Shown here in pieces: positions 1 through 64,000 of a stretch of 64,000 nucleotides of DNA. Under the pieces are notes generated by a model. It was given only the letters and a program-made list of their open reading frames with translations, searched no databases and was not told the DNA's origin. The translations under genes and the position numbers were made by a program. Location of the stretch: contig NZ_CP135921.1 of NCBI RefSeq assembly GCF_032397745.1, positions 5,692,501 through 5,756,500 of the forward strand, given 5' to 3'. Every line of letters starts with the position of its first letter. The first letter of the stretch is position 1. The stretch comes from Bradyrhizobium prioriisuperbiae. Lineage in GTDB: Bacteria > Pseudomonadota > Alphaproteobacteria > Rhizobiales > Xanthobacteraceae.

Positions 1-246
1 GCGCGTCTGAAGGAATTGAACGGACTGTCGGACAAGGCGAAGACCGGCGCGGGCGGTGCAGCGGTGGCCGAGGTCGCTTATGGCAATGATATCGTGACCA
101 CGCGGGCGCAGGCCAAGCTGATCGAGGATGTCTGGCAGCGCAACAACTGCGACAGCGCGCCGGTGCCGCCACAGAAGCCGGATCCCGCCGCGGCGGCGAA
201 GGATCTCAACGCCACAGGTCAGCGCAACCGTACCGGTGTTCGCTGA
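1..246 (+). CDS. 3' end of an unrecognised gene (partial)
   Basis: The reading frame is open from the first base of the window, so only the last 81 residues are seen and the start lies upstream. The visible part is polar and Ala-rich with a single Cys in NNCDSAPVPPQKPDP, followed by an Ala run and a basic tail ending TGVR. I do not recognise the family. It converges on the monooxygenase gene, with 18 bases between the two stop codons. Confidence 0.55.
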   Translation, partial: ARLKELNGLSDKAKTGAGGAAVAEVAYGNDIVTTRAQAKLIEDVWQRNNCDSAPVPPQKPDPAAAAKDLNATGQRNRTGVR

Positions 247-264
247 TAAAGCCAGCTTTCGCGA

Positions 265-1470
265 TCAACTGGCGTCGGCCTTCCAATCGTAAATCCAGTC
301 CTGCCGCGACAGCAGCCGTTCGCCATCGAGCAGCCGGATCACCGTATCGCGCGCGACGGCCAGCGGTCCGCGCAGGTGATAGATCTGTCCGGTGTGCCGC
401 GCGGTGCGCTGCATGCGGGCGACGCGCGCCCGTCGCTGCGTGCTGTAGCGGACCAGCGCGGCGGGCACCTCGTTCGGCGTTGTCATGTCGGCCAAGCTTT
501 CGGCCAGCACGGCTGCGTCCTCGATGGCCATGCCGGCGCCTTGCGCCACGAACGGCAGCATGGCGTGCGCAGCGTCGCCCAGCAGTGCGACGCTGTTGTT
601 GGTCCAGGACGCTTCGGCATCGACGGCAAACAGGGCCCAGCGTCGCCAGCTGTCCACGGTGCCCACCAGCGACCGGGCGGCGGGCGGCCATCGACCAAGG
701 TCAAACTGCTGCGCGATGTCGGCTGTGTCGGCGGCTTCGTCCCATCCCTGCGCACTCCAGCTGCCGGTCGAAATTGCCACCACATTGATACGTTCGCCGC
801 CGCTCATCGGATAAGCGACGAGATGCGCGTTCGGCCCCAGCCATAATTGCACACCGTGGCGATTGAAATCCTGCGGCAATCGCCCGGCATCGACGGTGCC
901 GCGCCAGGCGATGCGTCCGGTGAAGCGGGCTTGCATCTTCGGAAACACCTGTTGCCGCACGGTGGACCAGACCCCGTCGGCGCCGATCAGCGCCAGCGCC
1001 GTCTCCTTGAGGAGGCTGTCTCCCGTGCGCTGGGTGACGGTGACGCCGTCGGCACTGTCGACAACGTCCTCAACGGATGTACCCAGCCGCAGCTCGATAT
1101 CAGCGATATCACCGATGCGCGCGAGCAGGGCCGCCTGCAGATCCGCGCGATGCACGATCCAGTACGGCGCGCCGTAACGCGCGCCCGCCTGCGCGCCGAG
1201 CGGGATGCGCCCGATCTGCCGGCCGGTCCGCGCACTCATGATGTGGACGGCATCGGGCACGATCACGCGCGACGCGAGAAGCGGCGCAACGTCGAGAGAT
1301 ATCAGGATGCGGCTGGCATTGGGGGAGAGCTGCAGGCCGGCGCCGGCCTGTTCAAGCCGCTCGGCCTTTTCCAGCACAACGATGCGGAAACCCCGGGACG
1401 CGAGCGCGAGTGCTGCGGTCAATCCCCCGATGCCGGCTCCCGCGATGAGGATGGTCCGGGACCGGGGCAC
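265..1470 (-). CDS. FAD-dependent monooxygenase (salicylate hydroxylase / UbiH-like)
   Basis: Class A flavoprotein hydroxylase that would use NAD(P)H and O2 to hydroxylate a small, probably aromatic, substrate in the cytoplasm. The 401-residue protein has the expected order of motifs: the Rossmann fingerprint GAGIGG at residues 11-16, the DG motif GADGVWS at about 163-169, and the FAD-ribityl motif GDAAHAMLP at 298-306. The length is normal for the family. The start is GTG. The zinc-finger gene ends 7 bases upstream, so the two are probably co-transcribed. The substrate cannot be read from the sequence. Confidence 0.85.
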   Translation of the reverse strand: MPRSRTILIAGAGIGGLTAALALASRGFRIVVLEKAERLEQAGAGLQLSPNASRILISLDVAPLLASRVIVPDAVHIMSARTGRQIGRIPLGAQAGARYGAPYWIVHRADLQAALLARIGDIADIELRLGTSVEDVVDSADGVTVTQRTGDSLLKETALALIGADGVWSTVRQQVFPKMQARFTGRIAWRGTVDAGRLPQDFNRHGVQLWLGPNAHLVAYPMSGGERINVVAISTGSWSAQGWDEAADTADIAQQFDLGRWPPAARSLVGTVDSWRRWALFAVDAEASWTNNSVALLGDAAHAMLPFVAQGAGMAIEDAAVLAESLADMTTPNEVPAALVRYSTQRRARVARMQRTARHTGQIYHLRGPLAVARDTVIRLLDGERLLSRQDWIYDWKADAS

Positions 1471-1477
1471 GTTCGTG

Positions 1478-1723
1478 CTAAGCGGCTTTGTCCTTCAGCC
1501 GGCATTCCGGCGGACGCGATTCACCGGCCGCCAAGTCAGCCGCGAAACGATACAGCGTCGAGCAGTAGGGGCAGATGATTTCGGTGTCGTTGCCGAGATC
1601 GAGAAACACGTGCGGATGGTCAAACGGTGGATTGGCACCCACGCACATGAACTCCCTCGCGCCGATCTCAATGACCGGAACCCCTGCGTCATTGTGAAAG
1701 TGAGGAACGACGTGATCAGCCAT
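1478..1723 (-). CDS. zinc-finger (CHCC type) domain protein
   Basis: An 81-residue protein with the zf-CHCC arrangement known from the mitochondrial complex I subunit NDUFS6 and its bacterial relatives: Cys27, His36 or His38, then Cys51-Pro-Tyr-Cys54. In alphaproteobacteria such proteins are stand-alone and probably bind zinc. The ATG start at 1723 is followed by the downstream monooxygenase gene after 7 bases, which suggests one transcript. Family assignment is firm; the cellular role is not known. Confidence 0.8.
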   Translation of the reverse strand: MADHVVPHFHNDAGVPVIEIGAREFMCVGANPPFDHPHVFLDLGNDTEIICPYCSTLYRFAADLAAGESRPPECRLKDKAA

Positions 1724-1798
1724 ACTTTTTTATCCACCTGTCATGCAGCCCATCGGGACTGCGCCTGCAAACGTTTTCACCAAGCAATTTCAACATAT

Positions 1799-1824
1799 CC
1801 CGCGAAATGACCAGATTTCGCGGG
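1799..1824. other. perfect 10-bp hairpin in a 323-bp gene-free stretch
   Basis: CCCGCGAAAT (1799-1808) and ATTTCGCGGG (1815-1824) form a perfect stem around a six-base loop. There is no T-run on either strand, so an intrinsic terminator is unlikely; an operator or structured leader is possible. The stretch 1724-2046 separates the divergent zinc-finger gene and the 2047 gene and holds no other feature I can recognise. Confidence 0.4.
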
Positions 1825-2046
1825 GGTGTGCCGGCGAAGGCGCGCGGCACCATACTTTCCAACAACGGTAAGTTCCAGACATTGCACCCCAGAATCGACG
1901 ACAATCGAGTCCGTTGATTCCAGGCTCACTTGCACCATGGAAATTCGACACAATCTTGTCGGTATGGAGAAGCCCTCCTTTCGTCGCCATAGACTTAAGT
2001 CAGGGGTTGTCCGTCGGAGTTATCGCGGCCTGCCTCGCAAAGGCGT

Positions 2047-3282
2047 ATGAACAAGGCGCGCGGAGAACTGGCTGGGGGATACCGTTTTCGGATGCTGTTC
2101 GCAGGTCGACCGATCATTGTGGCTGTGGCGGCTGGCGCGGTTTGCGCGGCGGCTTTGATTGCGCTGTGGCCGCAGGCGCGCGCCGCGGGCGAGGTGTTGT
2201 GGGCGCAGGACGATCCGGCCTCCCTGTCGGATGCGCAGATGAAAGTGGCGCTCGGCGGCGCGGATGCGGTTGTGCGCCGGATCGAGGACGCGCTGGCCGC
2301 GAATGACGCTGAACTTGCACAAAGTTTTATCGATCTCGCTGTGACCAACGGCGTTGCGATTCCCGAAACGGTGACCACGCGCGTCGCGCAAGCGGTCGAG
2401 GTGGAAAACTCCGCGGCCCATGCCGCGACCCGTTTCGCGACGGGGCTTGTCACCGGCGAGGCCGACGATCTGGCCAGCCTGTCCGGCACGGTGGCGGGCG
2501 ATCTCTTTGTGTTCGGCGATATCCGCGACGTCGTGCGTGAGGGCAAACGGCTGGCCACGGGCGAGGAGCCCGACCGGCTGGTGCTTGGGCTTGCGACGGC
2601 CGGCCTTGCCATCACCGCGGCAACTTATGTCTCCGTCGGCGGCGCCGCGCCGGTGCGGGCAGGTTTGACGCTGGTCAAGGACGCCCGCAAGACCGGCCGC
2701 CTCGGCGCCGGCCTCGCCGGATGGGCCGGGCGCTCGGCGCGCGATGTGGTCGACACTGCGATGCTGCGGGAGGCCGTGACCACCGCATCCGTGGCGCGGC
2801 CCGGCGCCAGCATCACGGCCATCAAGGCGGCTTTCCGCGCGGAGAAAGCGGGCGCCTTGCTGCGGGCGGCCAAGGATGTCGGCCGCGTCAGCGAGCGGGT
2901 CGGAACACGCGGCGCGCTGGAGACCTTGCGGGTCGCCGAGGGGCCAAAGGACATTGCGCGCGCCGCGCGGCTGGCGGAGGCCAAGGGCGGCCAGACGCGG
3001 GCGATCCTGAAACTCTTGGGACGCGGAGCGCTGCTGCTCGCAGCCGGCGCGTTCAATCTCACTTTGTGGGTGTTCTGGGCGGTGCTGGCGCTGTTCGGCG
3101 TGCTGTCCTCGATCAAGGCCACCACCGAACGCGCGACTTACTGGTGGATCGGACGCGCCAAGGCGCGCAAGAAGGTGCGCAAGGCCCGGCGGCAAGCCGC
3201 GGCGATGGCCGCCACCGATGCCTTAACTTCGCCACGTCCGCCGGTGGAATTGGTGCATAACACCCTTGCCGCGCCAGCCTAA
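2047..3282 (+). CDS. conserved hypothetical membrane-associated protein
   Basis: A 411-residue protein I do not recognise. An N-terminal hydrophobic stretch (about residues 22-46) looks like a signal anchor ending near RAAG. A long Ala-rich region follows, predicted helical by eye. A second hydrophobic pair lies near residues 320-355 (GRGALLLAAGAFNLTLWVFW) and is followed by a very basic tail rich in Lys and Arg. A later ATG at 2092 is an alternative start. It is followed by the alpha/beta hydrolase gene in the same direction. Confidence 0.6.
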   Translation: MNKARGELAGGYRFRMLFAGRPIIVAVAAGAVCAAALIALWPQARAAGEVLWAQDDPASLSDAQMKVALGGADAVVRRIEDALAANDAELAQSFIDLAVTNGVAIPETVTTRVAQAVEVENSAAHAATRFATGLVTGEADDLASLSGTVAGDLFVFGDIRDVVREGKRLATGEEPDRLVLGLATAGLAITAATYVSVGGAAPVRAGLTLVKDARKTGRLGAGLAGWAGRSARDVVDTAMLREAVTTASVARPGASITAIKAAFRAEKAGALLRAAKDVGRVSERVGTRGALETLRVAEGPKDIARAARLAEAKGGQTRAILKLLGRGALLLAAGAFNLTLWVFWAVLALFGVLSSIKATTERATYWWIGRAKARKKVRKARRQAAAMAATDALTSPRPPVELVHNTLAAPA

Positions 3283-3331
3283 ATTGACTAGGCCGGTTAT
3301 CGTTCTTCCCCCACAATATGGATTGATCCCG

Positions 3332-4084
3332 ATGCCGAGCTTCCACAACGGCTCCGTTGAAATTGCCTATCTCGACGAAGGCGAGGGCGATCCGATCGTG
3401 CTGATTCACGGCTTTGCGTCCAGCATGAGCGTCAACTGGGGCTATACCGGCTGGGTGTCCGAGCTGCGCAAGGCCGGACGGCGGGTGATCGCGCTGGACA
3501 ACCGCGGCCATGGCGGCTCCAGCAAGCTCTACGATCCCGAGGATTATCATATCGGCACCATGGCCGGGGACGTTGGTGCATTAATGGACCATCTCGGCAT
3601 CCCCCGCGCCGACCTGATGGGTTATTCCATGGGCGGCCGCATCACCGCCTATCTCGCTTACTCAGCCCCCGAGCGCGTCCGCTCGGCGATCCTGGGCGGC
3701 ATCGGCATCCGCCTGATCAAGGACGCGGTCCTGGCCGAAAACGTTGCCCAGGCCCTGGAGGCCGACGACGCGGCCGGCATCACCGACCCGCTGGGAAAGA
3801 CCTTCCGCAGCTTCGCCGACCAGACCCGTTCCGACCGCCGGGCGCTCGCCGCCTGCATGCGCGGCTCGCGCCGGCTGATGACATCAGAGGAGGCCGCCGC
3901 CATCACGGTTCCGACCCTGATCGCGGTGGGGACGGTGGACGACGTGGCAGGCTCCGCCCACGCGCTGGCGGAGGTGATTCCGCAGGCCCAGGTGCTCGAT
4001 ATCCCGGACCGGGACCACATGCGCGCCGTTGGCGACCGGGTCTACAAGGCCGGGGTCAAGGATTTTCTGGCCCAGCGCCCCTGA
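3332..4084 (+). CDS. alpha/beta-fold hydrolase
   Basis: Cytoplasmic serine hydrolase of 250 residues. The oxyanion-hole region is LIHGFASS, the nucleophile elbow is GYSMGG (Ser about residue 96), the acid is probably in VGTVDD, and the His is in DRDHM near the C-terminus. I chose the ATG at 3332 because family members begin at about this point (MPSFHNGSVEIAY); the frame is open further upstream. The natural substrate is unknown. Confidence 0.8.
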   Translation: MPSFHNGSVEIAYLDEGEGDPIVLIHGFASSMSVNWGYTGWVSELRKAGRRVIALDNRGHGGSSKLYDPEDYHIGTMAGDVGALMDHLGIPRADLMGYSMGGRITAYLAYSAPERVRSAILGGIGIRLIKDAVLAENVAQALEADDAAGITDPLGKTFRSFADQTRSDRRALAACMRGSRRLMTSEEAAAITVPTLIAVGTVDDVAGSAHALAEVIPQAQVLDIPDRDHMRAVGDRVYKAGVKDFLAQRP

Positions 4085-4227
4085 GGACGATCCCGGGCGG
4101 TACGTCCGTCCGGACAAAGCAACCCTGCCGCGCGCGCGCCGGTTCCCCCTTGTGGCGGGATTGTCGTCTTTTTTAGACGCACTATGTGGTAGGATCGTTC
4201 TCCCATAGGGCTCGCGGATAAACCAAA

Positions 4228-5064
4228 ATGGCGAAATCTCACCTGGACGCACAACCCGTGCTCTCGACCGTCGATCCGATCTGGACGCGTGTCCGCGCCG
4301 AGGCGGAAGACATCGTGCGGCGCGAGCCGGAACTCGCGACCTTCATCTTTTCCACCGTGCTGCATCATGAGCGCCTGGAGCAGTCCGTGGTGCACCGCAT
4401 CGCCGAGCGGCTCGATCACACCGCGCTGTCCGGCGACCTGATCCGCCAGGCCTATGATGAGGCGCTGCGTGACCAGCCGGATCTCGGCAATGCATTCCGC
4501 GCCGATCTGGTCGCGGTGTTCGATCGTGATCCCGCGACCTCGCGCTTCATCGATCCCTTGCTTTACTTCAAGGGCTTCCATGCCATTCAGGCGCATCGCC
4601 TGGCGCACTGGCTCTGGCACAAGGGTCGCAAGGATTTCGCTTACTACGTCCAGAGCCGCTCGTCGGCGGCGTTCCAGACCGACATCAATCCCGCTGCGAA
4701 AATCGGCCGCGGGATTTTCCTCGATCATGCCACCGGCCTCGTGGTCGGCGAGACCGCGGTGATCGAAGACGACGTCTCGATCCTGCACGGCGTTACCCTC
4801 GGGGGCACCGGCAAGGAAAACGAGGATCGTCATCCCAAGGTCCGCCAGGGCGTGATGATCGGCGCGGGTGCGAAGATTCTCGGCAATATCGAAGTCGGCC
4901 GCTGTGCGCGCATTGCCGCGGGCTCGGTGGTGGTGAAGCCAGTTCCCAACAACGTGACTGTGGCCGGCGTGCCGGCAAAGGTGGTCGGTGCCGCCGGCTG
5001 TTCCGAGCCGTCGCGCACCATGAATCAGATGCTCGGTGCGAACGGTTTCGACGCCTCGATCTGA
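4228..5064 (+). CDS. cysE: serine O-acetyltransferase
   Basis: Catalyses L-serine + acetyl-CoA to O-acetylserine, the first step of cysteine synthesis. The 278-residue protein has the N-terminal helical domain (DPIWTRVRAEAEDIVRREP) and then the left-handed beta-helix of hexapeptide repeats from about residue 150 to 250, including the diagnostic DHATGLVVGETAVIEDDVS and LHGVTLGGTGK segments with their catalytic Asp and His residues. The length is typical. A palindromic repeat and a DUF3126 gene follow; cysE-DUF3126 is a common rhizobial pair. Confidence 0.95.
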   Translation: MAKSHLDAQPVLSTVDPIWTRVRAEAEDIVRREPELATFIFSTVLHHERLEQSVVHRIAERLDHTALSGDLIRQAYDEALRDQPDLGNAFRADLVAVFDRDPATSRFIDPLLYFKGFHAIQAHRLAHWLWHKGRKDFAYYVQSRSSAAFQTDINPAAKIGRGIFLDHATGLVVGETAVIEDDVSILHGVTLGGTGKENEDRHPKVRQGVMIGAGAKILGNIEVGRCARIAAGSVVVKPVPNNVTVAGVPAKVVGAAGCSEPSRTMNQMLGANGFDASI

Positions 5065-5115
5065 AATTTGAAATTTTTATGATTTGAGGGGCGAATAATT
5101 TTCCGGCTTTGATAT

Positions 5116-5244
5116 AGAGCGTTTTCCAGCGAAGTGGACACCGGTTCCCCCGCGACAAACGCGAAGCGTTTGCGCGGAGAAAACGCGTCAAAACGAAAAT
5201 CTAGAGCTTCCGTTCCGATTCTATCGGAACGGAAAAAGCTCTAG
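5116..5244. repeat. intergenic palindromic repeat, family C copy 1
   Basis: Begins AGAGCGTTTTCCAGC and ends in an inverted repeat with arms CTAGAGC...CCGTTCCGAT and ATCGGAACGG...GCTCTAG. It closely matches 42752-42855, except that this copy carries about 24 extra bases (around CCCCCGCGACAAACGCGAAG) in the middle. It lies between cysE and the DUF3126 gene. Confidence 0.85.
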
Positions 5245-5301
5245 CGGTCGGGCGCGGATCGGCCTAAACCCTGCGCATCCCTCTTTTTGTTGGAGACGCT
5301 C

Positions 5302-5520
5302 GTGGACGTTCAGGAAGTCAGGAAGCTCGATGCTTATTTGAAGCGTCTTTTCGGCAACGCGAAAATTCGCGTGGTGCCGCGGCCGAAGAAGGACGATTCC
5401 GCCGAAGTCTATATCGGCGAGGAATTTGTCGGCGTGCTGTTCGTCGACGATGAAGACGATGATCGTTCGTATCAGCTGCAGATCGCGATCCTCGAGACCG
5501 ATCTCGAAGAGCAGGTCTGA
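5302..5520 (+). CDS. DUF3126 family protein
   Basis: A 72-residue acidic protein with the family's core KLDAYLKRLFG...VVPRPKKDDSAEVYIG and the acidic stretch FVDDEDDDRSYQ. Its function is unknown; it is widespread next to cysE in Rhizobiales. The GTG at 5302 is preferred because GGAGA lies 6 bases upstream and family members begin with (M/V)DVxEVRKLDAYL. A strong intrinsic terminator follows. Confidence 0.85.
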   Translation: MDVQEVRKLDAYLKRLFGNAKIRVVPRPKKDDSAEVYIGEEFVGVLFVDDEDDDRSYQLQIAILETDLEEQV

Positions 5521-5543
5521 TCGTCTTCCATTCGATCAAGTTG

Positions 5544-5579
5544 ACGCCGCAGATGGTCATTGCCGTCTGCGGCGTTTTC
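5544..5579. terminator. intrinsic terminator after the DUF3126 gene
   Basis: CGCCGCAGA (5545-5553) pairs with TCTGCGGCG (5566-5574) and is followed by TTTT on the plus strand. It lies between two convergent genes. Confidence 0.8.
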
Positions 5580-5591
5580 GTTTGATCGCAA

Positions 5592-6290
5592 TCAGCTCTG
5601 TGGCTTGTAGATCTGCGCGACGATGCGATCCATTGCGCCGGCGATCGCTCGCCAATCAGCCAGCCAGCCGCGCGGGAAGCGGAAGGTCAGGTCGGCGCCA
5701 TCGAGGCGGCGTTCGCTGAGGCACATGCCGGGCGTTTCGCCGTCGCGGGTGCAGCGGGCCACCAGGGACGGCGAGGCGGCGACAAAGAGGTCCTCGTTCG
5801 CATAGGGCGTGTTGTCGCGAAAGGCCTGGGCCGTGAGGCCGTCGTCGGTGCGCGCGGCTCCGGCGGCCAGGTAGCGCGGATAGATGGTGCGGGTGCGTTC
5901 GTCCGGCGCGAGCGCTTCGCCATGTGCTGCGATCGACAGGAAGATCGCGTCGATCGACGGCTCGGTGTCCTCAACCGTTTCGGCGCTGATGCGCTTGCGC
6001 GGTTCGCCCGCCGCCAGCGACGGATAGGCAAAGCTGAGGTCGACGCGCTCCTGCGGACCGGTATGTCGCTGCACCTTCATGCGCATGCTTTCGGTGGGCA
6101 CGTTGAACACCATGCCCCCGACGCTGATCGGCAGCCGCGACGGATCGCTGACCGCCTGGGGGGTCCAGGTGGGCCATAACAGATAACAGACGGCAGACAC
6201 CGCGGCGGCGCCGATCACGCCCGACAGCAGAGCCGGCACCACATGACTGCGGCGCTTGCCGGGTCGCGCGCGCCGGCCGGAAACGGACAT
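5592..6290 (-). CDS. hypothetical membrane-anchored protein
   Basis: About 232 residues with a basic N-terminus (SGRRARPGKRRS), one transmembrane helix (VVPALLSGVIGAAAVSAVCYLLW), and a periplasmic domain with two Cys residues in RCTRDGETPGMC that could form a disulfide. I do not recognise a named family. The start is uncertain: the ATG at 6290 gives a normal signal anchor, but the frame stays open to 6341 with another ATG at 6302. Confidence 0.65.
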   Translation of the reverse strand: MSVSGRRARPGKRRSHVVPALLSGVIGAAAVSAVCYLLWPTWTPQAVSDPSRLPISVGGMVFNVPTESMRMKVQRHTGPQERVDLSFAYPSLAAGEPRKRISAETVEDTEPSIDAIFLSIAAHGEALAPDERTRTIYPRYLAAGAARTDDGLTAQAFRDNTPYANEDLFVAASPSLVARCTRDGETPGMCLSERRLDGADLTFRFPRGWLADWRAIAGAMDRIVAQIYKPQS

Positions 6291-6510
6291 AAGCAACGTC
6301 ATCAGAACTGCAGTTCGCAAATCGAGGGAAGGGCGAATCAATCGCCGGAGTATGCCACGCGGATCGCGAAGCCAAAGCGGGGGCGTGCGCGTCGAGTCAT
6401 GCGGCAGTCGCAGTTCCGGCCGCGGTCGTTAACCTTTTCTTAAGGATGTGCTGGCGCGCGGCAACGCATTTTGCGAAGCAGGAGCATCGCGTAGCGGGGT
6501 GGGGCTGTCG

Positions 6511-6840
6511 ATGTCGCCGGATGTGTTGAATTCGCTGTTCTCGCTGCTGATCGGTTTTGCCCTGGCGGGTGCATTGACCAGCGGTTACCAGGCGATGGCC
6601 AATCAACCCGCAGGCTTCGCGCTGTTGCAGCAGGGCGTCGCGCCGATGACCTTCGCCGCGGTGCCGTTCCTGGTGTTCGCCGCTCCCTTCATCATCATGC
6701 GCAACACAGTGCGTGGCCGCAAAATCGAAAAGCGGCGCGCTGAGTTCGTCATGTTGGCGACGGTGCTCGCCGGCTTCTGGAGCATGATGTGCGGCACGGT
6801 GTTTCTGCGGCTCCTGGAAATCACCGGCCTGTTCGCCTAG
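6511..6840 (+). CDS. small conserved membrane protein
   Basis: A 109-residue protein with about three transmembrane helices (LFSLLIGFALAGALTSGY; MTFAAVPFLVFAAPFIIM; FVMLATVLAGFWSMMCGTVF) and a short basic loop NTVRGRKIEKRRAE between the last two. The ATG at 6511 is chosen because it opens directly into the first helix; the frame continues upstream to 6448. I cannot assign a function. The stop codon is within the base of the following terminator hairpin. Confidence 0.7.
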   Translation: MSPDVLNSLFSLLIGFALAGALTSGYQAMANQPAGFALLQQGVAPMTFAAVPFLVFAAPFIIMRNTVRGRKIEKRRAEFVMLATVLAGFWSMMCGTVFLRLLEITGLFA

Positions 6841-6871
6841 AGCCCTGTCGAAAACAGGGCTCCAGGTTTTT
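6840..6871 (+). terminator. intrinsic terminator
   Basis: GAGCCCTGT pairs with ACAGGGCTC around CGAAA; CCAGG then TTTTT follow. It starts at the last base of the preceding stop codon. Confidence 0.75.
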
Positions 6872-6877
6872 AATTGG

Positions 6878-6926
6878 CGCATTTTTTTGACGCGAACCCG
6901 CCTCCACTTCGCTTGAAAACACTATC
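6878..6926 (-). repeat. degenerate family C repeat fragment
   Basis: The plus strand reads CATTTTTTTGACGCG then CCTCCACTTCGCTTGAAAAC. This matches the reverse complement of the left half of the 42752 repeat (TTTTGACGCG...TCCACTTTGCTGGAAAAC) with a deletion between the two parts. The palindromic half is missing. Confidence 0.5.
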
Positions 6927-7009
6927 GTTTTTAGCATCTAGCGGTCTCGCTTTCCGGTCCTGATCCGTGGCAATCTCGCCGCGATTTGAGCATCAGAAGA
7001 AAGCGTGGC

Positions 7010-7540
7010 ATGGCGATTTATGAACTGGACGGGCGCTCGCCCCAACTTCCCTCGGACGGACACTATTTCATCGCAGACAGCGCCGAAGTGATCGGCAATG
7101 TGCGGCTTGGCCCAAACGCCAGCGTCTGGTTCGGCTCAGTGCTGCGCGGCGACAACGAGCTGATCGATATCGGCGAGGGCTCCAACGTGCAGGACAACTG
7201 CACCTTTCACACCGATCCGGGATTTCCGCTGACCATCGGCCGGAGCTGCACCATCGGGCATAACGTCATCCTGCACGGCTGCACCATCGAGGATGGTGCG
7301 CTGATCGGCATGGGCGCGATCGTCATGAACGGTGCACGGATCGGAAAGGGGTGCGTGGTCGGCGCCGGCGCAATCATCACGGAAGGCAAGACGTTCTCCG
7401 AGAACTCGCTGATCGTCGGCGCCCCCGCCAGGGTGATCCGCACCATCGATCCCGCCCAGGCTGGTGCGCTGTTTCGCGGTGCTAAGCACTATGTCGCGAA
7501 CGGCCAACGTTTCAAGGCCGGCCTGAAGAAGATCGGCTGA
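7010..7540 (+). CDS. gamma-carbonic anhydrase family protein
   Basis: A left-handed beta-helix protein of 176 residues built from hexapeptide repeats (e.g. [13 protein letters not shown]). The zinc-ligand histidines of gamma-class anhydrases are visible in TFHTD and IGHNVILHG. Relatives hydrate CO2 or act as complex I accessory subunits; activity varies in the family. The ATG at 7010 gives the usual N-terminus MAIYELDG. It is followed 16 bases later by the DOPA-dioxygenase family gene, so they probably form an operon. Confidence 0.88.
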
Positions 7541-7556
7541 TCGGGAGGTCGCGGTT

Positions 7557-7979
7557 ATGTCGACATCAGAGACAGCAGCGCCGCGATCGATCGCTGAGAT
7601 CGCGAGCTATCACGCCCATGTCTACTACGATCCGGCGTCGTCGCGGGGGGCGGCCGAACACCTTCGCACGCTGATCGGCGAACGCTTCCGGCTGCGGCTC
7701 GGCAACTGGCATGACCTCAAGGTCGGGCCGCACGATCAGGCGATGTTCCAGGTCTCGTTCGCGAAGGAGCTGTTCGCGACACTGGTGCCGTGGCTGATGC
7801 TCAATCACGGCGGCCTGAGCATCCTGGTCCATCCCAACACCACCAATCCACGCCGCGATCATCTGATCGATCCGCTCTGGATCGGCACACCGGTCGTGCT
7901 TCATGGCGAGAAGTTGCCCGAGCACGACGATGCGGAAGACGCGCTCGAACCCAACACCATGCCGCATCTGCCGGCATGA
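7557..7979 (+). CDS. DOPA 4,5-dioxygenase family protein
   Basis: A 140-residue protein with the family hallmarks: SYHAHVYYD near the N-terminus, the central [12 protein letters not shown], and LSILVHPNT with a conserved His. Fungal and plant members open the ring of DOPA. Most bacterial members have unknown substrates. GGGAGG at 7543-7548 supports the ATG at 7557. Confidence 0.85.
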
Positions 7980-8208
7980 GCCGGGATCGGCATAGACGTC
8001 CAGTTTGAGTGAGACGAATATTCCGCAGTTCACTGCATTTCTATCTTGCGCGATTGGCCGTATTGCGTCCGACGTTCTTCAAAAGATGCGGCTGTGTTGG
8101 AGCAGGGAGAACGGCAGCGAGAGCTGCCAAGATTTTAGGCGAGTATTGTTGTGAACGCTGTCTCTGCCAGCGGCGACAAACCGTGGAAGTTTCCATCGGA
8201 GAGTTGCA

Positions 8209-8703
8209 ATGGGATTGCTTCACATTTACGACGCGGACGATTGGCGCATCAGGTCGACAGCAAACCGGTCGGATTCGTCCTGCCGCGTCGGGGTCACCAG
8301 CGGGGACCTGGCCGCCTCGCTGGATCCGTTGCTCAGTTTGGGTCGGATCTACGATCGCATCCTGTTCGAAACCCATGGCAGCCCGGGCACGATTTACTTT
8401 GGCGACAATTCCTTCGATGCGGATTGGTTTCGCTCGGTCATTCCACGCGGGTATTCCAGATTGGCGATCCGCAACGCTCGCGTCTACTTCAACGGCTGCA
8501 ATGTCGCCGATGGTAAGGAGGGTTGGCGCTTCCTTGAGGCGGCCGCCGCACTTTTTCTCACGCCGGGCGGTGGCCAGGTCTTCGGTCAGACGTCAATAGG
8601 ATTTAGCAACCTCTTCAACGGCCACGTTGTTCACCTGTGGGGCCGCACGCGCACGCTATTTGTCGACGCGAACGGCCGGATACTCGAGCGTTTTGCACAA
8701 TAG
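8209..8703 (+). CDS. small caspase-fold-like hypothetical protein
   Basis: A 164-residue protein with no recognised family name. Two motifs resemble the His/Cys dyad of caspase-like (clan CD) domains: hydrophobic strand then FETHGSPG (about residues 63-70), and hydrophobic strand then VYFNGCNVADG (about 101-111). They are followed by a helix and GGGQVFGQTS. The Cys follows a beta-strand, as in caspase-like domains. No signal peptide is seen. It stands alone, with 229 bases before it. Proteolytic activity is an inference. Confidence 0.6.
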   Translation: MGLLHIYDADDWRIRSTANRSDSSCRVGVTSGDLAASLDPLLSLGRIYDRILFETHGSPGTIYFGDNSFDADWFRSVIPRGYSRLAIRNARVYFNGCNVADGKEGWRFLEAAAALFLTPGGGQVFGQTSIGFSNLFNGHVVHLWGRTRTLFVDANGRILERFAQ

Positions 8704-8761
8704 CGTACGTCGACGTTTCGATGCATCTGCGATTGGATGCGGCACGTGACGGGCGCCGCGC

Positions 8762-8797
8762 AAAAAGTTGCGGCCAGCCCTGGGGGAGGCTGGCCGC
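8762..8797 (-). terminator. intrinsic terminator of the BTLCP protease gene
   Basis: GCGGCCAGCC (8770-8779) and GGCTGGCCGC (8788-8797) form a perfect 10-bp stem. On the minus strand it is followed by AAC and TTTTT. Confidence 0.7.
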
Positions 8798-8868
8798 GCG
8801 CGATCCGGTCTGGGACGGGGAGGGGTGGGGATGCGACCGGTTCGCGGGTCTCCAAATTCCTTCTAGGT

Positions 8869-9495
8869 TCAGCGTGCGCTCGCCGTTGAAACGGCAGGGC
8901 GGGTGTCTCCAAGCGAGACCCAGACATTGGGATCGCTCTGGCTCTGTCGCTTGACGTAGCGGTAGCCGGTGTCGGTCCAGGCCAGAACCTCTTCGTTCTG
9001 GTTGTCGAGAATGAACTCGCCCTTGCTCGACTTCACCGTCAGCACCGCGTGCCCGTCGCCTTTCTTGTCGCGGACCACCGTGATCAGCAGCGCTTCGCGC
9101 GGCCAGCCCGCATCGATCAGCATCTTGCGTTTCAGCAGCACATAGTCTTCGCAGTCGCCGTAGCCATCGGTCGGATACGACCACTTCTCGATGACACCCC
9201 AATGATCGACGTCGGTCATCGGCTTGATGTTCTCGTTGACCCAGCGATTGACGCGCAGCAGGTCGCGCCATGCGGTCTGCGTCATGACGATGTCGCGCGG
9301 CTGCGTCGCGCCGCTGCGGCAATCATCCGGATTGTCCGCGCAGAATTCGACCCAGCCGATCGGTGCTCGCGCTGTCTCGCCGACACCTGCATAAAGGCTT
9401 GCCTGTTGCACGCGCTCGCCGGCGCTGGCGTGTGCCGTCAACCCCATCAGAATGGCGCATGCCATTCCGATGCCCTGTCCTCGAATACGTGACAC
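8869..9495 (-). CDS. bacterial transglutaminase-like cysteine protease (BTLCP)
   Basis: Exported protein of 208 residues with an N-terminal signal (GMACAILMGLTAHASAG). The catalytic Cys is in YGDCEDYVLLKRKML, the His in DGHAVLTV and the Asp in FILDNQ, the standard Cys-His-Asp order for the family. In other bacteria such periplasmic proteases (LapG) cut surface adhesins under c-di-GMP control. No LapD or adhesin partner is adjacent here. The start is GTG at 9495; an ATG at 9465 is an alternative. Confidence 0.88.
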   Translation of the reverse strand: MSRIRGQGIGMACAILMGLTAHASAGERVQQASLYAGVGETARAPIGWVEFCADNPDDCRSGATQPRDIVMTQTAWRDLLRVNRWVNENIKPMTDVDHWGVIEKWSYPTDGYGDCEDYVLLKRKMLIDAGWPREALLITVVRDKKGDGHAVLTVKSSKGEFILDNQNEEVLAWTDTGYRYVKRQSQSDPNVWVSLGDTRPAVSTASAR

Positions 9496-9605
9496 TGTGG
9501 CCCCCGTTTTTCTTGTTGGGCCATCTGTCGCATGGACGATTTGCAGCGCCGCTAAATCGCCTCAGTCAATTCGAGACGAATGAAAATCAAAACTGGCGCA
9601 TGTTC

Positions 9606-9665
9606 GATTCAAATTTGAATCATCTTGGGCGGAGATTTGAGATGATCGGATTTGATTCAAATTTT
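9606..9665. promoter_or_regulatory. GATTCAAATTTGAATC palindrome and repeated half-site
   Basis: A perfect 16-bp palindrome lies at 9606-9621, and its half GATTCAAATTT recurs at 9654-9664. The sites contain three GANTC motifs, the target of the alphaproteobacterial cell-cycle methylase CcrM. They lie in the 279-bp stretch 9496-9774 upstream of the minus-strand protease gene, which otherwise holds no gene. Confidence 0.4.
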
Positions 9666-9774
9666 ATGGATTAAGCCGGAGCCAGTTGTTGCGGCGATGT
9701 TTTCAGGATCGCCATCTGCCGGCATTAACCCTGCGTGTGGCCGATCATGGTTATCGCGACGGTATCCATGCACG

Positions 9775-9798
9775 AAAAAGCCCGCCGTTCGGCGGGCT
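9775..9798 (-). terminator. intrinsic terminator of the PilZ gene
   Basis: AGCCCGCC and GGCGGGCT pair around GTTC. On the minus strand the stem is followed by TTTTT. Confidence 0.85.
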
Positions 9799-9825
9799 GG
9801 TGACGTCGATGGCAGGCGCCGGCGT

Positions 9826-10440
9826 TTACCTGGCGGTGACGTTATCTTCGAGAGTCTCGGCGAGCTGCGGAAATGCGAACTCGAGCGCGAAGCCGTCCTC
9901 GAGGTGGCGTATCACCTGGGCCTGCACCCGGCCGATCGTCACCTTGGAGCCGATCTCGGGCCGGGTCTGGGACGAAATTGCGGCGCCCGACAGCGACATA
10001 TCGATGATCCGGCAGTGCATTTCCTGGCCGTCGACGAGCAGGATCCGCGCACTGGGGTTGCGCGGGACGATACGGTCGTGACGGCGGTCTTCCGGCAGGT
10101 TCAGGATCTGGCGGTTGGCGAGCCATGTCAGCTGCGCTGCCATCTTGTCGCGCTTGCGCGGCGTGGCGGTCACCGTCATCGCGAAACCGTTGTCGATGAT
10201 CCGGGTGATCTTGCCTTCGACGCGGCCCACATGATCGAGATAGGCGATGACGCGGTCGCCGACATTGCCGATGCCCGGCGCCAGCATGGCCAAGCCGCCA
10301 GGCGACATATTGATTATCTGGCAGGGAAACTCGCGCCGATCGGGCAGCATGTAGCGGCCGAGCAGGTGCACCTTGACGCGCTGGAAACGCCGTCGTTCTT
10401 CAGCGGCGGGAAAGGCGGGCTTTCGTTGCGCCAATACCAT
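9826..10440 (-). CDS. double PilZ domain protein (putative c-di-GMP receptor)
   Basis: About 204 residues with two PilZ-like repeats. The first begins ERRRFQRVKVHLLGRY and continues to INMSPGGLAML, matching the RxxxR and (D/N)xSxxG binding motifs. The second begins EDRRHDRIVPR and continues to IDMSLSGAAIS. Such proteins bind c-di-GMP and act on motility, polysaccharide or gene expression. The ATG at 10440 is chosen because it precedes the first domain by about 14 residues; the frame is open to an ATG at 10599. Confidence 0.85.
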   Translation of the reverse strand: MVLAQRKPAFPAAEERRRFQRVKVHLLGRYMLPDRREFPCQIINMSPGGLAMLAPGIGNVGDRVIAYLDHVGRVEGKITRIIDNGFAMTVTATPRKRDKMAAQLTWLANRQILNLPEDRRHDRIVPRNPSARILLVDGQEMHCRIIDMSLSGAAISSQTRPEIGSKVTIGRVQAQVIRHLEDGFALEFAFPQLAETLEDNVTAR

Positions 10441-10564
10441 AAATTTGTACCAGTTGAACCGCGCGTCGGTATGCACGAACCCTACGGCGGGCAGGGTTAA
10501 TAGGCGGTTACTCCTGTCCTTTGTAGTGTCTTGGAATTGCAATGATTTTTCGATGGAGTTTGCG

Positions 10565-10588
10565 CCGCGCCAGGCTGCGCGGTTTTTT
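10565..10588 (+). terminator. orphan terminator-like hairpin
   Basis: CCGCGC and GCGCGG pair around CAGGCT and are followed by TTTTTT on the plus strand. No plus-strand gene precedes it; the genes on both sides are on the minus strand. Confidence 0.5.
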
Positions 10589-10724
10589 GCCAACGACATT
10601 TGCCAACGATAACCGTGACCATCGCGTTCAGGCTCATGACGGCGCCCCGTTGATCACGGCTATTGCGTCTTGGTCGTGATGATTTTGATTCAGCAGAGAT
10701 TGAATCACGATCAGCAGCCGCAGA

Positions 10725-11279
10725 TCAGCGCGTACCCTCATACACCATGAAACCCCGCACCCCACTCCACCGGCGCACAGTGCGCAGGCGGCTGCGCGGG
10801 CGTGGCGCGAGATGGCGCCACGTCGTCAGCTTGAAATCGGTCATCGGCCCGGTCGGCGGTTGAAACGGCGCCAGCAAGCCGGTCAGGCTGAGGGGTGTGT
10901 GGGCTCGTGCGCTGAAGGGCAGGAGCAGCAGTTCGAGATGAGCCGGCTGCCCATTCATCGCGCGGGCGGTGACGCCGGCAATGGTCGGCTGGGTCTCCTC
11001 GGCGACGATCGTCAGAATGTCCTCGATCTCGCGCCGGCGGGCGGCCGCAAACAGGGGTGTGAAACCCTGACCCTTGGCATCGCGCCCCAGCAGTGCGCAG
11101 ACGCGGGTCCCGGCGACACGGAACGGGTATCCGGCAGCTGGATCGTTGGACAGCACGAAAATATCCCCGAGCAGCTCCCGCACGGCGCCGGGTTCCATGT
11201 CGCTGCGGTCGGGGGCCGCTGCATTGCCACGCTTTTCGTCCCAATAGTTGAAAAAGGCGCGGCTCGATGGGTGTTTCAT
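10725..11279 (-). CDS. PAS-domain protein (PAS_5 type)
   Basis: A 184-residue protein of the short PAS family common in Rhizobiales. The conserved core is FVLSNDPAAGYPFRVAGTRV followed by LLGRDAKGQGF, and the C-terminal part includes GAFxPP-like LLAPFQPP. It has no output domain. The ATG at 11279 is chosen because AGGGACAGG lies just upstream. The function is unknown; sensing of a small ligand is an inference from the fold. Confidence 0.75.
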   Translation of the reverse strand: MKHPSSRAFFNYWDEKRGNAAAPDRSDMEPGAVRELLGDIFVLSNDPAAGYPFRVAGTRVCALLGRDAKGQGFTPLFAAARRREIEDILTIVAEETQPTIAGVTARAMNGQPAHLELLLLPFSARAHTPLSLTGLLAPFQPPTGPMTDFKLTTWRHLAPRPRSRLRTVRRWSGVRGFMVYEGTR

Positions 11280-11450
11280 AACCTGTCCCTGACCTGCCAA
11301 CGGCCGGACACGGACATGTCTGTCCCGTTACCGGTCATCGTCGGGGTCTCTCCTGTTGTGCAGGAGGGGGGTTGCAGCGTCCATGCCGTGGCCGTGTTTT
11401 GGCCGGTTTCTCCGCGGCTTTATGGCGTTAACGTTAAATTAACTATGCGC

Positions 11451-11479
11451 TTGGGGCTTTTGCGTAGTCCGGCTAGTAT
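11451..11479 (+). promoter_or_regulatory. putative promoter of the small-RNA candidate
   Basis: TTGGGG (11451-11456) and TAGTAT (11474-11479) are separated by exactly 17 bases, a good spacing for a housekeeping sigma factor. No gene starts nearby downstream until 11821. Confidence 0.5.
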
Positions 11480-11588
11480 CTGCTCACGTCAACTGCGGAA
11501 CGGCTGTTCTCCACGGCCCGCACCGGTTGCCGATAACAGGTGGCGTCAAACAGGCTGGTCATCGCGGGGAGGGGTGGGGTTCCTGCGG

Positions 11589-11649
11589 CAAGACTGCTCA
11601 CAACAAGACTTGCTTACGACAAGACTGCTCACGACAAAGACTGCTCGAT
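11589..11649 (+). repeat. four imperfect 15-nt direct repeats
   Basis: Units near CAAGACTGCTCACGA start at 11589, 11604, 11620 and 11635. Units 1 and 3 differ by one base; units 2 and 4 each carry a one-base insertion or small changes. The array lies inside the small-RNA candidate, just before its terminator. Confidence 0.8.
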
Positions 11650-11671
11650 CGATCGCCCACGTGCGATCCGG

Positions 11672-11703
11672 AAGGGAGGGCGAAAGCCCTCCCTTTTGTT
11701 TTT
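11672..11703 (+). terminator. intrinsic terminator with GAAA tetraloop
   Basis: AAGGGAGGGC and GCCCTCCCTT form a 10-bp stem closed by GAAA and lead into TTTTGTTTTT. Confidence 0.85.
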
Positions 11704-11820
11704 CTGGCCAAGCGAGGCCGCATTTGTCTTGCTGCGATGCAAGGGCGAGCTTGCGCGAGCGCTCCAAAGCCGCCTATCTGAAGCGCTTGGCGGCTGCCCG
11801 ACTCGGCGCCCCGCATCGAC

Positions 11821-12606
11821 ATGTTGGGCCCGCGACCTTTGACGTCTCCACGCGAACCGATTTTGACCATCCCCGGCGCCATGACGGCGCTGCTCGTGCT
11901 GCTGGGCGCGGTCCATCTGGTGCGGGTTCTGCTGCCGATCGAACTCGGCGAATGGATGATCTGGGCGTTCGGCTTCGTCCCGGCACGCTACGATCTGCCA
12001 TGGTCCGATCCCCGGTTTCCCGGCGGCGCCGGCGCCGCGATCTGGACTTTCCTGACCTATTCGCTGTTGCACGCGGATCTCAGCCATATCGGCTTCAATG
12101 CCTTGTGGATGCTGCCGTTCGGAAGCGCTTTGGCGCGCAGGTTCGGGACGATGCGCTTCTATCTCTTCATGGCGGTCACTGCCATCGCTGGTGCGGTTGC
12201 GCATCTTATGACGCATCAGCATGAGGTGGCGCCCATGATCGGAGCATCGGCGGCGGTGTCGGGCGCCATGGCAGGGTCGATCCGCTTTGCCTTCGGCCAT
12301 GGCAGCTTTCTGGCTTTCGGGCGGCGCAGCGATGCCGAGAGCGCGGCGCAGGTCCCGGCACTGTCGCTGTTTCAGTCCCTGCGCAACCCGCGTGTGCTCG
12401 CGTTTCTGGCGGTCTGGTTCGGCATCAACATCGTGTTCGGCGTCGGATCGATCGCGGTCGGCGCTGCGGCGCAGAGCATCGCCTGGCAGGCCCACATCGG
12501 CGGATTTGTCGCAGGTCTCGTGCTGTTTTCGCTGTTCGATCCGGTTGCCCGGCAAAGCGGCGCCGAGAGCGATCCGTCGCCTGCGGACGTTGTCGACGGC
12601 GAGTAA
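11821..12606 (+). CDS. rhomboid family intramembrane serine protease
   Basis: A 261-residue membrane protein with six or more transmembrane helices. The catalytic Ser is in GASAAVSGAM (Ser143) and the His in WQAHIGGF (His225). The helix-2 motif with conserved His and Asn is LLHADLSHIGFNALWM. The usual GxSG motif is GASA here, with Ala in place of the second Gly. A loop around residues 160-185 before the last helices is longer than in GlpG. The substrate is unknown. The ATG at 11821 gives the longest form; Met21 is an alternative. Confidence 0.88.
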   Translation: MLGPRPLTSPREPILTIPGAMTALLVLLGAVHLVRVLLPIELGEWMIWAFGFVPARYDLPWSDPRFPGGAGAAIWTFLTYSLLHADLSHIGFNALWMLPFGSALARRFGTMRFYLFMAVTAIAGAVAHLMTHQHEVAPMIGASAAVSGAMAGSIRFAFGHGSFLAFGRRSDAESAAQVPALSLFQSLRNPRVLAFLAVWFGINIVFGVGSIAVGAAAQSIAWQAHIGGFVAGLVLFSLFDPVARQSGAESDPSPADVVDGE

Positions 12607-12809
12607 CGCCGCACGACGGCATTATCATCGATCCCAGCAGTTTTCTGCCGAATGGCTCCCATCCGTTCGGTGCGCTGTCCCGCGCCTTGCGAGTCCGCGC
12701 AAATTCATCCATCATCTTTGAACCAAATCGACACTGTGCTGTTTTTGACGACTGAAGAATACAAGGCCGCGGCGTTTGCAAAGCGGTTGTCTTTTCTCAG
12801 GAGGCGACA

Positions 12810-13241
12810 ATGACGGTAAGGGCGATCCTCAATTCCAAAGGGCACGAGATTCTGGGCGTCGAGCCGAATGCCAAGCTGTCGACGGCCATCAAACTCCTGG
12901 CCGAGCGACGGATCGGCGCCGTGCTGGTGATGAAAGACCAGCAGCATATGGAAGGGATCCTGTCCGAACGCGACATCGTCCGTGTTCTCGGTGAGCGTGG
13001 TGCCAGTGTGCTGGATGAGCCGGTGAGCGCGGTCATGACCCGCAAGGTCGTGACCTGCAGGGAGGCCGACACCGTATCCACCATCATGGAAGTCATGACG
13101 ACGGGCAAGTTCCGGCATCTGCCGGTCGTTGAAAACGACATTGTCGTCGGCCTGATCTCGATCGGCGACGTCGTGAAATCACGCGTCCAGGAATTCGAGC
13201 GCGAGCAGGAAGCCCTGCACGAGTATATCAAGACGGCTTGA
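12810..13241 (+). CDS. tandem CBS-domain protein
   Basis: A 143-residue protein made of two CBS motifs: about residues 10-65 (TAIKLLAERRIGAVLV...GILSERDIVRVL) and 75-130 (VSTIMEVMTTGKFRHLPVV...GLISIGDVVK). Paired CBS domains bind adenosyl nucleotides. AGGAGGCGACA directly precedes the ATG. The protein has no partner domain and stands alone; its target is unknown. Confidence 0.9.
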   Translation: MTVRAILNSKGHEILGVEPNAKLSTAIKLLAERRIGAVLVMKDQQHMEGILSERDIVRVLGERGASVLDEPVSAVMTRKVVTCREADTVSTIMEVMTTGKFRHLPVVENDIVVGLISIGDVVKSRVQEFEREQEALHEYIKTA

Positions 13242-13267
13242 TCTAAAGCCATCTCGGCACCGGGGCA

Positions 13268-14485
13268 TTACGCTCCGGTCGCTCGCGAGGCGTTGACGCG
13301 GCGTAGCCGAAGCGACAGCAGCGTTCCGACGAAACCGGCAATACCAACAATGGCTGCCGCAGCGGGCCAGCCAAAGGCGTCGATGGTTCTGCCGATCGCA
13401 ATCGGTCCGATCACCTGGCCGAGATTGCTTCCCTGCATCACCAAACCTAGCACGACCGGCGTCAGCCGGTCTGCTGGAGCAACGACGGGTGCAGTGGCCA
13501 GAAGTGTGGCAGGCAGCAGACCGCCGATGGCCGAGAACAGGACGCATAGAAGAAAGGTCGGTGTGTTGGCGAAAACGGGCACAAAGATTCCAAGGCCGGC
13601 AAGGGTCATGATGAGACTGGCACTCCCTGCCAGCATCGCCCGTGGTGCCCCGCGAGACAGCAGCAGGCCAGCCGCGATGTTGCCGACGATGTTGGCGCTG
13701 GTCGCGACCGCACTCAGCAGGCCGGCGGTGCGCAGCGAAACACCCATGCGGTCCATCAGAAGCACGGGCAGGAAGCTGAACAGCGCAAAGAACATCAGAC
13801 TGTAGAGTGCGAACGTGGCCGCGAGAACCAATGGTCCATTGCCGCGGCAGGTGGCAGTCACGTCTTGGCCCAGCCGTCGCCATGACGGCTGGGCGCGAGC
13901 ACGCGTCGCGGGCACGACGGTCAAGACCATGGCGATGGCGAGGACAGCGAGTCCGGCCGAACACCACCAGACCATGCGCCAGTCGGCAAAGAGCGGCGCC
14001 GTGAGCATCGCTAGCGCCATGCCCGTGGGCATGAAGCAGCTCCAGAGTGCGATCGCGATGTTCCTGCGTTCGACAGGTGCGATGCGTTGCAGGACGGCGG
14101 GACCAGCAATGGTCACGAGAAGAAAGCCGAAGCCCTCGGCGATGCGCGACGCGAGTAGCATCGAATAGCCATTCGCCATCGCGCCGCCGGCGGCACCGAG
14201 CGCCGCCGCCACAAGGCCGGCGGTCAGAACACGTCGGTCGCCGATAGCGGCCACGATGCCGCCGGCGGCGACGCCGCCGAGCGCGCCGAGCAGGGCGATC
14301 ACGGCGCTGAGCCAACCCACCGCCGTCAGGCTGAGCTGCAGATCGTGCTGAATCAGAGGGGCTGCGATCGCGACCTTGCCGATCTGGAGCGAGGCGACGA
14401 CGCCGGCGGCGACAACGACAAGGATGCCGTTCCAGCCCGTGTCACTTGCGAAGGTGGCCGATGGGGATGCGTCGGTGGGGCTCAT
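13268..14485 (-). CDS. MFS transporter
   Basis: A 405-residue inner-membrane protein with about 12 hydrophobic helices and the loop after helix 2 reading GGIVAAIGDRRVLTAG, the usual position of the MFS motif. Clusters of Ala, Gly and Leu are typical. It is divergent from a LysR regulator gene 116 bases away, which suggests that the regulator controls this exporter. The substrate is not evident. Confidence 0.85.
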   Translation of the reverse strand: MSPTDASPSATFASDTGWNGILVVVAAGVVASLQIGKVAIAAPLIQHDLQLSLTAVGWLSAVIALLGALGGVAAGGIVAAIGDRRVLTAGLVAAALGAAGGAMANGYSMLLASRIAEGFGFLLVTIAGPAVLQRIAPVERRNIAIALWSCFMPTGMALAMLTAPLFADWRMVWWCSAGLAVLAIAMVLTVVPATRARAQPSWRRLGQDVTATCRGNGPLVLAATFALYSLMFFALFSFLPVLLMDRMGVSLRTAGLLSAVATSANIVGNIAAGLLLSRGAPRAMLAGSASLIMTLAGLGIFVPVFANTPTFLLCVLFSAIGGLLPATLLATAPVVAPADRLTPVVLGLVMQGSNLGQVIGPIAIGRTIDAFGWPAAAAIVGIAGFVGTLLSLRLRRVNASRATGA

Positions 14486-14601
14486 GGAGTTCGACTGCCT
14501 TACGACTCGGAAACTCGCGCCAGAGAGACGTCAGATTGAGCATTTCTTCCTGTTCTATGGGAGTGATATAATGACGATGAATTTGATCGATTGAGTTGAT
14601 C

Positions 14602-15531
14602 ATGTTGGACGCGCTCACACTCGACCAGATGCGGGTTTTCGTGACTGTCGCCGAAAGCGGCAGCTTCCGGGCTGGGGCCGGCCGGCTCTCGCGGGTGCAG
14701 TCGGCGGTCAGCCATGCGATCGCCAATCTCGAGACCGAGCTCGGAGTTTTGATCTTCGACCGCTCCGGTCATCGCCCGACCCTGACGCCCGCAGGACAGG
14801 CACTGCTCGCCAATGCCAGGGATATTCTTATGCGCGTCGACGCCATGCGTGCGCGCGCCAAGGGGCTCGGTGAGGGGGTGGAACTGGAGTTGTCGCTGAT
14901 CGTGGATACGCTCGTTCCGATCGCGTCGGTCGGCGCGGCCCTGAACGCCATGCGCACACTTTATCCGTCGGTCGCGATCCGGGTGTCGGTCGAGCCTCTC
15001 GGCGGTCCGATCAGCGGCTTGATGGAACGGCGTTATATGCTCGGGATTGCCGCCGGCGACGGCTTCCGCGATCCGCGGATTGTGCTCGAGGCACTTTCAT
15101 CCGTGCCGTTGATTGCCGTCGTCAGCGCACAGCATCCACTGGCACGCCACGCTGAAGGTGAAGTCCTCGATGTGTCGGATCTCGCCGATCACATTCAAGT
15201 CGTTCTGTCCGATCCTTCTCGTCTTAGCGAGGGCAGGGATTTCGGTGTCATCTCGCCGCAGACCTGTCGGGTCACCGGCCAGGACACCAAGCACGCGCTG
15301 ATCCTTGCGGGTCTCGGCTGGGGACGCCTTCCGCTGTGGCAGGTCCAGCGGGATATCGCTGAGGGACGGCTGGTTCGGCTGGCGACCACTGCGTTGGGAC
15401 GCAACAGCGAAGTCGCCATGGAAACCTATCTCGCCCGTCGCGTCGACGAGCCGCTGGGACCGGCGGCGCGCGCCTTCACCGAGGCGCTCAAGCGTATCAG
15501 TGCGACCGAATTCGACAATCGATCACGGTGA
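14602..15531 (+). CDS. LysR family transcriptional regulator
   Basis: A 309-residue regulator with the N-terminal winged helix (LTLDQMRVFVTVAESGSFRA...VQSAVSHAIANLETELG) and a C-terminal substrate-binding domain. It diverges from the MFS gene. The inverted sequence TGATC-N9-GATCA lies at 14583-14601, right before the ATG, and could be its own operator. Its 3' end overlaps the convergent patatin gene by 9 bases. Confidence 0.9.
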   Translation: MLDALTLDQMRVFVTVAESGSFRAGAGRLSRVQSAVSHAIANLETELGVLIFDRSGHRPTLTPAGQALLANARDILMRVDAMRARAKGLGEGVELELSLIVDTLVPIASVGAALNAMRTLYPSVAIRVSVEPLGGPISGLMERRYMLGIAAGDGFRDPRIVLEALSSVPLIAVVSAQHPLARHAEGEVLDVSDLADHIQVVLSDPSRLSEGRDFGVISPQTCRVTGQDTKHALILAGLGWGRLPLWQVQRDIAEGRLVRLATTALGRNSEVAMETYLARRVDEPLGPAARAFTEALKRISATEFDNRSR

Positions 15532-16554
15532 CATGTTCTGATTTTGCCCCATGCCCGGCGTGTTGCTCGAGGTCGGGGACAGGATCGAGATCGCTTCCTG
15601 GATCGATTCGAGGTTGCGCTCGGCGGCGCGTGCGCCATGCGCAATGGTTTCCTCGGCGCGGTGGAAATCAAACCATCCGATCTTGCCGACCCGCGGCGAG
15701 ATCAGCACGTCCGGCGGATCGCCGGCGAGGCGGGCGCGGGTGATGCGGTCCTGCATGATATTGAAGGCCTCGACCATCACCGTGGAAATTCCGGGGCGGT
15801 CGCCGCTGCCGAAGAATTCACGTTTGACGGTGCGCTCGGCTGAAAAGAATTTTCCGATGCCGCGCTTGGGTGCCGGCAGCTCGACCGTCTCATCCGCTGT
15901 TCCTTCGACGGCGCCATAAGTCGAGATGATGGTGCCGTGGCCGAACACGTCGGTGCTGACGTTGGCCGCGATGACGATCTCGGCGCCGAGCGCGCGGGCG
16001 GCCGAGACCGGCACCGGGTTGACCAGCGCGCCGTCGATCAGCCAGCGGTCGCCGATCGCGACCGGCGAGAAGATCCCGGGGAGAGCATAGGAGGCGCGCA
16101 TGGCGTCGACGACGCGGCCATGGGTGAGCCAGATTTCGTGCCCGGTCTGAATTTCGGTGGCGATGGCGGCAAACCGCAGCGGCAGATCGTCGATGCGGGT
16201 CTTGCCGAGCGACGCTTCGAGTTGCGCGGCAAGCTTGTTGCCGCCGATCAGGCCGGATCCGTTCAGGCGGATGTCGAGATAACTGAAGATGTTTTTCGGC
16301 TGCAGGCTTCGCGCCCACTCCTCCAGCGTGTCGAGTTGGCCGGCTGCATAACATCCGCCGACCACGGCGCCGATCGAGGTGCCGACCACGATGTCGGGAA
16401 GAATGCCGTTGGCGATCAACGTCCGCATGATGCCGATATGGGCGAACCCGCGGGCCGCGCCGCCACCGAGCGCCAGTCCGATTGTCGGTCGTCGCGTCGG
16501 TCCGAGACCGGCCTTGTCCCGATTTCGTCCGATCAAGCCCTCGAGCACCGTCAT
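15523..16554 (-). CDS. patatin-like phospholipase (RssA-like)
   Basis: A 343-residue serine acyl hydrolase. The oxyanion hole is GGGAARGFAHIG, the nucleophile is in GTSIGAVVGG, and the Asp of the Ser-Asp dyad is in IDGALVNPVPVS. The ATG at 16554 is chosen because CTGGAGAAT precedes it; the frame is open further upstream, but that part is Cys-rich and unlike the family. The C-terminal region after about residue 230 is polar. It probably acts on membrane lipids in the cytoplasm. Confidence 0.88.
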   Translation of the reverse strand: MTVLEGLIGRNRDKAGLGPTRRPTIGLALGGGAARGFAHIGIMRTLIANGILPDIVVGTSIGAVVGGCYAAGQLDTLEEWARSLQPKNIFSYLDIRLNGSGLIGGNKLAAQLEASLGKTRIDDLPLRFAAIATEIQTGHEIWLTHGRVVDAMRASYALPGIFSPVAIGDRWLIDGALVNPVPVSAARALGAEIVIAANVSTDVFGHGTIISTYGAVEGTADETVELPAPKRGIGKFFSAERTVKREFFGSGDRPGISTVMVEAFNIMQDRITRARLAGDPPDVLISPRVGKIGWFDFHRAEETIAHGARAAERNLESIQEAISILSPTSSNTPGMGQNQNMSP

Positions 16555-16783
16555 ATTCTCCAGAGGACGGCAAGAATCAGCCGTCCCGCACAAACAAGCA
16601 CAAAGCGTACCTGTACAAACGCATATAGGATTGAATTGTGCCGTTAGCCTTAACCGGCGGGGATGACAAACATGACCGGACGACATGCCTCCCCGGCGGA
16701 CTTGCTCCTGCGTGGTGTGAATGCGCCCTGAATTGAACGGTCACAGGCTTGAATTCGCCGCGTTTTCGGTCAAAAACCCTGCA

Positions 16784-17857
16784 ATGATGCCCACCCGCAC
16801 CCCGTGCCGTGACCAGTCCCGTTTTCGCGTGCAATGGTCCCGTGCCGGACTGCGTGCGCTGCTGGTGGTTTTGGCTCTGGCGTGTCCGCAGGTTGCCTCG
16901 GCCCAGCTGTTTACCGACCGCCCGCCGCCGGTTCCGCCGGGATCGGTGCCTGAAGCGCCGTCGGGACCGGCCATGAACCTGGCGCCCCCTTCCGGAGCGG
17001 CGGCTGCGCCGGCCCCGTTGCCTGCCCCGATCACCCAGCCGCCGGTATCCGCGGCGCCCCTGGCCGCACCACCCGCCACCGCGGCCGTCGCGACCCCCGG
17101 GCAGGCCGTACTGGCGCTAACCGCGCGGTATGGCAAGGATCTGCCGGTGGTCAACAGCGGTCTCGTTTGGCGGATCTACGCCGACAAGCCGGATGCTGCC
17201 GGCGCGTTCAAATTGATCCGCGAGGAGCGCACCCCGACACCGAACATCGTGCTGCCGCCCGGCAGCTATGTCGTGCATGTCGGTCTCGGCCTCGTCAGCG
17301 CGGTGCGTCCCGTGACGTTGCGCCAGGAAACCACCCGCGAATCGTTCGATCTTCCGGCCGGCGGGTTGCGGATCGATGGCCGGGTCGGTTCCAGCAAGAT
17401 TCCGCCGAACCAGATCGCCTTCGACATTTTCAAGGGCAGCCAGTTCGAAGTCGGCGATCGCGCGCCGATCTCGCAGAACATTCCCGCAGGCGATGTGCTG
17501 CTGGTGCCTGAGGGCACCTATTACATCATCTCGAAATATGGCGACGCCAATTCGATCGTGCGTTCCGACATTCGCGTTCAGGCCAGCAAGCTCACCGACG
17601 TGATCGTCACCCACCGCGCCGCGGTGGTGACGCTGAAGCTGGTCGGCGACAAGGGCGGCGAAGCGCTGGCCAACACGGCATGGTCGGTGATCACCCCCGC
17701 GGGCGACGTGATCAAGGAATCGATCGGTGCGTTTCCACGCGTCATTCTCGCCGAAGGCGAGTATCGCGCCATCGCCAAGAACGAGGGCAAGGTGTTCGAG
17801 CGCGCCTTCAATGTCGTGAACGGCGTCGACGGCGAAGTGGAAGTGGTTGCGCGCTAG
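16784..17857 (+). CDS. secreted protein with Pro/Ala-rich segment
   Basis: About 357 residues. The ATG at 16784 gives a basic N-terminus and a signal peptide ending near ACPQVASAQL. A 70-residue Pro/Ala segment follows, then a beta-rich domain with repeated short modules (PPGSYVVHVGLG, PEGTYYIISKYG, AEGEYRAIAKNEG). These resemble the surface-exposed beta-sandwich modules of carboxypeptidase-regulatory type, which is an inference. The function is unknown. The TAG stop codon lies inside the CTAG left end of repeat A1, so the present C-terminus may have been set by that repeat. Confidence 0.7.
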   Translation: MMPTRTPCRDQSRFRVQWSRAGLRALLVVLALACPQVASAQLFTDRPPPVPPGSVPEAPSGPAMNLAPPSGAAAAPAPLPAPITQPPVSAAPLAAPPATAAVATPGQAVLALTARYGKDLPVVNSGLVWRIYADKPDAAGAFKLIREERTPTPNIVLPPGSYVVHVGLGLVSAVRPVTLRQETTRESFDLPAGGLRIDGRVGSSKIPPNQIAFDIFKGSQFEVGDRAPISQNIPAGDVLLVPEGTYYIISKYGDANSIVRSDIRVQASKLTDVIVTHRAAVVTLKLVGDKGGEALANTAWSVITPAGDVIKESIGAFPRVILAEGEYRAIAKNEGKVFERAFNVVNGVDGEVEVVAR

Positions 17858-17930
17858 TGTCCCGAATCCGAAGTTCGCTATGCTTAGCAGCGCGCTCGGG
17901 AGCGAACTTCGGATTCGACAAGGACACTAG
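17854..17930. repeat. palindromic repeat, family A copy 1
   Basis: A 77-bp element running CTAGTGTCCCGAATCCGAAG ... CTTCGGATT ... GGACACTAG, with inverted arms (AATCCGAAGTTCGCT / AGCGAACTTCGGATT) and CTAG at both ends. A second copy is at 39932-40006. Confidence 0.9.
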
Positions 17931-17944
17931 CAAGCCCATGATTG

Positions 17945-18021
17945 TCGTGTCGTTTATGGTTCAGAAATTCGCTCGACGGACTCGCGGCGATGATGGAGCG
18001 AATTTCTGAACCACGACACGA
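17945..18021. repeat. palindromic repeat, family B copy 1
   Basis: A 77-bp element with outer arms TCGTGTCGT / ACGACACGA and inner arms GGTTCAGAAATTCGCTC / GAGCGAATTTCTGAACC around a 21-base loop. It lies 14 bases after A1. The rest of the 17858-18187 stretch holds no gene; TATAAG-like AT-rich DNA at 18080-18105 may be the promoter of the next gene. Confidence 0.88.
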
Positions 18022-18187
18022 GTATTTGAGACCGCTCAACCTCGCGGTGTTTTCGCCAATGATTTTCTAACCATTGGCTGTCTTATAAGTATCATAATCA
18101 GCATTAAGCCGGCGCTATTTACCACTCATCAATACGGCAAGGTTGAATTAACCCCGAAATTCGCTGCGTGCTGAGTTGGGGGCTGTC

Positions 18188-20665
18188 GTGGGTGCTGTCA
18201 GGAAGACGATCGAGGAAGAAGTCCTCACCGATACGTTGAACGACGTTTCGACCCTGCGACGAAAATGGTTTGCCGCGCTGCGCCCGGGACAACAACTGCC
18301 GGCCTACGAGGAAGTCGTGCTCGGCAGCATGGGCCGGCTCGCCGATCACATGGCGCTGCTGCAGGGAAGCGGCGAGACGCTGACCATCATGCGGACCGGA
18401 CGCGCGTTGCGGCATTGGCTCGGACAGGATGCCTGGGACACCCGCGTCAGCGATCTCGCGCCGCAGTACGAGGGCGTGCTATCGGAAGCGGCCGTCAATG
18501 CGCTGGCGAGCGGCCGCCCCTATGCGACCTCGGCCTACAATGTCACCAATGGCATCGTCCGGTCCTTCGACATCTACGCCATGCCGATGGCCTGTCGGTG
18601 GGGACCGCTGCTGATTTCGGTCTACGTTCAGGAGCGCGGCAGCGGTTATAGCCTGGTCGACACCATCTTCAGCGCTACCGACGGCGGATTCCTGGCGCTC
18701 GCCGCCTGCCGCAATGCCAGCCACACCACGGTCGACTTCCAGATCGTGGATCTCAATCAGGGCGCCTCCCAGTTGCTGCAGCAGCCGGTGGAGACACTGC
18801 GCTGGCACCGCCTCAGCGAAGGGCAGCACGATCTGGCGACGGCGGATGTTCTGCGACGCCTGAGTGCCGTGATCGACAGCGGTGTAACGGATCAGTTCGA
18901 GATCGCGTCGTCACGCGGCACCCATATCAAGGTCAGCGTTGCCGCGATCGGCGATCTGTTGTCGGCGACATTGACCGACGTTACTGACCTGAAACGGCGC
19001 GAACAATCGTTTCGGTTGCTGTTCGACAACAATCCGATGCCGATGTGGGTGTTCGACGACACGAGTTTCGAGTTTCTCAACGTCAACGACGCCGCGGTGG
19101 CGCACTATGGCTACAGCCGCGAGCAGTTCCTGCGGATGAAGATCGGGGATATCTGGCCGCACGACGAACGCGACGTTCACTTCAAGTCGTTGCAAGTGTT
19201 GCAGGACAGCTATCAATCGCGGCGCAGCTGGCGGCATATCCGGGCCGACAGCAGCGAGATCGAGGTCCTGACTTATGGTCGCCGGGTCGGCTTTGGCGAG
19301 CGCAGCGCCTTCCTGGTGTCGATCATCGACGTCACCGAACGGCGCAAGGCTGAGGCGAAAATTTCCTACATGGCGCATCACGATGCGCTGACCGATCTGC
19401 CGAACCGCGTGACGTTCCAGCAACGGCTGCAACAGACGGTGGAGCAGTGCGGCCGCACCGAGCGCCGGGCAGCGGTGTTGTGCATTGACCTCGACATGTT
19501 CAAGGCGATCAACGATTCGTTCGGCCATCCGGTCGGCGACCGGTTGCTGCAGCAGGTCGCGCAGCGCCTCGGTGCCGATCTCGGCCCGAGCGATCTCGCC
19601 GCCCGCCTGGGCGGCGACGAATTCGCGGTGATCCTGGATCCGATTTCCGGGCCGACCGAGGTCGGCGATCGGGCCGCCCGGCTGATCGCGTCACTCAGCG
19701 CGCCCTATGACGTCGACGGTCGCGAACTGACCATCGGCGCCAGCGTCGGGATCGCTATCGCGCCGCTCGACGGCGACACCTCGGAGGTGCTGCTGCGCAA
19801 TGCCGACATGGCGTTGTACCGGGCTAAAGCCGGCGGTGGCGGTGCTCACCACTTCTTCGAGATGGAGATGGATCGGCAGGCACAACTGCGCCGCGCGCTG
19901 GAGGCCGATCTGCGGCAGGCGCTGAACAATGGCGAGCTCGAACTGCACTACCAGCCGCTGGTCAATCTCGCCGCCGACCGCATCACCTCGTTCGAAGCGC
20001 TGTTGCGCTGGCACCATCCGGTGCGCGGCATGGTGTCGCCGGCCGAGTTCATTCCGGTGGCGGAAGACATCGGCCTGATCGTGCCGATCGGCGAATGGGT
20101 GCTGCGTACCGCCTGCGTGGATGCCGCGACATGGCCGTCCGACATCAAGGTTGCGGTCAATCTGTCGCCGGTGCAGTTCAAGAGCCGCAATCTCGTGCCG
20201 GCGGTGATGGCGGCGCTGGCGCATTCGCAACTGTCCGCGGAACGACTCGAACTCGAGATCACCGAATCCGTGCTGCTGGCGGAGACTGACGCCAATCTGC
20301 AGACACTGCATCAAATGCGCGGACTGGGCGTGCGGATCTCGATGGACGATTTCGGCACCGGCTATTCCAGTCTGAGTTACCTGCGCAGTTTTCCGTTCGA
20401 CAAGATCAAGATCGACCGCTCGTTCATCCGTGATCTGCCGGATCGTGCCGACTGCATTGCCATCGTGCGAGCGATTTCGGGGCTGGCGCAAAGCCTCAGC
20501 ATCGCCACCACGGCGGAGGGGGTCGAGACGCGGGAGCAACTGGAGCGGCTGCGCGCGGAAGGCTGCACCGAGGTGCAGGGCTTTCTGTTCAGTCCGGCAC
20601 GGCCGGCGGAGTCGGTGGCGGGCCTGCTGGCGCGCTTCGGCAGCAATGCGGCTCAGGCGGCGTGA
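18188..20665 (+). CDS. PAS-GGDEF-EAL c-di-GMP turnover protein
   Basis: An 825-residue soluble protein with no transmembrane helix seen. PAS-like segments cover about residues 40-270 and 275-395. The GGDEF domain has an intact GGDEF at about 475, and the EAL domain begins FEALLRWHHP at about 601 with DDFGTGYSSLSYLR further on. Both c-di-GMP synthase and phosphodiesterase activity are possible. The GTG at 18188 is preferred because GGGGG lies about 6 bases upstream; a TTG at 18176 is in frame. It lies directly after the A1/B1 repeat pair. Confidence 0.92.
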   Translation: MGAVRKTIEEEVLTDTLNDVSTLRRKWFAALRPGQQLPAYEEVVLGSMGRLADHMALLQGSGETLTIMRTGRALRHWLGQDAWDTRVSDLAPQYEGVLSEAAVNALASGRPYATSAYNVTNGIVRSFDIYAMPMACRWGPLLISVYVQERGSGYSLVDTIFSATDGGFLALAACRNASHTTVDFQIVDLNQGASQLLQQPVETLRWHRLSEGQHDLATADVLRRLSAVIDSGVTDQFEIASSRGTHIKVSVAAIGDLLSATLTDVTDLKRREQSFRLLFDNNPMPMWVFDDTSFEFLNVNDAAVAHYGYSREQFLRMKIGDIWPHDERDVHFKSLQVLQDSYQSRRSWRHIRADSSEIEVLTYGRRVGFGERSAFLVSIIDVTERRKAEAKISYMAHHDALTDLPNRVTFQQRLQQTVEQCGRTERRAAVLCIDLDMFKAINDSFGHPVGDRLLQQVAQRLGADLGPSDLAARLGGDEFAVILDPISGPTEVGDRAARLIASLSAPYDVDGRELTIGASVGIAIAPLDGDTSEVLLRNADMALYRAKAGGGGAHHFFEMEMDRQAQLRRALEADLRQALNNGELELHYQPLVNLAADRITSFEALLRWHHPVRGMVSPAEFIPVAEDIGLIVPIGEWVLRTACVDAATWPSDIKVAVNLSPVQFKSRNLVPAVMAALAHSQLSAERLELEITESVLLAETDANLQTLHQMRGLGVRISMDDFGTGYSSLSYLRSFPFDKIKIDRSFIRDLPDRADCIAIVRAISGLAQSLSIATTAEGVETREQLERLRAEGCTEVQGFLFSPARPAESVAGLLARFGSNAAQAA

Positions 20666-20701
20666 GGTTCAAATAGCCGCCAGCGGGCACGATCGGCGGC
20701 G

Positions 20702-22219
20702 TTATCCCGCGCCGTCGAGAAACAGCCGATAGGCTGGATTGTCGGTCTCATCCCAGTACGGGTAGCCCAGTTCATCGAGACGGTTGTGAAAGCGTGGCCG
20801 ATCGTCTGCCGGCACCTGAATGCCGGCGAGCACGCGCCCATGATCGTCGCCGTGATTGCGATAGTGAAACAACGAGATATTCCAGTCGGGCGTCAGGCCG
20901 TCGAGGAATTTGAGCAGGGCACCCGGGCGCTCGGGAAACGCGAAGCGCAACAGCAGTTCGTTTTCGATCCCGACCACGCGTCCGCCGACCATGTAGCGGA
21001 CATGGAGCTTGGCCATTTCGTTGTCGGTCATGTCTTCGACGCCATAGCCCTGACGGCGCAGGATATCGACGATCTCTCGTTTCTCCCGCTCGCCCTCACT
21101 GAGGCCGAGGCCGAGAAACACATGGGCCGGCCCGCTGCCCGACAAGCGGTAGTTGAACTCGGTGACGGGACGTGGCCCCAGGGCCTGAATAAATGCCCGA
21201 TAACTGCCGGGGTGTTCAGGGATGGTGACCGCGAGCAACGCCTCGCGGCGTTCGCCGATTTCGGCGCGCTCGGCAATATGGCGCAGCCGGTCGAAGTTGA
21301 GATTGGCGCCGCTGTTGATGGCGATCCGGCTGCCGCTGGTCGAGGAGGCGGGACCGAAGGCTTTCAGGCCGGCAAGCGCGAGCGCCCCCGAAGGCTCGGC
21401 GATGGCACGGGTGTCATCGAAGATGTCCTTGACCGCGGCGCAGATCGCATCGGTGTCCACCGTCACTACTTCATCGAGAAACTCACGGCACAGGCGGAAG
21501 GTCTGCTCGCCGACCTGGCGCACCGCAACGCCATCGGCAAACAGGCCAACCTGACTGAGTGTCACGCGCTCATCGGCTTGCAAGGAGGCCGCCATGCCCG
21601 CGGCGTCGTGCGGTTCGACGCCGATCACCTTGATGTCCGGCCGCAGGAATTTGATGATGGTTGCGACGCCTGCGGCAAGGCCGCCGCCACCGATCGGGAT
21701 GAACACGGCGTCGATCGGATCGGGATGCTGGCGCAGAATCTCGAGGCCGATGGTGCCCTGTCCGGCAATGACGTCGAGATCGTCGAACGGGTGGACGAAT
21801 GTCAGTCCCTGCTGCAACTCGATCTGCCGGGCCTGGGCGTAGGCTTCGTCGAATGTATCACCGGACAGGATCACTTGCCCGCCGCGACGCTTCACCGCCT
21901 CAACCTTGATCGCGGGCGTCGTGCGCGGCATCACGATCGTTGCCTCAACCTGAAGGCGTTGCGCGGCGAGGGCGAGCCCCTGGGCATGGTTGCCGGCGGA
22001 TGCGCAGATCACGCCCCGCGCCAATGCGTCTGCCGGGAGCGAGGCAAGTTTGTTGTAGGCGCCGCGCAGCTTGAAGGAGAAGACCGGCTGCAGGTCTTCG
22101 CGTTTGAGAAACACCGGCGAGCCGAGACGCCCGGTCAGTCTCGGCATCGGGTCGAGAGGACTTTCGATCGCGACATCATAGACGCGGGCGGACAATATCC
22201 TCTTGATCAAGTCCTGCAT
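20702..22219 (-). CDS. ilvA: threonine ammonia-lyase (biosynthetic)
   Basis: PLP enzyme converting L-threonine to 2-oxobutanoate and ammonia, the first step of isoleucine synthesis. The 505-residue length is that of the long biosynthetic form. The PLP Lys is in FSFKLRGAYNK, the phosphate-binding loop is PIGGGGLAAG, and two C-terminal ACT-like regulatory repeats follow (LLAVTIPEHPGSYRAF and ENELLLRFAFPERPGALLKF). The ATG at 22219 is two codons inside the open frame. Isoleucine inhibition through the ACT repeats is expected. Confidence 0.95.
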   Translation of the reverse strand: MQDLIKRILSARVYDVAIESPLDPMPRLTGRLGSPVFLKREDLQPVFSFKLRGAYNKLASLPADALARGVICASAGNHAQGLALAAQRLQVEATIVMPRTTPAIKVEAVKRRGGQVILSGDTFDEAYAQARQIELQQGLTFVHPFDDLDVIAGQGTIGLEILRQHPDPIDAVFIPIGGGGLAAGVATIIKFLRPDIKVIGVEPHDAAGMAASLQADERVTLSQVGLFADGVAVRQVGEQTFRLCREFLDEVVTVDTDAICAAVKDIFDDTRAIAEPSGALALAGLKAFGPASSTSGSRIAINSGANLNFDRLRHIAERAEIGERREALLAVTIPEHPGSYRAFIQALGPRPVTEFNYRLSGSGPAHVFLGLGLSEGEREKREIVDILRRQGYGVEDMTDNEMAKLHVRYMVGGRVVGIENELLLRFAFPERPGALLKFLDGLTPDWNISLFHYRNHGDDHGRVLAGIQVPADDRPRFHNRLDELGYPYWDETDNPAYRLFLDGAG

Positions 22220-22276
22220 GAGCAAAGCCCTGGATAAGCAACGTCCCTGCTGACCAGAACCGGATCAGCGCGTCAA

Positions 22277-22840
22277 TCAGAACCGGGTGACGAGATCGCT
22301 GAGGTTCGGCCGCGGCCGGTCCTCGACCGGCTTGTCGATGCTGCCGATATGGACGAAACCAGCCAGCTTTTCGTCGGCCTGCAATCCGAATGCACTCAGC
22401 ACCTCGCGGTCGAACGCGAACCAGCCGGTCAGCCAGTTGGCGACATAGCCGAGCGCGTTGGCGGCGGTAACGATGTTCATGGCGCTGGCACCGGCCGACA
22501 GCTCCTGCTCCCAGGGCGGCACCTTCGGATGCGGCTTGATGGAGGAAACCACCGCGATCACCAGCGGCGCTTCCGCCAGCCGGTTCTTCTCGGATTCGAT
22601 CTGCTCGATGGTGGCGCCGGGGTTTTTCGCGGCGAATACTTTTGCGATCACGTCGCCGGCCCGCCGCCTGGCGTCGCCCTCGAACACGATGAAGCGCCAG
22701 GGCGCGATCTTGCCGTGATCCGGCACCCGGGCGCCGATGGTGAGAATGGTCTCGAGTTCGGAGGGTGAGGGGCCGGGGCCGTTCATCTCGCGCGGCTTGG
22801 CGGAACGGCGGGTTTTCAGGAGCTCTAGGGCGTCGGGCAT
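22277..22840 (-). CDS. nitroreductase family protein (YdjA-like)
   Basis: A 187-residue FMN-dependent oxidoreductase of the short NfsA/NfsB superfamily. The N-terminal RRSAKPR binds FMN phosphate, the middle GARVPDHGKIAPWRFIVF is typical of the YdjA subgroup, and the C-terminal GFVHIGSIDKPVEDRPRP ends the fold. It probably works as a homodimer with NAD(P)H. The physiological substrate is unknown. It lies between thrS and ilvA on the same strand. Confidence 0.88.
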   Translation of the reverse strand: MPDALELLKTRRSAKPREMNGPGPSPSELETILTIGARVPDHGKIAPWRFIVFEGDARRRAGDVIAKVFAAKNPGATIEQIESEKNRLAEAPLVIAVVSSIKPHPKVPPWEQELSAGASAMNIVTAANALGYVANWLTGWFAFDREVLSAFGLQADEKLAGFVHIGSIDKPVEDRPRPNLSDLVTRF

Positions 22841-22910
22841 TTGGGCACCGGAGTTGTGTCGAATGCGTTCAAGCGATCATCGGATATCGGATCGCACCGG
22901 GTGCGGGGCA

Positions 22911-22947
22911 AGGGCCGCGGTTTGGTAATGCTCTAAACCGCGGCCCT
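22911..22947. terminator. 13-bp hairpin after thrS
   Basis: AGGGCCGCGGTTT and AAACCGCGGCCCT form a perfect stem with an 11-base loop, 16 bases after the thrS stop codon. There is no U-tract, so it may stabilise the 3' end or terminate weakly. Confidence 0.5.
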
Positions 22948-22962
22948 GCATCTGTCTCCGCT

Positions 22963-25008
22963 TCAGTCGTCGCCCGCCCGGGCCCGCTTGACGTCCGGCG
23001 GTGTCGCTTCCGCGACCAGTGCAGCCAGCGCTTCGTCGAGCGGCATCACGGTCTGGCCCTCGCTGCCGAGGCGGCGGATCGAAACCGAACGGGTCTCCGC
23101 TTCCTTCTTGCCGACCACGAGCAACGCGGGAACCTTCGCCAGCGAGTGTTCGCGCACCTTGTAGTTGATCTTCTCGTTGCGCAGGTCGATGTCGACGCGC
23201 AGGCCGGCACGGCGTGCGGCCGTCAGCACCTGCCTGGCATACTCGTCGCCCTCCGAGGTGATGGTGGTCACCATCGCCTGGGTCGGCGCAAGCCACAGCG
23301 GGAAGTGGCCGGCGAAGTGCTCGATCAGAATGCCGGTGAAGCGCTCCATCGAGCCGCAGATCGCGCGATGCACCATCACCGGCGTCTTCTTCGAGCCGTC
23401 GGCGTCGATGTAGAACGCGCCGAACCGTTCCGGCAGGTTGAAGTCCACTTGCGTGGTGCCGCACTGCCAGTCGCGGCCGATGGCGTCGCGCAGCACATAT
23501 TCGAACTTCGGCCCGTAGAACGCGCCTTCGCCCGGATTGATCGCGGTCTTGATCCGGTTGCCGGACCGGCTTTCGATCTCGCGCAGCACGGTCGCCATCA
23601 CGCGCTCGGCATGATCCCACGCCTCATCGGAGCCGACCCGCTTTTCGGGGCGGGTCGAGAGCTTGACGGTGAGTTCGCCCTCGAAGCCGAAATCCGAATA
23701 GGTCGACAGGATCAGGTCGTTGATCTTGAGGCACTCGTCGGCAAGCTGCTGCTCGGTGCAGAACACATGCGCGTCGTCCTGGGTGAAGCCGCGCACGCGC
23801 ATCAGCCCGTGCATGGCGCCTGACGGCTCGTAGCGATGCACCACGCCGAACTCGGCGAGGCGCAGCGGCAGGTCGCGGTAGCTCTTCAGCCCGTGCTTGA
23901 AGATCTGCACGTGTCCGGGACAGTTCATCGGCTTGATCGCGAACCAGCGCTTGTCCTCGGCCTCGTCGCCGGCGGACTGCGCCGCGAACATGTTCTCGCG
24001 GTACCAGTCCCAGTGCCCGGAAGTCTCCCACAGCGACTTGTCGAGCATCTGCGGCGCGTTGACCTCGTCATAGTCGCCGGCCAGACGGCGGCGCATATAG
24101 GCGACGATCGCCTGGAACAGCGTCCAGCCCTTGGCGTGCCAGAACACCACGCCGGGGCCTTCTTCCTGGAAATGAAACAGGTCGAGCTCGCGGCCGAGCT
24201 TGCGGTGGTCGCGCTTCTCGGCTTCCTCGATCTGCTTCAGGTAGGCGTCGAGCTGCTCCTGCTTGGCGAACGCCGTACCATAGATGCGGGTCAGCATCGG
24301 GTTCTTGGCATCGCCGCGCCAGTAGGCGCCGGCCACCTTCATCAGTTTGAAGGCCGTGCCGACCTTGCCGGTCGAGGTCATGTGCGGACCGCGGCAGAGG
24401 TCGAACCAGTCGCCCTGCTTGTAGATCTTGATCGACTGGTCTTCCGGAATGGCGTCGACCAGTTCGACCTTGAAAAGCTCGCCCTTGTCCCTGAACACCT
24501 GCTTGGTCTGGTCGCGGGTCCAGACCTCCTTGGTGAACGGAGCATCGCGCGCAATGATCTCGCGCATCTTCTTTTCGATGGCGGCGAAATCCTCCGGCGT
24601 GAACGGCTCGTTGCGGAAGAAATCGTAATAGAAGCCGTTTTCGATGATCGGGCCGATGGTCACCTGGGTGCCCGGCCACAGCGCCTGCACCGCTTCGGCG
24701 AGCACGTGCGCGGCATCGTGCCGGATCAGCTCCAGCGCGCGCGGGTCGTCGCGGTTGATGAATTCAATCTTTGCGTCATGCTCGATCGGGTCGGCCAGAT
24801 CGGCGACGACGCCATCGAGCGCCATCGCCACGGTGCGTTTGGCGAGCGAAGGCGAAATGCCCTTGGCGATGTCGAGGCCGGTGATGTTTCTGGGAAACTC
24901 GCGCTTGGCGCCGTCCGGGAAAGTCAGCGACAACGGCTGGTCGGCGGGGCGAAGGTTGGCGAGGCCGAATTTGAATTTTTGAGGATCGTTCTTGAGGTCG
25001 TCGTTCAT
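22963..25008 (-). CDS. thrS: threonine--tRNA ligase
   Basis: Class II aminoacyl-tRNA synthetase of 681 residues. In order: TGS domain ([19 protein letters not shown]), editing domain with [12 protein letters not shown], the catalytic core with the zinc Cys in [13 protein letters not shown] and motif-2 Arg in [19 protein letters not shown], and the anticodon-binding domain ending with [23 protein letters not shown] precedes the ATG at 25008, so the longer open frame upstream is not used. The thrS leader of about 195 bases is G/C-rich without an obvious riboswitch. Confidence 0.97.
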
Positions 25009-25206
25009 TGTTTTCTCCTGTAGCTCACTCCTGCGAACGAACGCAGGTAAGCGGGCCCGGAAATAACCCAGGGCGGGGGCGGGGGCAATCGCCACGGGCG
25101 GTTTCCCAGGCCGTTTGGCGAAATTTTGATTGCAAGATGGACTTGATGCAACCCGCTTGGTAGCCTTCGGCCGTTGCCGGTTTCCAGTTTGGCCTTTGTT
25201 GGCTCC

Positions 25207-26560
25207 ATGACATTGCACCGTTTTGTCCTGGCCGCGCGCGGTCTGGGTCTTGGCTTGGTTGTTGGACTGCTTTTTGGCTTGGTCCCGAATCCCGTGTCCG
25301 CCGCTGAGGCCGCCAAGCCTCCGGAGCCGTTTTCTCCCACTTTGATCTTTTATGTCGCCAAGGGCGGCCCCGATGCCTGCGGCCAAGGGTGCGATACCTG
25401 GATCGCTGCGGAAGGCAGGATCGACAGCGAGGCCGCCGCGCGTCTCCGGAAGTTTTTCCGGCAGCACAAGGACCAGAAGCTGCCGATCTACTTTCATTCG
25501 CCGGGTGGCAACGTGGAGCAGGCGCTGGCGATGGGCAGGATGCTCAGGAACGACAAGGCGGTTGTCAGGGTGGGGCGCACGCTGGTCAAGGGCTGTGTTT
25601 CCGGCCTTCAGATCGATGATGCCTGCCTCAAGCTCAAGCAAGCCGGTGGCCAGATCGATGCGGAGATCGCCACGCGCGGTGCGATGTGCAATTCGGCATG
25701 TCCGTTCGTGCTTTTTGGCGCGATCACGCGGGGAGATCGCGCCCGACGCGTTGCTTGCCATTCACTCTCCACGCCTGACATTGACGTTTCTGCACGGCCG
25801 ACCGTCTGAAGCACTGCGCGCCGAGGCGATGCGACGGGCGCTGGAGCGCGCCGACCGCAACACGTCGAAATATGTTGCCGAGATGGGGATCGATCGCGGC
25901 CTGCTCGACCTTCAGAGGACGATCAAGTTCGAGGACCGGCATGTCCTGACCCGCGATGAGATCTTCCGGTTCGGGATCGACCGGCGCGAGTTCGTCGAGA
26001 CGCCCTGGCTGCTGGAGACCGGCACTCGTGCATTCCTGAGAAAGCTGGCGGTCGAAAAGCTGGAGGGGAAGACGTCATATCGTCTGTTGCAATGGCAGCT
26101 GTCCTGCTTGGCCGCCGACGATTTCCGCTTGAACTATCAGCGACAGCTCGAAGGGCCGGGGACGTATGGAATGGTCTCCATTGCCGGTGTCGCGCCCAAA
26201 CCACTTCAATTCCGGTTTCCGCCGTTCAAGTCGCCGGGTTATGAAAACTGGCAACTTCGAATGACCAAGGCTTCGGTGGAGTCGCTGGCCGGACTACCGC
26301 AACTGGAGATCACCGAGACGTCGATCGCTCCCGACGGCCAGCGCCTGGTGCACGTCGCGAAATTGTCGACCGACGGACTGTCCACATCGATGAAGACACT
26401 GTTTGGCGGCTGTACGGTACCGACTATCGGCAACGATTGGTGGCGCGCTGCGGTCGAACTCAAAAAACAGAATGTTGCTCCCAAACAAGACATAACTCCG
26501 AAACAAGATCTGGCTCCCAAACAAGAGGCGGCGCCCAAAGAGTCTCCTTCCGACAAATAG
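25207..26560 (+). pseudogene. ClpP-like periplasmic protein, frameshifted
   Basis: A secreted protein (signal peptide ending near NPVSAA) with a ClpP-like fold (COG3904-type): [19 protein letters not shown] followed by a Cys-rich [10 protein letters not shown] segment. One frame runs from 25207 to a stop at 25807; the homologous continuation (SEALRAEAMRRALERADRN onward to 26560) is in the next frame. Removing one G from the GGGG run at 25730-25733 restores [17 protein letters not shown], as expected for the family, so the gene has a one-base insertion or a sequencing error. The C-terminus carries Pro-Lys-Gln repeats. The function is unknown. Confidence 0.75.
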
Positions 26561-26625
26561 TCGCGCATGTGTCCGTTGCCGACAAAGTAGATGCATTTGC
26601 ATTCAACATGAATTAGTCTGCGCGA

Positions 26626-27795
26626 ATGGGACTTAAAAAGTTTGCGGCGCCGACAGCGCTGATGTTCGGGAATTTCGTCACCGGTCTTGCGGTGATGTCG
26701 CCGGCGGGAATGCTGGCCGATCTTGCAAAAAGCCTCGGCGTGTCTGTCTACCAGGCCGGGCTGCTCATCACCTTCGGCGCGATCGTGCTGTGCATCGGCT
26801 CGCCGCTGATGACCTGGTTGACCAGCACCATCGATCGTCGCCGGCTGCTGGCCGGCAGCATGCTCGGGGTCGCCATCAGCCACGCTGCGGCGTTCGTCGC
26901 GCCGGATTACACCAGCCTGATGGTTCTGCGCCTGGTGATGCTCGCCATCATCGTGGTGTTCACGCCGGTCGCGGCGGGGACCGCCGCCATGATCGTTCCC
27001 GAGGACCAGCGGCCCAGCACCATCGTCTATGTCTTTCTCGGCTGGTCGCTCGCACTTGCGCTCGGCATGCCGTTGGTGACCTACGTGGCCGCGCATGTCG
27101 GCTGGCGCGAAATGCTCGGCGGCATCGGTGCACTGGCGCTGCTGGCGTCGGTGCTGGTCGCCGTTGTCCTGCCGAAGGGGCTGGTCGGCGCGCCGGTCGA
27201 ATTGCGCACCTGGATCGTGCTCGGCCGCAATCGTCTGGTGCTGTTGCTGCTGCTGATCACGACTCTGCAGGTCGCGGGGCAGTTCTGCACGTTTCCTTAT
27301 CTTGGGCCGCTGCTGTTGCAGATGACGCGGGCCACGCCGGAAACGATCGCGCTCGCGTTCGGCATCTTCGGAGTGTTCGGGTTTTTCGGCAATATTTTCG
27401 CCATGCGTGCCGTCGGCTGGATCGGGCCGTTCTGGACGTCGGTGATCTTTCTGTCGCTGTTGCTGCTGGGAAGTGTGGTGTGGGTGATCGGTGCCGGCAT
27501 CACCGCGCTGCCGGTGCTGCTGGCGGCAAGCGTATTGTGGGGTCTCGGCTTTGCCGCGATGAATTCGATGCAGCAGACCCGTCTTATCGGCGCCGCACCG
27601 GTGTTCGCGAGCGCAGCCGTCGCGCTGAACACGTCGATGCTGTATGTCGGGCAGGCGGTCGGCTCGGGCCTGGGCGGACAATTCTTCGCGCACGATCAAT
27701 TGCAGGCCAACGGCTATGCGGGCATTGCTTTCATCGTGCTGGCGATCGGAGTGCTGTTTCTCACGCGCCCGAGATCCTCAGTTGTCGGCGCGTGA
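26626..27795 (+). CDS. MFS transporter
   Basis: A 389-residue inner-membrane protein with about 12 transmembrane helices in the arrangement of the DHA1-type efflux carriers. After helix 2 the loop reads LTSTIDRRRLLAG. It begins with ATG 65 bases after the frameshifted gene. A sugar or drug exporter is likely from the subfamily, but the substrate is not determined. Confidence 0.85.
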   Translation: MGLKKFAAPTALMFGNFVTGLAVMSPAGMLADLAKSLGVSVYQAGLLITFGAIVLCIGSPLMTWLTSTIDRRRLLAGSMLGVAISHAAAFVAPDYTSLMVLRLVMLAIIVVFTPVAAGTAAMIVPEDQRPSTIVYVFLGWSLALALGMPLVTYVAAHVGWREMLGGIGALALLASVLVAVVLPKGLVGAPVELRTWIVLGRNRLVLLLLLITTLQVAGQFCTFPYLGPLLLQMTRATPETIALAFGIFGVFGFFGNIFAMRAVGWIGPFWTSVIFLSLLLLGSVVWVIGAGITALPVLLAASVLWGLGFAAMNSMQQTRLIGAAPVFASAAVALNTSMLYVGQAVGSGLGGQFFAHDQLQANGYAGIAFIVLAIGVLFLTRPRSSVVGA

Positions 27796-27925
27796 CGCGC
27801 CCGCAACACATCGCCTTCGATTTCGCTCGATCCGGCAGAACGCATTGCATCGACAGGCGGGGTCGGTCAAACATCCAGCCGATCTTCATTTGCCGTCCCG
27901 TCACCATCTCCCATGTGAGAGTCTC

Positions 27926-28345
27926 ATGTCCGAGGGATCCCTGAAATTCATCGTCGGAGTTGGTGCCAGCCTTTTGCTGTCGGCCTGCGCATCGATGCCC
28001 CAGCCATGCCTGCCGCCGGCGCAAACCATGGCCACGGCCGAAATGTTCTTCGGCCGCAAAATTGGTGACCGGATCGGCGTCAGCGAAGCCGCGTTTGCGC
28101 AATTCACCGCACGCGAAATCACGCCACGATTCCCCGATGGCCTCAGCGTGATCGACGCCCGCGGTCAGTGGAAGGACACGGAGCGGGGAACGGTGGTGCG
28201 TGAGCCGAGCAAGCTGGTGCTGATCACCTTCAAGGATGACGCGCAAAAACGCGCCGATCTCGGTGCCATCGCCGAGGCCTACAAGCATCAGTTCAAGCAG
28301 CAGTCGGTGATGACGTCGATCAAGACGGCATGCGTCGGGTTCTAG
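27926..28345 (+). CDS. DUF3574 lipoprotein
   Basis: A 139-residue lipoprotein. The lipobox is LLSAC (Cys at about residue 21) after a short signal. The DUF3574 core is AEMFFGRKIGDRIGVSEAAF and then RFPDGLSVIDARGQWKD. The function of the family is unknown. Its end overlaps the end of yidD by 4 bases in tail-to-tail orientation. Confidence 0.88.
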   Translation: MSEGSLKFIVGVGASLLLSACASMPQPCLPPAQTMATAEMFFGRKIGDRIGVSEAAFAQFTAREITPRFPDGLSVIDARGQWKDTERGTVVREPSKLVLITFKDDAQKRADLGAIAEAYKHQFKQQSVMTSIKTACVGF

Positions 28346-28692
28346 CTGTTGCCGTCATTGACGCCACGCCAGCGCGCATAACGCCACGGCAGGTACCACC
28401 GCGCGCCCGACGGAATCGTTGCAACGACATTGTCGATCCCGGACGTGCCGAAGGGTTGGCAGCGCAGCAGCCGCGCCAGTGTCATCCAGCCACCCGCCCA
28501 CAGGCCGAACCGCTCGATCGCTTCCTCGCCATAGGCCGAGCAGGTCGGCAGGTGCCGGCAATGAAATCCGATCAGCGGCGATAGGGTGTAGCGGTAGGCC
28601 ACGATCATCGCGCGGCCGGCATTGCGTGGAAGCCGCTGCATCGTTTTCGCACAGGTCGCGCAATGGGGCGAGAGTTTCAGCGACGGTTTCAT
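28342..28692 (-). CDS. yidD: membrane protein insertion efficiency factor
   Basis: A 116-residue YidD homologue that would help YidC insert inner-membrane proteins. The family signature is YRYTLSPLIGFHCRHLPTCS followed by YGEEAIERFGLWAGGW and RLLRCQPFG, with the conserved Cys residues. The start is uncertain: ATG 28692 adds about 25 residues before the core, and a later Met (MQRLPR) would give a typical length. It is not next to rnpA/rpmH here. Confidence 0.9.
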   Translation of the reverse strand: MKPSLKLSPHCATCAKTMQRLPRNAGRAMIVAYRYTLSPLIGFHCRHLPTCSAYGEEAIERFGLWAGGWMTLARLLRCQPFGTSGIDNVVATIPSGARWYLPWRYARWRGVNDGNS

Positions 28693-28934
28693 TTCGCTCG
28701 TTTCGACAGGGCCTGCGGCGCATCCAGGCCGGCAGCGCCGGGTTCCGCAACCGGGAACCATGCCCATGGTTTCTGCGCCACACCGGCGAAATATCGCACG
28801 GTTCTAACTGCACTGCACCAAAGTTTCATGGACGCGAATCCCCGGTGCGGGTACCTTTTTGATAACGGCGGTGTGACAGCAGGGGTCGCACGGGGCTGGT
28901 CCGATTTCCGTTTAGGGGCGGGGAAGGAACCAAC

Positions 28935-29894
28935 TTGTTTTTGAAGGGGTCGCTCACTTTCCGGGCCTGGCTGCGGCTGGGCGTGGCTGCGGTCGTGCTC
29001 TCTTTGCCGGGAGCGTCACTGTCGGGGACCGGCAGTGCTGCGCGCGCCGGCGACACGCTTGAGCAACGCAAATTGCCGATGCGCTTTGCTTGGCATGAGC
29101 GGGCCGGTTTCGGCGGGCAACTGGTCGCTGCTGTCGGAACCATCACCAGCGATACACCGAAAGAGTTCGCCGACTTCGCTGATGGCCGCGACCTGAAGGG
29201 CGTCGCGATGGTCCTCGATTCCAGTGGTGGCTCGGTGCTCGATGCCATCAAGCTGGGACGGCAATGGCGTGATCTCGGCGTCACCACGACCGTTGGCATC
29301 GTGACGGAAACCCAGACTGCCGACGGTACGACATCGAGCATCTTCTCGGGTGCCTACTGTGAATCGATGTGCGTGTTCCTGCTGCTGTCCGGCCAGACCC
29401 GCACCGTGCCGGATGGCGCCCACGTGCGTGTGCATCAGATCTGGATGGGCGATCGTGCCGACGACGCCAAGGCCGCGACCTACACCGCGCAGGACGTCAT
29501 GATCATCGAACGCGATGTCGGCCGGCTGGCGAAATACACCTTCGACATGGGCGGCACCGGCGATCTCCTGGCGCTGGCGCTGAGTGTGCCGCCATGGGAG
29601 CCGCTGCACGAACTGACGCCGTCCGAATTGCGCCTGACCAATATCGTGACCGATGACGCGGTTGCCGAGGTGGCGCCGAAGGGCAATGCGCTGACCGCAC
29701 TGTCAGCGCCGGCGGCAGAGCCAGCGCAGACGAAATCAAAACCGGTTCAGGACCGCTTTATCGCCGGCGCGTTGTCGCTGGATGGCAAGACGCTGGACGA
29801 CAAGCCGCTTGACGACAAGACGGCTCCAATCAAATCGACCAAGACGGCCGAGGCGGGGGCGCCGACCGGCGCGGCGGCGGCGACACGGCACTGA
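28935..29894 (+). CDS. secreted ClpP-like protein
   Basis: A 319-residue exported protein, probably periplasmic (signal ending near SARAGD). The ClpP-like core is VAMVLDSSGGSVLDAIKLG (the Ser and the GG are in the position of the ClpP-type nucleophile loop), then AYCESMCVFLLLSG with two Cys residues and ARVHQIWMG-like HVRVHQIWMGD. The C-terminal 90 residues are low complexity with LDDKPLDDK repeats. It is the second such gene within 4 kb. The start is TTG with AAGGAA upstream. Whether it is proteolytic is not known. Confidence 0.7.
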   Translation: MFLKGSLTFRAWLRLGVAAVVLSLPGASLSGTGSAARAGDTLEQRKLPMRFAWHERAGFGGQLVAAVGTITSDTPKEFADFADGRDLKGVAMVLDSSGGSVLDAIKLGRQWRDLGVTTTVGIVTETQTADGTTSSIFSGAYCESMCVFLLLSGQTRTVPDGAHVRVHQIWMGDRADDAKAATYTAQDVMIIERDVGRLAKYTFDMGGTGDLLALALSVPPWEPLHELTPSELRLTNIVTDDAVAEVAPKGNALTALSAPAAEPAQTKSKPVQDRFIAGALSLDGKTLDDKPLDDKTAPIKSTKTAEAGAPTGAAAATRH

Positions 29895-29950
29895 GTGCGT
29901 GTCGTCGCCGCGCGAGGCGGCGAAGTTGATCGCCAAGTTTATCGCAATGG

Positions 29951-30418
29951 TTAGTTTTGGGCTGTGTCCAAGGTCTCGGACTTGACGGCCGATTTGGCCT
30001 CGATCTGCCCGATCGCGTCGACCACGGCGTCGAAGGTCAGCAGGGTCGAGGCATGTCGGGCCTTGTAGTCCCGGACCGGTTCGAGCACGGCAATATCGGA
30101 CCACTTGCCCTGCGGCGGCGCGCCACCTTCCTTGAGCATCCGCCGCACGGTTTCGCGCAGGTCGCGCAGCTCCGTGGCGTTCGAGCCGATCACGTGCCGT
30201 GCCATGATCGAGGACGAGGCCTGGCCGAGGGCGCAGGCCTTCACGTCATGGGCGAAATCGGTCACCACCGGGCCGTCCATCTTGAGGTCGATCTTGACGG
30301 TCGAGCCGCACAGCTTGGAATGGGCGGTCGCGCTCGCGTCCGGGTCCGAGAGCCGGCCCAGCCGCGGGATATTCCCCGCCAGTTCGATGATTTTTTTGTT
30401 GTAGACGTCGTTCAGCAT
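29951..30418 (-). CDS. iron-sulfur cluster assembly scaffold protein (IscU/SufU-like)
   Basis: A 155-residue protein of the IscU/NifU-N fold. The ligand Cys residues are in SKLCGSTV and VKACALGQASSSIMARH. The third Cys of classic IscU is not in its usual place (DYKARHASTLL has His, no Cys), so it belongs to the divergent group often annotated as scaffold in Rhizobiales. The C-terminus is longer than that of IscU. It is divergent from folE. Confidence 0.78.
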   Translation of the reverse strand: MLNDVYNKKIIELAGNIPRLGRLSDPDASATAHSKLCGSTVKIDLKMDGPVVTDFAHDVKACALGQASSSIMARHVIGSNATELRDLRETVRRMLKEGGAPPQGKWSDIAVLEPVRDYKARHASTLLTFDAVVDAIGQIEAKSAVKSETLDTAQN

Positions 30419-30710
30419 GGCAGGTGCATACTACGGTTGCGGATACGCCCGCGTCAGCGGTCTTGGCTGGCTTCGGGGCCTATCCTATATATGTACCGGG
30501 TCGCAGGAATAAACCCACCTGTTTCCCAAGCCTGTTCTCAAAGTCCCCGGAAATAGAGAATTTCTTCCGGACCTTACGATGATATGGGTTGCGCGGATGT
30601 CGGTTGACCCCCGATATCTGCATGGGTGGCGTCCGGCAGCTGACTGCGCTGTTGCGGCGACCGGTGACACTCCGGATCCTCGATGAGGGGCCGGTCGAAC
30701 GGAGAGCTGA

Positions 30711-31376
30711 ATGGACGCGATCATCAAGCCAATACGCCCGAACCCGCCGTCGGAAATCCCGGCCTCGGAATTCCAGGCATCCGCCATCCAGGCCGACCTG
30801 CCGCGCCCGTCGCGGGAGGAAGCCGAGTTGGCGGTCAAAACCCTGCTGGCCTATATCGGTGAAAATCCCGCCCGCGAGGGGCTGCTCGATACGCCACGCC
30901 GTGTCATCGAGGCCTATGACGAACTGTTCCAGGGCTATCATCTCTGTCCCGCCGAGGTGCTGAACCGGACCTTCGGCGAAACCGCCGGCTACGACGACTT
31001 CGTGCTGGTGCGCGACATCGAATTTCATTCGCACTGCGAGCATCACATGATGCCGTTCTACGGCAAGGCGCACATCGCCTATACGCCGGTCGAGCGGGTG
31101 ATCGGATTGTCGAAGCTCGCACGCCTGGTCGATATCTTCGCCCATCGGCTGCAGACCCAGGAACATCTCACCGCGCAGATCGTGGGTGCGATCGACACCG
31201 TGCTGAAGCCGCGTGGCGTCGCGGTGCTGGTCGAGGCCGAGCACACCTGCATGTCGGTGCGCGGCATCGCCAAGCATGGCGCCAACACCATCACGACGCG
31301 CTTCACCGGGCTGTTCCGCAACAATCCCGACGAGCAGAACCGCTTCCTGAGCCTGGTGCGTCAGCATCAGCGCTGA
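30711..31376 (+). CDS. folE: GTP cyclohydrolase I
   Basis: Converts GTP to 7,8-dihydroneopterin triphosphate for folate synthesis. The 221-residue protein has the zinc Cys in [14 protein letters not shown] and the second Cys in [16 protein letters not shown], and the catalytic [19 protein letters not shown] segment. The ATG at 30711 follows GGAGAGCTGA. A palindromic repeat and hisI lie downstream, a neighbourhood common in rhizobia. Confidence 0.97.
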
Positions 31377-31390
31377 AGCAGAGAGATCGC

Positions 31391-31467
31391 GTAGCCCGGA
31401 TGAGCGGAGCGACATCCGGGTCAGCATCGAGATAGATCCCGGATATCGCTCCGCTCATCCGGGCTGC
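31391..31467. repeat. palindromic repeat, family D
   Basis: Two 30-base arms (31391-31420 and 31438-31467) beginning GTAGCCCGGATGAGCGGAGC and ending GCTCCGCTCATCCGGGCTGC form a long imperfect palindrome between folE and hisI. This GTAGCCCGGATGAGC element type is known as a dispersed repeat in bradyrhizobia; only one copy is in the window. Confidence 0.85.
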
Positions 31468-31530
31468 GGGAAAGCATGTTTCCCGCCGTTCCCTTCACAA
31501 GGCTTCTGAGTTCGGAGCGAGGGTATTGCC

Positions 31531-31962
31531 GTGACCGCGACCAACGAGATCGAAGAGGGGCTGGTGCTGCGTCCGAAGTTCGACGCCGCCGGCCTCGTCA
31601 CCTGCGTCACCACGGATGCTGTGACCGGCGACGTGCTGATGGTCGCGCATATGAACGACGAAGCGTTGCGCAGGACTATCGACAGCGGCGAGGCGTGGTA
31701 CTTCAGCCGCTCGCGGGGGGCGCTCTGGCGCAAGGGCGAGAGCTCCGGCCATGTCCAGCGCGTGGTCGAGATGCGGCTCGACTGCGACCAGGATGCAGTC
31801 TGGATCCGGGTCGACCAGGCCGGCGGCGCGGCCTGCCACACCGGCCGGCGCTCCTGCTTCTACCGGGCGGTCAGCCGGGGGGCCGATGGGGCCGCGTCCC
31901 TGGCGTTTGTCGATTCGGACCGGCTGTTTGATCCGGCTGCAGTCTACCGCAAGCCTGGCTGA
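31531..31962 (+). CDS. hisI: phosphoribosyl-AMP cyclohydrolase
   Basis: Third step of histidine synthesis, opening the purine ring of PR-AMP. A 143-residue single-domain protein (no HisE fusion). Motifs: [33 protein letters not shown], the magnesium Asp cluster [10 protein letters not shown], and zinc Cys residues in [15 protein letters not shown]. The GTG/ATG start region is in frame at GTGACCGCG (31531). Confidence 0.95.
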
Positions 31963-32078
31963 TACCCTGAAGGGGCTGGAAAGAGGCCTAAATGGCCATC
32001 CGGCCATGAATTAACCCCGCGTTTACCATAATCGTTCAGGTTCTCTTAAGGGCCTACCGGGGAGCGGGGCACCTGAAC

Positions 32079-33089
32079 ATGACGGTCGACACCACCAGCA
32101 TCGCCGCGGGCCTTGAGTCCGTGCGCGCGCAGATCACGGGTGCCATCAAGCAGGCCGCCAACGCGACTGGCGCCAGCTTCGAGTACCTGCTGTCGGCTGC
32201 AAAAATCGAATCCAATCTCAATCCGACTGCCGCTGCCTCGACCTCATCGGCGCGCGGCCTTTATCAGTTCATCGAACAGACCTGGCTCGGCACCGTGAAG
32301 GAAGCCGGGCCAATGCTTGGGTTCGGCAAATATGCCGATGCGATCAGCAAGTCGGATTCCGGCACCTATTCGGTGAGCGATCCTGCGGCCCGCAACGACA
32401 TTCTCAAGCTGCGCGACGATCCGGCGATCAATGCCGCGATGGCCGGGGTGCTGACGCAATCCAACAGCTTCAAGCTGACAGGGCAGATCGGCCGCCGTCC
32501 GACCGATGGCGAACTCTATATCGCGCACTTCATGGGCGTCGGTGGCGCCTCTAAATTGATCAATGCCGCCGAAAACAATCCCCGCGCCAGTGCCGCCGGG
32601 ATGTTTCCGAACGCGGCCGCGGCCAACCAGCCGATCTTTTATGATCGCAGCGGCAATGCGCGCAGCGTGTCCGAAGTCTATTCGGTGCTGACGTCGCGTT
32701 ATGCCAATGCCGCGAATTCGCAGACCACGCGCGCCGCCATCGCCGCGCTCGGAGCCGGATCTGGGGCGCCGCCGGCGTATGCCGCGGCGGCGTCGGACAG
32801 CAACGCATTCTATCTCTCCGGCTTTCCGCAGGCGCAGCAAGCCGCGTCGTCGCAGCAGGCGGGCGGTGCGCAGGCAGGCTTCCGGGCGCTATTTCAGGCC
32901 GGCGATCGCTCTGAGCCCGTGTCGCCGGCGGTCCGCACATTGTGGGGCAATGGCGCCTCGATCACCGCGGATCCCGCCCCGGCTTCAGCGGCGGCCCAGT
33001 CGGCCCAGGGATCGGCTGGCGCACCGGCCGTTGGCCGCCCGAGGCCGTTCGATCTGTTCAGCGACCGCAGCGGACTTTTCAGCAGCTGA
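32079..33089 (+). CDS. lytic transglycosylase-like SLT domain protein
   Basis: A 336-residue protein with an SLT-type lysozyme fold. The catalytic Glu is in AAKIESNLNP (Glu44), followed by SSARGLYQFIEQTWLG, the usual second motif. No clear signal peptide is present, and the C-terminal 120 residues are Ala/Gln-rich and low complexity. Relatives cleave peptidoglycan, often to make space for flagella or secretion systems. The DUF2336 gene follows. Confidence 0.85.
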   Translation: MTVDTTSIAAGLESVRAQITGAIKQAANATGASFEYLLSAAKIESNLNPTAAASTSSARGLYQFIEQTWLGTVKEAGPMLGFGKYADAISKSDSGTYSVSDPAARNDILKLRDDPAINAAMAGVLTQSNSFKLTGQIGRRPTDGELYIAHFMGVGGASKLINAAENNPRASAAGMFPNAAAANQPIFYDRSGNARSVSEVYSVLTSRYANAANSQTTRAAIAALGAGSGAPPAYAAAASDSNAFYLSGFPQAQQAASSQQAGGAQAGFRALFQAGDRSEPVSPAVRTLWGNGASITADPAPASAAAQSAQGSAGAPAVGRPRPFDLFSDRSGLFSS

Positions 33090-33241
33090 GCGGGATCAGC
33101 GTACCGCCCCCGCGTCCTTAATAAAATGTCAATAAATGCAGATAGTTATGGTGAACGCTTTGTTAAGCGTCGTGGTTTATTTTGCGTCAATGGCACCCAT
33201 GAGGGTGTGGTTTTCCAAGTTGCGTAGCCGGCAGAGCCTTA

Positions 33242-34417
33242 ATGATCGTTCGGCAGTTCATCAGTTGGGTACGGACCGCTCCCGCAGGGGAGCGTGCAGA
33301 GGCCACCCGGGCTTTGGCCCGGGCCTGGTTGATCTCCGATCTGTCGGAGGACGACCGCGCCGCCGCCGAGGGCGCGTTGCTGATGCTGCTGGACGACGGA
33401 TCGCCGCTGGTTCGCCAGACCATGGCGGAGGTGTTCGCCCGCAGTCTCGATGCCCCGCCCGCCATTGTGCAGGCGCTGTCGGTCGATCAGGCCTCGGTGG
33501 CGCTGCCGATCCTCGAGCATTCCCCGCTTCTGATCGATGCCGACCTGGTCGATATCGTCGCCACCGGCAATGCCGAGACCCAATGCGCCATCGCCCGTAG
33601 GGCCTTCCTGCCGCCCTCGATCGGCGCGGCCATTGCCGAAGTCGGGCATGCCGCCGCGACCCTCGAACTGATCGAAAACCCCGATGCGGCGCTCGCGCCG
33701 TTCTCGCTGGAACGGATCGTCGAACGCCACGGCCATCTGGCGGCCATCCGGGAGGCGCTGCTCGCCCGCCATGACCTGCCGTCGGCGACCCGGCTGGCCC
33801 TGGTCGCCAAACTCTCCGATACCCTCGTGCAGTTCGTCACCGCGCGAAGCTGGCTCAGTGCCGATCGCGCCGCCCGGATGGCCGCGGAGGCAACCGAGCG
33901 GTCGACGGTGAACATCGCCGCCCGCTCGCGTGGCGACGACATGCGTGACCTGGTGCGCCATTTGCGCGCGACCGGACAATTGAACGCCGGCCTCATTCTG
34001 CGCGCCTTGCTGTCGGGCAACCTCGACCTGTTCGACGCGGCGTTGGTGGAGCTGACGGGCCTGCCGCAGAATCGTGTCTCGGCGCTGGTCTATGATCGCG
34101 GTGCCAGCCTCGATGCGCTGCTGGCGCGTGCGGGATTCCCGCCATCGACGTTTGCCGCGTTCCGCGTCGCCGTCGAGGCCGTGCACGAGATCGGCTTTGT
34201 CGGAAGCATCGAGGGCATGACACGGCTGCGCCGCCGCATGGTCGAACGCGTGCTGACGCAATGCGAGATGATGAGCTCGGAAGCGACCGAGCCGTTGCTG
34301 ATCCTGCTGCGGCGCTTTTCCACGGAATCGGCCCGCGAGGAGGCGCGTCTGTTCTGCGATGAACTCGCCGAACTCGATGCGATGGCGCCGATCGATGATC
34401 GGCTGATCGCGGCCTGA
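33242..34417 (+). CDS. DUF2336 domain protein
   Basis: A 391-residue protein made of repeated alpha-helical, HEAT-like segments, rich in Ala, Leu and Arg, starting with an ATG at 33242. The segments LLMLLDDGSPLVRQTMAEVF and RAFLPPSIGAAIAEVGHAAA match the DUF2336 pattern known in Rhizobiales. The function is unknown. Confidence 0.85.
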   Translation: MIVRQFISWVRTAPAGERAEATRALARAWLISDLSEDDRAAAEGALLMLLDDGSPLVRQTMAEVFARSLDAPPAIVQALSVDQASVALPILEHSPLLIDADLVDIVATGNAETQCAIARRAFLPPSIGAAIAEVGHAAATLELIENPDAALAPFSLERIVERHGHLAAIREALLARHDLPSATRLALVAKLSDTLVQFVTARSWLSADRAARMAAEATERSTVNIAARSRGDDMRDLVRHLRATGQLNAGLILRALLSGNLDLFDAALVELTGLPQNRVSALVYDRGASLDALLARAGFPPSTFAAFRVAVEAVHEIGFVGSIEGMTRLRRRMVERVLTQCEMMSSEATEPLLILLRRFSTESAREEARLFCDELAELDAMAPIDDRLIAA

Positions 34418-34824
34418 GGCGCGAACCAATCTATCTCAGCGACGAAGGGCTTATTGTTATTCCCGTGTCATGCGCGGGCTTGACCTCGTAGGCGCTGGCA
34501 ATTGAAGCGTCTCGACACTCTCAGCTGTCATGCCCGCGAACGAACGTGCCGTGTGGAATTGCTCGCAGGAATGCACGCAGCCGCTTCCCGCGATTCCGCA
34601 GGCGCGCGCGAGATGCATAAAGTTTTCTGAAAGTCGCGCGAAAGTTCCCGCTGCATTGCACGACGGGGGCGGATCATCGGCAGCGGATGATCGGCCGTAA
34701 ATTTTTTTCTCAATTCGTCAAATTATTTTTTCAGCGATCTGCCATGCAGATTGGTCGAATGTTGAAATGAAGAGACACACATCAGAAAAATTGTGACATA
34801 CGCAGTTTCCATACTTGCTCCTTA

Positions 34825-34837
34825 TGCGATCATCGCA
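34825..34837. promoter_or_regulatory. TGCGAT-C-ATCGCA palindrome upstream of the autotransporter
   Basis: A 13-bp palindrome 105 bases before the autotransporter ATG, within AT-rich DNA (34690-34860) unlike the rest of the window. The 525-bp stretch 34418-34942 holds no gene. Its left part (34460-34560) has short sequences of a dispersed-repeat look (GTCATGCGCGGGCTTG, GTCATGCCCGCG). It probably contains the promoter region. Confidence 0.4.
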
Positions 34838-34942
34838 ATGATCAGAAAAAATTGTTCACCGTGCGGAGCCGGTTCCAGAGCTCGGTGAAGCGTACGTGTC
34901 GAAATTGTGGTGCCTGCGTCTCGATGTGGGGAAGGGGCCAAG

Positions 34943-37558
34943 ATGCGACGGATTGTTCAACGCGGACTGTTGTTGCCGGCTTTGGTCGCGGCGACGGGAT
35001 TGGCGAGCGGCGGTGCAGCGCGCGCCGGGTGCGCCCCGGCTGCCAGTGCGGGCGACGATGTCCTGACCTGCGATGCGGCAACCGCACCTGATCCGACTGT
35101 CGCTCCTGTGAATCTTCTTGCCGGCAACGACCGGTTGACGGTGAACAGCGGAACCTACAGCGGTGGCATCACCGGCGGCGTCGGCACCAAGACGATCATT
35201 TTCAATGGTGGCGCGATCGCGAGCTATTCCAACACCACCGGCACGACCTCGATCCTGCTTCCGGACGGCAGCAGCGCAACGGTGAGCGGCAACATCACGA
35301 CCGGCGATCTCGGCAATCGGTTCGAGATTCGCTCCGGAACCGTGAATGGCACGATTTCGCAAGGCACCGGCATCGACACTTTCATCATGACCGGCGGACG
35401 GATCCAGGCGCTTCAGCAAGGCAACGGCCGCGACAGCTTCTTCATGTCGGGCGGCACCATTGTCGGCGCCTTTGAGGACGGTGATGTCGCCACCATGACC
35501 GGCGGCACGATCGGCCGCGTCGACATGAAACTCGACAACAATATTTTCAACATGTCGGGTGGCACCATCATCGGCAACCTCGTGGCGGGCTTCGGCAACG
35601 ACACCGTCACCGTGACCGGCACCAGCGTCATTGGCGGTAACATCAGCCTGAGCGGGGGCACCGACAGGGTCACCATCACTGGCGGCGAGGTCCGCGGCAA
35701 TGTGCTGATGAGTTTCGGCAGTGACACCGTCGTGTGGGCCAATGCTGGCATCGTCCGCGGCACCATCGACATGGGGGCTGACAATGATAGCCTCACGCTG
35801 CGCAATCTGACGGCGTCCTCTCTCAGTGCGACCCAGGGCTTCGACGGCGGGGTTGGAACGGACAGTTTGACGTTTGACAATGTGACGACGGACGGTGTCG
35901 CGCGGTTCCGTAATTTCGAGACGGTCGGCGTCACCAATGGCTCGCGACTCACTCTCGACGGCAATTTTGTTTTGGGCGACAGCGGCACTCAAACCGGCAC
36001 CATGTCGGTTGATGCGACCAGCACACTGCTCGCCGGCGGCGGCTTCAACCCGAGCATTAGCCCCTTTACGGCCGGCCAGTTCGTCTCTCTCACGAATGCC
36101 GGCACCATCGATCTCACCAACGGTCCCGCCAGCGCCGCCGACAGTTTGACGGTGGTTGGCAACTATGTCGGGGCCGGTGGCCGGCTGCTGCTCAACACGG
36201 TGCTGGGCGGCGACGGCTCGGCCTCCGACAAGCTTGTTGTCTCCGGGGGCGCGGCGAGCGGCAGCACGGGCGTTGTCGTGACCAATCTGAACGGTCCGGG
36301 CGCACTCACCACCATCGACGGCATTCAGGTGGTACAGGCAACCAATGGTGCGACCACGGCGGCGGGCGCGTTCTCGCTGTCGGGGCCGGTCGCGGCCGGC
36401 GCCTATGAATACTTCCTGTTCAAGGGAGGCGTGACGCCTGGATCGGCCGAGAATTGGTACCTGCGCTCGACGGTTGTCGCGCCTCCGCCGCCCCCCGCGC
36501 CGCCTCCGTCGGGCCCCGTGCCGCCGCCGCCACCGCCGCCGGTCGCCGCACCAGGTACGCCGCCTCTGCCGCCGCCACCGCCTCCTGGCGCCGCGCCGAT
36601 TCCACTCTATCGCCCCGAAGTGCCGATCTACGCTGCCGTGCCGGCAGTCGCCCGCCAGCTCGGTTTGACGACGCTTGGCACGTTTCACGAGCGCCAAGGC
36701 GGGCAGTCCATCCTGACGGGTGGCGGCGCTGTACCCGGCGGCTGGGCACGAAGCTTCGGCTTGCACAGCGAGCAGCGCTGGTCGGGTACTGTGAGCCCGG
36801 AATTCAACGGCAATTTATGGGGGCTGCAGACAGGCCTGGATCTCTACGCGGCCGAACGGCCGAGCGGTCATCGCGACCGGTTCGGCCTGTTCTTCGGCTA
36901 TGCCGGGGCGGACGGCGACGTGCGTGGCTTCGCCCGCGGCTTTGACCGGCTTCACGTCGGCAGCTTGATCTTCGATTCCTACAGCCTCGGCGGCTACTGG
37001 ACCCATCTCGGCCCGTCGAACTGGTATGTCGACGCCGTCGCCATGACGACCTGGCTCAACGGACATTCGCGCTCCATCAACGGTGTCGGCGCCCGTGTCG
37101 ACGGCACGCTGGTCACCACCTCGCTCGAGAGCGGCTATCCCATTCATCTGATGCAAGGTCTGACCCTGGAGCCGCAAGCCCAGATCATCTGGCAGAATCT
37201 CTCGATGAATAACACCGCGGACAGGTTCTCCACCGTGTCCTTTGGTGACTCGGACGCATTCACGGGACGGATCGGGGCCCGTCTTCAGGGTGACACCCAG
37301 GCCGGTTTGGCGAGGCTCCAGCCTTATCTGACCGTGAGCGTCTGGCACGATTTCGCTCGCACCGACAAGGTGACCTTCGCCGCGACCGACATCATCCCGA
37401 CGAAGTACGGCTCCACCGCGGTCGAGTTTGGCGGCGGCGTCGTCGCGAGGCTCAACCAGTCTGCCAGTCTTTATGCGACCGCAAGTCATCTCACCGACGT
37501 TGACGGTGAGCGGCGACGGATTCTGAAGGGCAATCTGGGATTGCGCGTCACGTGGTGA
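34943..37558 (+). CDS. autotransporter outer-membrane beta-barrel protein
   Basis: A type V secretion protein of 871 residues. The signal peptide ends near GGAARAGCAP. The passenger (about residues 30-510) has many short beta-helix repeats such as FFMSGGTI, ATMTGGTI, FNMSGGTI and D-T-V-T-V motifs. A Pro-rich linker (runs of PPPP) spans about 510-560, and the C-terminal ~300 residues form the beta-barrel, ending with GNLGLRVTW and a terminal aromatic Trp. The ATG at 34943 follows GAAGGGG. The role of the passenger, such as adhesion, is not shown. Confidence 0.9.
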   Translation: MRRIVQRGLLLPALVAATGLASGGAARAGCAPAASAGDDVLTCDAATAPDPTVAPVNLLAGNDRLTVNSGTYSGGITGGVGTKTIIFNGGAIASYSNTTGTTSILLPDGSSATVSGNITTGDLGNRFEIRSGTVNGTISQGTGIDTFIMTGGRIQALQQGNGRDSFFMSGGTIVGAFEDGDVATMTGGTIGRVDMKLDNNIFNMSGGTIIGNLVAGFGNDTVTVTGTSVIGGNISLSGGTDRVTITGGEVRGNVLMSFGSDTVVWANAGIVRGTIDMGADNDSLTLRNLTASSLSATQGFDGGVGTDSLTFDNVTTDGVARFRNFETVGVTNGSRLTLDGNFVLGDSGTQTGTMSVDATSTLLAGGGFNPSISPFTAGQFVSLTNAGTIDLTNGPASAADSLTVVGNYVGAGGRLLLNTVLGGDGSASDKLVVSGGAASGSTGVVVTNLNGPGALTTIDGIQVVQATNGATTAAGAFSLSGPVAAGAYEYFLFKGGVTPGSAENWYLRSTVVAPPPPPAPPPSGPVPPPPPPPVAAPGTPPLPPPPPPGAAPIPLYRPEVPIYAAVPAVARQLGLTTLGTFHERQGGQSILTGGGAVPGGWARSFGLHSEQRWSGTVSPEFNGNLWGLQTGLDLYAAERPSGHRDRFGLFFGYAGADGDVRGFARGFDRLHVGSLIFDSYSLGGYWTHLGPSNWYVDAVAMTTWLNGHSRSINGVGARVDGTLVTTSLESGYPIHLMQGLTLEPQAQIIWQNLSMNNTADRFSTVSFGDSDAFTGRIGARLQGDTQAGLARLQPYLTVSVWHDFARTDKVTFAATDIIPTKYGSTAVEFGGGVVARLNQSASLYATASHLTDVDGERRRILKGNLGLRVTW

Positions 37559-37607
37559 TTCCGGAGCGCTTTTTGATCCGACGTTCTGCCGGAACTTCAG
37601 ATCGGCA

Positions 37608-38186
37608 CTAATCGTTCGGCGCGATGCTCGGCGCGAGAATGGCTTCGAGATGCTCGGGGCGATCTTGATTGACCGTGACGAGATACTTGTCGGCCATGCC
37701 GCGCAATTTGCGGCTCAGCTCGTCGGCCATGCCGAGCTTGTCGATCCGCTTATGCTCGCGCACGATCGCCTGGATCGCGCTGACATGATAGGCGAGCAGG
37801 TCGGTCGGCACCTGATCGAGGCTCGGGGCATGCTCGATGATGCGGGACAGGCTTTCGGCCGCGGCGGCGGCGATCGGATAGCCGAAGGTGGCGGCGTGCC
37901 CCTTGACGTCATGCGCGGCGCGAAAGAACTCTTCACGCGCCTGCGGAGTGAAGCCGTTCTTGACGATAGCAGCATGGGCTGCCGCGAGGCGCTCGCACTC
38001 GGTCGCCATCCAGTCGTTGAATTCGCCGGACAGATCCGCCAGCGCCTGCTCGGCGCGGGCCACCGGATCGTCCTTGTCGTCGTCGGCCACCCGCCGGACG
38101 GCGGCCCGCAGCGGATTGGGCGGGGTGATCACCTGATAGTCGGCGAAGGTCTCGACCTTGAGGGCGGGTTGTTTGTCTGCGGCCAT
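37608..38186 (-). CDS. histidine phosphotransfer (Hpt) domain protein
   Basis: A 192-residue alpha-helical protein with the Hpt signature AAHDVKGHAATFGYP, in which His is the phosphoacceptor. The downstream helix AAAAESLSRIIEHAP continues the four-helix bundle. No kinase domain is present. It lies 28 bases after the response regulator gene on the same strand, so the pair is probably one operon and one relay. Confidence 0.9.
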   Translation of the reverse strand: MAADKQPALKVETFADYQVITPPNPLRAAVRRVADDDKDDPVARAEQALADLSGEFNDWMATECERLAAAHAAIVKNGFTPQAREEFFRAAHDVKGHAATFGYPIAAAAAESLSRIIEHAPSLDQVPTDLLAYHVSAIQAIVREHKRIDKLGMADELSRKLRGMADKYLVTVNQDRPEHLEAILAPSIAPND

Positions 38187-38214
38187 AGCGGTGCCTTCGC
38201 AATCTTATCGGGGG

Positions 38215-38760
38215 TCAGCTTGAAACGCGTGCTTTGTCAATCAAGGCGGACTGCGGCATCACCTCGGCCTTGCCGCCATTGCGGCGCTCCGGTCCGATGT
38301 AGGTGTTGGAGGTGTTGCGGCGACGATCCGGGCCGAAATAACTTTTGGTCCGGATGAAGGGGCGTGGGTTCGCGACCACGCTGAGAATGCGCTGATACAA
38401 CGCCTTCGCGGAAATCGGCTTGGCGAGGAATTCGGTGATCCCGGCATCGCGCGCAATGGTGACGCGGCGCTTCTCGGAATGACCGGTCAGCATGATGATC
38501 GGGGTGTAGGGATTGCCGACGGCGTCCGGCTGGCGGATGATCTGGGTGAGCTCCAGTCCGTCGAAGATCGGCATGGCCCAGTCGCAGATCAGGATGTCCG
38601 GGACCGAGTGGCTGAACATCTCCAGCGCGGTGGCGCCGTCCTCGGCCTCATAGACTTCGCGCGCGCCGAACGAGTGCAGCAGCGTGCGCAGGATTCGCCG
38701 CATGTGCGGGTTGTCGTCGCAAATCAGAAATCGGAGCTTGTTGAAATCGATGCGGAACAT
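38215..38760 (-). CDS. single-domain response regulator
   Basis: A 181-residue protein with one receiver domain: the acidic pair in FLICDDNPHMRRIL, the phosphoacceptor Asp in ILICDWAMPIFDGLEL, the Thr in IIMLTGHSE, and the Lys in FLAKPISAKAL. The C-terminal 50 residues contain two similar basic motifs, YFGPDRRRNT and YIGPERRNGG. The ATG at 38760 is preferred to the longer frame. It pairs with the adjacent Hpt protein, with no kinase nearby. Confidence 0.9.
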   Translation of the reverse strand: MFRIDFNKLRFLICDDNPHMRRILRTLLHSFGAREVYEAEDGATALEMFSHSVPDILICDWAMPIFDGLELTQIIRQPDAVGNPYTPIIMLTGHSEKRRVTIARDAGITEFLAKPISAKALYQRILSVVANPRPFIRTKSYFGPDRRRNTSNTYIGPERRNGGKAEVMPQSALIDKARVSS

Positions 38761-38892
38761 GATACGGCCCGGGCGGTGAGAACGAACCGCCAGAAGCGAC
38801 GGATACACCTGCCGTTAACTATAACGGGGCCGTTGTTAAAGAATGGTTGCGATCCCGCCGATGGACCTGAGCGCGGGCCGTCCAGGGGCGTT

Positions 38893-39672
38893 TTAGTAGC
38901 TGAACTGCTCCCGCAGGATGCGTTCTTCCAGGCTGTGGCCGGGATCGAACAGCATGCGCATCGCAATGGTGCGGTCGGAAATGATCTCGACCCGCTGCAC
39001 GTTACGGGCTTCTTCGTTATCGGCGACCGCGGCCACCGGACGCTTGTCACCCTCCAGCACCTCGATCACCACAAAGGCGGTGTTCGGCAGCAGCGCGCCG
39101 CGCCAGCGGCGCGGACGAAAGGCACTGATCGGGGTCAGTGCCAGCAATGCCGCATTGATCGGCATGATCGGGCCCTGCGCCGACAGGTTGTAGGCCGTCG
39201 ACCCCGCCGGGGTCGCGACCAGCACGCCGTCGGCGATCAATTCGGGCATCCGCTCGTTCTCGTCGACCAGGATGCGAAGGCGCGCCGCCTGATGGCTCTG
39301 CCGAAACAGTGCGACCTCGTTGATGGCGTGGTGGATGTGGACGTTGCCGTGGACGTCGGTGGCGCGCATCAGCAGCGGATGGATGACCGTGACTTTTGCG
39401 GCGTCGAGGCGCTCGCCCAGCCCGTGAAAGCTGAACTCGTTCATCAGGAAGCCGACGGTGCCGCGGTGCATGCCGTAGATCGGCTTGCCCGAGCGCATGT
39501 GACGATGCAGGGTTTGCAGCATCAGGCCGTCGCCGCCGAGCGCGACGATCACGTCAGCGATATCGGGGTCGTGATTGCCGTAGGCCTTGGTCAACTGCTC
39601 GAGCGCCTGCTGAGCCTCCGCGCTGGGGCTCGCAACAAAGGCGACACGGTCGTATTGTTTCGAGACGGTCAT
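38893..39672 (-). CDS. nadK: NAD kinase
   Basis: Makes NADP+ from NAD+ and ATP. A 259-residue protein with the GGDG motif in [13 protein letters not shown], the NAD-binding NE motif in [10 protein letters not shown], and [17 protein letters not shown], the second conserved region. The length is typical of the short bacterial form. It is divergent from cutA with a 62-bp shared control region. Confidence 0.95.
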
Positions 39673-39843
39673 TTTTGTCGAACTCGAGCACGGGACCGCG
39701 GCGGAAGCTTAAAAAGGTCCAACAGGTCAAAGTCATGGAACGCGCGGTTCTGGTCTATACAACCTTCCCCAGTCTTGTCGAGGCGGAAGCGGTCGGCAAG
39801 GTTATCGTGGAGCGGAAGCTGGCGGCCTGCGTGAATATTTTGC

Positions 39844-39920
39844 CTCGTGTGGTGGGTCAGAAGCTCCCCTCCCGTCGTTGCGAGTCCGAGAGGGAGCTTC
39901 TGACCCAAAAACCACACGAG
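39844..39920. repeat. palindromic repeat, family B copy 2
   Basis: Outer arms CTCGTGTGGT and ACCACACGAG and inner arms GGGTCAGAAGCTCCCCT / GAGGGAGCTTCTGACCC, 77 bp, the same layout as B1 (17945-18021) but with changed inner-arm bases. It is inserted in cutA. Confidence 0.85.
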
Positions 39921-39931
39921 AATCATAGATT

Positions 39932-40006
39932 CTAGTGTCCCTTTAAATCCGAAGTTCGCTCAGAAGGTGCGGCAAGTTCGAGCGAACTTCGGATTTGGGA
40001 CACTAG
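39932..40006. repeat. palindromic repeat, family A copy 2
   Basis: A 75-bp element CTAGTGTCCCTTTAAATCCG ... CTTCGGATTTGGGACACTAG. The inner arms are the same as in A1 (AATCCGAAGTTCGCT / AGCGAACTTCGGATT). It follows B2 after 11 bases, the opposite order from 17854-18021, and supplies the stop codon in cutA. Confidence 0.9.
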
Positions 40007-40204
40007 AATGGTCTCGCACTACTGGTGGGAGGGGGTGGTCGAGCGGGCCGAGGAAGTGGTGGCGATCTTCAAGACCCGGACGTCGCTCGCTGGCGATGTC
40101 AGCGATGCCGTTCTCGAGCACCATTCCTATACGACGCCGGCCATCATGGTGCTGCCGGTGGAAAGCGTGGAGCGCGGCTACCTCAGCTGGCTGCTGAATG
40201 CGAC

Positions 40205-40245
40205 ACAGCCGGCGGCGCCCAAATAATAAAGGCGTCGCCGGCTGT
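40205..40245. terminator. 15-bp hairpin over the cutA stop
   Basis: ACAGCCGGCGGCGCC and GGCGTCGCCGGCTGT pair with one mismatch and enclose the cutA TAA stop codon. There is no T-run, so it could act as a weak bidirectional 3' end between the convergent genes. Confidence 0.4.
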
Positions 40246-40273
40246 CGGAATCCACCGATATCAGTCGATCGAG

Positions 40274-40840
40274 CTAGTACACCGCGTGGGCGCTCGAGGT
40301 CGTGCCGTTGATCGCATCCGCGAGAGAGCGATATTCCGGGCAGGTCGTGCCGCAGAGCTGCTCGATCTTGGCGAGATTGACCTTCGCCACGTCGCGGTGG
40401 CCCTGTTCGACCTGCCACAGGCCGTAATACTGCCAGGTCTTCACATGGGCCGGATCGGCCTGCAGCGCGCGCTCGTACCAGATCTGCGACAGCTTGTAGT
40501 CGCCGAGCTTGCGATAGGAGTACCCGATCAGGTTGGCGACATCGGCGCGGTCGTCCTGTCCCAGGGTCTTCAACTGGTCGATGGCCGCGGCATAGTCGTT
40601 GCGCTCGTAGATCGTCGCATAGGCGTTGCGGTAGCCCTGCAGGAACGCGGGATCGTCCAGGCTCGAGTTTGTATTGGACTTCTTGCTCTTCTTCGGCGGC
40701 TTGGATTTTTCGCCGGACGAGGCCGGCGGCGCGGGGGTGTCGGAGCCGGCGGCGAGCACGGGCCCGGTCAGTGCGGAGGTTGCACCAAATGCCAAAACAA
40801 ATGCAGCCAAGGTCAAGAAACGTGTCACACGTGCCGTCAT
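40274..40840 (-). CDS. secreted TPR-repeat protein
   Basis: A 188-residue protein with a signal peptide (FLTLAAFVLAFGATSALTG) and a Lys/Ser-rich segment (KSKPPKKSKKSN), followed by two or three TPR motifs: YATIYERNDYAAAIDQLKTL, ANLIGYSYRKLGDYKLSQIW and KTWQYYGLWQVEQGHRDVAK. The C-terminus has two Cys residues in LCGTTCPEY. The ATG at 40840 is set by GGAGAG upstream. Such proteins mediate protein contacts; the partner is unknown. Confidence 0.8.
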   Translation of the reverse strand: MTARVTRFLTLAAFVLAFGATSALTGPVLAAGSDTPAPPASSGEKSKPPKKSKKSNTNSSLDDPAFLQGYRNAYATIYERNDYAAAIDQLKTLGQDDRADVANLIGYSYRKLGDYKLSQIWYERALQADPAHVKTWQYYGLWQVEQGHRDVAKVNLAKIEQLCGTTCPEYRSLADAINGTTSSAHAVY

Positions 40841-41174
40841 GCATCTCTCCTGTTGCCGTCGACGCCTGGTTGGCGGCGGAAATCCTATCCGAACCCGAAT
40901 CCTATCCGAACCATCGTGATGAGAACACCTGCCGCACCGTAACATTCCCTGGTTTTCGTCGATATTTCGCCCGGTTCACCGCAAGCGATCTCGTAGCCGC
41001 AAGTGATCTTGGCCGGCTGTGCCGAAGCATGGGCAAAATGTCATCCAGATGAACGCTGTCTGTCCGAGGTCCTCAGAATGAGTTCAGCGCCGCCGCCCTA
41101 AGGTTCATGCCGACGATCACAAAATCCGGCCAACCCCGACCGGCCAGCCGTGATCACATCGAGAGGAGATCATC

Positions 41175-41501
41175 ATGTTCAAGACCATCTCAGCCGCACT
41201 GCTTGCCGCTTCGATCATCGCGGCGCCTGCAATGGCCGCCGGCACGGTCAAGAGCGATGTCGCGCCGGTCACCAAGCTGGCGCCGACCGCCAAGGTTCTG
41301 GACACCAAGGTTCCGGACGCCAAGGTTCTGGATGCCAAAGCCAGCATGCGCAAGCATGTCCGTCATCGCCACCACATCCGCCATCATCGCTCCCACAAGC
41401 ATTCCGTCGTGTTCAAGAAGCACACGATCGCCCATGTGGCGAAACCGGCGATCAAGCGGGTGTCCTCGGCCAAGCCGGTTGCAGCGAAGATCAGGGGCTG
41501 A
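41175..41501 (+). CDS. small secreted His/Lys-rich protein
   Basis: A 108-residue protein with a clear signal peptide (ISAALLAASIIAAPAMAAGT) and then a short repeat region with three near-copies of AKVLDAK. A very basic, His-rich stretch follows (KHVRHRHHIRHHRSHKHSV). AGGAGATCATC precedes the ATG. It may bind metal or anionic surfaces, which is an inference from composition. It is followed by a strong terminator. Confidence 0.75.
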   Translation: MFKTISAALLAASIIAAPAMAAGTVKSDVAPVTKLAPTAKVLDTKVPDAKVLDAKASMRKHVRHRHHIRHHRSHKHSVVFKKHTIAHVAKPAIKRVSSAKPVAAKIRG

Positions 41502-41576
41502 ACGCGCCTCACCAAATGGGGTGCGGTCGCTCTTTGCCCGCCCCGCCAGTGCGGCCGGCGCATCCCATCGAAAGAG

Positions 41577-41602
41577 AACCCCGGAGTTCGCTCCGGGGTT
41601 TT
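41577..41602 (+). terminator. intrinsic terminator
   Basis: AACCCCGGAG and CTCCGGGGTT form a perfect 10-bp stem with a TTCG loop, followed by TT. Confidence 0.85.
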
Positions 41603-41692
41603 CTGATTCGGTGGCGCGATCGGGGCCGAAAACCAGTCTCCACATTGCGTGCAATCCGCTTTAGAGTTCGCGCCAGTAGGATTTTTCGTGAC

Positions 41693-42118
41693 GTGAGCAG
41701 GGCATTGGCGACATTTTGGCGCACCGCGGCCGTGGTGGGCATGGCTTTGGCTGCTACGGCGTGTGCCAGCGGTGGTGACGAGACCGCCCCTTATAGCGGC
41801 GGCAGCGCGCTGGCGGTGCAGCCTTATCCTGCGACCTATCGCGCGGATCTCCTCGCGTTCATGCGAACCTATCTCAATGATCCCCGTTCCGTGCGCGATG
41901 CGGCTATTGCCGAGCCGGTCCAGCGCGATGTCGGCGGCAAGCAGCGTTATGTCGCCTGTGTGCGCTACAGTGCGAGCGGGCAGGGCGATGCCGGTGCCGG
42001 CGAGCGGGCCGTGCTGTACCTCGACGGGCGTCTGGAGCGGCTGATCGAAAAGGGGCGCGAACTCTGCGTCGGGGTGACCTATACGCCGTTTCCCGAGATG
42101 GAGAAGCTCGCGCGCTGA
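41693..42118 (+). CDS. small lipoprotein, unrecognised family
   Basis: A 141-residue protein whose N-terminus is a lipoprotein-type signal (MALAATACASGG, Cys as lipobox). The mature part begins with a Gly/Ser stretch and then YRADLLAFMRTYLNDPRSVR and YVACVRYSASGQG. I chose the GTG at 41693 because it gives a normal signal peptide; the frame is open further upstream. No function can be assigned. Confidence 0.65.
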   Translation: MSRALATFWRTAAVVGMALAATACASGGDETAPYSGGSALAVQPYPATYRADLLAFMRTYLNDPRSVRDAAIAEPVQRDVGGKQRYVACVRYSASGQGDAGAGERAVLYLDGRLERLIEKGRELCVGVTYTPFPEMEKLAR

Positions 42119-42272
42119 CGCGAGCGGTCGCGGGACGGGCGTGGTCCGACATTCTCGATCTCGCCGACACACCGGGAACAAATTTCACTGGCTGTAGTTT
42201 GTCAGGGTTCAGGTCGGTTGCGGCCTTGCTGGCGCGTTATGTTTAGAAATATTTTTCCGGGGCTATCACCTG

Positions 42273-42746
42273 ATGCTGACATCGATTGGGCGCCTGCTGC
42301 TGTCCCTGCTGCTGTGTGCGGCCGTGGCCGGGATTGCGGGGGCTGTCACCGCGCCGGAAATCAACGGCTGGTATGTCAGTCTGGCCAAACCGTCATGGAC
42401 GCCGTCGCGGTCGACTTTCCCTATCGCCTGGGCGATCTTGTATGTGCTGATGGCGCTTTCGCTGTGGCGGCTGTGGGACCACGCACTGCCGTCGCCCGCG
42501 CGGCGGGAGGCGCTCCTGTTCTTCTTCGCCCAGCTGCTGCTCAATGCGGTCTGGTCGCCGGTGTTTTTCGGCCTGCACAATCTTCACATCGCACTCGCGA
42601 TCATCATCGTGCTGGTGGTGACGATCGTTGGAACGATCTTCACCAGCGCGCGTGTCGATCCACCGGCGGCCTGGATGCTGGTGCCGTATTTCTTTTGGGT
42701 GGCCTACGCGACCACTCTGAACGCCGGCATCGTGGCGATGAATTGA
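42273..42746 (+). CDS. tspO: TspO/MBR family protein
   Basis: A five-helix membrane protein of 157 residues. The conserved aromatic and Pro residues are in NGWYVSLAKPSWTPS, FPIAWAILYVLMALSLWRLW and NAVWSPVFFGLH. In Rhodobacter, TspO is an outer-membrane tryptophan-rich sensor tied to porphyrin control; here the location is not known. The 3' neighbour is the family C repeat. Confidence 0.92.
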   Translation: MLTSIGRLLLSLLLCAAVAGIAGAVTAPEINGWYVSLAKPSWTPSRSTFPIAWAILYVLMALSLWRLWDHALPSPARREALLFFFAQLLLNAVWSPVFFGLHNLHIALAIIIVLVVTIVGTIFTSARVDPPAAWMLVPYFFWVAYATTLNAGIVAMN

Positions 42747-42751
42747 GCTGC

Positions 42752-42855
42752 ATAGCGTTTTCCAGCAAAGTGGATACCGGTTTGCGCGAAGAAAACGCGT
42801 CAAAACAAAATGCTAGAGCTCCGTTCCGATTCTATCGGAACGGAAATGGCTCTAG
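42752..42855. repeat. intergenic palindromic repeat, family C copy 2
   Basis: Starts ATAGCGTTTTCCAGCAAAG and ends with the palindrome CTAGAGCTCCGTTCCGAT / ATCGGAACGGAAATGGCTCTAG. The right end overlaps the stop codon of the serine hydrolase gene (the TAG of CTAG, read on the minus strand). Confidence 0.88.
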
Positions 42856-44039
42856 CCAAGCCGGGCGATGGCGGCAAACCCCCGCACCCAGAGCCGCGCG
42901 CTATCCGGATCGAGCGGAATGCCGTCGGAGCCCAATCGAATAATGACGGTTTCGCTCGGCGGGTCGATGTAGATCCACTGGCCATGGATTCCCAGCGCAC
43001 AGAGCACGCCGCGAGGCCGGTCGATCAGATACCATTTGCTGCGGTAGCTCCCACCGGGGAGAATCTCGGCGTAGTCACCACGCGCCCATGCTGCGGGATC
43101 GCCGCGGGTGTTGATGTCGTCCACCCACCATCCCGGAAGGATCTGCCGCCCGTTCGCGACACCCCGCCTGCGCATCATCTCGCCAAACCGCGCGAGGTCG
43201 CGTGGGGTGGTGCAGATGCCGCCGGCGGCACGCATCGCGCCGTGCGCATCGACGGTGATATAGGCATCGTGTTCCGCACCCAGCGGCTTCCAGATGTGAT
43301 CACTGATCAACTGCGCCAGCGGCTGCCCGCAGGCGCGCTCATAGAGCCATCCCAGCACGTCGGTGTTGGTGGAGACGTAGTGGAAGGTCTCGCCGTGCGG
43401 GCGACCGTCCGGCTTCTGCAAAGCGAGGAAGCTGCGTAAGTCGATGGCTTGCTGTCCCGGCAACTGGGGATCCCAGCCGACGGCACGGCGATAGCGGATC
43501 ACGTCGCCGTCCGGGTCGTTGTAATCCTCGGTGAACGAGATCCCGACCGTCATGTCCAGCAGATGCCGGATCGTACAGGTCGCGTAGACCGATGATGCAA
43601 GCTCCGGCAACGTGTCGCGCACCGGACGGTCGGGATCGATCAGGCCGCGATCGGTCAGGATGCCTCCGAGCGCGCCGCAGATCGATTTGCTCACCGAAAA
43701 AACGATGTGATGCTCACCTGCATCCATGCCGTTGGCGTACCATTCCGCCGCGATGCGTCCGTGGCGGAGAACGACGAGCGCATCGGTGCTGGTGGTTCGC
43801 AGCAGTGCATCGATGGTGGCGGGTTTTCCATCGGGGCCATCGAAAGTCGCGTGTCCGATGTCACGCAAATCGGACTCAAGAGGTGAAGGGACACCCGATG
43901 CTGCGATGGTCGCGGTCGGCAGCAGCTGGCGGACGTTGCGAAAGCTCCAGGTCGTGAACGGATAGGTTCTCCAGTTCGCGAGGGTGACGAGCTTGTCGGC
44001 CGGCGGCGGAAATCCATCCATCAGACGTGGTGCAGTCAC
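42852..44039 (-). CDS. serine hydrolase (beta-lactamase class C type)
   Basis: A 395-residue protein with the class C / DD-peptidase fold. The nucleophile is in the SxxK motif FSVSKSICG, the Tyr motif is in HYVSTNTDVLGW, and LGIHGQWIY gives the third conserved region. It resembles 6-aminohexanoate-dimer hydrolase-type enzymes. The GTG at 44039 is chosen because AAAAAAGGAAACGC directly precedes it. No signal peptide is seen, so cytoplasmic action is likely. Its stop codon lies in a palindromic repeat. Confidence 0.82.
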   Translation of the reverse strand: MTAPRLMDGFPPPADKLVTLANWRTYPFTTWSFRNVRQLLPTATIAASGVPSPLESDLRDIGHATFDGPDGKPATIDALLRTTSTDALVVLRHGRIAAEWYANGMDAGEHHIVFSVSKSICGALGGILTDRGLIDPDRPVRDTLPELASSVYATCTIRHLLDMTVGISFTEDYNDPDGDVIRYRRAVGWDPQLPGQQAIDLRSFLALQKPDGRPHGETFHYVSTNTDVLGWLYERACGQPLAQLISDHIWKPLGAEHDAYITVDAHGAMRAAGGICTTPRDLARFGEMMRRRGVANGRQILPGWWVDDINTRGDPAAWARGDYAEILPGGSYRSKWYLIDRPRGVLCALGIHGQWIYIDPPSETVIIRLGSDGIPLDPDSARLWVRGFAAIARLG

Positions 44040-44386
44040 TGCGTTTCCTTTTTTGGCTTTGATCTGCTGTGCATTTTGCGGGGAATTGATTGCGGCGCAA
44101 GTTGGCCGTCTTGATTTCGCGAAACAGTGAACAGGATTGTGCCCCACGAAAAATCATTGAATTCAGTGGGGTTCGTTCCGCATGTCGGTTCTGCACGTCG
44201 TTGCGTTGCCGCGCGAGCGCCGCAAACCATCTCAGTGACGATTTGAAGCCATGCAGCAAGCGCAGTCCATGCTGCTGCACGCGATGACGGGATGGTGTCG
44301 AATGGTCACAGGGATTTAATCTGCCGGACTCACATTGGTCACGTTGTTCGGTCACTTGTCGCGCACCATTCGATACGGAGAGTGCA

Positions 44387-44605
44387 ATGACACGAAGTTC
44401 CCACAACGAGTTCGACTCTGAGTTCGTCTCGACGCTGAGGGCGGTGTTGGACGAGGCAGTGAAACGGATTTCCCAAGAAAATCGCACGCCGGCGACCAAG
44501 GCCAAAATGGCCGAGCGGATCGTCAGGAGCGCGGCGGCGGGCGTCACCGATGCCGGCGATCTGATCTCGGAGGCCGTGGAAGAAGGACGCGTTCCGGCCG
44601 CCTGA
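44387..44605 (+). CDS. small hypothetical protein
   Basis: A 72-residue polar, Ala-rich and probably helical protein (EFDSEFVSTLRAVLDEAVKR, KAKMAERIVRSAAAGV). No signal or membrane segment. It starts with ATG. A terminator follows within 30 bases, which supports that it is a real gene. I do not recognise the family. Confidence 0.6.
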   Translation: MTRSSHNEFDSEFVSTLRAVLDEAVKRISQENRTPATKAKMAERIVRSAAAGVTDAGDLISEAVEEGRVPAA

Positions 44606-44633
44606 GCGCGTGATAAAGTTTAGGACGAAAACA

Positions 44634-44662
44634 GGCTCCGGGTTTCCGGAGCCTTCGTATTT
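44634..44662 (+). terminator. intrinsic terminator
   Basis: GGCTCCGG and CCGGAGCC pair around GTTT and are followed by TTCGTATTTT. Confidence 0.7.
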
Positions 44663-44820
44663 TAAGGCCCGGTATTTAAGGCCCGTCATTCAAGTCGGCA
44701 TTTGAGGCTCATGCACGCCAGCAAGAATCGGCAGACGGACTCGGTTGCGGCGTTTCGGCAAGAGGCGTACCGACAAATAAATCGCGGGACTCTTTGCCGG
44801 CTCCGGAGTCAGATTATCGC

Positions 44821-44940
44821 ATGTCATATGCGATTCTCAGATCGACATGCGACGGGGCGGCGCTGCAGGCGACGCTCGTGGTAGCATTGGTCACCGCAAT
44901 TTCGGTGAACGCGGTGCTGCTTCTTGCATTTGTCGGCTAG
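44821..44940 (+). CDS. candidate 39-residue single-helix membrane protein
   Basis: The frame from ATG 44821 to TAG 44938-44940 encodes a short peptide with one strongly hydrophobic segment (LVVALVTAISVNAVLLLAFV). GGAG lies 13 bases upstream, a weak spacing. It lies in a 399-bp stretch (44606-45004) without another gene. It may be real or a chance hydrophobic frame. Confidence 0.3.
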   Translation: MSYAILRSTCDGAALQATLVVALVTAISVNAVLLLAFVG

Positions 44941-45004
44941 TTCTCGCCGGCAATAATTCTCCGGCAACCACGGCCGCGAAGCCCGTTCCAAAGCGTCCTG
45001 ATGC

Positions 45005-45232
45005 CTATCTGAACTGCGCGCGGCATAGCGGGCTGAGCCTCTTGATATTCTTTTCCATGCAAGCGGTGACCCGGCTGACATTTGGAATGGCGTCGCGGCA
45101 CAACCGGAAGGCATCGGCACGGCAGGCGCGGCGCTGCTCCGGCGTGCCTGCGGCGTGAGCCGAAAGGACACTCGCAAACGTCAACAGGACGACGGCGAGC
45201 GCTAGGCGCTGGATCGGTTTGACCTTGAACAC
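45005..45232 (-). CDS. small secreted Cys-rich protein
   Basis: A 75-residue protein with a signal peptide (LALAVVLLTFASVLSAHAAG) and four Cys residues in a pattern known from many rhizobial small secreted proteins: ACRADAFRLCRD then VTACMEKNIKRLSPLCR. AAAAAAGGAG precedes the GTG at 45232. Longer reading frames through the tRNA on this strand are artefacts. The function is unknown; two disulfides are likely. Confidence 0.8.
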   Translation of the reverse strand: MFKVKPIQRLALAVVLLTFASVLSAHAAGTPEQRRACRADAFRLCRDAIPNVSRVTACMEKNIKRLSPLCRAQFR

Positions 45233-45447
45233 GGCAGCTCCTTTTTTGGGCTCCGGGGCGGGGAGCCTGAGGTTTGCCACGTTTGGATGTGCGTGGGGCG
45301 CGATGTTTCCCAAACCGGTTGTGGTTTTCGATGCAAAATCAATAAACTTTGTGGAGCGGCCTCTCAATCCGGGCGATTTTCGGGTGTTGTCTCCACCCGC
45401 AGCTGGGTCTTGTCCCTCGCGGGAGACGCTGCTAGCTGTTCGGCGGC

Positions 45448-45519
45448 GCCGGCTTAGCTCAGCGGTAGAGCAGCGGTTTTGTAAACCGAAGGTCGGGGGT
45501 TCAATCCCCTCAGCCGGCA
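45448..45519 (+). tRNA. tRNA-Thr (anticodon TGT)
   Basis: GCCGGCT pairs with AGCCGGC as the acceptor stem, the D-arm reads GCTC AGCGGTA GAGC, the anticodon loop is TTTGTAA (anticodon TGT), and the T-arm contains GGTTCAATCCC. The discriminator base is A, followed by CTA, so no CCA is encoded. Its 3' part is repeated at 55553-55591. The rest of the stretch up to 46004 holds no gene I can recognise. Confidence 0.95.
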
Positions 45520-45526
45520 CTAGTTT
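45488..45526 (+). repeat. tRNA 3'-end repeat, left copy (attL-like)
   Basis: The last 32 bases of tRNA-Thr plus 7 bases downstream. It matches 55553-55591 at 36 of 39 positions in the same orientation, 10,065 bp apart. Confidence 0.85.
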
Positions 45527-45971
45527 CTTCAATAAAATCAATTATTAGATGTGCGGTAGGTTTTGCTGGCGCAGACCTCTCCCGCTGCAATAGCCACCCG
45601 ATAGCCACGGATTTTCGACGGCGTCGATTCATATTCGTTCGTTTGTCGCGCCACTTGAATGGCTGAATTTCCGACATCTGATCTCGCAAGGGGAGATCGC
45701 AGCGTGATGTCCGATCTCCCGGTTCGCCACCGGCAGTTAGGGTGATATCGCCCATTCGTCGATCGGGAATATCCGCATTGTTGATGCGCGCGAATTAACA
45801 AGCCGCGTCGGGCGGCTTGTGTGAGGGCGCGAATTGCCTGGCCGTGCAGAGTCGAAATTGTCCGCCATCTTCCCTGGTTCTCCCGACGGTTTCACGCCTG
45901 GCTCATGGACCATGCGTCGAGACGAAGACATGAAGCTGGTCGAAAGCCTCCTGAAGCAACGAGCCCCTCGC

Positions 45972-46000
45972 TTGACAAGTTGTCCGGCCGCTGCTGATGG
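45972..46000 (+). promoter_or_regulatory. putative promoter of the riboswitch-cob transcript
   Basis: TTGACA (45972-45977) is a perfect -35 hexamer. The -10 at 17 bases (TGATGG) is poor. Confidence 0.4.
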
Positions 46001-46004
46001 TGTT

Positions 46005-46200
46005 CACGCTGGTTCCTGTCCTGCGACAGGCGAAGAGGGAATGCGACAGGGCCTCGAATTTGGCCCGAATCGCAGCCGCCCCCGCGACCGTGACCGGAGA
46101 GATGCCAAAGCCACTGATCCGTGTTGGGTTGGAAAGGCGGGCATCAAGGGCAAAATCCCACTCTGCAAGCCGGGAGACCTGCCAGCACAGGAATTGAAAC
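46005..46200 (+). promoter_or_regulatory. cobalamin (AdoCbl) riboswitch
   Basis: The conserved parts of the B12 riboswitch are in order: GGTTCC, GGGAATGCG, GCAGCCGCCCCCGCGACCGT, AAGCCACTG then GGAAAGGC, and the B12 box GCAAGCCGGGAGACCTGCCA (46165-46184). It ends about 220 bases before cobG. A cobalamin pathway operon directly downstream fits the known role: coenzyme B12 binding lowers expression of the operon. Confidence 0.93.
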
Positions 46201-46423
46201 CGGCGGGCGGGGTGGTTCCGCAACGGGGGACCGACCCTCAATCACGGTTCGTCTGCCTCATTGTCTCCGCCAAACTGCGAGAAGGGCGATGACCGTTACA
46301 CTCCCCGTCTGTGCGCCATGCCGCGCCGGTGGTAGACCAAGAGACATCAAGACCACGGCGCGTGCGCGTCTGCGTCCGGAGGATGCGGTCCAAGTCGGTT
46401 ACAGCCATGTTGAGTGAGGTTGC

Positions 46424-47587
46424 GTGAGTGCCGTTGCGATCAAGGGCTGGTGCCCCGGCGCCTTGCGGCCGATGCGATCGGGCGATGGACTCGTGGTTCG
46501 CGTCCGGCCGCACGGTGGGCGGATCGATGCACAGCAGGCGGCTGGACTTGCGGCACTCGCAAAACGATATGGCAATGGCCTGATTGATCTGACTGCCAGG
46601 GCTAACCTTCAGATCAGGGGCGTCAGCGATGAAGGCTACGGGTCTCTGATCGAGGAGCTCTCTCGTTTGCGCCTGATCGACCCGGATCCGGAATCGGAGA
46701 CGCGGCGCAACATCCTGGTGACGCCGTTCTGGGACTCTGGCGATGAGACCTGGTCTCTGGCCACGGAGCTTGAGCAGGAACTTGCGCTGGGGTCGCTCAG
46801 CCTGCCGGCCAAGTTTGGATTTGCCATCGATTGCGCGGCGACCTGCGTGCTGGCCGGCGCATCTGCCGACATCCGTTTCGAGCGCGACATTGCGGGTGGG
46901 CTCCTGGTCCGCGCCGATGGCCTGCAGACGGGTCGTCCCGTCACGCGCGCAGAGGCCGTGAAGGTTGCGCTCGCGCTGGCTGACTGGTTCGTTGATTCGG
47001 GCGGTGCCCGGGACGGGCGAGGGCGGATGGCTGCGCATATCGCGGCTGGTGCAACACTCCCTGAAGCTCTTCATGGCCATGCCAGGCCCGCTCGCGTGCT
47101 GGAGGTGCCGCAGCCCGGACTCTCTGCGTATGGCGCGATGGTCGGCGTGGCGTTTGGGCAGCTCACTTGCGACCTCCTCGGTGATCTTGCCGGGCACGCA
47201 CAAGGTCTGCGGCTGACGCCTTGGCGCATGATCCTTGCGGAGGGGCTGCGCGAGATGCCGGAAAACAAAAGTCTCATCACAAACCCTGACAATCCGATGC
47301 TGCGCGTTGTCGCCTGCAGCGGTGCGCCCGCCTGCCGGGATGCGCATGCCGACACGCGCACACTTGCGGCGGCGCTTGCCCCGCATCTTCCTGCCGATGC
47401 CCGGCTCCACGTGTCCGGTTGTGTGAAGGGGTGCGCTCAATCCGCTCCGGCTGCGATTACACTGGTTGCCACCAGCTCCGGATTCGATCTCGTCCGCGGT
47501 GGCTCGACGCGGGATATCCCCGTCCTGCGTGGACTGAGCTGTGCCGGCATGGTCGCGAACCCCTCTGCGCTTGTGGGAGGGCACTGA
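46424..47587 (+). CDS. cobG: precorrin-3B synthase
   Basis: Oxygen-dependent enzyme that hydroxylates precorrin-3A and contracts its ring, the mark of the aerobic cobalamin route. The 387-residue protein has a ferredoxin-nitrite/sulfite reductase fold in two halves. The [4Fe-4S]/siroheme-type Cys ligands are Cys297 and Cys303 (CSGAPACRD) and Cys333 and Cys337 (SGCVKGCAQ). The GTG at 46424 opens with the usual KGWCPGALRPM. It is the first gene after the riboswitch and overlaps cobH by one base. Confidence 0.93.
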   Translation: MSAVAIKGWCPGALRPMRSGDGLVVRVRPHGGRIDAQQAAGLAALAKRYGNGLIDLTARANLQIRGVSDEGYGSLIEELSRLRLIDPDPESETRRNILVTPFWDSGDETWSLATELEQELALGSLSLPAKFGFAIDCAATCVLAGASADIRFERDIAGGLLVRADGLQTGRPVTRAEAVKVALALADWFVDSGGARDGRGRMAAHIAAGATLPEALHGHARPARVLEVPQPGLSAYGAMVGVAFGQLTCDLLGDLAGHAQGLRLTPWRMILAEGLREMPENKSLITNPDNPMLRVVACSGAPACRDAHADTRTLAAALAPHLPADARLHVSGCVKGCAQSAPAAITLVATSSGFDLVRGGSTRDIPVLRGLSCAGMVANPSALVGGH

Positions 47588-48216
47588 TGCCACACACCTA
47601 CGAGACCGATGGTGCCGCGATCTATCGCCAATCCTTCGCAACGATCCGGGCGGAAGCGGACCTCACCCGTTTTTCGCAGGACGAGGAGCCGGTCGTTGTG
47701 CGCATGATCCATGCTGCGGGCATGGTGGGGCTCGAAGCGCAGATCCGATTCACGGTCGATATGGCGCGCATCGCGCGGGCGGCCCTGCAGAAGGGGGCGC
47801 CTGTTCTGTGCGATGCGCGCATGGTGTCGGAAGGAATCACGCGGTCGCGCCTGCCAGCCGGCAATGCCGTCATCTGTACGCTCAGTGATCCCGCTGTTCC
47901 CGCGCTTGCGTTATCCATGGGTAACACCCGCTCCGCGGCCGCGCTGGAGCTGTGGCGGCCGCATCTGGATGGGGCTGTGGTCGCCATCGGCAATGCGCCG
48001 ACGGCGTTGTTTCACCTTCTCAACATGCTGGAAGATCGCGCTTCTCCAAGACCTGCGGCGATCATCGGTTGTCCGGTCGGCTTTGTCGGCGCAGCCGAGT
48101 CCAAGGCGGCTTTGATGGCCAACCCACCGGTGCCGGCCCTCACGGTGGAGGGCCGCCTTGGGGGCTCGGCGATCACCGTTGCCGCCGTGAATGCCCTGGC
48201 GAGCTGGAGCGAATAG
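47587..48216 (+). CDS. cobH: precorrin-8X methylmutase
   Basis: Moves the C11 methyl group to C12 to give hydrogenobyrinic acid. A 209-residue protein with the catalytic His in VRMIHAAGMVG and the substrate-binding IGNAPTALFHLLNM followed by GCPVGFVGAAESKAAL. The ATG overlaps the cobG stop codon (TGATG), so translation is coupled. Confidence 0.95.
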   Translation: MPHTYETDGAAIYRQSFATIRAEADLTRFSQDEEPVVVRMIHAAGMVGLEAQIRFTVDMARIARAALQKGAPVLCDARMVSEGITRSRLPAGNAVICTLSDPAVPALALSMGNTRSAAALELWRPHLDGAVVAIGNAPTALFHLLNMLEDRASPRPAAIIGCPVGFVGAAESKAALMANPPVPALTVEGRLGGSAITVAAVNALASWSE

Positions 48217-48218
48217 CT

Positions 48219-48950
48219 GTGGGACGTATCATCTGCTGTGGTCTCGGGCCCGGCGATCCGGATTTGATGAGTGTGCGCGCCGACCGGGAGGTCCGCGCGG
48301 CCAGGCATGTTGCTTATTTCAGGAAGCGGGGCCGTCCCGGCGTGGCCCGGCGCATCGTCGATGGCATGCTGGCCGAGGATGTCCGCGAGTATCCGATGGA
48401 ATATCCGGTCACGACCGAGGTCGCCTTCGACAGTCCGGACTATGTCCATCTTCTGGCCGGCTTTTACGACGCGTGGGCGGAGCGCCTTGCGCAGCTTGCA
48501 CGCACCGTCGATGTTGTCGTGCTCTGCGAGGGTGATCCCTATTTTTATGGATCGTTCATGCACCTGCATAGCCGTCTGCAGGGGCGCGTCGAGATCGAGG
48601 TCATCGCAGGCATTCCCGGCATGGCCGGCTGCTGGAATGCGGTCGGTTTGCCGATTGCGCTCGGCGATGATGTTTTGACCGTGCTGATGGGCACGCTTCC
48701 GGAGGACGAATTCGCTCGGCGCGTGCGCAACTCCGATGCGCTTGTCATCATGAAAACCGGGCGCAATCTGATGAAGATCCGCCGCGGGCTTGCGGCGGCC
48801 GGCCGCCTCGGCCAGGCCTGGCTGATCGAACGCGGCACCATGCCGGGCGAGCGTATTGCGCGGCTGGAAGATGTCGAGAACACCGAGTGTCCCTATTTCG
48901 CGATTGTGCTTGTGCACGGGCAGGGGCGGCGGACGGACTCCGTCGAATGA
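48219..48950 (+). CDS. cobI: precorrin-2 C20-methyltransferase
   Basis: SAM-dependent methyltransferase that adds the C20 methyl group to make precorrin-3A. The 243-residue protein has the tetrapyrrole methylase fold: CCGLGPGDPDLMSVRADREV at the N-terminus, CEGDPYFYGSFMHL in the middle and EVIAGIPGMAGCWNAVG further on. The GTG start lies 2 bases after cobH. Its stop overlaps the cobJ start by 4 bases. Confidence 0.95.
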   Translation: MGRIICCGLGPGDPDLMSVRADREVRAARHVAYFRKRGRPGVARRIVDGMLAEDVREYPMEYPVTTEVAFDSPDYVHLLAGFYDAWAERLAQLARTVDVVVLCEGDPYFYGSFMHLHSRLQGRVEIEVIAGIPGMAGCWNAVGLPIALGDDVLTVLMGTLPEDEFARRVRNSDALVIMKTGRNLMKIRRGLAAAGRLGQAWLIERGTMPGERIARLEDVENTECPYFAIVLVHGQGRRTDSVE

Positions 48951-49681
48951 CGGGCACATTGACCATCGCGGGACTTGGACCGGGCGATCTGGCGCTGGTC
49001 ACGCCGGAAGTATCCGCTGCACTCGCGGATGCGACCGACATCGTGGGCTACGCGCCCTATGTCGCGCGCGTGCCGGTCCGTGCCGGGCTTACGCTGCATG
49101 CGTCCGATAACCGGGTGGAGTTGTTGCGCGCAGGCGAGGCCTTGCGGCTGGCATCGGAAGGACGCCGTGTCGTCGTGGTGTCTTCAGGCGATCCCGGCGT
49201 ATTCGCAATGGCCTCGGCCGTGTTCGAAGCGCTGGAAGCATCGCCGCAATGGCAAGGGCTTCCCATTCGGGTGCTGCCCGGCGTGACCGCGATGCTGGCC
49301 GCGGCCGCGCGCATCGGCGCGCCGCTCGGCCATGATTTTTGTGCCATCAATCTCTCGGACAATCTCAAGCCCTGGCCGATGATCGAGAGGCGCCTGCGAC
49401 TTGCCGTTGAGGCCGATTTTGCGATCGCGCTCTACAATCCGCGCTCAGTGAGCCGGCCCGAGGGATTTGGGCGCGTGCTCGAGATTCTGGGTGAGGCGGG
49501 GCGCGACGATCGTCTCGTGATGTTCGCGCGCGCGGTCAGCACGCCCGAGGAGCGAATTGAGACGGTGATGCTGCGCGAGGCCCGGCCGGAGATGGCCGAC
49601 ATGAGAACCCTGGTGATTGTTGGCAATTCGGCGACCCGCCGGGTCGGTCGCTGGGTCTATGCGCCCAGGCAGGCCCGATGA
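48947..49681 (+). CDS. cobJ: precorrin-3B C17-methyltransferase
   Basis: SAM-dependent enzyme that methylates C17 and contracts the ring, giving precorrin-4. A 244-residue protein: IAGLGPGDLALVTPEV, then DIVGYAPYV, the SSGDPGVFAMASAVFE motif and LPGVTAMLAAAARIGAPLGH. It overlaps cobI (ATGA) and converges on cobK, whose end overlaps it by 25 bases. Confidence 0.95.
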   Translation: MTGTLTIAGLGPGDLALVTPEVSAALADATDIVGYAPYVARVPVRAGLTLHASDNRVELLRAGEALRLASEGRRVVVVSSGDPGVFAMASAVFEALEASPQWQGLPIRVLPGVTAMLAAAARIGAPLGHDFCAINLSDNLKPWPMIERRLRLAVEADFAIALYNPRSVSRPEGFGRVLEILGEAGRDDRLVMFARAVSTPEERIETVMLREARPEMADMRTLVIVGNSATRRVGRWVYAPRQAR

Positions 49682-50406
49682 CCAAGCCACTGCATGACCT
49701 CAGTCACGCTGTCCGCCCGCGGCCTGTCCGGCACCTGCGGCCGCGCGATCATGATGACGGGAAGGCCGAGTTCGCCCGCGGCATCGATCTTGGCGCGTGC
49801 GCCATCTCCTCCGGAGTTGCGGGCGACGATCCATGCGATGCCACGGGCGCGCATCATGTCCAGGTCGCCGGTGAGCGTGAATGGTCCGCGCGAGACGATG
49901 ACATCGGCATCCGGAAGCGGCAGCGCCGCTTCGGGCGGATCGACAAACCTCAACGTGTAGGCGTGCTGCGGCCTGGTCGCGAAGGGGGCGATGTGCTGCC
50001 GCCCGATCGCAAGAAACACCCGCGTGCGTTGCTCCGGCAGCGCCGCGACCGCGGATGCGATATCCGGCACCTCGATCCAGCTGTCTCCGGTCGCCTTTGC
50101 CCAGGGTGCGCGCTCGAGCGCGATCAGCGGCGTTTGCGTGATCATACACGCCGCCACCGCATTGCGGCTCATCTCGGCCGCGAAGGGATGGGTCGCGTCG
50201 ACGACATGGGTGATGCTTTCCCGGCGGATATAGTCGGCAAGGCCGCTTGCGCCGCCGAATCCGCCAGTGCGGGTCGGCAGCGGCTGGTGCGCAGGCGCGC
50301 GGGTGCGACCGCCATAGGAGTAGATCGCGTCGAGTTCCGCGCGCGCTGCGGCCTCCGCAAGCAGATTGGCGTCGCTCGTTCCGCCAAGAATAAGAGCGCG
50401 CACCAT
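49657..50406 (-). CDS. cobK: precorrin-6A reductase
   Basis: Reduces precorrin-6A to 6B with NADPH. A 249-residue protein with the N-terminal ALILGGTSDANLLAEAAA and DATHPFAAEMSRNAV motifs, and SRGPFTLTGDLDMM with ARNSGGDGARAKIDAA, both typical. It is the only gene of the cluster on the minus strand. Its ATG (50404-50406) overlaps the ATG of cobL (50405-50407) within CCATGG. It lies fully opposite any transcript running from cobJ to cobL. Confidence 0.95.
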   Translation of the reverse strand: MVRALILGGTSDANLLAEAAARAELDAIYSYGGRTRAPAHQPLPTRTGGFGGASGLADYIRRESITHVVDATHPFAAEMSRNAVAACMITQTPLIALERAPWAKATGDSWIEVPDIASAVAALPEQRTRVFLAIGRQHIAPFATRPQHAYTLRFVDPPEAALPLPDADVIVSRGPFTLTGDLDMMRARGIAWIVARNSGGDGARAKIDAAGELGLPVIMIARPQVPDRPRADSVTEVMQWLGHRACLGA

Positions 50407-51586
50407 GGCTGATCCCTGGTTGACCATTGTCGGTTGCGGCGAAGATGGCCTTGACGGCCTCTCGGATGCAAGTCGAAAGGCGCTTGCGGACGCCGAGACG
50501 GTCTTCGGTGGCGAGCGGCATCTCGCGCTGGCAGGCATCACCGGCCGCGGCCATCCCTGGCCGGTCCCGTTCGCCACGAGCGGCGTGCTGGCTTGCCGCG
50601 GCCGCCCGACCGTGGTGCTCGCCTCGGGAGATCCGTTCTGGTTTGGCGTTGGCAGCACTCTCACGGAGCAGCTGAATGACGATGAGTGGATTGCGTATCC
50701 CGCACCGTCGACATTTTCGCGCGCCGCGGCGCGGTTGGGATGGCGGCTCGAATCCGTCGTCTGTCTCGGGCTTCACGCGGCACCGTTCGAACGCCTGGTG
50801 CCGCATCTCGCCCTTGACGCACGCATCATTTGTCTGGTGCGTGACGGCAAGGCGGCGGGTCTTCTGGCCGAATGGCTGACGATGCGCGGCTGGGGCGAAT
50901 CGAAGCTCTGGAACCTGGTCGCGCTCGGCGGCCCGCGCGAATCCATCACGCAACATCGCGCCGACGACTACACGGCCGATCCCGGTGAGAGACTGGTGGC
51001 TGTTGCGCTGGAACTTTCCGGATCGGATGGGTTGCCGCGCAGTTCCGGACTGCCCGACGCGCTGTTCGTTCATGACGGCCAGATCACCAAGCGGCCGATA
51101 CGTGCACTTGCGTTGTCCGCGCTCGCGCCGAGACTGGGTGAGAGGTTGTGGGACATCGGCGCCGGCTCCGGCTCGATTGCGGTGGAATGGGCGCTGTGCG
51201 GAGGGAGCGCGATCGCAATCGAAACGCGGGAAAGGCGCGCGGCGAACATCCGGGCCAATGCCGCAGCTTTTGGCCTGACGCATCGGATCCGTGTCGTTGA
51301 GGGAACGGCGCCCGATATCCTTTCGGGCCTCGAGACGCCGCAGGCCGTGTTCATGGGCGGCGGGCTCGACGCGGCGATGTTCGATGCGATCTGGTCGCTT
51401 GTTCCCCCGCGCACGCGGCTGGTTGCGCACGCCGTCACGCTGGAGACGGAGGCATTGCTCGCGGATCTGCAGCAACGTCATGGCGGCGAACTGATGCGGA
51501 TCGAGATTGCGCATGCAGCCAGCCTCGGCCGCTATCGGTCCTGGGACGCGGTGCGGCCGATCGTGCAATGGAGCGGTTTCAGGTGA
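50405..51586 (+). CDS. cobL: precorrin-6Y C5,15-methyltransferase (decarboxylating)
   Basis: Bifunctional enzyme methylating C5 and C15 and removing the acetate side-chain carboxylate to make precorrin-8. A 393-residue fusion: a CbiE-type methylase in the first ~200 residues ([26 protein letters not shown]) and a CbiT-type Rossmann methylase after about residue 210 ([17 protein letters not shown]). It overlaps cobE (GTGA). Confidence 0.95.
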
Positions 51587-51951
51587 AGGTCGCAGGTCTG
51601 GGATTCAAACGCGACGTGGATGTCGCTGCGCTGCGCGAGGTGCTCGCTGCAACGGGCTGCGCCGATGGGCTTGCCGCAATCGCAACCATCGGCGACAAGG
51701 CCGAGACGGCTGCGCTCCGATTGCTCGCCCGCGAATTAGGCGTGCCGATCAAGGCGGTTCCGGCCGATGCCCTGGTCGGCATCGCCACTTGCACGCAATC
51801 CGAATTGATCAAGACGACCTTCGGCACGGGATCCATCGCCGAAGCTGCGGCCCTCGTGGCGGCTGGCCGAGGAGCGCGTCTCATTTCGACACGGACGGTG
51901 TCACGGGATCGGACCGCCACCGCGGCGGTCGCGGAAGGAGACGGCGAATGA
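51583..51951 (+). CDS. cobE: cobalamin biosynthesis protein CobE (CbiG C-terminal-like)
   Basis: A 122-residue protein similar to the C-terminal domain of Cbi[21 protein letters not shown] at the start and [15 protein letters not shown] later. In the aerobic pathway CobE is essential, but its exact step is unclear. The GTG at 51583 overlaps the cobL stop; an ATG at 51568 is an alternative. Its stop overlaps cobM. Confidence 0.88.
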
Positions 51952-52730
51952 CTGTGCATTTCATTGGTGCCGGTCCGGGCGCCGCCGATCTGCTGACCTT
52001 GCGCGGACGCGATCTCATCGCCGCCTGTCCTGTCTGTCTTTATGCCGGCTCTCTGGTGCCCGAGGGGGTTCTGGCGCATTGCCCGCCTGGTGCCCGCATC
52101 GTCAACACGGCTTCGTTGTCGCTTGACGACATCATGTCGGAGATCGTCGCCGCGCACGGTGAGGGCAAGGACGTCGCGCGGCTGCATTCCGGAGACCTGT
52201 CGATCTGGTCGGCGATGGGGGAGCAACTGCGCCGGCTGCGGGCGCTTGACATTCCCTATTCCGTCACGCCCGGCGTGCCGGCATTTTCCGCCGCGGCAGC
52301 GGCGCTCGAGGCCGAACTCACGCTGCCGGGACTCGTACAATCCGTCGTGCTGACGCGAACACCGGGACGGGCGAGCGCGATGCCCGAAGGTGAAAAGCTC
52401 GCGGCCTTCGCTGCCACAGGCGCGGTGCTTGCCATCCATCTCTCGATTCATCTCCTGGCCAAGGTGGTAACTGAGCTGACGCCGCATTACGGAGCGGATT
52501 GTCCGGTGGCGATCGTCTGGCGTGCGAGTTGGCCGGACCAGCGCATCATCCGCGCGACCCTCGCCACGCTCGATATGGCTGTCGGCGAGGAGCTCGAGCG
52601 CACCGCGCTCATTTTGGTCGGCCGGTCGCTCGGCGCCGGGGAGTTCGACGAGAGCCGCCTCTATGCGGCCGACTATGACCGGCGCTACCGGCCGCTCGGC
52701 CCGGCGCCGCGCTTTCCGGAGAAGTCCTGA
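51948..52730 (+). CDS. cobM: precorrin-4 C11-methyltransferase
   Basis: Adds the C11 methyl group to make precorrin-5. A 260-residue tetrapyrrole methylase with [31 protein letters not shown], and [20 protein letters not shown], followed by [20 protein letters not shown]. The ATG overlaps the cobE stop codon. Its own stop shares the A of the next ATG (TGATG). Confidence 0.95.
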
Positions 52731-54043
52731 TGCCGGCGAGCCTCCTCATCTCCGCGCCTGCTTCCGGTGTCGGCAAGACGACGCTGACGCTGGCATTGGC
52801 GCGCGCCTATCGCGATCGCGGGCTGAAGGTTCAGTGTTTCAAGAGTGGGCCAGACTATATCGATCCTGCTTTTCATACCGCAGCCACCGGACGCGCCTCG
52901 GTCAACATCGATAGCTGGGCCATGGATCGTGCAACCATCGGAGCGCTCGCCGCGCGGGGGGAGGATTCGGATCTTGTCCTGGCTGAAGGATCGATGGGCC
53001 TGTTCGACGGTTCTGCCGCGAAGGGCGTTTGGGGCACCGGCGCCACGGCTGATATCGCCGAGATGATGGGGTGGCCGGTGCTGCTTGTCATCGATCCTTC
53101 GGGACAGGCGCAAACCGCTGCAGCTATAGCTACGGGACTGCGCGATTTTCGCGCGGGCGTGCGTATTGCCGGGGTCGTCCTCAATCGCGTCGCCAGTCCG
53201 CGGCACGAGAAGCTGGTGCGCGATGCGTTGGCCGGGGTCGACATACCCGTCTTCGGCGCATTGCCTCGCCACGCTGCGATCGCGCTGCCGGAGCGGCACC
53301 TTGGCCTGGTGCAGGCTGAGGAGCATGGTGAGGTTGACGGCCTGATCGCAGAGGCCGCACGTGTCGTCACCACGCATGTTGATCTGGATGCGGTGTTGCA
53401 GGCGGCGGCGCCCGCCCGGTTGCCACAACGGCCGTCGTCGCCCGCGGTCGTGACGCCGCCCGGTCAGCGCATTGCTTTGGCGCGCGATAGCGCTTTTTCT
53501 TTTGTCTATCCGCATATGCTCGAAGCCTGGCGTGCCGCGGGTGCCGAGATCGCAACCTTCTCGCCACTCGCCAATGAGGCTCCCGATGCCGGCGCCGACG
53601 TCTGCTGGCTGCCGGGCGGCTATCCGGAGCTGCATGCCGGCCGGATCGCAGCCAACACACGCTTCCGCCGCGCGTTAACATCCTTTGCCGAAACGCGCCC
53701 GGTGCATGGCGAGTGCGGGGGCTATATGGCGCTTGGCGGCGGGTTGACCGATGCTGGGGGTGTCCGCCACGAGATGGTGGGATTGCTCGGCCTGGAAACC
53801 AGCTTCGCCCAGCGCCGCTTGCATCTGGGCTATCGGCTTGCCGAGCTCGTGGTGCCGATGCCCGGACATCAGGTGGGGGCGCGGCTGCGCGGCCACGAAT
53901 TCCATTATTCCACCATCGTCTCGCAGCCCGATCCATCCCTGGCCGTCGTTCGCGATGCGGCCGGCACGGGTGTCGCGGAAACCGGCTCGCGGCGCGGCAA
54001 CACCACCGGCACATTCTTTCATCTGATCGCGGAGGACAGGTGA
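52730..54043 (+). CDS. cobB: hydrogenobyrinic acid a,c-diamide synthase
   Basis: Glutamine amidotransferase that amidates the a and c side chains with ATP. The 437-residue protein has the P-loop-like APASGVGKTTLTLALA at residues 9-24 and FKSGPDYIDPAFH, then a C-terminal glutaminase domain with the nucleophile Cys in HGECGGYMALG and the His in GHEFHYSTIV. The last aerobic ring step found in this cluster. Confidence 0.95.
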   Translation: MPASLLISAPASGVGKTTLTLALARAYRDRGLKVQCFKSGPDYIDPAFHTAATGRASVNIDSWAMDRATIGALAARGEDSDLVLAEGSMGLFDGSAAKGVWGTGATADIAEMMGWPVLLVIDPSGQAQTAAAIATGLRDFRAGVRIAGVVLNRVASPRHEKLVRDALAGVDIPVFGALPRHAAIALPERHLGLVQAEEHGEVDGLIAEAARVVTTHVDLDAVLQAAAPARLPQRPSSPAVVTPPGQRIALARDSAFSFVYPHMLEAWRAAGAEIATFSPLANEAPDAGADVCWLPGGYPELHAGRIAANTRFRRALTSFAETRPVHGECGGYMALGGGLTDAGGVRHEMVGLLGLETSFAQRRLHLGYRLAELVVPMPGHQVGARLRGHEFHYSTIVSQPDPSLAVVRDAAGTGVAETGSRRGNTTGTFFHLIAEDR

Positions 54044-54768
54044 GCGGCTTCGTTTCCTTTGTCTCGGCCGGTCCTGGCGATCCCGAGCTATTGACGCTCA
54101 AGGCGGTTGCGCGTCTGCGCGCGGCCGATGTCGTGCTCTACGACGATCTCGCGTCAGGCGCGATCCTTGATCATGCCCGTCCCAGGGCCAAGCTGGTGGC
54201 GGTTGGCAAGCGTGCAGGCCGCCCCTCGACCAAGCAACAGCACGTCAACGAACTGCTTGTCGAGCACGCTACGGCCGGCGCGTGCGTCGTGCGATTGAAG
54301 TCGGGAGATGCCGGAATCTTCGGCCGGCTTGAGGAGGAGATCGCCGCGCTGCGCGCGGCGGGCATCGGCTATGAGATTGTTCCCGGGGTTACTTCGGCGT
54401 GTGCTGCCGCAGCGCAGGCGGGCATCCCGCTGACCCGACGATACACATCGCGCCGTGTCCAGTTCGTGACTGGCGCCGACGTGACCGGGCAGTTGCCGAC
54501 CAATCTCAATTGGTCCGCGCTGGCCGATCCGGAATCGACGACCGTCGTCTATATGGGTCAGCGAACGTTCCCGGCCCTTGCCGCGAAACTGATCGCCCAT
54601 GGTTTGGCCCCCGATACGCCGGCGCTGCTCGCCGAATCTCTCGGTCATGTCGAGGAAAGGCTTGTCCGGACCACGGTTGCGGCACTCGCCGAACGGCTGG
54701 CACAAAGCGGCCCCGCAGCGACAGCGGCCGTCATTTTGTTCGGCGCATTGGCGGGAGAAACGCCGTGA
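54040..54768 (+). CDS. cobA: uroporphyrinogen-III C-methyltransferase
   Basis: Methylates uroporphyrinogen III at C2 and C7 to precorrin-2, the entry step. A 242-residue SUMT: VSAGPGDPELLTLKAVARLR, VLYDDLAS, RLKSGDAGIFGRLEEEI and VPGVTSACAAAAQAGIPLTRR. It is free of the CysG reductase domains. The GTG start overlaps the cobB stop by 4 bases. Confidence 0.95.
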   Translation: MSGFVSFVSAGPGDPELLTLKAVARLRAADVVLYDDLASGAILDHARPRAKLVAVGKRAGRPSTKQQHVNELLVEHATAGACVVRLKSGDAGIFGRLEEEIAALRAAGIGYEIVPGVTSACAAAAQAGIPLTRRYTSRRVQFVTGADVTGQLPTNLNWSALADPESTTVVYMGQRTFPALAAKLIAHGLAPDTPALLAESLGHVEERLVRTTVAALAERLAQSGPAATAAVILFGALAGETP

Positions 54769-55532
54769 CGCTGGCGCTGTCCCTGATCGGCATTGGTTGC
54801 GGCGACCCCGAGCAACTGACGCGCGCGGCTGTTCGCGCCATCAATGCGGCCGATCTCATCCTGATTCCGCGCAAGGGCGCCCTCAAGTCCGATCTCGCTG
54901 AGCTGCGCCGGTCGATCTGTGCGCAGGTGCTCACGAACAGCCGCACGCGCATCATCGAGTTCGATCTGCCCGTGCGTGACGCCGGCCAGGATGACTACCG
55001 CAAGGGCGTTGATGAATGGCACGACGCCGTGGCCGCAACCTGGTCGCGGGAAATCGCACGCCATCTCGGAGGTGAGGGGCGCGCGGCTCTGCTGATCTGG
55101 GGCGATCCGTCCCTGTTCGATTCAAGCCTGCGGATCGCGCGACGGCTCGATCCGGCACCAAGCATCGAGGTGATCCCGGGCATCACCTCGATCCAGGCGT
55201 TATGCGCGGCGCATGCGCTGCCGCTGAACGAGATCGGCGAGCCGTTCCTGGTGACGACGGGGCGACGGCTGCGCGAAGACGGTTGGCCGTCGGGGACGGA
55301 CACCGTGGTGGTGATGCTCGATGGTGGTATGGCCTTCCAGTCGCTCGAGCCGGATGGGCTGCAGATCTGGTGGGGCGCTTATCTCGGTATGCCCGACCAG
55401 GTCATCGTATCCGGGGCGCTGGCCGAGGTCGGCCCTCACATCGTGGCCACACGGCAGCAAGCGCGCGAAAGGCATGGCTGGATCATGGACAGCTATATTA
55501 TCAGGCGCGACAGAGCGGAGGTGTCGAAATAG
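54765..55532 (+). CDS. cobF: precorrin-6A synthase (deacetylating)
   Basis: Methylates C1 of precorrin-5 and removes the acetyl group to give precorrin-6A. A 255-residue tetrapyrrole methylase with LIGIGCGDPEQLTRAAVRAI, LIWGDPSLFDSSLRIARRL and IPGITSIQALCAAHALPLNEIG in its usual order. The GTG overlaps the cobA stop. It is the last gene of the cluster, and the truncated tRNA copy starts 21 bases later. Confidence 0.94.
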   Translation: MTLALSLIGIGCGDPEQLTRAAVRAINAADLILIPRKGALKSDLAELRRSICAQVLTNSRTRIIEFDLPVRDAGQDDYRKGVDEWHDAVAATWSREIARHLGGEGRAALLIWGDPSLFDSSLRIARRLDPAPSIEVIPGITSIQALCAAHALPLNEIGEPFLVTTGRRLREDGWPSGTDTVVVMLDGGMAFQSLEPDGLQIWWGAYLGMPDQVIVSGALAEVGPHIVATRQQARERHGWIMDSYIIRRDRAEVSK

Positions 55533-55552
55533 TCGCGCGCGTTCTATAAGCG

Positions 55553-55591
55553 GAAGGTCGGGGGTTCAATTTCCTCAGCCGGCACCAGTTT
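55553..55591 (+). repeat. tRNA-Thr 3'-end duplicate (attR-like)
   Basis: Contains GAAGGTCGGGGGTTCAAT and then CCTCAGCCGGCAC, both exactly as in the tRNA-Thr gene, with two changed T-arm bases (TT for CC) and one later (C for T). It reads GGCACCA, so this copy carries an encoded CCA after the discriminator position, unlike the complete tRNA. The 5' half of a tRNA is missing, so it is not a functional gene. It marks the right end of the cob block. Confidence 0.85.
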
Positions 55592-55704
55592 ATGCAGTTT
55601 CTTGGCGCTTGGTCATATTTGCTGCGGCGACGGGCCCGGCGCTGGCACGGAGCTTTGTCCGGACCTCGCGTGATGGCATGATGCAACCCCGGTTGAGGCA
55701 GACT

Positions 55705-57156
55705 CTATAGGATTACGTTGATCGTCTTCGTTTCCGTGTAGCTGAGCAGTTCCTCGATGCCTTCCTCCCGTCCGATCCCGCTGTTCTTCATGCCGCCGAA
55801 CGGCACGCCGAGATAATGCGAGCCGAAGCCGTTGATCCAGATGTGACCGGATCGCACGCGTTTTGCGGTGTTGAGAGCGTTCTTGATATCGTTGGTCCAG
55901 ATCGCCGCGGTCAGGCCGAATTCCGTGCTGTTCGCGAGGGTGATCGCCTCCTCGAGACTGCGCCAGCGGCCGACGGACAGGATCGGCCCGAAAACCTCTT
56001 CACGCCACAAGCGCATCTGCGGCCGAACGTCGGCGAACACCGTCGGCCGGACCCAGAAGCCGCGCTGGAATTCGGCGCCGGCCGGCGGTTCGCCGCCGGC
56101 GAGCAGACGGGCACCCTCCCGCCGTCCATCCTCGATGAAGCCGACCACTTTGCGGAGCTGGTCGGCCGAATTGATCGGGCCCATATCAGTATCCGCCCTG
56201 GACGGATCACCCACGCGCAGGTCGGCCACGCGGGCCGCGACACGCTCGACCACCGCGTCATGGATATCCTCGTGCAAGAGCAGCCGGCTGGTTGAACCGC
56301 ACGACTGCCCCTGCCACGTGAAATTCATGCCTCCGACCGCCGCCTTTGCGACGGCGTCCACGTCCGCGTCGGGGAAGACGATCATCGGGTTCTTGCCGCC
56401 GAGTTCGAGGGTCACATGCTTGACCCCGGCGTCGGCCGCGGATCGCTGGATGGCGCGGCCGGTGACGGTCGATCCGATGAAGGCGATCCGTTTGATCGCA
56501 GGGTGCCTGACAAGGGCGTCACCCGCCGTCCGTCCGGGTCCGGTTATGATGTTGAAGATGCCGGCCGGAAGCGCGTCGCGCGCGATATCGGCCAGCACCA
56601 TGGCCGAGAGCGGACTGGTTTCGGGCGGCTTGACGATCACCGCGTTGCCCGACGCCAGCGCGGCCGCGGTTCGCGCCACGGCGAACATCAGCGGATGGTT
56701 GAACGGCACGATGCGGGCGACGACACCATAGGGTTCGCGCAACGTGAAATGGATCTTGTCCGGCGTGGCGGGAAAGGTCTCGCCCTTCACCTCGTGCGCG
56801 AGGCCGGCATAGTAATTCAGGCTTTCGACGGCCATGCGAACGTCGCCGCGCATCGGCGTGATGGTGTTGCCGGTATCCGCGACTTCGACGTGCAGGATTT
56901 CCTCAGCGCGCGCCAGCAGCCGCCGTCCGAATTCACGCAACTGCTCCGCGCGCTCGCTCACTGGCATGGCCGACCAGGCCGGCCACGCGGCTTCGGCGGC
57001 GGCAGCGGCCCGTGCGACGTCCTCGGCCGTTGCAGAGGGAACACGGCCGATCACCTCCTCGGTAGCCGGATTGATCGAATCGTCCCACAGGCCGCTTTCG
57101 CTGACCACGAGTTCTCCGCCGATCAGCATGCGCTCATGTGTCGTGACACGTGCCAT
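55705..57156 (-). CDS. aldehyde dehydrogenase family protein
   Basis: An NAD(P)-dependent aldehyde dehydrogenase of 483 residues. The Asn is in PFNHPLMFA, the glycine motif in FIGSTVTGRAIQ, the base Glu in VTLELGGKNP and the catalytic Cys in TWQGQSCGSTSR. The usual end motif IWINGFGSHYLGVPFGGMKN is present. The ATG at 57156 is chosen with AAGGAAT upstream. It is probably part of the following catabolic locus; the substrate aldehyde is not identified. Confidence 0.93.
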   Translation of the reverse strand: MARVTTHERMLIGGELVVSESGLWDDSINPATEEVIGRVPSATAEDVARAAAAAEAAWPAWSAMPVSERAEQLREFGRRLLARAEEILHVEVADTGNTITPMRGDVRMAVESLNYYAGLAHEVKGETFPATPDKIHFTLREPYGVVARIVPFNHPLMFAVARTAAALASGNAVIVKPPETSPLSAMVLADIARDALPAGIFNIITGPGRTAGDALVRHPAIKRIAFIGSTVTGRAIQRSAADAGVKHVTLELGGKNPMIVFPDADVDAVAKAAVGGMNFTWQGQSCGSTSRLLLHEDIHDAVVERVAARVADLRVGDPSRADTDMGPINSADQLRKVVGFIEDGRREGARLLAGGEPPAGAEFQRGFWVRPTVFADVRPQMRLWREEVFGPILSVGRWRSLEEAITLANSTEFGLTAAIWTNDIKNALNTAKRVRSGHIWINGFGSHYLGVPFGGMKNSGIGREEGIEELLSYTETKTINVIL

Positions 57157-57301
57157 GATCCATTCCTTCAATTTCCAATCGTGCGAGATACGATCGGTAT
57201 CATGTTTTCGTCAGTCCGAGTCAGCGACCGCCGCCTTCGATGGCATGTCGGGCCAGCATGTGAACCGTCCTCCGCGCGGCAGCGCCGCTGCCGGCCAAGA
57301 C

Positions 57302-57334
57302 AAAGCCTCCGGCAGAACAGTGCCGAAGGCTTTT
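57302..57334 (-). terminator. terminator of the porin gene
   Basis: GCCTCCGGC (57305-57313) and GCCGAAGGC (57322-57330) pair with one mismatch. Both flanks carry AAA/TTTT, so it can end transcription on either strand. It lies between the porin stop and the ALDH start. Confidence 0.7.
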
Positions 57335-57350
57335 CGAGATGCCGCTGTCA

Positions 57351-58871
57351 TCAGAAACTGCGCAGGGCCTGGACAGCGCCGTTGTATCGGTTCTGATCTC
57401 TGACATTGAATGTGGTGGCGCCTGCATAACCGGGCACGCCTGTGACATTCACCGTGCCGCTCAGGTTCTGGTCGAGACGGGTGTAGGTGAATTCGGCCGA
57501 CAGCGTCAGATTCCTGACCGGACTCCAGGCCGTTCGCGTGCCGATTTGAGCGAAGCCGAGCGAAAACGTGCCGGCGAGCGCGGAGCCGGCTGCAACGCTG
57601 TTGGGGGGCGGGACCGGCGCGTTGAATGCGGCAAGCAGAGCAGCGTTCGCACCGCTGCCATAGGAGATCTGACTGTACGAGCCGAATACCGAGGTCCGCC
57701 AGGCCGGGTTCCAATAATGCTCATAGTAGGCGCTCACCTCCCACGCATCGGTCTTTGAGATGCCGGTTCCATTCGCGGCATTGGTGCCGGTATACACGCC
57801 GTCAAGGATGTAGCCGAATGCGATGCCGTTGCCGTTGGCGATGGCGAAACGGCCGGCGCCGAGTTGGTCGATGGTGCCGCCGAAGACATATTTGGCCGCG
57901 CCATTGGCGAAGCTGGCTTCGACTTTCAAGCTGTCACCGGTGCCTGTCGGCAGGTTCTTCAGCTCGAAAGCGCCGCTGATCGCGTAGCCCCAGGTGGACG
58001 ATGGGTGGCCCGTATCGCTGTTGGCGGCGGTATAATATGTCCCGTGGACTTCGTGGGCGGCGGCTGCGATGTGCGCCGATCCCCAGGCCTGGTCGATGCG
58101 CAGATTGCCGACAATGTCCGGAACATGGTCGCCGCCCTGCGCGTTGCCGACAAAGCTGTTCGCGACCGTGCCATAGGTCGGGCCGCTGGTGCCGTTGGAT
58201 CCGAACGGACCAAGAAACGTCACTGCGGTGTTGATGACGCCAGCCGAGCGATAGGGCTGCGCGTCTTCCAGCGAGATCGTCGCCGACAGGCCGTTGCCGA
58301 GTGTTGCGGTGTAAGCCAGCATCGGAATGCCGGTTGTGTTGTTCGAACCGGTCATGAAGCCGTTCGAGATAAACGGCTTGCCCAGCGCCCACTGCGGGTC
58401 GAACATCGAGACGGCCTTGCCGAAGGTGAATCCGGCGAACTGGATGAATGCAAAGTCGGTTGCGCCGAAGCCGCCGGCGATATTGTCCCGGCCCTGGGTG
58501 AAGTCCAGTTGCAGGTTGGCGTAGGTGCGCAGAAGGCCGTAGTCGGTGGCGGTGCGTGTATCGACGAACAGGTTGACGCGCTCGCGCGTCGAGAAGTAGT
58601 TGCGGTTGAACGAGCCGGCACCGTTTGCGCCACCCAGCCAGAACGGCGCGTCGTAGACGGCGCCGTTGAAGGCGGTATCGATGCGGATTGCTCCACCGAT
58701 CCGAAGGCAGGTGTCAGTGCCCGGGATGAAGTAGAAGCCGGCACCATAGAGATTGCAGATCTTGACGTACTCGATTGCTTTGGTCTTTACGGGGAGATCG
58801 GCGGCTTGTGCACCGGCCAGGGCGACAAGACCTGCCGCAGAGCCGAGCGTGAGCGACTTAAGAACACTCAT
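57351..58871 (-). CDS. outer-membrane porin
   Basis: A 506-residue porin of the alphaproteobacterial type. The signal peptide ends at AGAQAADLPVKTK, followed by the typical VKICNLYGAGFYFIPGTDTC and LRIGGAIRID segments. Alternating polar and aromatic residues and a C-terminal LRSF ending (Phe last) fit a 16-strand barrel. It lies among catabolic genes and a LysR regulator, so substrate-specific uptake is possible. Confidence 0.94.
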   Translation of the reverse strand: MSVLKSLTLGSAAGLVALAGAQAADLPVKTKAIEYVKICNLYGAGFYFIPGTDTCLRIGGAIRIDTAFNGAVYDAPFWLGGANGAGSFNRNYFSTRERVNLFVDTRTATDYGLLRTYANLQLDFTQGRDNIAGGFGATDFAFIQFAGFTFGKAVSMFDPQWALGKPFISNGFMTGSNNTTGIPMLAYTATLGNGLSATISLEDAQPYRSAGVINTAVTFLGPFGSNGTSGPTYGTVANSFVGNAQGGDHVPDIVGNLRIDQAWGSAHIAAAAHEVHGTYYTAANSDTGHPSSTWGYAISGAFELKNLPTGTGDSLKVEASFANGAAKYVFGGTIDQLGAGRFAIANGNGIAFGYILDGVYTGTNAANGTGISKTDAWEVSAYYEHYWNPAWRTSVFGSYSQISYGSGANAALLAAFNAPVPPPNSVAAGSALAGTFSLGFAQIGTRTAWSPVRNLTLSAEFTYTRLDQNLSGTVNVTGVPGYAGATTFNVRDQNRYNGAVQALRSF

Positions 58872-58984
58872 GGAAACCTCCAGGTTTGCCCTTCAGGAAG
58901 CGTCCCGGTTCCGTTGTGCAAAGCACACGCGGGAGTCGAGACCAATGCTCTCGTGTTCGTCGCGAACGTCGACGTTTGATTCGA

Positions 58985-59090
58985 TTGGCGGAATATGCGG
59001 ATGCCGACATGGCGCGACCGCGCCGGGCATCCGTCCTGGGCCGGCATGCAATCCGCGGCCGTCAATTCGCAGCGCACCCGACTGGGTCAT
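58985..59090 (-). pseudogene. decayed copy of the 5' end of the class II aldolase gene
   Basis: On the minus strand from an ATG at 59090 the DNA reads ATGACCCAGTCGGGTGCGCT, matching the start of the 60378 gene (ATGACCCAATCGGACGCAGT). After a 5-base deletion the match continues in another frame as CELTAADCMPAQDGCPARSR, which resembles RRELVAANHILAHEGVLD. Similarity fades at about residue 35. It is a remnant, not a gene. Confidence 0.75.
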
Positions 59091-59182
59091 TGCGTGTCCC
59101 CCTGTGATTGTCGGCTCGATTGGCCGTTTCTTGACCGCGAGCAAAGCGCACGGTTGCTGGCCTGTCCAAGACATGTTTCTTT

Positions 59183-59204
59183 TCAGCCAGACCGAATTGG
59201 TTTG
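59183..59204 (-). promoter_or_regulatory. 22-bp conserved control element, left copy
   Basis: Identical on the minus strand to 60273-60294 (CAAACCAATTCGGTCTGGCT plus GA). The identity lies in a longer (~135 bp) similar stretch (59091-59226). It probably is a LysR binding or promoter site upstream of the porin gene. The rest of 58872-59251 holds only the decayed aldolase fragment and the regulator's upstream DNA. Confidence 0.6.
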
Positions 59205-59251
59205 ACTGATACCGGGCGGATGCCGAAGGTTTCACCCAGGGAGGACATGCG

Positions 59252-60184
59252 GTGCGCATGCGGCAGCTGGAGTATTTCGTGCGGGTCTGCGAGGCGGGCA
59301 GCCTCACCAAGGCGGCCGAGCTACTCGGTGTCGCCCAGCCGGCCCTGGGGTTGCAGATCAAGAGCCTCGAGGACGAACTCGGCATGCAGCTCCTGGTCCG
59401 GACACCAAGGGGAACCGTCACCACGGATGCGGGCGAAATCCTGCTGGAAGACGCGCGGGTCATCCTGAACCGGGTGCGAGAGCTACGGCGGAAGCTGCGC
59501 GATGTGGGCACCGCCGCGAAGCGCTCCATCATGCTCGGCATGACGCCGAGTCTGACCAATCTGCTGACGAGCCGGCTGCTTGGCGCGCTTCCCAAAGAGG
59601 CGCCGCACGTCAAGGTGCAGATCCTCGAGGAATTCAGCCATAGTTTGATCGAACGGGTCGACCGCGGTCAGCTCGACCTTGCACTGGCCTACAGCATTCC
59701 CGCCGATCACCCGCTGGCGCGCGAGCCGCTGCTGCGGGAAGCGCTGTTTTTTGTGTGCTGTCCGGGCTCGGAGTTCGATCGGCCAGGGCCGCTGCCGTTC
59801 CGCGATCTCGCCATGGCGGAATATGTCATGCCGGGCGAGGGCGATCTGGTTCGCCAGCGTGTGGAAGAAACGTTACACCGCAACAGCCTGCCCCTGAACA
59901 TCATCTATCAGGTGCAGTCATCGCAGGCGATGAAGGATGTGATCGCCCGTGGCATGGCCTGCGGGGTGCTGCCTTACGGAACAATCGCCAAGGAACTCGC
60001 TGCCAAATCCCTGGTCGCCCGTCCCATTATCGATCCGCCGATCGTGAGGGAGCTGTTCGTGGTTTGGCCGTCCGGCAGGACGCTGACGAAGGATGAGCGC
60101 CGGGTTCTGACCATCATCAAGGGTCTGTTGCGGAGTCTCTTGATCGAGATCCCGGAACTGGCGGAGTGGCACTCCGCCGCTTAG
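59252..60184 (+). CDS. LysR family transcriptional regulator (Nac/CynR-like)
   Basis: A 310-residue regulator. The N-terminal helix-turn-helix reads LEYFVRVCEAGSLTKAAELL and GVAQPALGLQIKSLEDELG, and the C-terminal part is the type 2 substrate-binding domain. GGGAGG at 59239-59244 supports the GTG start at 59252. It lies between the two inverted copies of a shared promoter region, so it probably controls the porin on the left and the aldolase operon on the right. Confidence 0.93.
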   Translation: MRMRQLEYFVRVCEAGSLTKAAELLGVAQPALGLQIKSLEDELGMQLLVRTPRGTVTTDAGEILLEDARVILNRVRELRRKLRDVGTAAKRSIMLGMTPSLTNLLTSRLLGALPKEAPHVKVQILEEFSHSLIERVDRGQLDLALAYSIPADHPLAREPLLREALFFVCCPGSEFDRPGPLPFRDLAMAEYVMPGEGDLVRQRVEETLHRNSLPLNIIYQVQSSQAMKDVIARGMACGVLPYGTIAKELAAKSLVARPIIDPPIVRELFVVWPSGRTLTKDERRVLTIIKGLLRSLLIEIPELAEWHSAA

Positions 60185-60272
60185 ACGTTTGAAGTGATGA
60201 ACCAATGACCCGGATGGAAACGATCGCGGGAATGCTTTTGCGGTTTCCACTCGGCATCCGGTCGACATCAGC

Positions 60273-60294
60273 CAAACCAATTCGGTCTGGCTGA
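60273..60294 (+). promoter_or_regulatory. 22-bp conserved control element, right copy
   Basis: CAAACCAATTCGGTCTGGCT plus GA, identical to the reverse complement of 59183-59204, 84 bases before the aldolase ATG. Similarity continues through GAAACATG and TTGGACAGG to GCGGTCAAGAAA. Confidence 0.6.
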
Positions 60295-60377
60295 GCAGAA
60301 ACATGCCTTGGACAGGCGGCCAACGGTGCGCTTTGCTTGCGGTCAAGAAAACCGCCGATCGAGCCGGGGAGGCAACA

Positions 60378-61127
60378 ATGACCCAATCGGACGCAGTGCG
60401 TCGCGAACTGGTCGCCGCGAACCACATCCTGGCCCATGAAGGGGTGCTGGACGCGTTCGGCCATGTCAGTGTTCGCAATCCGGCCGATGCCGGCCGCTAT
60501 CTGCTGTCCCGGTCCCGCAGCCCCGAAATCGTGGCGGATGCGGACATCCGCAGCTTCACCCTTGATTCGACTCCAATGGAGCCCGAATCCGGGCCGTTTT
60601 ATATGGAGCGGGTGATCCACGGCGCTCTTTACCAGCTCCGTCCCGACGTCAGTGCGGTCTGCCATTTCCACGCTCCGCCGATCATGCCGTTCTGTGTCAC
60701 TGGTATGGAGATTGTGCCGGTGACACATCTCGGCGCCACCATGGGTGCGAAGGTCCCGTTCTGGAGCGGGCAGGATAGTTTCGGCGATACCAACATGCTG
60801 GTCTCGACGGCGGAGGAGGGGGCCTCGCTCGCCAAGGCGATGGGCTCCAACTGGTCCGTCCTGATGGCCAACCATGGGGCCGTGGTCGCCGGCCGGACGC
60901 TGCGCGAGGTGGTCTTTCGCGCGATCCATTTTTGTCGCAACGCAGAAGTCCTCGGAGCCTCATTGCGGCTCGGCAGCGTGACACCGCTGACGGCAGGCGA
61001 GATCCGGCTTGCCAGTGAAGTCAACCTTCAGGATGTGGTTTTGCAGCGCGCCTGGGACTACTGGCTGCACAGGGTACCGCGCGATGGGGACCGATGGCCT
61101 CGCCAGGCCGGTACGGCGGCGGGGTGA
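60378..61127 (+). CDS. class II aldolase/adducin family protein
   Basis: A 249-residue zinc or metal-dependent enzyme of the fuculose-1-phosphate aldolase fold. Metal-ligand His residues are in VCHFHAPP and MANHGAVVAG. GGGGAGGCAACA precedes the ATG. Relatives are aldolases or decarboxylases of hydroxylated aromatic acids; this sequence is closest in style to the decarboxylase-type subgroup, which is an inference. It is followed by the ThDP enzyme gene after 6 bases. Confidence 0.9.
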   Translation: MTQSDAVRRELVAANHILAHEGVLDAFGHVSVRNPADAGRYLLSRSRSPEIVADADIRSFTLDSTPMEPESGPFYMERVIHGALYQLRPDVSAVCHFHAPPIMPFCVTGMEIVPVTHLGATMGAKVPFWSGQDSFGDTNMLVSTAEEGASLAKAMGSNWSVLMANHGAVVAGRTLREVVFRAIHFCRNAEVLGASLRLGSVTPLTAGEIRLASEVNLQDVVLQRAWDYWLHRVPRDGDRWPRQAGTAAG

Positions 61128-61133
61128 ACAGGA

Positions 61134-62984
61134 ATGGCAAACCACGGACCGCAGCAGAGTTCCGCCAACGCTCCAGGGCGGGATGGGCACGATAATGTTC
61201 GAGCGGGTGGGGCGGCGATGGAAACCCCGATGGGCCGCGCCGAAACAGCTGCCTTTGGCAGCGACATCGTGGCCGAAACCCTGAGGTCGCTGGACATTCC
61301 CTATATCGCGCTCAATCCCGGCGCGAGCTTCCGTGGCTTGCACGACAGCCTGGTCAATCATCTCGGCAACGACCGGCCGCAGATGCTGCTCTGCCTCCAT
61401 GAGGAGCACGCGGTCGCGATCGCGCAGGGCTATGCCAAGGTTACAGGCAAGGCGATGGCCGTCGCGGTCCATTCCAATGTCGGCCTGTTCCACGCCACCA
61501 TGGCCATCTTCAACGCTTGGTGCGATCGCATGCCGGTGCTCGTGATCGGTGCGACCGGCCCGCTCGATGCCGAGAAGCGGCGCCCCTGGATCGACTGGAT
61601 CCACACCGCGCGGGACCAGGGCGCGATTGTCCGCAATTACATCAAATGGGATGACCAGCCGGCATCCCCCGGTGCCGCTCGCGAGGCGCTGATCCGCGCG
61701 ACATGGATCGCCGAAACGCTTCCCGCGGGGCCGGTCTACGTCAATCTTGATGCCTGGATGCAGGAGGCGCCGCTCGCCGCTCCGCTGCCGCCGCTTGACC
61801 CCAGGCGTCTCGCACCGAAGATCGAGCAGCGGCCGGCCGCAGAAGATGTCGACCGCGTTGCCGCCATGCTCCGTGCAGCGAAGCGGCCGCTGATTCTGGT
61901 TGGCCGCGTCTCTCGCTCGGAGCGCGGATGGGCGGAGCGCATCGCGCTTGCGGAAGCGGTCGGCGCGCGTGTGCTCACCGACCTTAAAGTGGGCGCCGGC
62001 TTTCCAACCGATCATCGGCTCTCGCTCGCGCCACCCGGCGTATTCCCCCTGCCTCCAGCCCATGCTGCGCTGGAGCAGGCCGATGTCGTGCTCAGCCTTG
62101 ATTGGATCGCTCTCAACGGCGTGCTGCCGTCCAGGCCGGCGGCGCAGGTGATCCATGTGTCGCTCGATCACCATCTGCATAACGGTTGGAGCATGGACCA
62201 TCAGGCACTCGCGCCGGTCGATCAGTTGATCGCTGCCGATCCGGATGCGCTGGTGTCGGCGCTCTGCCGTGCACTCGCCGTCGCGAGCGGTGCCGTGGAG
62301 ACGGCCGTCGTGACGTCGCCGGAGTCGGGGCTGGAATCGGCTGATGCCGCGGGACCGCTTTTGGTCTCCGATCTGGCCGTCCGGCTCAGGGCGGCGCTCG
62401 CCGGAAGGCTGGTGTCGCTGCTGCACCTGCCACTGTCCTGGGACGGAGCGTTCTGGCCGTTCCGCCATCCGCTCGATTTCATCGGTTCCGACGGCGGCGG
62501 AGGCATCGGTGCCGGGCCGGGCATCTCGGTTGGCGCAGCACTTGCGCTGAGGGGCAGCGGCCGGCTGCCGGTCTCGATCTGCGGCGATGGCGACTTCCTG
62601 ATGGGCGTGACCGCGCTGTGGACCGCGGTGCACTACAAGCTGCCGCTGCTCCTCGTTGTCGCCAACAACCGTTCCTTCTTCAACGATGAGGTGCATCAGG
62701 AGCGGGTGGCACGGGCGCGCGGGCGCCCGGTGGAGAACAAATGGATCGGACAGCGCATGACCGATCCGGAGATCGATCTCGCCGGGATGGCGCGCGCGCA
62801 GGGCGCCGAAGGGTTTGGCCCGGTGACGGCCCGCGCAGAGTTGGACCAGGCCTATCGCCGCGCGATTGCGGTGGTCGAGGCCGGCGGGGTCGCGGTGGTC
62901 GATGTGCGGGTCGAACCCGGCTACACGCCGGCCATGGCGAGCGCTCTCACGCGGGAGACCAAGATCCGGGAGACCAAGGAATGA
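61134..62984 (+). CDS. thiamine diphosphate-dependent enzyme (decarboxylase/synthase type)
   Basis: A 616-residue three-domain ThDP enzyme. The catalytic Glu is in LCLHEEHAVAIAQGYAK, and the cofactor motif is CGDGDFLMGVTALWTAVHYK ending in VVANNRSFFNDE. The first ~40 residues are low complexity, so a start at 61218 (METPMGRAE) is possible. Benzoylformate decarboxylase-like or acetolactate synthase-like activity is likely; the substrate is unknown. It overlaps the ABC gene by 4 bases. Confidence 0.9.
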   Translation: MANHGPQQSSANAPGRDGHDNVRAGGAAMETPMGRAETAAFGSDIVAETLRSLDIPYIALNPGASFRGLHDSLVNHLGNDRPQMLLCLHEEHAVAIAQGYAKVTGKAMAVAVHSNVGLFHATMAIFNAWCDRMPVLVIGATGPLDAEKRRPWIDWIHTARDQGAIVRNYIKWDDQPASPGAAREALIRATWIAETLPAGPVYVNLDAWMQEAPLAAPLPPLDPRRLAPKIEQRPAAEDVDRVAAMLRAAKRPLILVGRVSRSERGWAERIALAEAVGARVLTDLKVGAGFPTDHRLSLAPPGVFPLPPAHAALEQADVVLSLDWIALNGVLPSRPAAQVIHVSLDHHLHNGWSMDHQALAPVDQLIAADPDALVSALCRALAVASGAVETAVVTSPESGLESADAAGPLLVSDLAVRLRAALAGRLVSLLHLPLSWDGAFWPFRHPLDFIGSDGGGGIGAGPGISVGAALALRGSGRLPVSICGDGDFLMGVTALWTAVHYKLPLLLVVANNRSFFNDEVHQERVARARGRPVENKWIGQRMTDPEIDLAGMARAQGAEGFGPVTARAELDQAYRRAIAVVEAGGVAVVDVRVEPGYTPAMASALTRETKIRETKE

Positions 62985-63865
62985 GCGCGACGATTCAGGC
63001 CCTCGCCATGTCCGCCCAATCTCAGTCCGCCAAATCCCTGTCGGCGGCGGCGCCCCTCCAGGCGCCGGTTCTTGTGGTCGACGACGTGGTCCAGAGCTTC
63101 ATGACGCCGGACGGGCCGATCGTCGCCGTCGATCATATGTCGCTCGATGTCGCGCCCGGCGAATTCCTGACCGTCATCGGGCCGTCCGGCTGCGGCAAGT
63201 CCACGTTGTTCAGCGTCATCGGCGGCCTGCTGGCTCCGACGGAGGGGCGCATCCGGGTCGCCGGCGAACTGGTCTCCGGGCCGCATCCGGCGATCGGCAT
63301 GGTGTTCCAGGAGGAATCGACCTTTCCTTGGCGGACGGTCGTCGACAATGTCGCCTTTCCGCTGGAGATCCGCGGCTTGCCGAAGGCGGAGAGGCTGGAG
63401 CGGGCGCGCCATTTCATTTCGCTGGTCGGGCTCGACGGTTTCGAACGGCGCTACCCGGCAGAACTGTCCGGGGGGATGCGGCAGCGCGTGGCGATCGCGC
63501 GCACGCTGGCCTTCGAACCCAAGATCCTGCTGATGGATGAACCGTTCGCGGCGCTCGACGAACAGACCCGTCTCCTGCTGGGCGACAAGGTGCTCGAGAT
63601 CCAGCAGGCGCTGAAGCAGACGATCGTGCTCATCACCCACAATATTGCCGAGGCGGTGCAACTGTCCGACCGCATCGTGGTGATGACCTATCGGCCGGGG
63701 CGCACCAAGCGGATCGTCGATATCGATCTGCCACGGCCGCGAACCTCCGAGATCGTCGGCAGCGACATGTTCGGCCGCTATGTTGCGGAGATCTGGAGCG
63801 ATCTGCGCGACGAGGCAAGTCGGGGCATGATCGAGACCGAGCGCGCCTCGCGGGCGCGGGGCTGA
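62981..63865 (+). CDS. ABC transporter ATP-binding protein (SsuB/TauB type)
   Basis: A 294-residue ATPase. Walker A is GPSGCGKSTLF, the Q-loop FQEESTFPWRTV, the signature LSGGMRQRVAIART, Walker B ILLMDEPFAALDEQTR and the H-loop ITHNIAEAV. The Q-loop Phe-Pro-Trp and the length fit the nitrate/sulfonate/taurine importer group. The ATG overlaps the ThDP gene (ATGA). Confidence 0.95.
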   Translation: MSATIQALAMSAQSQSAKSLSAAAPLQAPVLVVDDVVQSFMTPDGPIVAVDHMSLDVAPGEFLTVIGPSGCGKSTLFSVIGGLLAPTEGRIRVAGELVSGPHPAIGMVFQEESTFPWRTVVDNVAFPLEIRGLPKAERLERARHFISLVGLDGFERRYPAELSGGMRQRVAIARTLAFEPKILLMDEPFAALDEQTRLLLGDKVLEIQQALKQTIVLITHNIAEAVQLSDRIVVMTYRPGRTKRIVDIDLPRPRTSEIVGSDMFGRYVAEIWSDLRDEASRGMIETERASRARG

Positions 63866-63868
63866 GCC

Positions 63869-64000
63869 ATGTCACGCGCGGCGACGTCAAGTCAACGCTG
63901 GGGAGCCGCGATACTTGGATTCGGTGCACTCGTCGCCGCCGTCGTCGTGCTCGAAATTCTGATCCGGGTCGACCTCGTCAGTCCGTTTGTCGTCCCGCTG
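63869..64000 (+). CDS. ABC transporter permease, N-terminal part (cut by window end)
   Basis: Starts with an ATG 3 bases after the ATPase stop. The 44 visible residues contain one hydrophobic helix (AAILGFGALVAAVVVLEILI). This is the expected first transmembrane helix of the importer permease. The rest lies beyond the window. Confidence 0.7.
   Translation, partial: MSRAATSSQRWGAAILGFGALVAAVVVLEILIRVDLVSPFVVPL

Follow-up and report, generated by a model that had tools for sequence, protein, structure and literature searches.

In the soil bacterium Bradyrhizobium prioriisuperbiae (Bradyrhizobium family; genome G000, 9.08 Mb), the segment from about 45476 to 55596 is probably an old genomic island that came with a donor element, entered by recombinase exchange and no longer carries an integrase; the most likely label for it is an old, integrase-less, CIME-like island. 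Positions refer to the window, the whole 64,000-nt stretch of DNA that was analysed, and those past 64000 are extended coordinates of the same locus, of which 124 kb was scanned in all. Two congeners, G001 and G002, were compared. The initial annotation had proposed an island of cobalamin genes here, a reading supported by the direct repeat, the relatives without cobF, the tree conflict and the other islands at the same tRNA. The boundaries are as follows.

22974..45447, no strand assigned: native left flank, in synteny with G001 starting at 22974
45448..45519, plus strand: tRNA-Thr(TGT), working copy and left boundary (attL-like), by ARAGORN and Rfam (end 45519/20)
45476..45531, plus strand: direct repeat, left copy, 56 nt, spanning the anticodon stem to slightly beyond the 3' end of the tRNA
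55541..55596, plus strand: decayed and truncated 3' copy of tRNA-Thr that encodes CCA and bounds the cob segment on the right (attR-like)
55597..64000, no strand assigned: start of a second inserted segment, which runs on past the window to about 84,440

The tRNA-Thr(TGT), the one such gene in the window by agreement of ARAGORN and Rfam, is also the sole full copy in the genome. The 56-nt left copy of the repeat matches the right copy at 47 of 56 positions on the same strand, with a spacing of 10,065, and the 36/39 match first noticed was recovered between 45488-45526 and 55553-55591; the best other 39-mer match in the 124 kb, on both strands, was 23/39. When the genome was searched with a 101-nt tRNA query, the gene (E 7.5e-47) and the right copy (E 2.4e-10) were followed by an unrelated match (E 0.005).

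The right copy ends in GGCA-CCA and the working tRNA in GGCA-CTA, and CCA is encoded at tRNA-Thr in 28 of the 29 relatives scanned (CCG in the other). This fits the earlier proposal, in which the chromosome's original 3' end is the right copy, but the next 40 nt give no decision. Compared with random window pieces across the 29 relatives, the next 24 nt of the two copies gave fractions of 0.13 and 0.25, neither of which stands out. Among eight local alignments of downstream flanks, the working copy gave p 0.015 against G001 and the remnant p 0.07 against G026, and the flanks past either copy have no clear match to native flanks. The encoded CCA is thus the one feature that would mark the right copy as original.

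Between the two copies lie a cobalamin riboswitch and eleven cob genes, all open and each with a Pfam or NCBIfam match, including the full set of the aerobic cobalamin ring operon (cobG, H, I, J, K, L, M, B, A and F).

45527..45970, no strand assigned: the element's left end (~440 bp), without match in plasmids or fetched loci
45993..46200, plus strand: cobalamin riboswitch RF00174 (Rfam, 92.8 bits)
46424..47587, plus strand: cobG, precorrin-3B synthase (TIGR02435)
47419..48216, plus strand: cobH, precorrin-8X methylmutase (ORF limits; homology from near 47590)
47952..48950, plus strand: cobI, precorrin-2 C20-methyltransferase (ORF limits; homology from near 48216)
48887..49681, plus strand: cobJ, precorrin-3B C17-methyltransferase (start inferred)
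49657..50664, minus strand: cobK, precorrin-6A reductase (PF02571; ORF limits)
50366..51586, plus strand: cobL, CbiE/CbiT fusion
51568..51951, plus strand: cobE, CbiG C-terminal domain
51954..52730, plus strand: cobM, precorrin-4 C11-methyltransferase (start inferred)
52730..54043, plus strand: cobB, hydrogenobyrinic acid a,c-diamide synthase
53713..54768, plus strand: cobA, uroporphyrinogen-III C-methyltransferase (ORF limits; homology from near 54040)
54774..55532, plus strand: cobF, precorrin-6A synthase (start inferred)

That riboswitch and cob genes are the sole content between the copies was borne out, apart from the roughly 440 bp of the left end. The stop codon of cobF lies 9 bp before the right tRNA copy, and DNA homology to most foreign cob clusters stops within 45 bp of that copy. 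As had been noted at the outset, no integrase is left: no mobility gene was found among the ORFs scanned between the copies, and the nine PF00589 matches in the genome each lie about 2 Mb or more away. The left end gave no Pfam match to a vestigial integrase at E up to 0.1 in six frames (6 of 28 stop-to-stop frames listed for 45540-46420).

The insertion at tRNA-Thr is larger than the 10 kb first outlined. The repeat-bounded cob segment stands at that size, whereas the inserted DNA totals about 39 kb, of which the right ~29 kb is a catabolic segment with genes for an aldehyde dehydrogenase, a porin, LysR, ABC transporters and other catabolic functions. Near tRNA-Thr in eight relatives, this segment was absent except for one weak porin match in G284; used as a DNA query, 60300-63865 found 70-80% homologues in many of the 296 family genomes. 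That G001 lacks all 39 kb between tRNA-Thr and its downstream block would also suit a single island reaching from tRNA-Thr to ~84.4 kb, with the copy at 55.6 kb as an internal junction or accretion scar, and accretion of a CIME and an IME at attR is documented (PMC5704250). This has some small chance of being right; however, no third tRNA-Thr repeat rises above noise near 84.4 kb in the 124 kb searched, and the gene content differs (catabolism versus B12).

In G001 and G002, tRNA-Thr is intact with an encoded CCA, and no cobF was found at E 1e-20. The left flank is syntenic with a 9.3-kb contig of G002 as well, from 33105; this contig stops 2.0 kb past its tRNA-Thr and is partly informative on the absence of the insertion. 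About 0.5 kb separates tRNA-Thr from the native downstream flank in G001; since this close relative lacks the segment at its tRNA-Thr, the segment qualifies as a genomic island in the broad sense. The search for an empty site thus yielded an intact tRNA-Thr with the native block close by and no cobF, but no site with flanks identical to those of G000. Elsewhere, G001 carries a different cluster for ring synthesis (CobM 66% and CobG 37% identical), and among 24 other CobF-positive genomes, cobF is not beside tRNA-Thr in the 21 with the place of tRNA-Thr listed.

The cob genes and rpoB disagree on ancestry. The concatenated cob tree (7 of 100 loci excluded for too few genes; cobA not concatenated) places the G000 genes with the Bradyrhizobium jicamae group, as do 7 of 10 single-gene trees, those of cobA and cobF not among them, whereas in the rpoB tree the host groups with G001, separately from Bradyrhizobium. 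The AU test gave a modest p of 0.033 (26 of 94 rows) for a group that was named after the tree was seen, and L079, L084 and L209, labelled or grouped as Bradyrhizobium, fell outside the jicamae-group core. The comparison of cob trees with the species tree, suggested with the initial annotation, therefore points to a foreign ancestry of the cargo at that modest strength.

Composition, the other comparison suggested, was uninformative and was rejected as evidence of transfer. The cob segment has a high dinucleotide distance, with a delta* of 68 against a mean of 34 and a maximum of 67 in 33 flank windows, but the native cob clusters of three Bradyrhizobium (G026, G268 and G152) deviate more, by 79-114, from their own flanks. 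GC3 is nearly equal in the cob genes (0.741), the native flank (0.748) and the 29-kb segment (0.766). The cob DNA is 75-81% identical to that of the Bradyrhizobium compared, about like other shared DNA, so the time since the split does not by itself require transfer, and a cluster ancestral at this tRNA could have been lost in G001 and G002, with the tRNA copy as an unrelated local duplication. We regard this as very improbable given the different ring cluster of G001, the position of cobF away from tRNA-Thr in the 21 other genomes with that place listed and the tree conflict.

Truncated tRNA-Thr 3' copies were found downstream in 5 of 30 genomes, G000 among them, with left edges under gapless scoring at positions 20-29 in four and at position 50 in the gapped copy of G272. 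The tRNA scan of loci covered 58 of 80 loci, and an ARAGORN tRNA-Arg call in L085 that overlaps a riboswitch match was discarded as false. Relatives with the same truncated copy but no cob genes had been named in advance as evidence against the island. Four Bradyrhizobium do carry tRNA-Thr 3' copies without cob genes, which agrees in form, but distances and flanks differ, and we therefore take these as separate events. tRNA-Thr(TGT) is a repeated landing site (hot spot) in Bradyrhizobium and kin. Reuse of the site, with cobF, where present, elsewhere in those four genomes, might also mean that the G000 copy stems from a previous island unrelated to the cob genes and that the latter entered the interval later by homologous or illegitimate recombination; the decay of the copy, which makes the integration old, agrees with this. 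The close packing of riboswitch, cob genes and ~440 bp between the copies, and the end of cob homology so near the right copy, make such a later entry unlikely.

In G026, a tRNA-Thr copy identical at 49/49 positions bounds a 103.5-kb island, and a divergent predicted tyrosine recombinase gene lies 90 bp inside its end (L234:17140-18837). The fold and catalytic residues of the modelled protein agree with this prediction (pTM 0.55; residues 479-488 of low confidence). Unlike recombinases of the lambda integrase type, it is missed by PF00589 and by all NCBIfam models at E up to 0.1, and its H477-Y497 spacing is longer than that of lambda integrase. The protein was not found in viral contigs or in the phages searched, and the plasmid search gave one match, at 32%. 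Because PF00589 does not match it, a PF00589 check of relatives' intervals alone would miss this protein, and island surveys relying on PF00589 would overlook such elements. At the G000 locus, tblastn gave no match to it over 124 kb.

We propose a strand exchange by a tyrosine recombinase, in which an element bearing its own copy of the tRNA 3' part recombined with the tRNA-Thr of the chromosome. This would have re-formed the working tRNA at the left end and displaced the former 3' part to the right end, immediately beyond cobF. The donor would have belonged to the B. jicamae group or a close neighbour of it, and the element would have brought the ring-building half of aerobic B12 synthesis with its own riboswitch. 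The integrase may since have been lost, or have been supplied in trans in a CIME-like manner, and the second, ~29-kb catabolic segment would have come to separate the island from the former downstream flank. Given the decay of the repeat, the island has probably become fixed.

At a distance of 2.8 Mb, G000 has a second B12 cluster (cobT, U, W, N, O, Q, D and transport genes). Its relative G046 shares this cluster and yielded no CobM. Judged by gene content, the island would supply corrin-ring synthesis, with cobN and several lower-pathway genes encoded 2.8 Mb off, and may thus have restored B12 synthesis. The locus would then be a clear molecular trace of the costly ring half being gained in one step. 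More tentatively, a single tRNA-Thr integration might have turned a lineage of corrinoid salvagers into full producers, through elements with a so far unannotated tyrosine-recombinase subfamily specific for this tRNA; the G026 protein points to a recombinase family to which PF00589 is blind.

Among known systems, the pdu-cbi-cob-hem cluster of Lactobacillus reuteri is among those described as islands or patchy, and likewise has B12 genes that are patchy as a block. That cluster, from a member of the Firmicutes, is of the anaerobic type and fuller than the G000 segment, which holds the aerobic ring half only. The photosynthesis gene cluster islands of Bradyrhizobium cosmicum carry another pathway, and the tRNA is unnamed in the portion of PMC7656271 consulted. 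Islander (PMC4383910) marks island ends by a regenerated tRNA and a displaced 3' fragment in the same orientation and lists an anticodon-centred site among its classes; the intact tRNA and 3' fragment of G000 form such a direct repeat, but no integrase gene was found inside (Pfam/NCBIfam, PF00589 and tblastn), which places the segment outside that definition. With CIMEs (PMC5704250), the segment shares retained attL and attR sites and the loss of integration and transfer genes, although its two att copies, with mismatches at 9 of 56 positions, may have lost the ability to recombine.

The cob segment of Bradyrhizobium prioriisuperbiae (G000) is most likely a real, old, integrase-less island in a tRNA-Thr hot spot, resembling a cis-mobilizable element (CIME). 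The window comprises bases 5,692,501-5,756,500 of the single 9,083,454-bp contig, and the features concerned are as follows.

45448-45519: tRNA-Thr(TGT), working copy
Between the tRNA-Thr copies: cobalamin riboswitch
Between the tRNA-Thr copies: cobG, cobH, cobI, cobJ, cobK, cobL, cobE, cobM, cobB, cobA and cobF, all reading frames open
Between tRNA-Thr and the right copy: stretch of about 440 bp for which no match was found
55541-55596, same strand as tRNA-Thr: 3' copy of tRNA-Thr (right copy, remnant)

The tRNA-Thr(TGT) gene was confirmed as initially annotated and was the sole full copy found in a genome-wide search. The 3' copy, 10,065 bp from the gene, was identical at 47 of 56 positions (E 2.4e-10 genome-wide; the next match, unrelated, had E 0.005), and the 36 of 39 identities previously claimed for the truncated copy hold in that narrower frame. 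The claim that only a cobalamin riboswitch and cob genes lie between the copies was likewise correct, apart from the 440 bp without a match. These genes constitute the half of aerobic B12 synthesis that builds the ring, converting uroporphyrinogen III into hydrogenobyrinic acid a,c-diamide. Only 9 bp separate the cobF stop from the right copy, and most Bradyrhizobium cob clusters cease to match at the DNA level at 55496-55517; therefore, cargo and repeat closely share the right boundary. CCA is encoded after this tRNA in 28 of 29 relatives scanned (CCG in the other), and in G000 CTA follows the working gene while the remnant carries CCA. The CCA agrees with the earlier proposal of the remnant as the possible original chromosomal 3' end; a point mutation would explain the pattern too, and the flanks do not decide between them.

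Both congeners compared (G001 and G002) carry an intact tRNA-Thr with encoded CCA, and cobF was found in neither (threshold E 1e-20). G001 is syntenic with the left flank of G000 (22974-45523), and its native right block begins about 0.5 kb (protein match) or 1.3 kb (blastn) past tRNA-Thr; the G002 contig stops 2.0 kb past its tRNA-Thr. In G000, this block, including tRNA-Tyr and tRNA-Gly, starts from about 84.5 kb in coordinates extended beyond the window. Because it follows tRNA-Thr closely in G001, the insertion in G000 amounts to about 39 kb, made up of the cob segment (10 kb) and a further ~29 kb carrying genes for catabolism and ABC transport. The island span first proposed (45448-55591) thus covers the cob segment but is only the first part of the insertion. 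The ~29-kb segment runs from 55597 to 64000 and on to about 84,440 (L147, L148); it was not seen at the tRNA-Thr site in the relatives compared, and no third tRNA-Thr repeat was found at it.

Concatenated sequences of nine Cob proteins (93 of 100 loci plus G000; 26 of these rows in a reduced set) gave a tree in which G000 grouped with B. retamae, valentinum, jicamae, hereditatis, cenepequi, sGM-13 and G105 (98 SH-aLRT). Its sister set contained only these jicamae-group rows in 7 of 10 single-gene trees (support 0.37-0.94) and all seven plus three others in the cobH tree; the cobA and cobF trees disagreed with this placement. Constraining the 18 core Bradyrhizobium rows to a group that excludes G000 cost 24 log units (AU p 0.033); three rows with a Bradyrhizobium label or grouping (L079, L084 and L209) fall outside this core. 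The proposed comparison with the species tree revealed a conflict, the Cob tree pointing to the jicamae group whereas rpoB placed G000 with G001, separate from the rows of g25, a group taken as Bradyrhizobium (G002 gave no rpoB match). Among the matches listed, G000 cob DNA was 75-81% identical to Bradyrhizobium cob loci; this divergence and the decayed repeat favour an old event. The dinucleotide signatures of the native Bradyrhizobium cob clusters of G026, G268 and G152 (L198, L203, L191) lie far from those of their own flanks, at distances of 79-114 where the window means are 29-36; judged by composition, these three would wrongly be called foreign.

CobF was detected in 25 of 296 family genomes (E 1e-80 or better), 19 of them in g25. 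In all 19, cobF and tRNA-Thr lie apart (more than 0.6 Mb from each other on one contig in 7, on different contigs in 12), as they do in G020 and G061, two of the five others besides G000; the tRNA-Thr place of the remaining three (G200, G216, G224) is absent from the listing. The scan of 58 of the 80 named cob loci, reaching up to 10 kb on each side, found no tRNA-Thr in any of them. Cob clusters do occur on plasmids, since one Bradyrhizobium plasmid (H1) carries one. The 143-kb Bradyrhizobium plasmid NZ_CP136627.1 (L211) has a nearly complete B12 cluster, with the nodulation gene nolL about 9 kb on.

CobT, CobU, CobW, CobN, CobO, CobQ, CobD and transport genes of G000 are encoded at 2.96 Mb; cobN and several lower-pathway genes occupy G000:C1:2954000-2973999 (L222), 2.8 Mb from the island. 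This cluster has the gene order of one in G046, with amino-acid identities up to 75-78%; CobM was not found in G046 (E 1e-15), which is also absent from the 25 CobF-positive genomes. The ring cluster of G001 differs from that of G000 (CobG 37%, CobM 66% identical), and its sole, weak CobF match is its CobI. It lies at G001:C1:2620000-2639999 (L223), without a proper cobF and with one TGA inside its CobM match. Neither CobN nor CobM was found in G002. Given the lower-pathway cluster shared with G046 (no CobM match), the different ring cluster of G001 and the lack of CobN and CobM matches in G002, the island may, judging from gene content, have turned a corrinoid salvager into a B12 producer.

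Other elements occupy tRNA-Thr. A divergent tyrosine recombinase gene (L234:17140-18837) adjoins the tRNA copy G026:C1:6191927-6191975, where a 103.5-kb Bradyrhizobium island ends. Its product has the arm domain PF13356 and a predicted lambda-integrase fold, with no PF00589 match; among its 52 homologues, the named ones are mostly 'hypothetical protein'. The left ends of the G026 and G272 elements (L151/L236) have 112 nt in common at 96%, spanning tRNA-Thr and roughly 30 nt immediately after it, a sequence likeness that suggests that they are related. An IME at a tRNA-Thr is described in Mesorhizobium (PMC8627217). Among the matches listed for open-licence literature on Bradyrhizobium or cobalamin islands, no title named a cob island at tRNA-Thr. 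As a kind, tRNA-targeted CIME-like islands are already known, and the cob segment is a further case.
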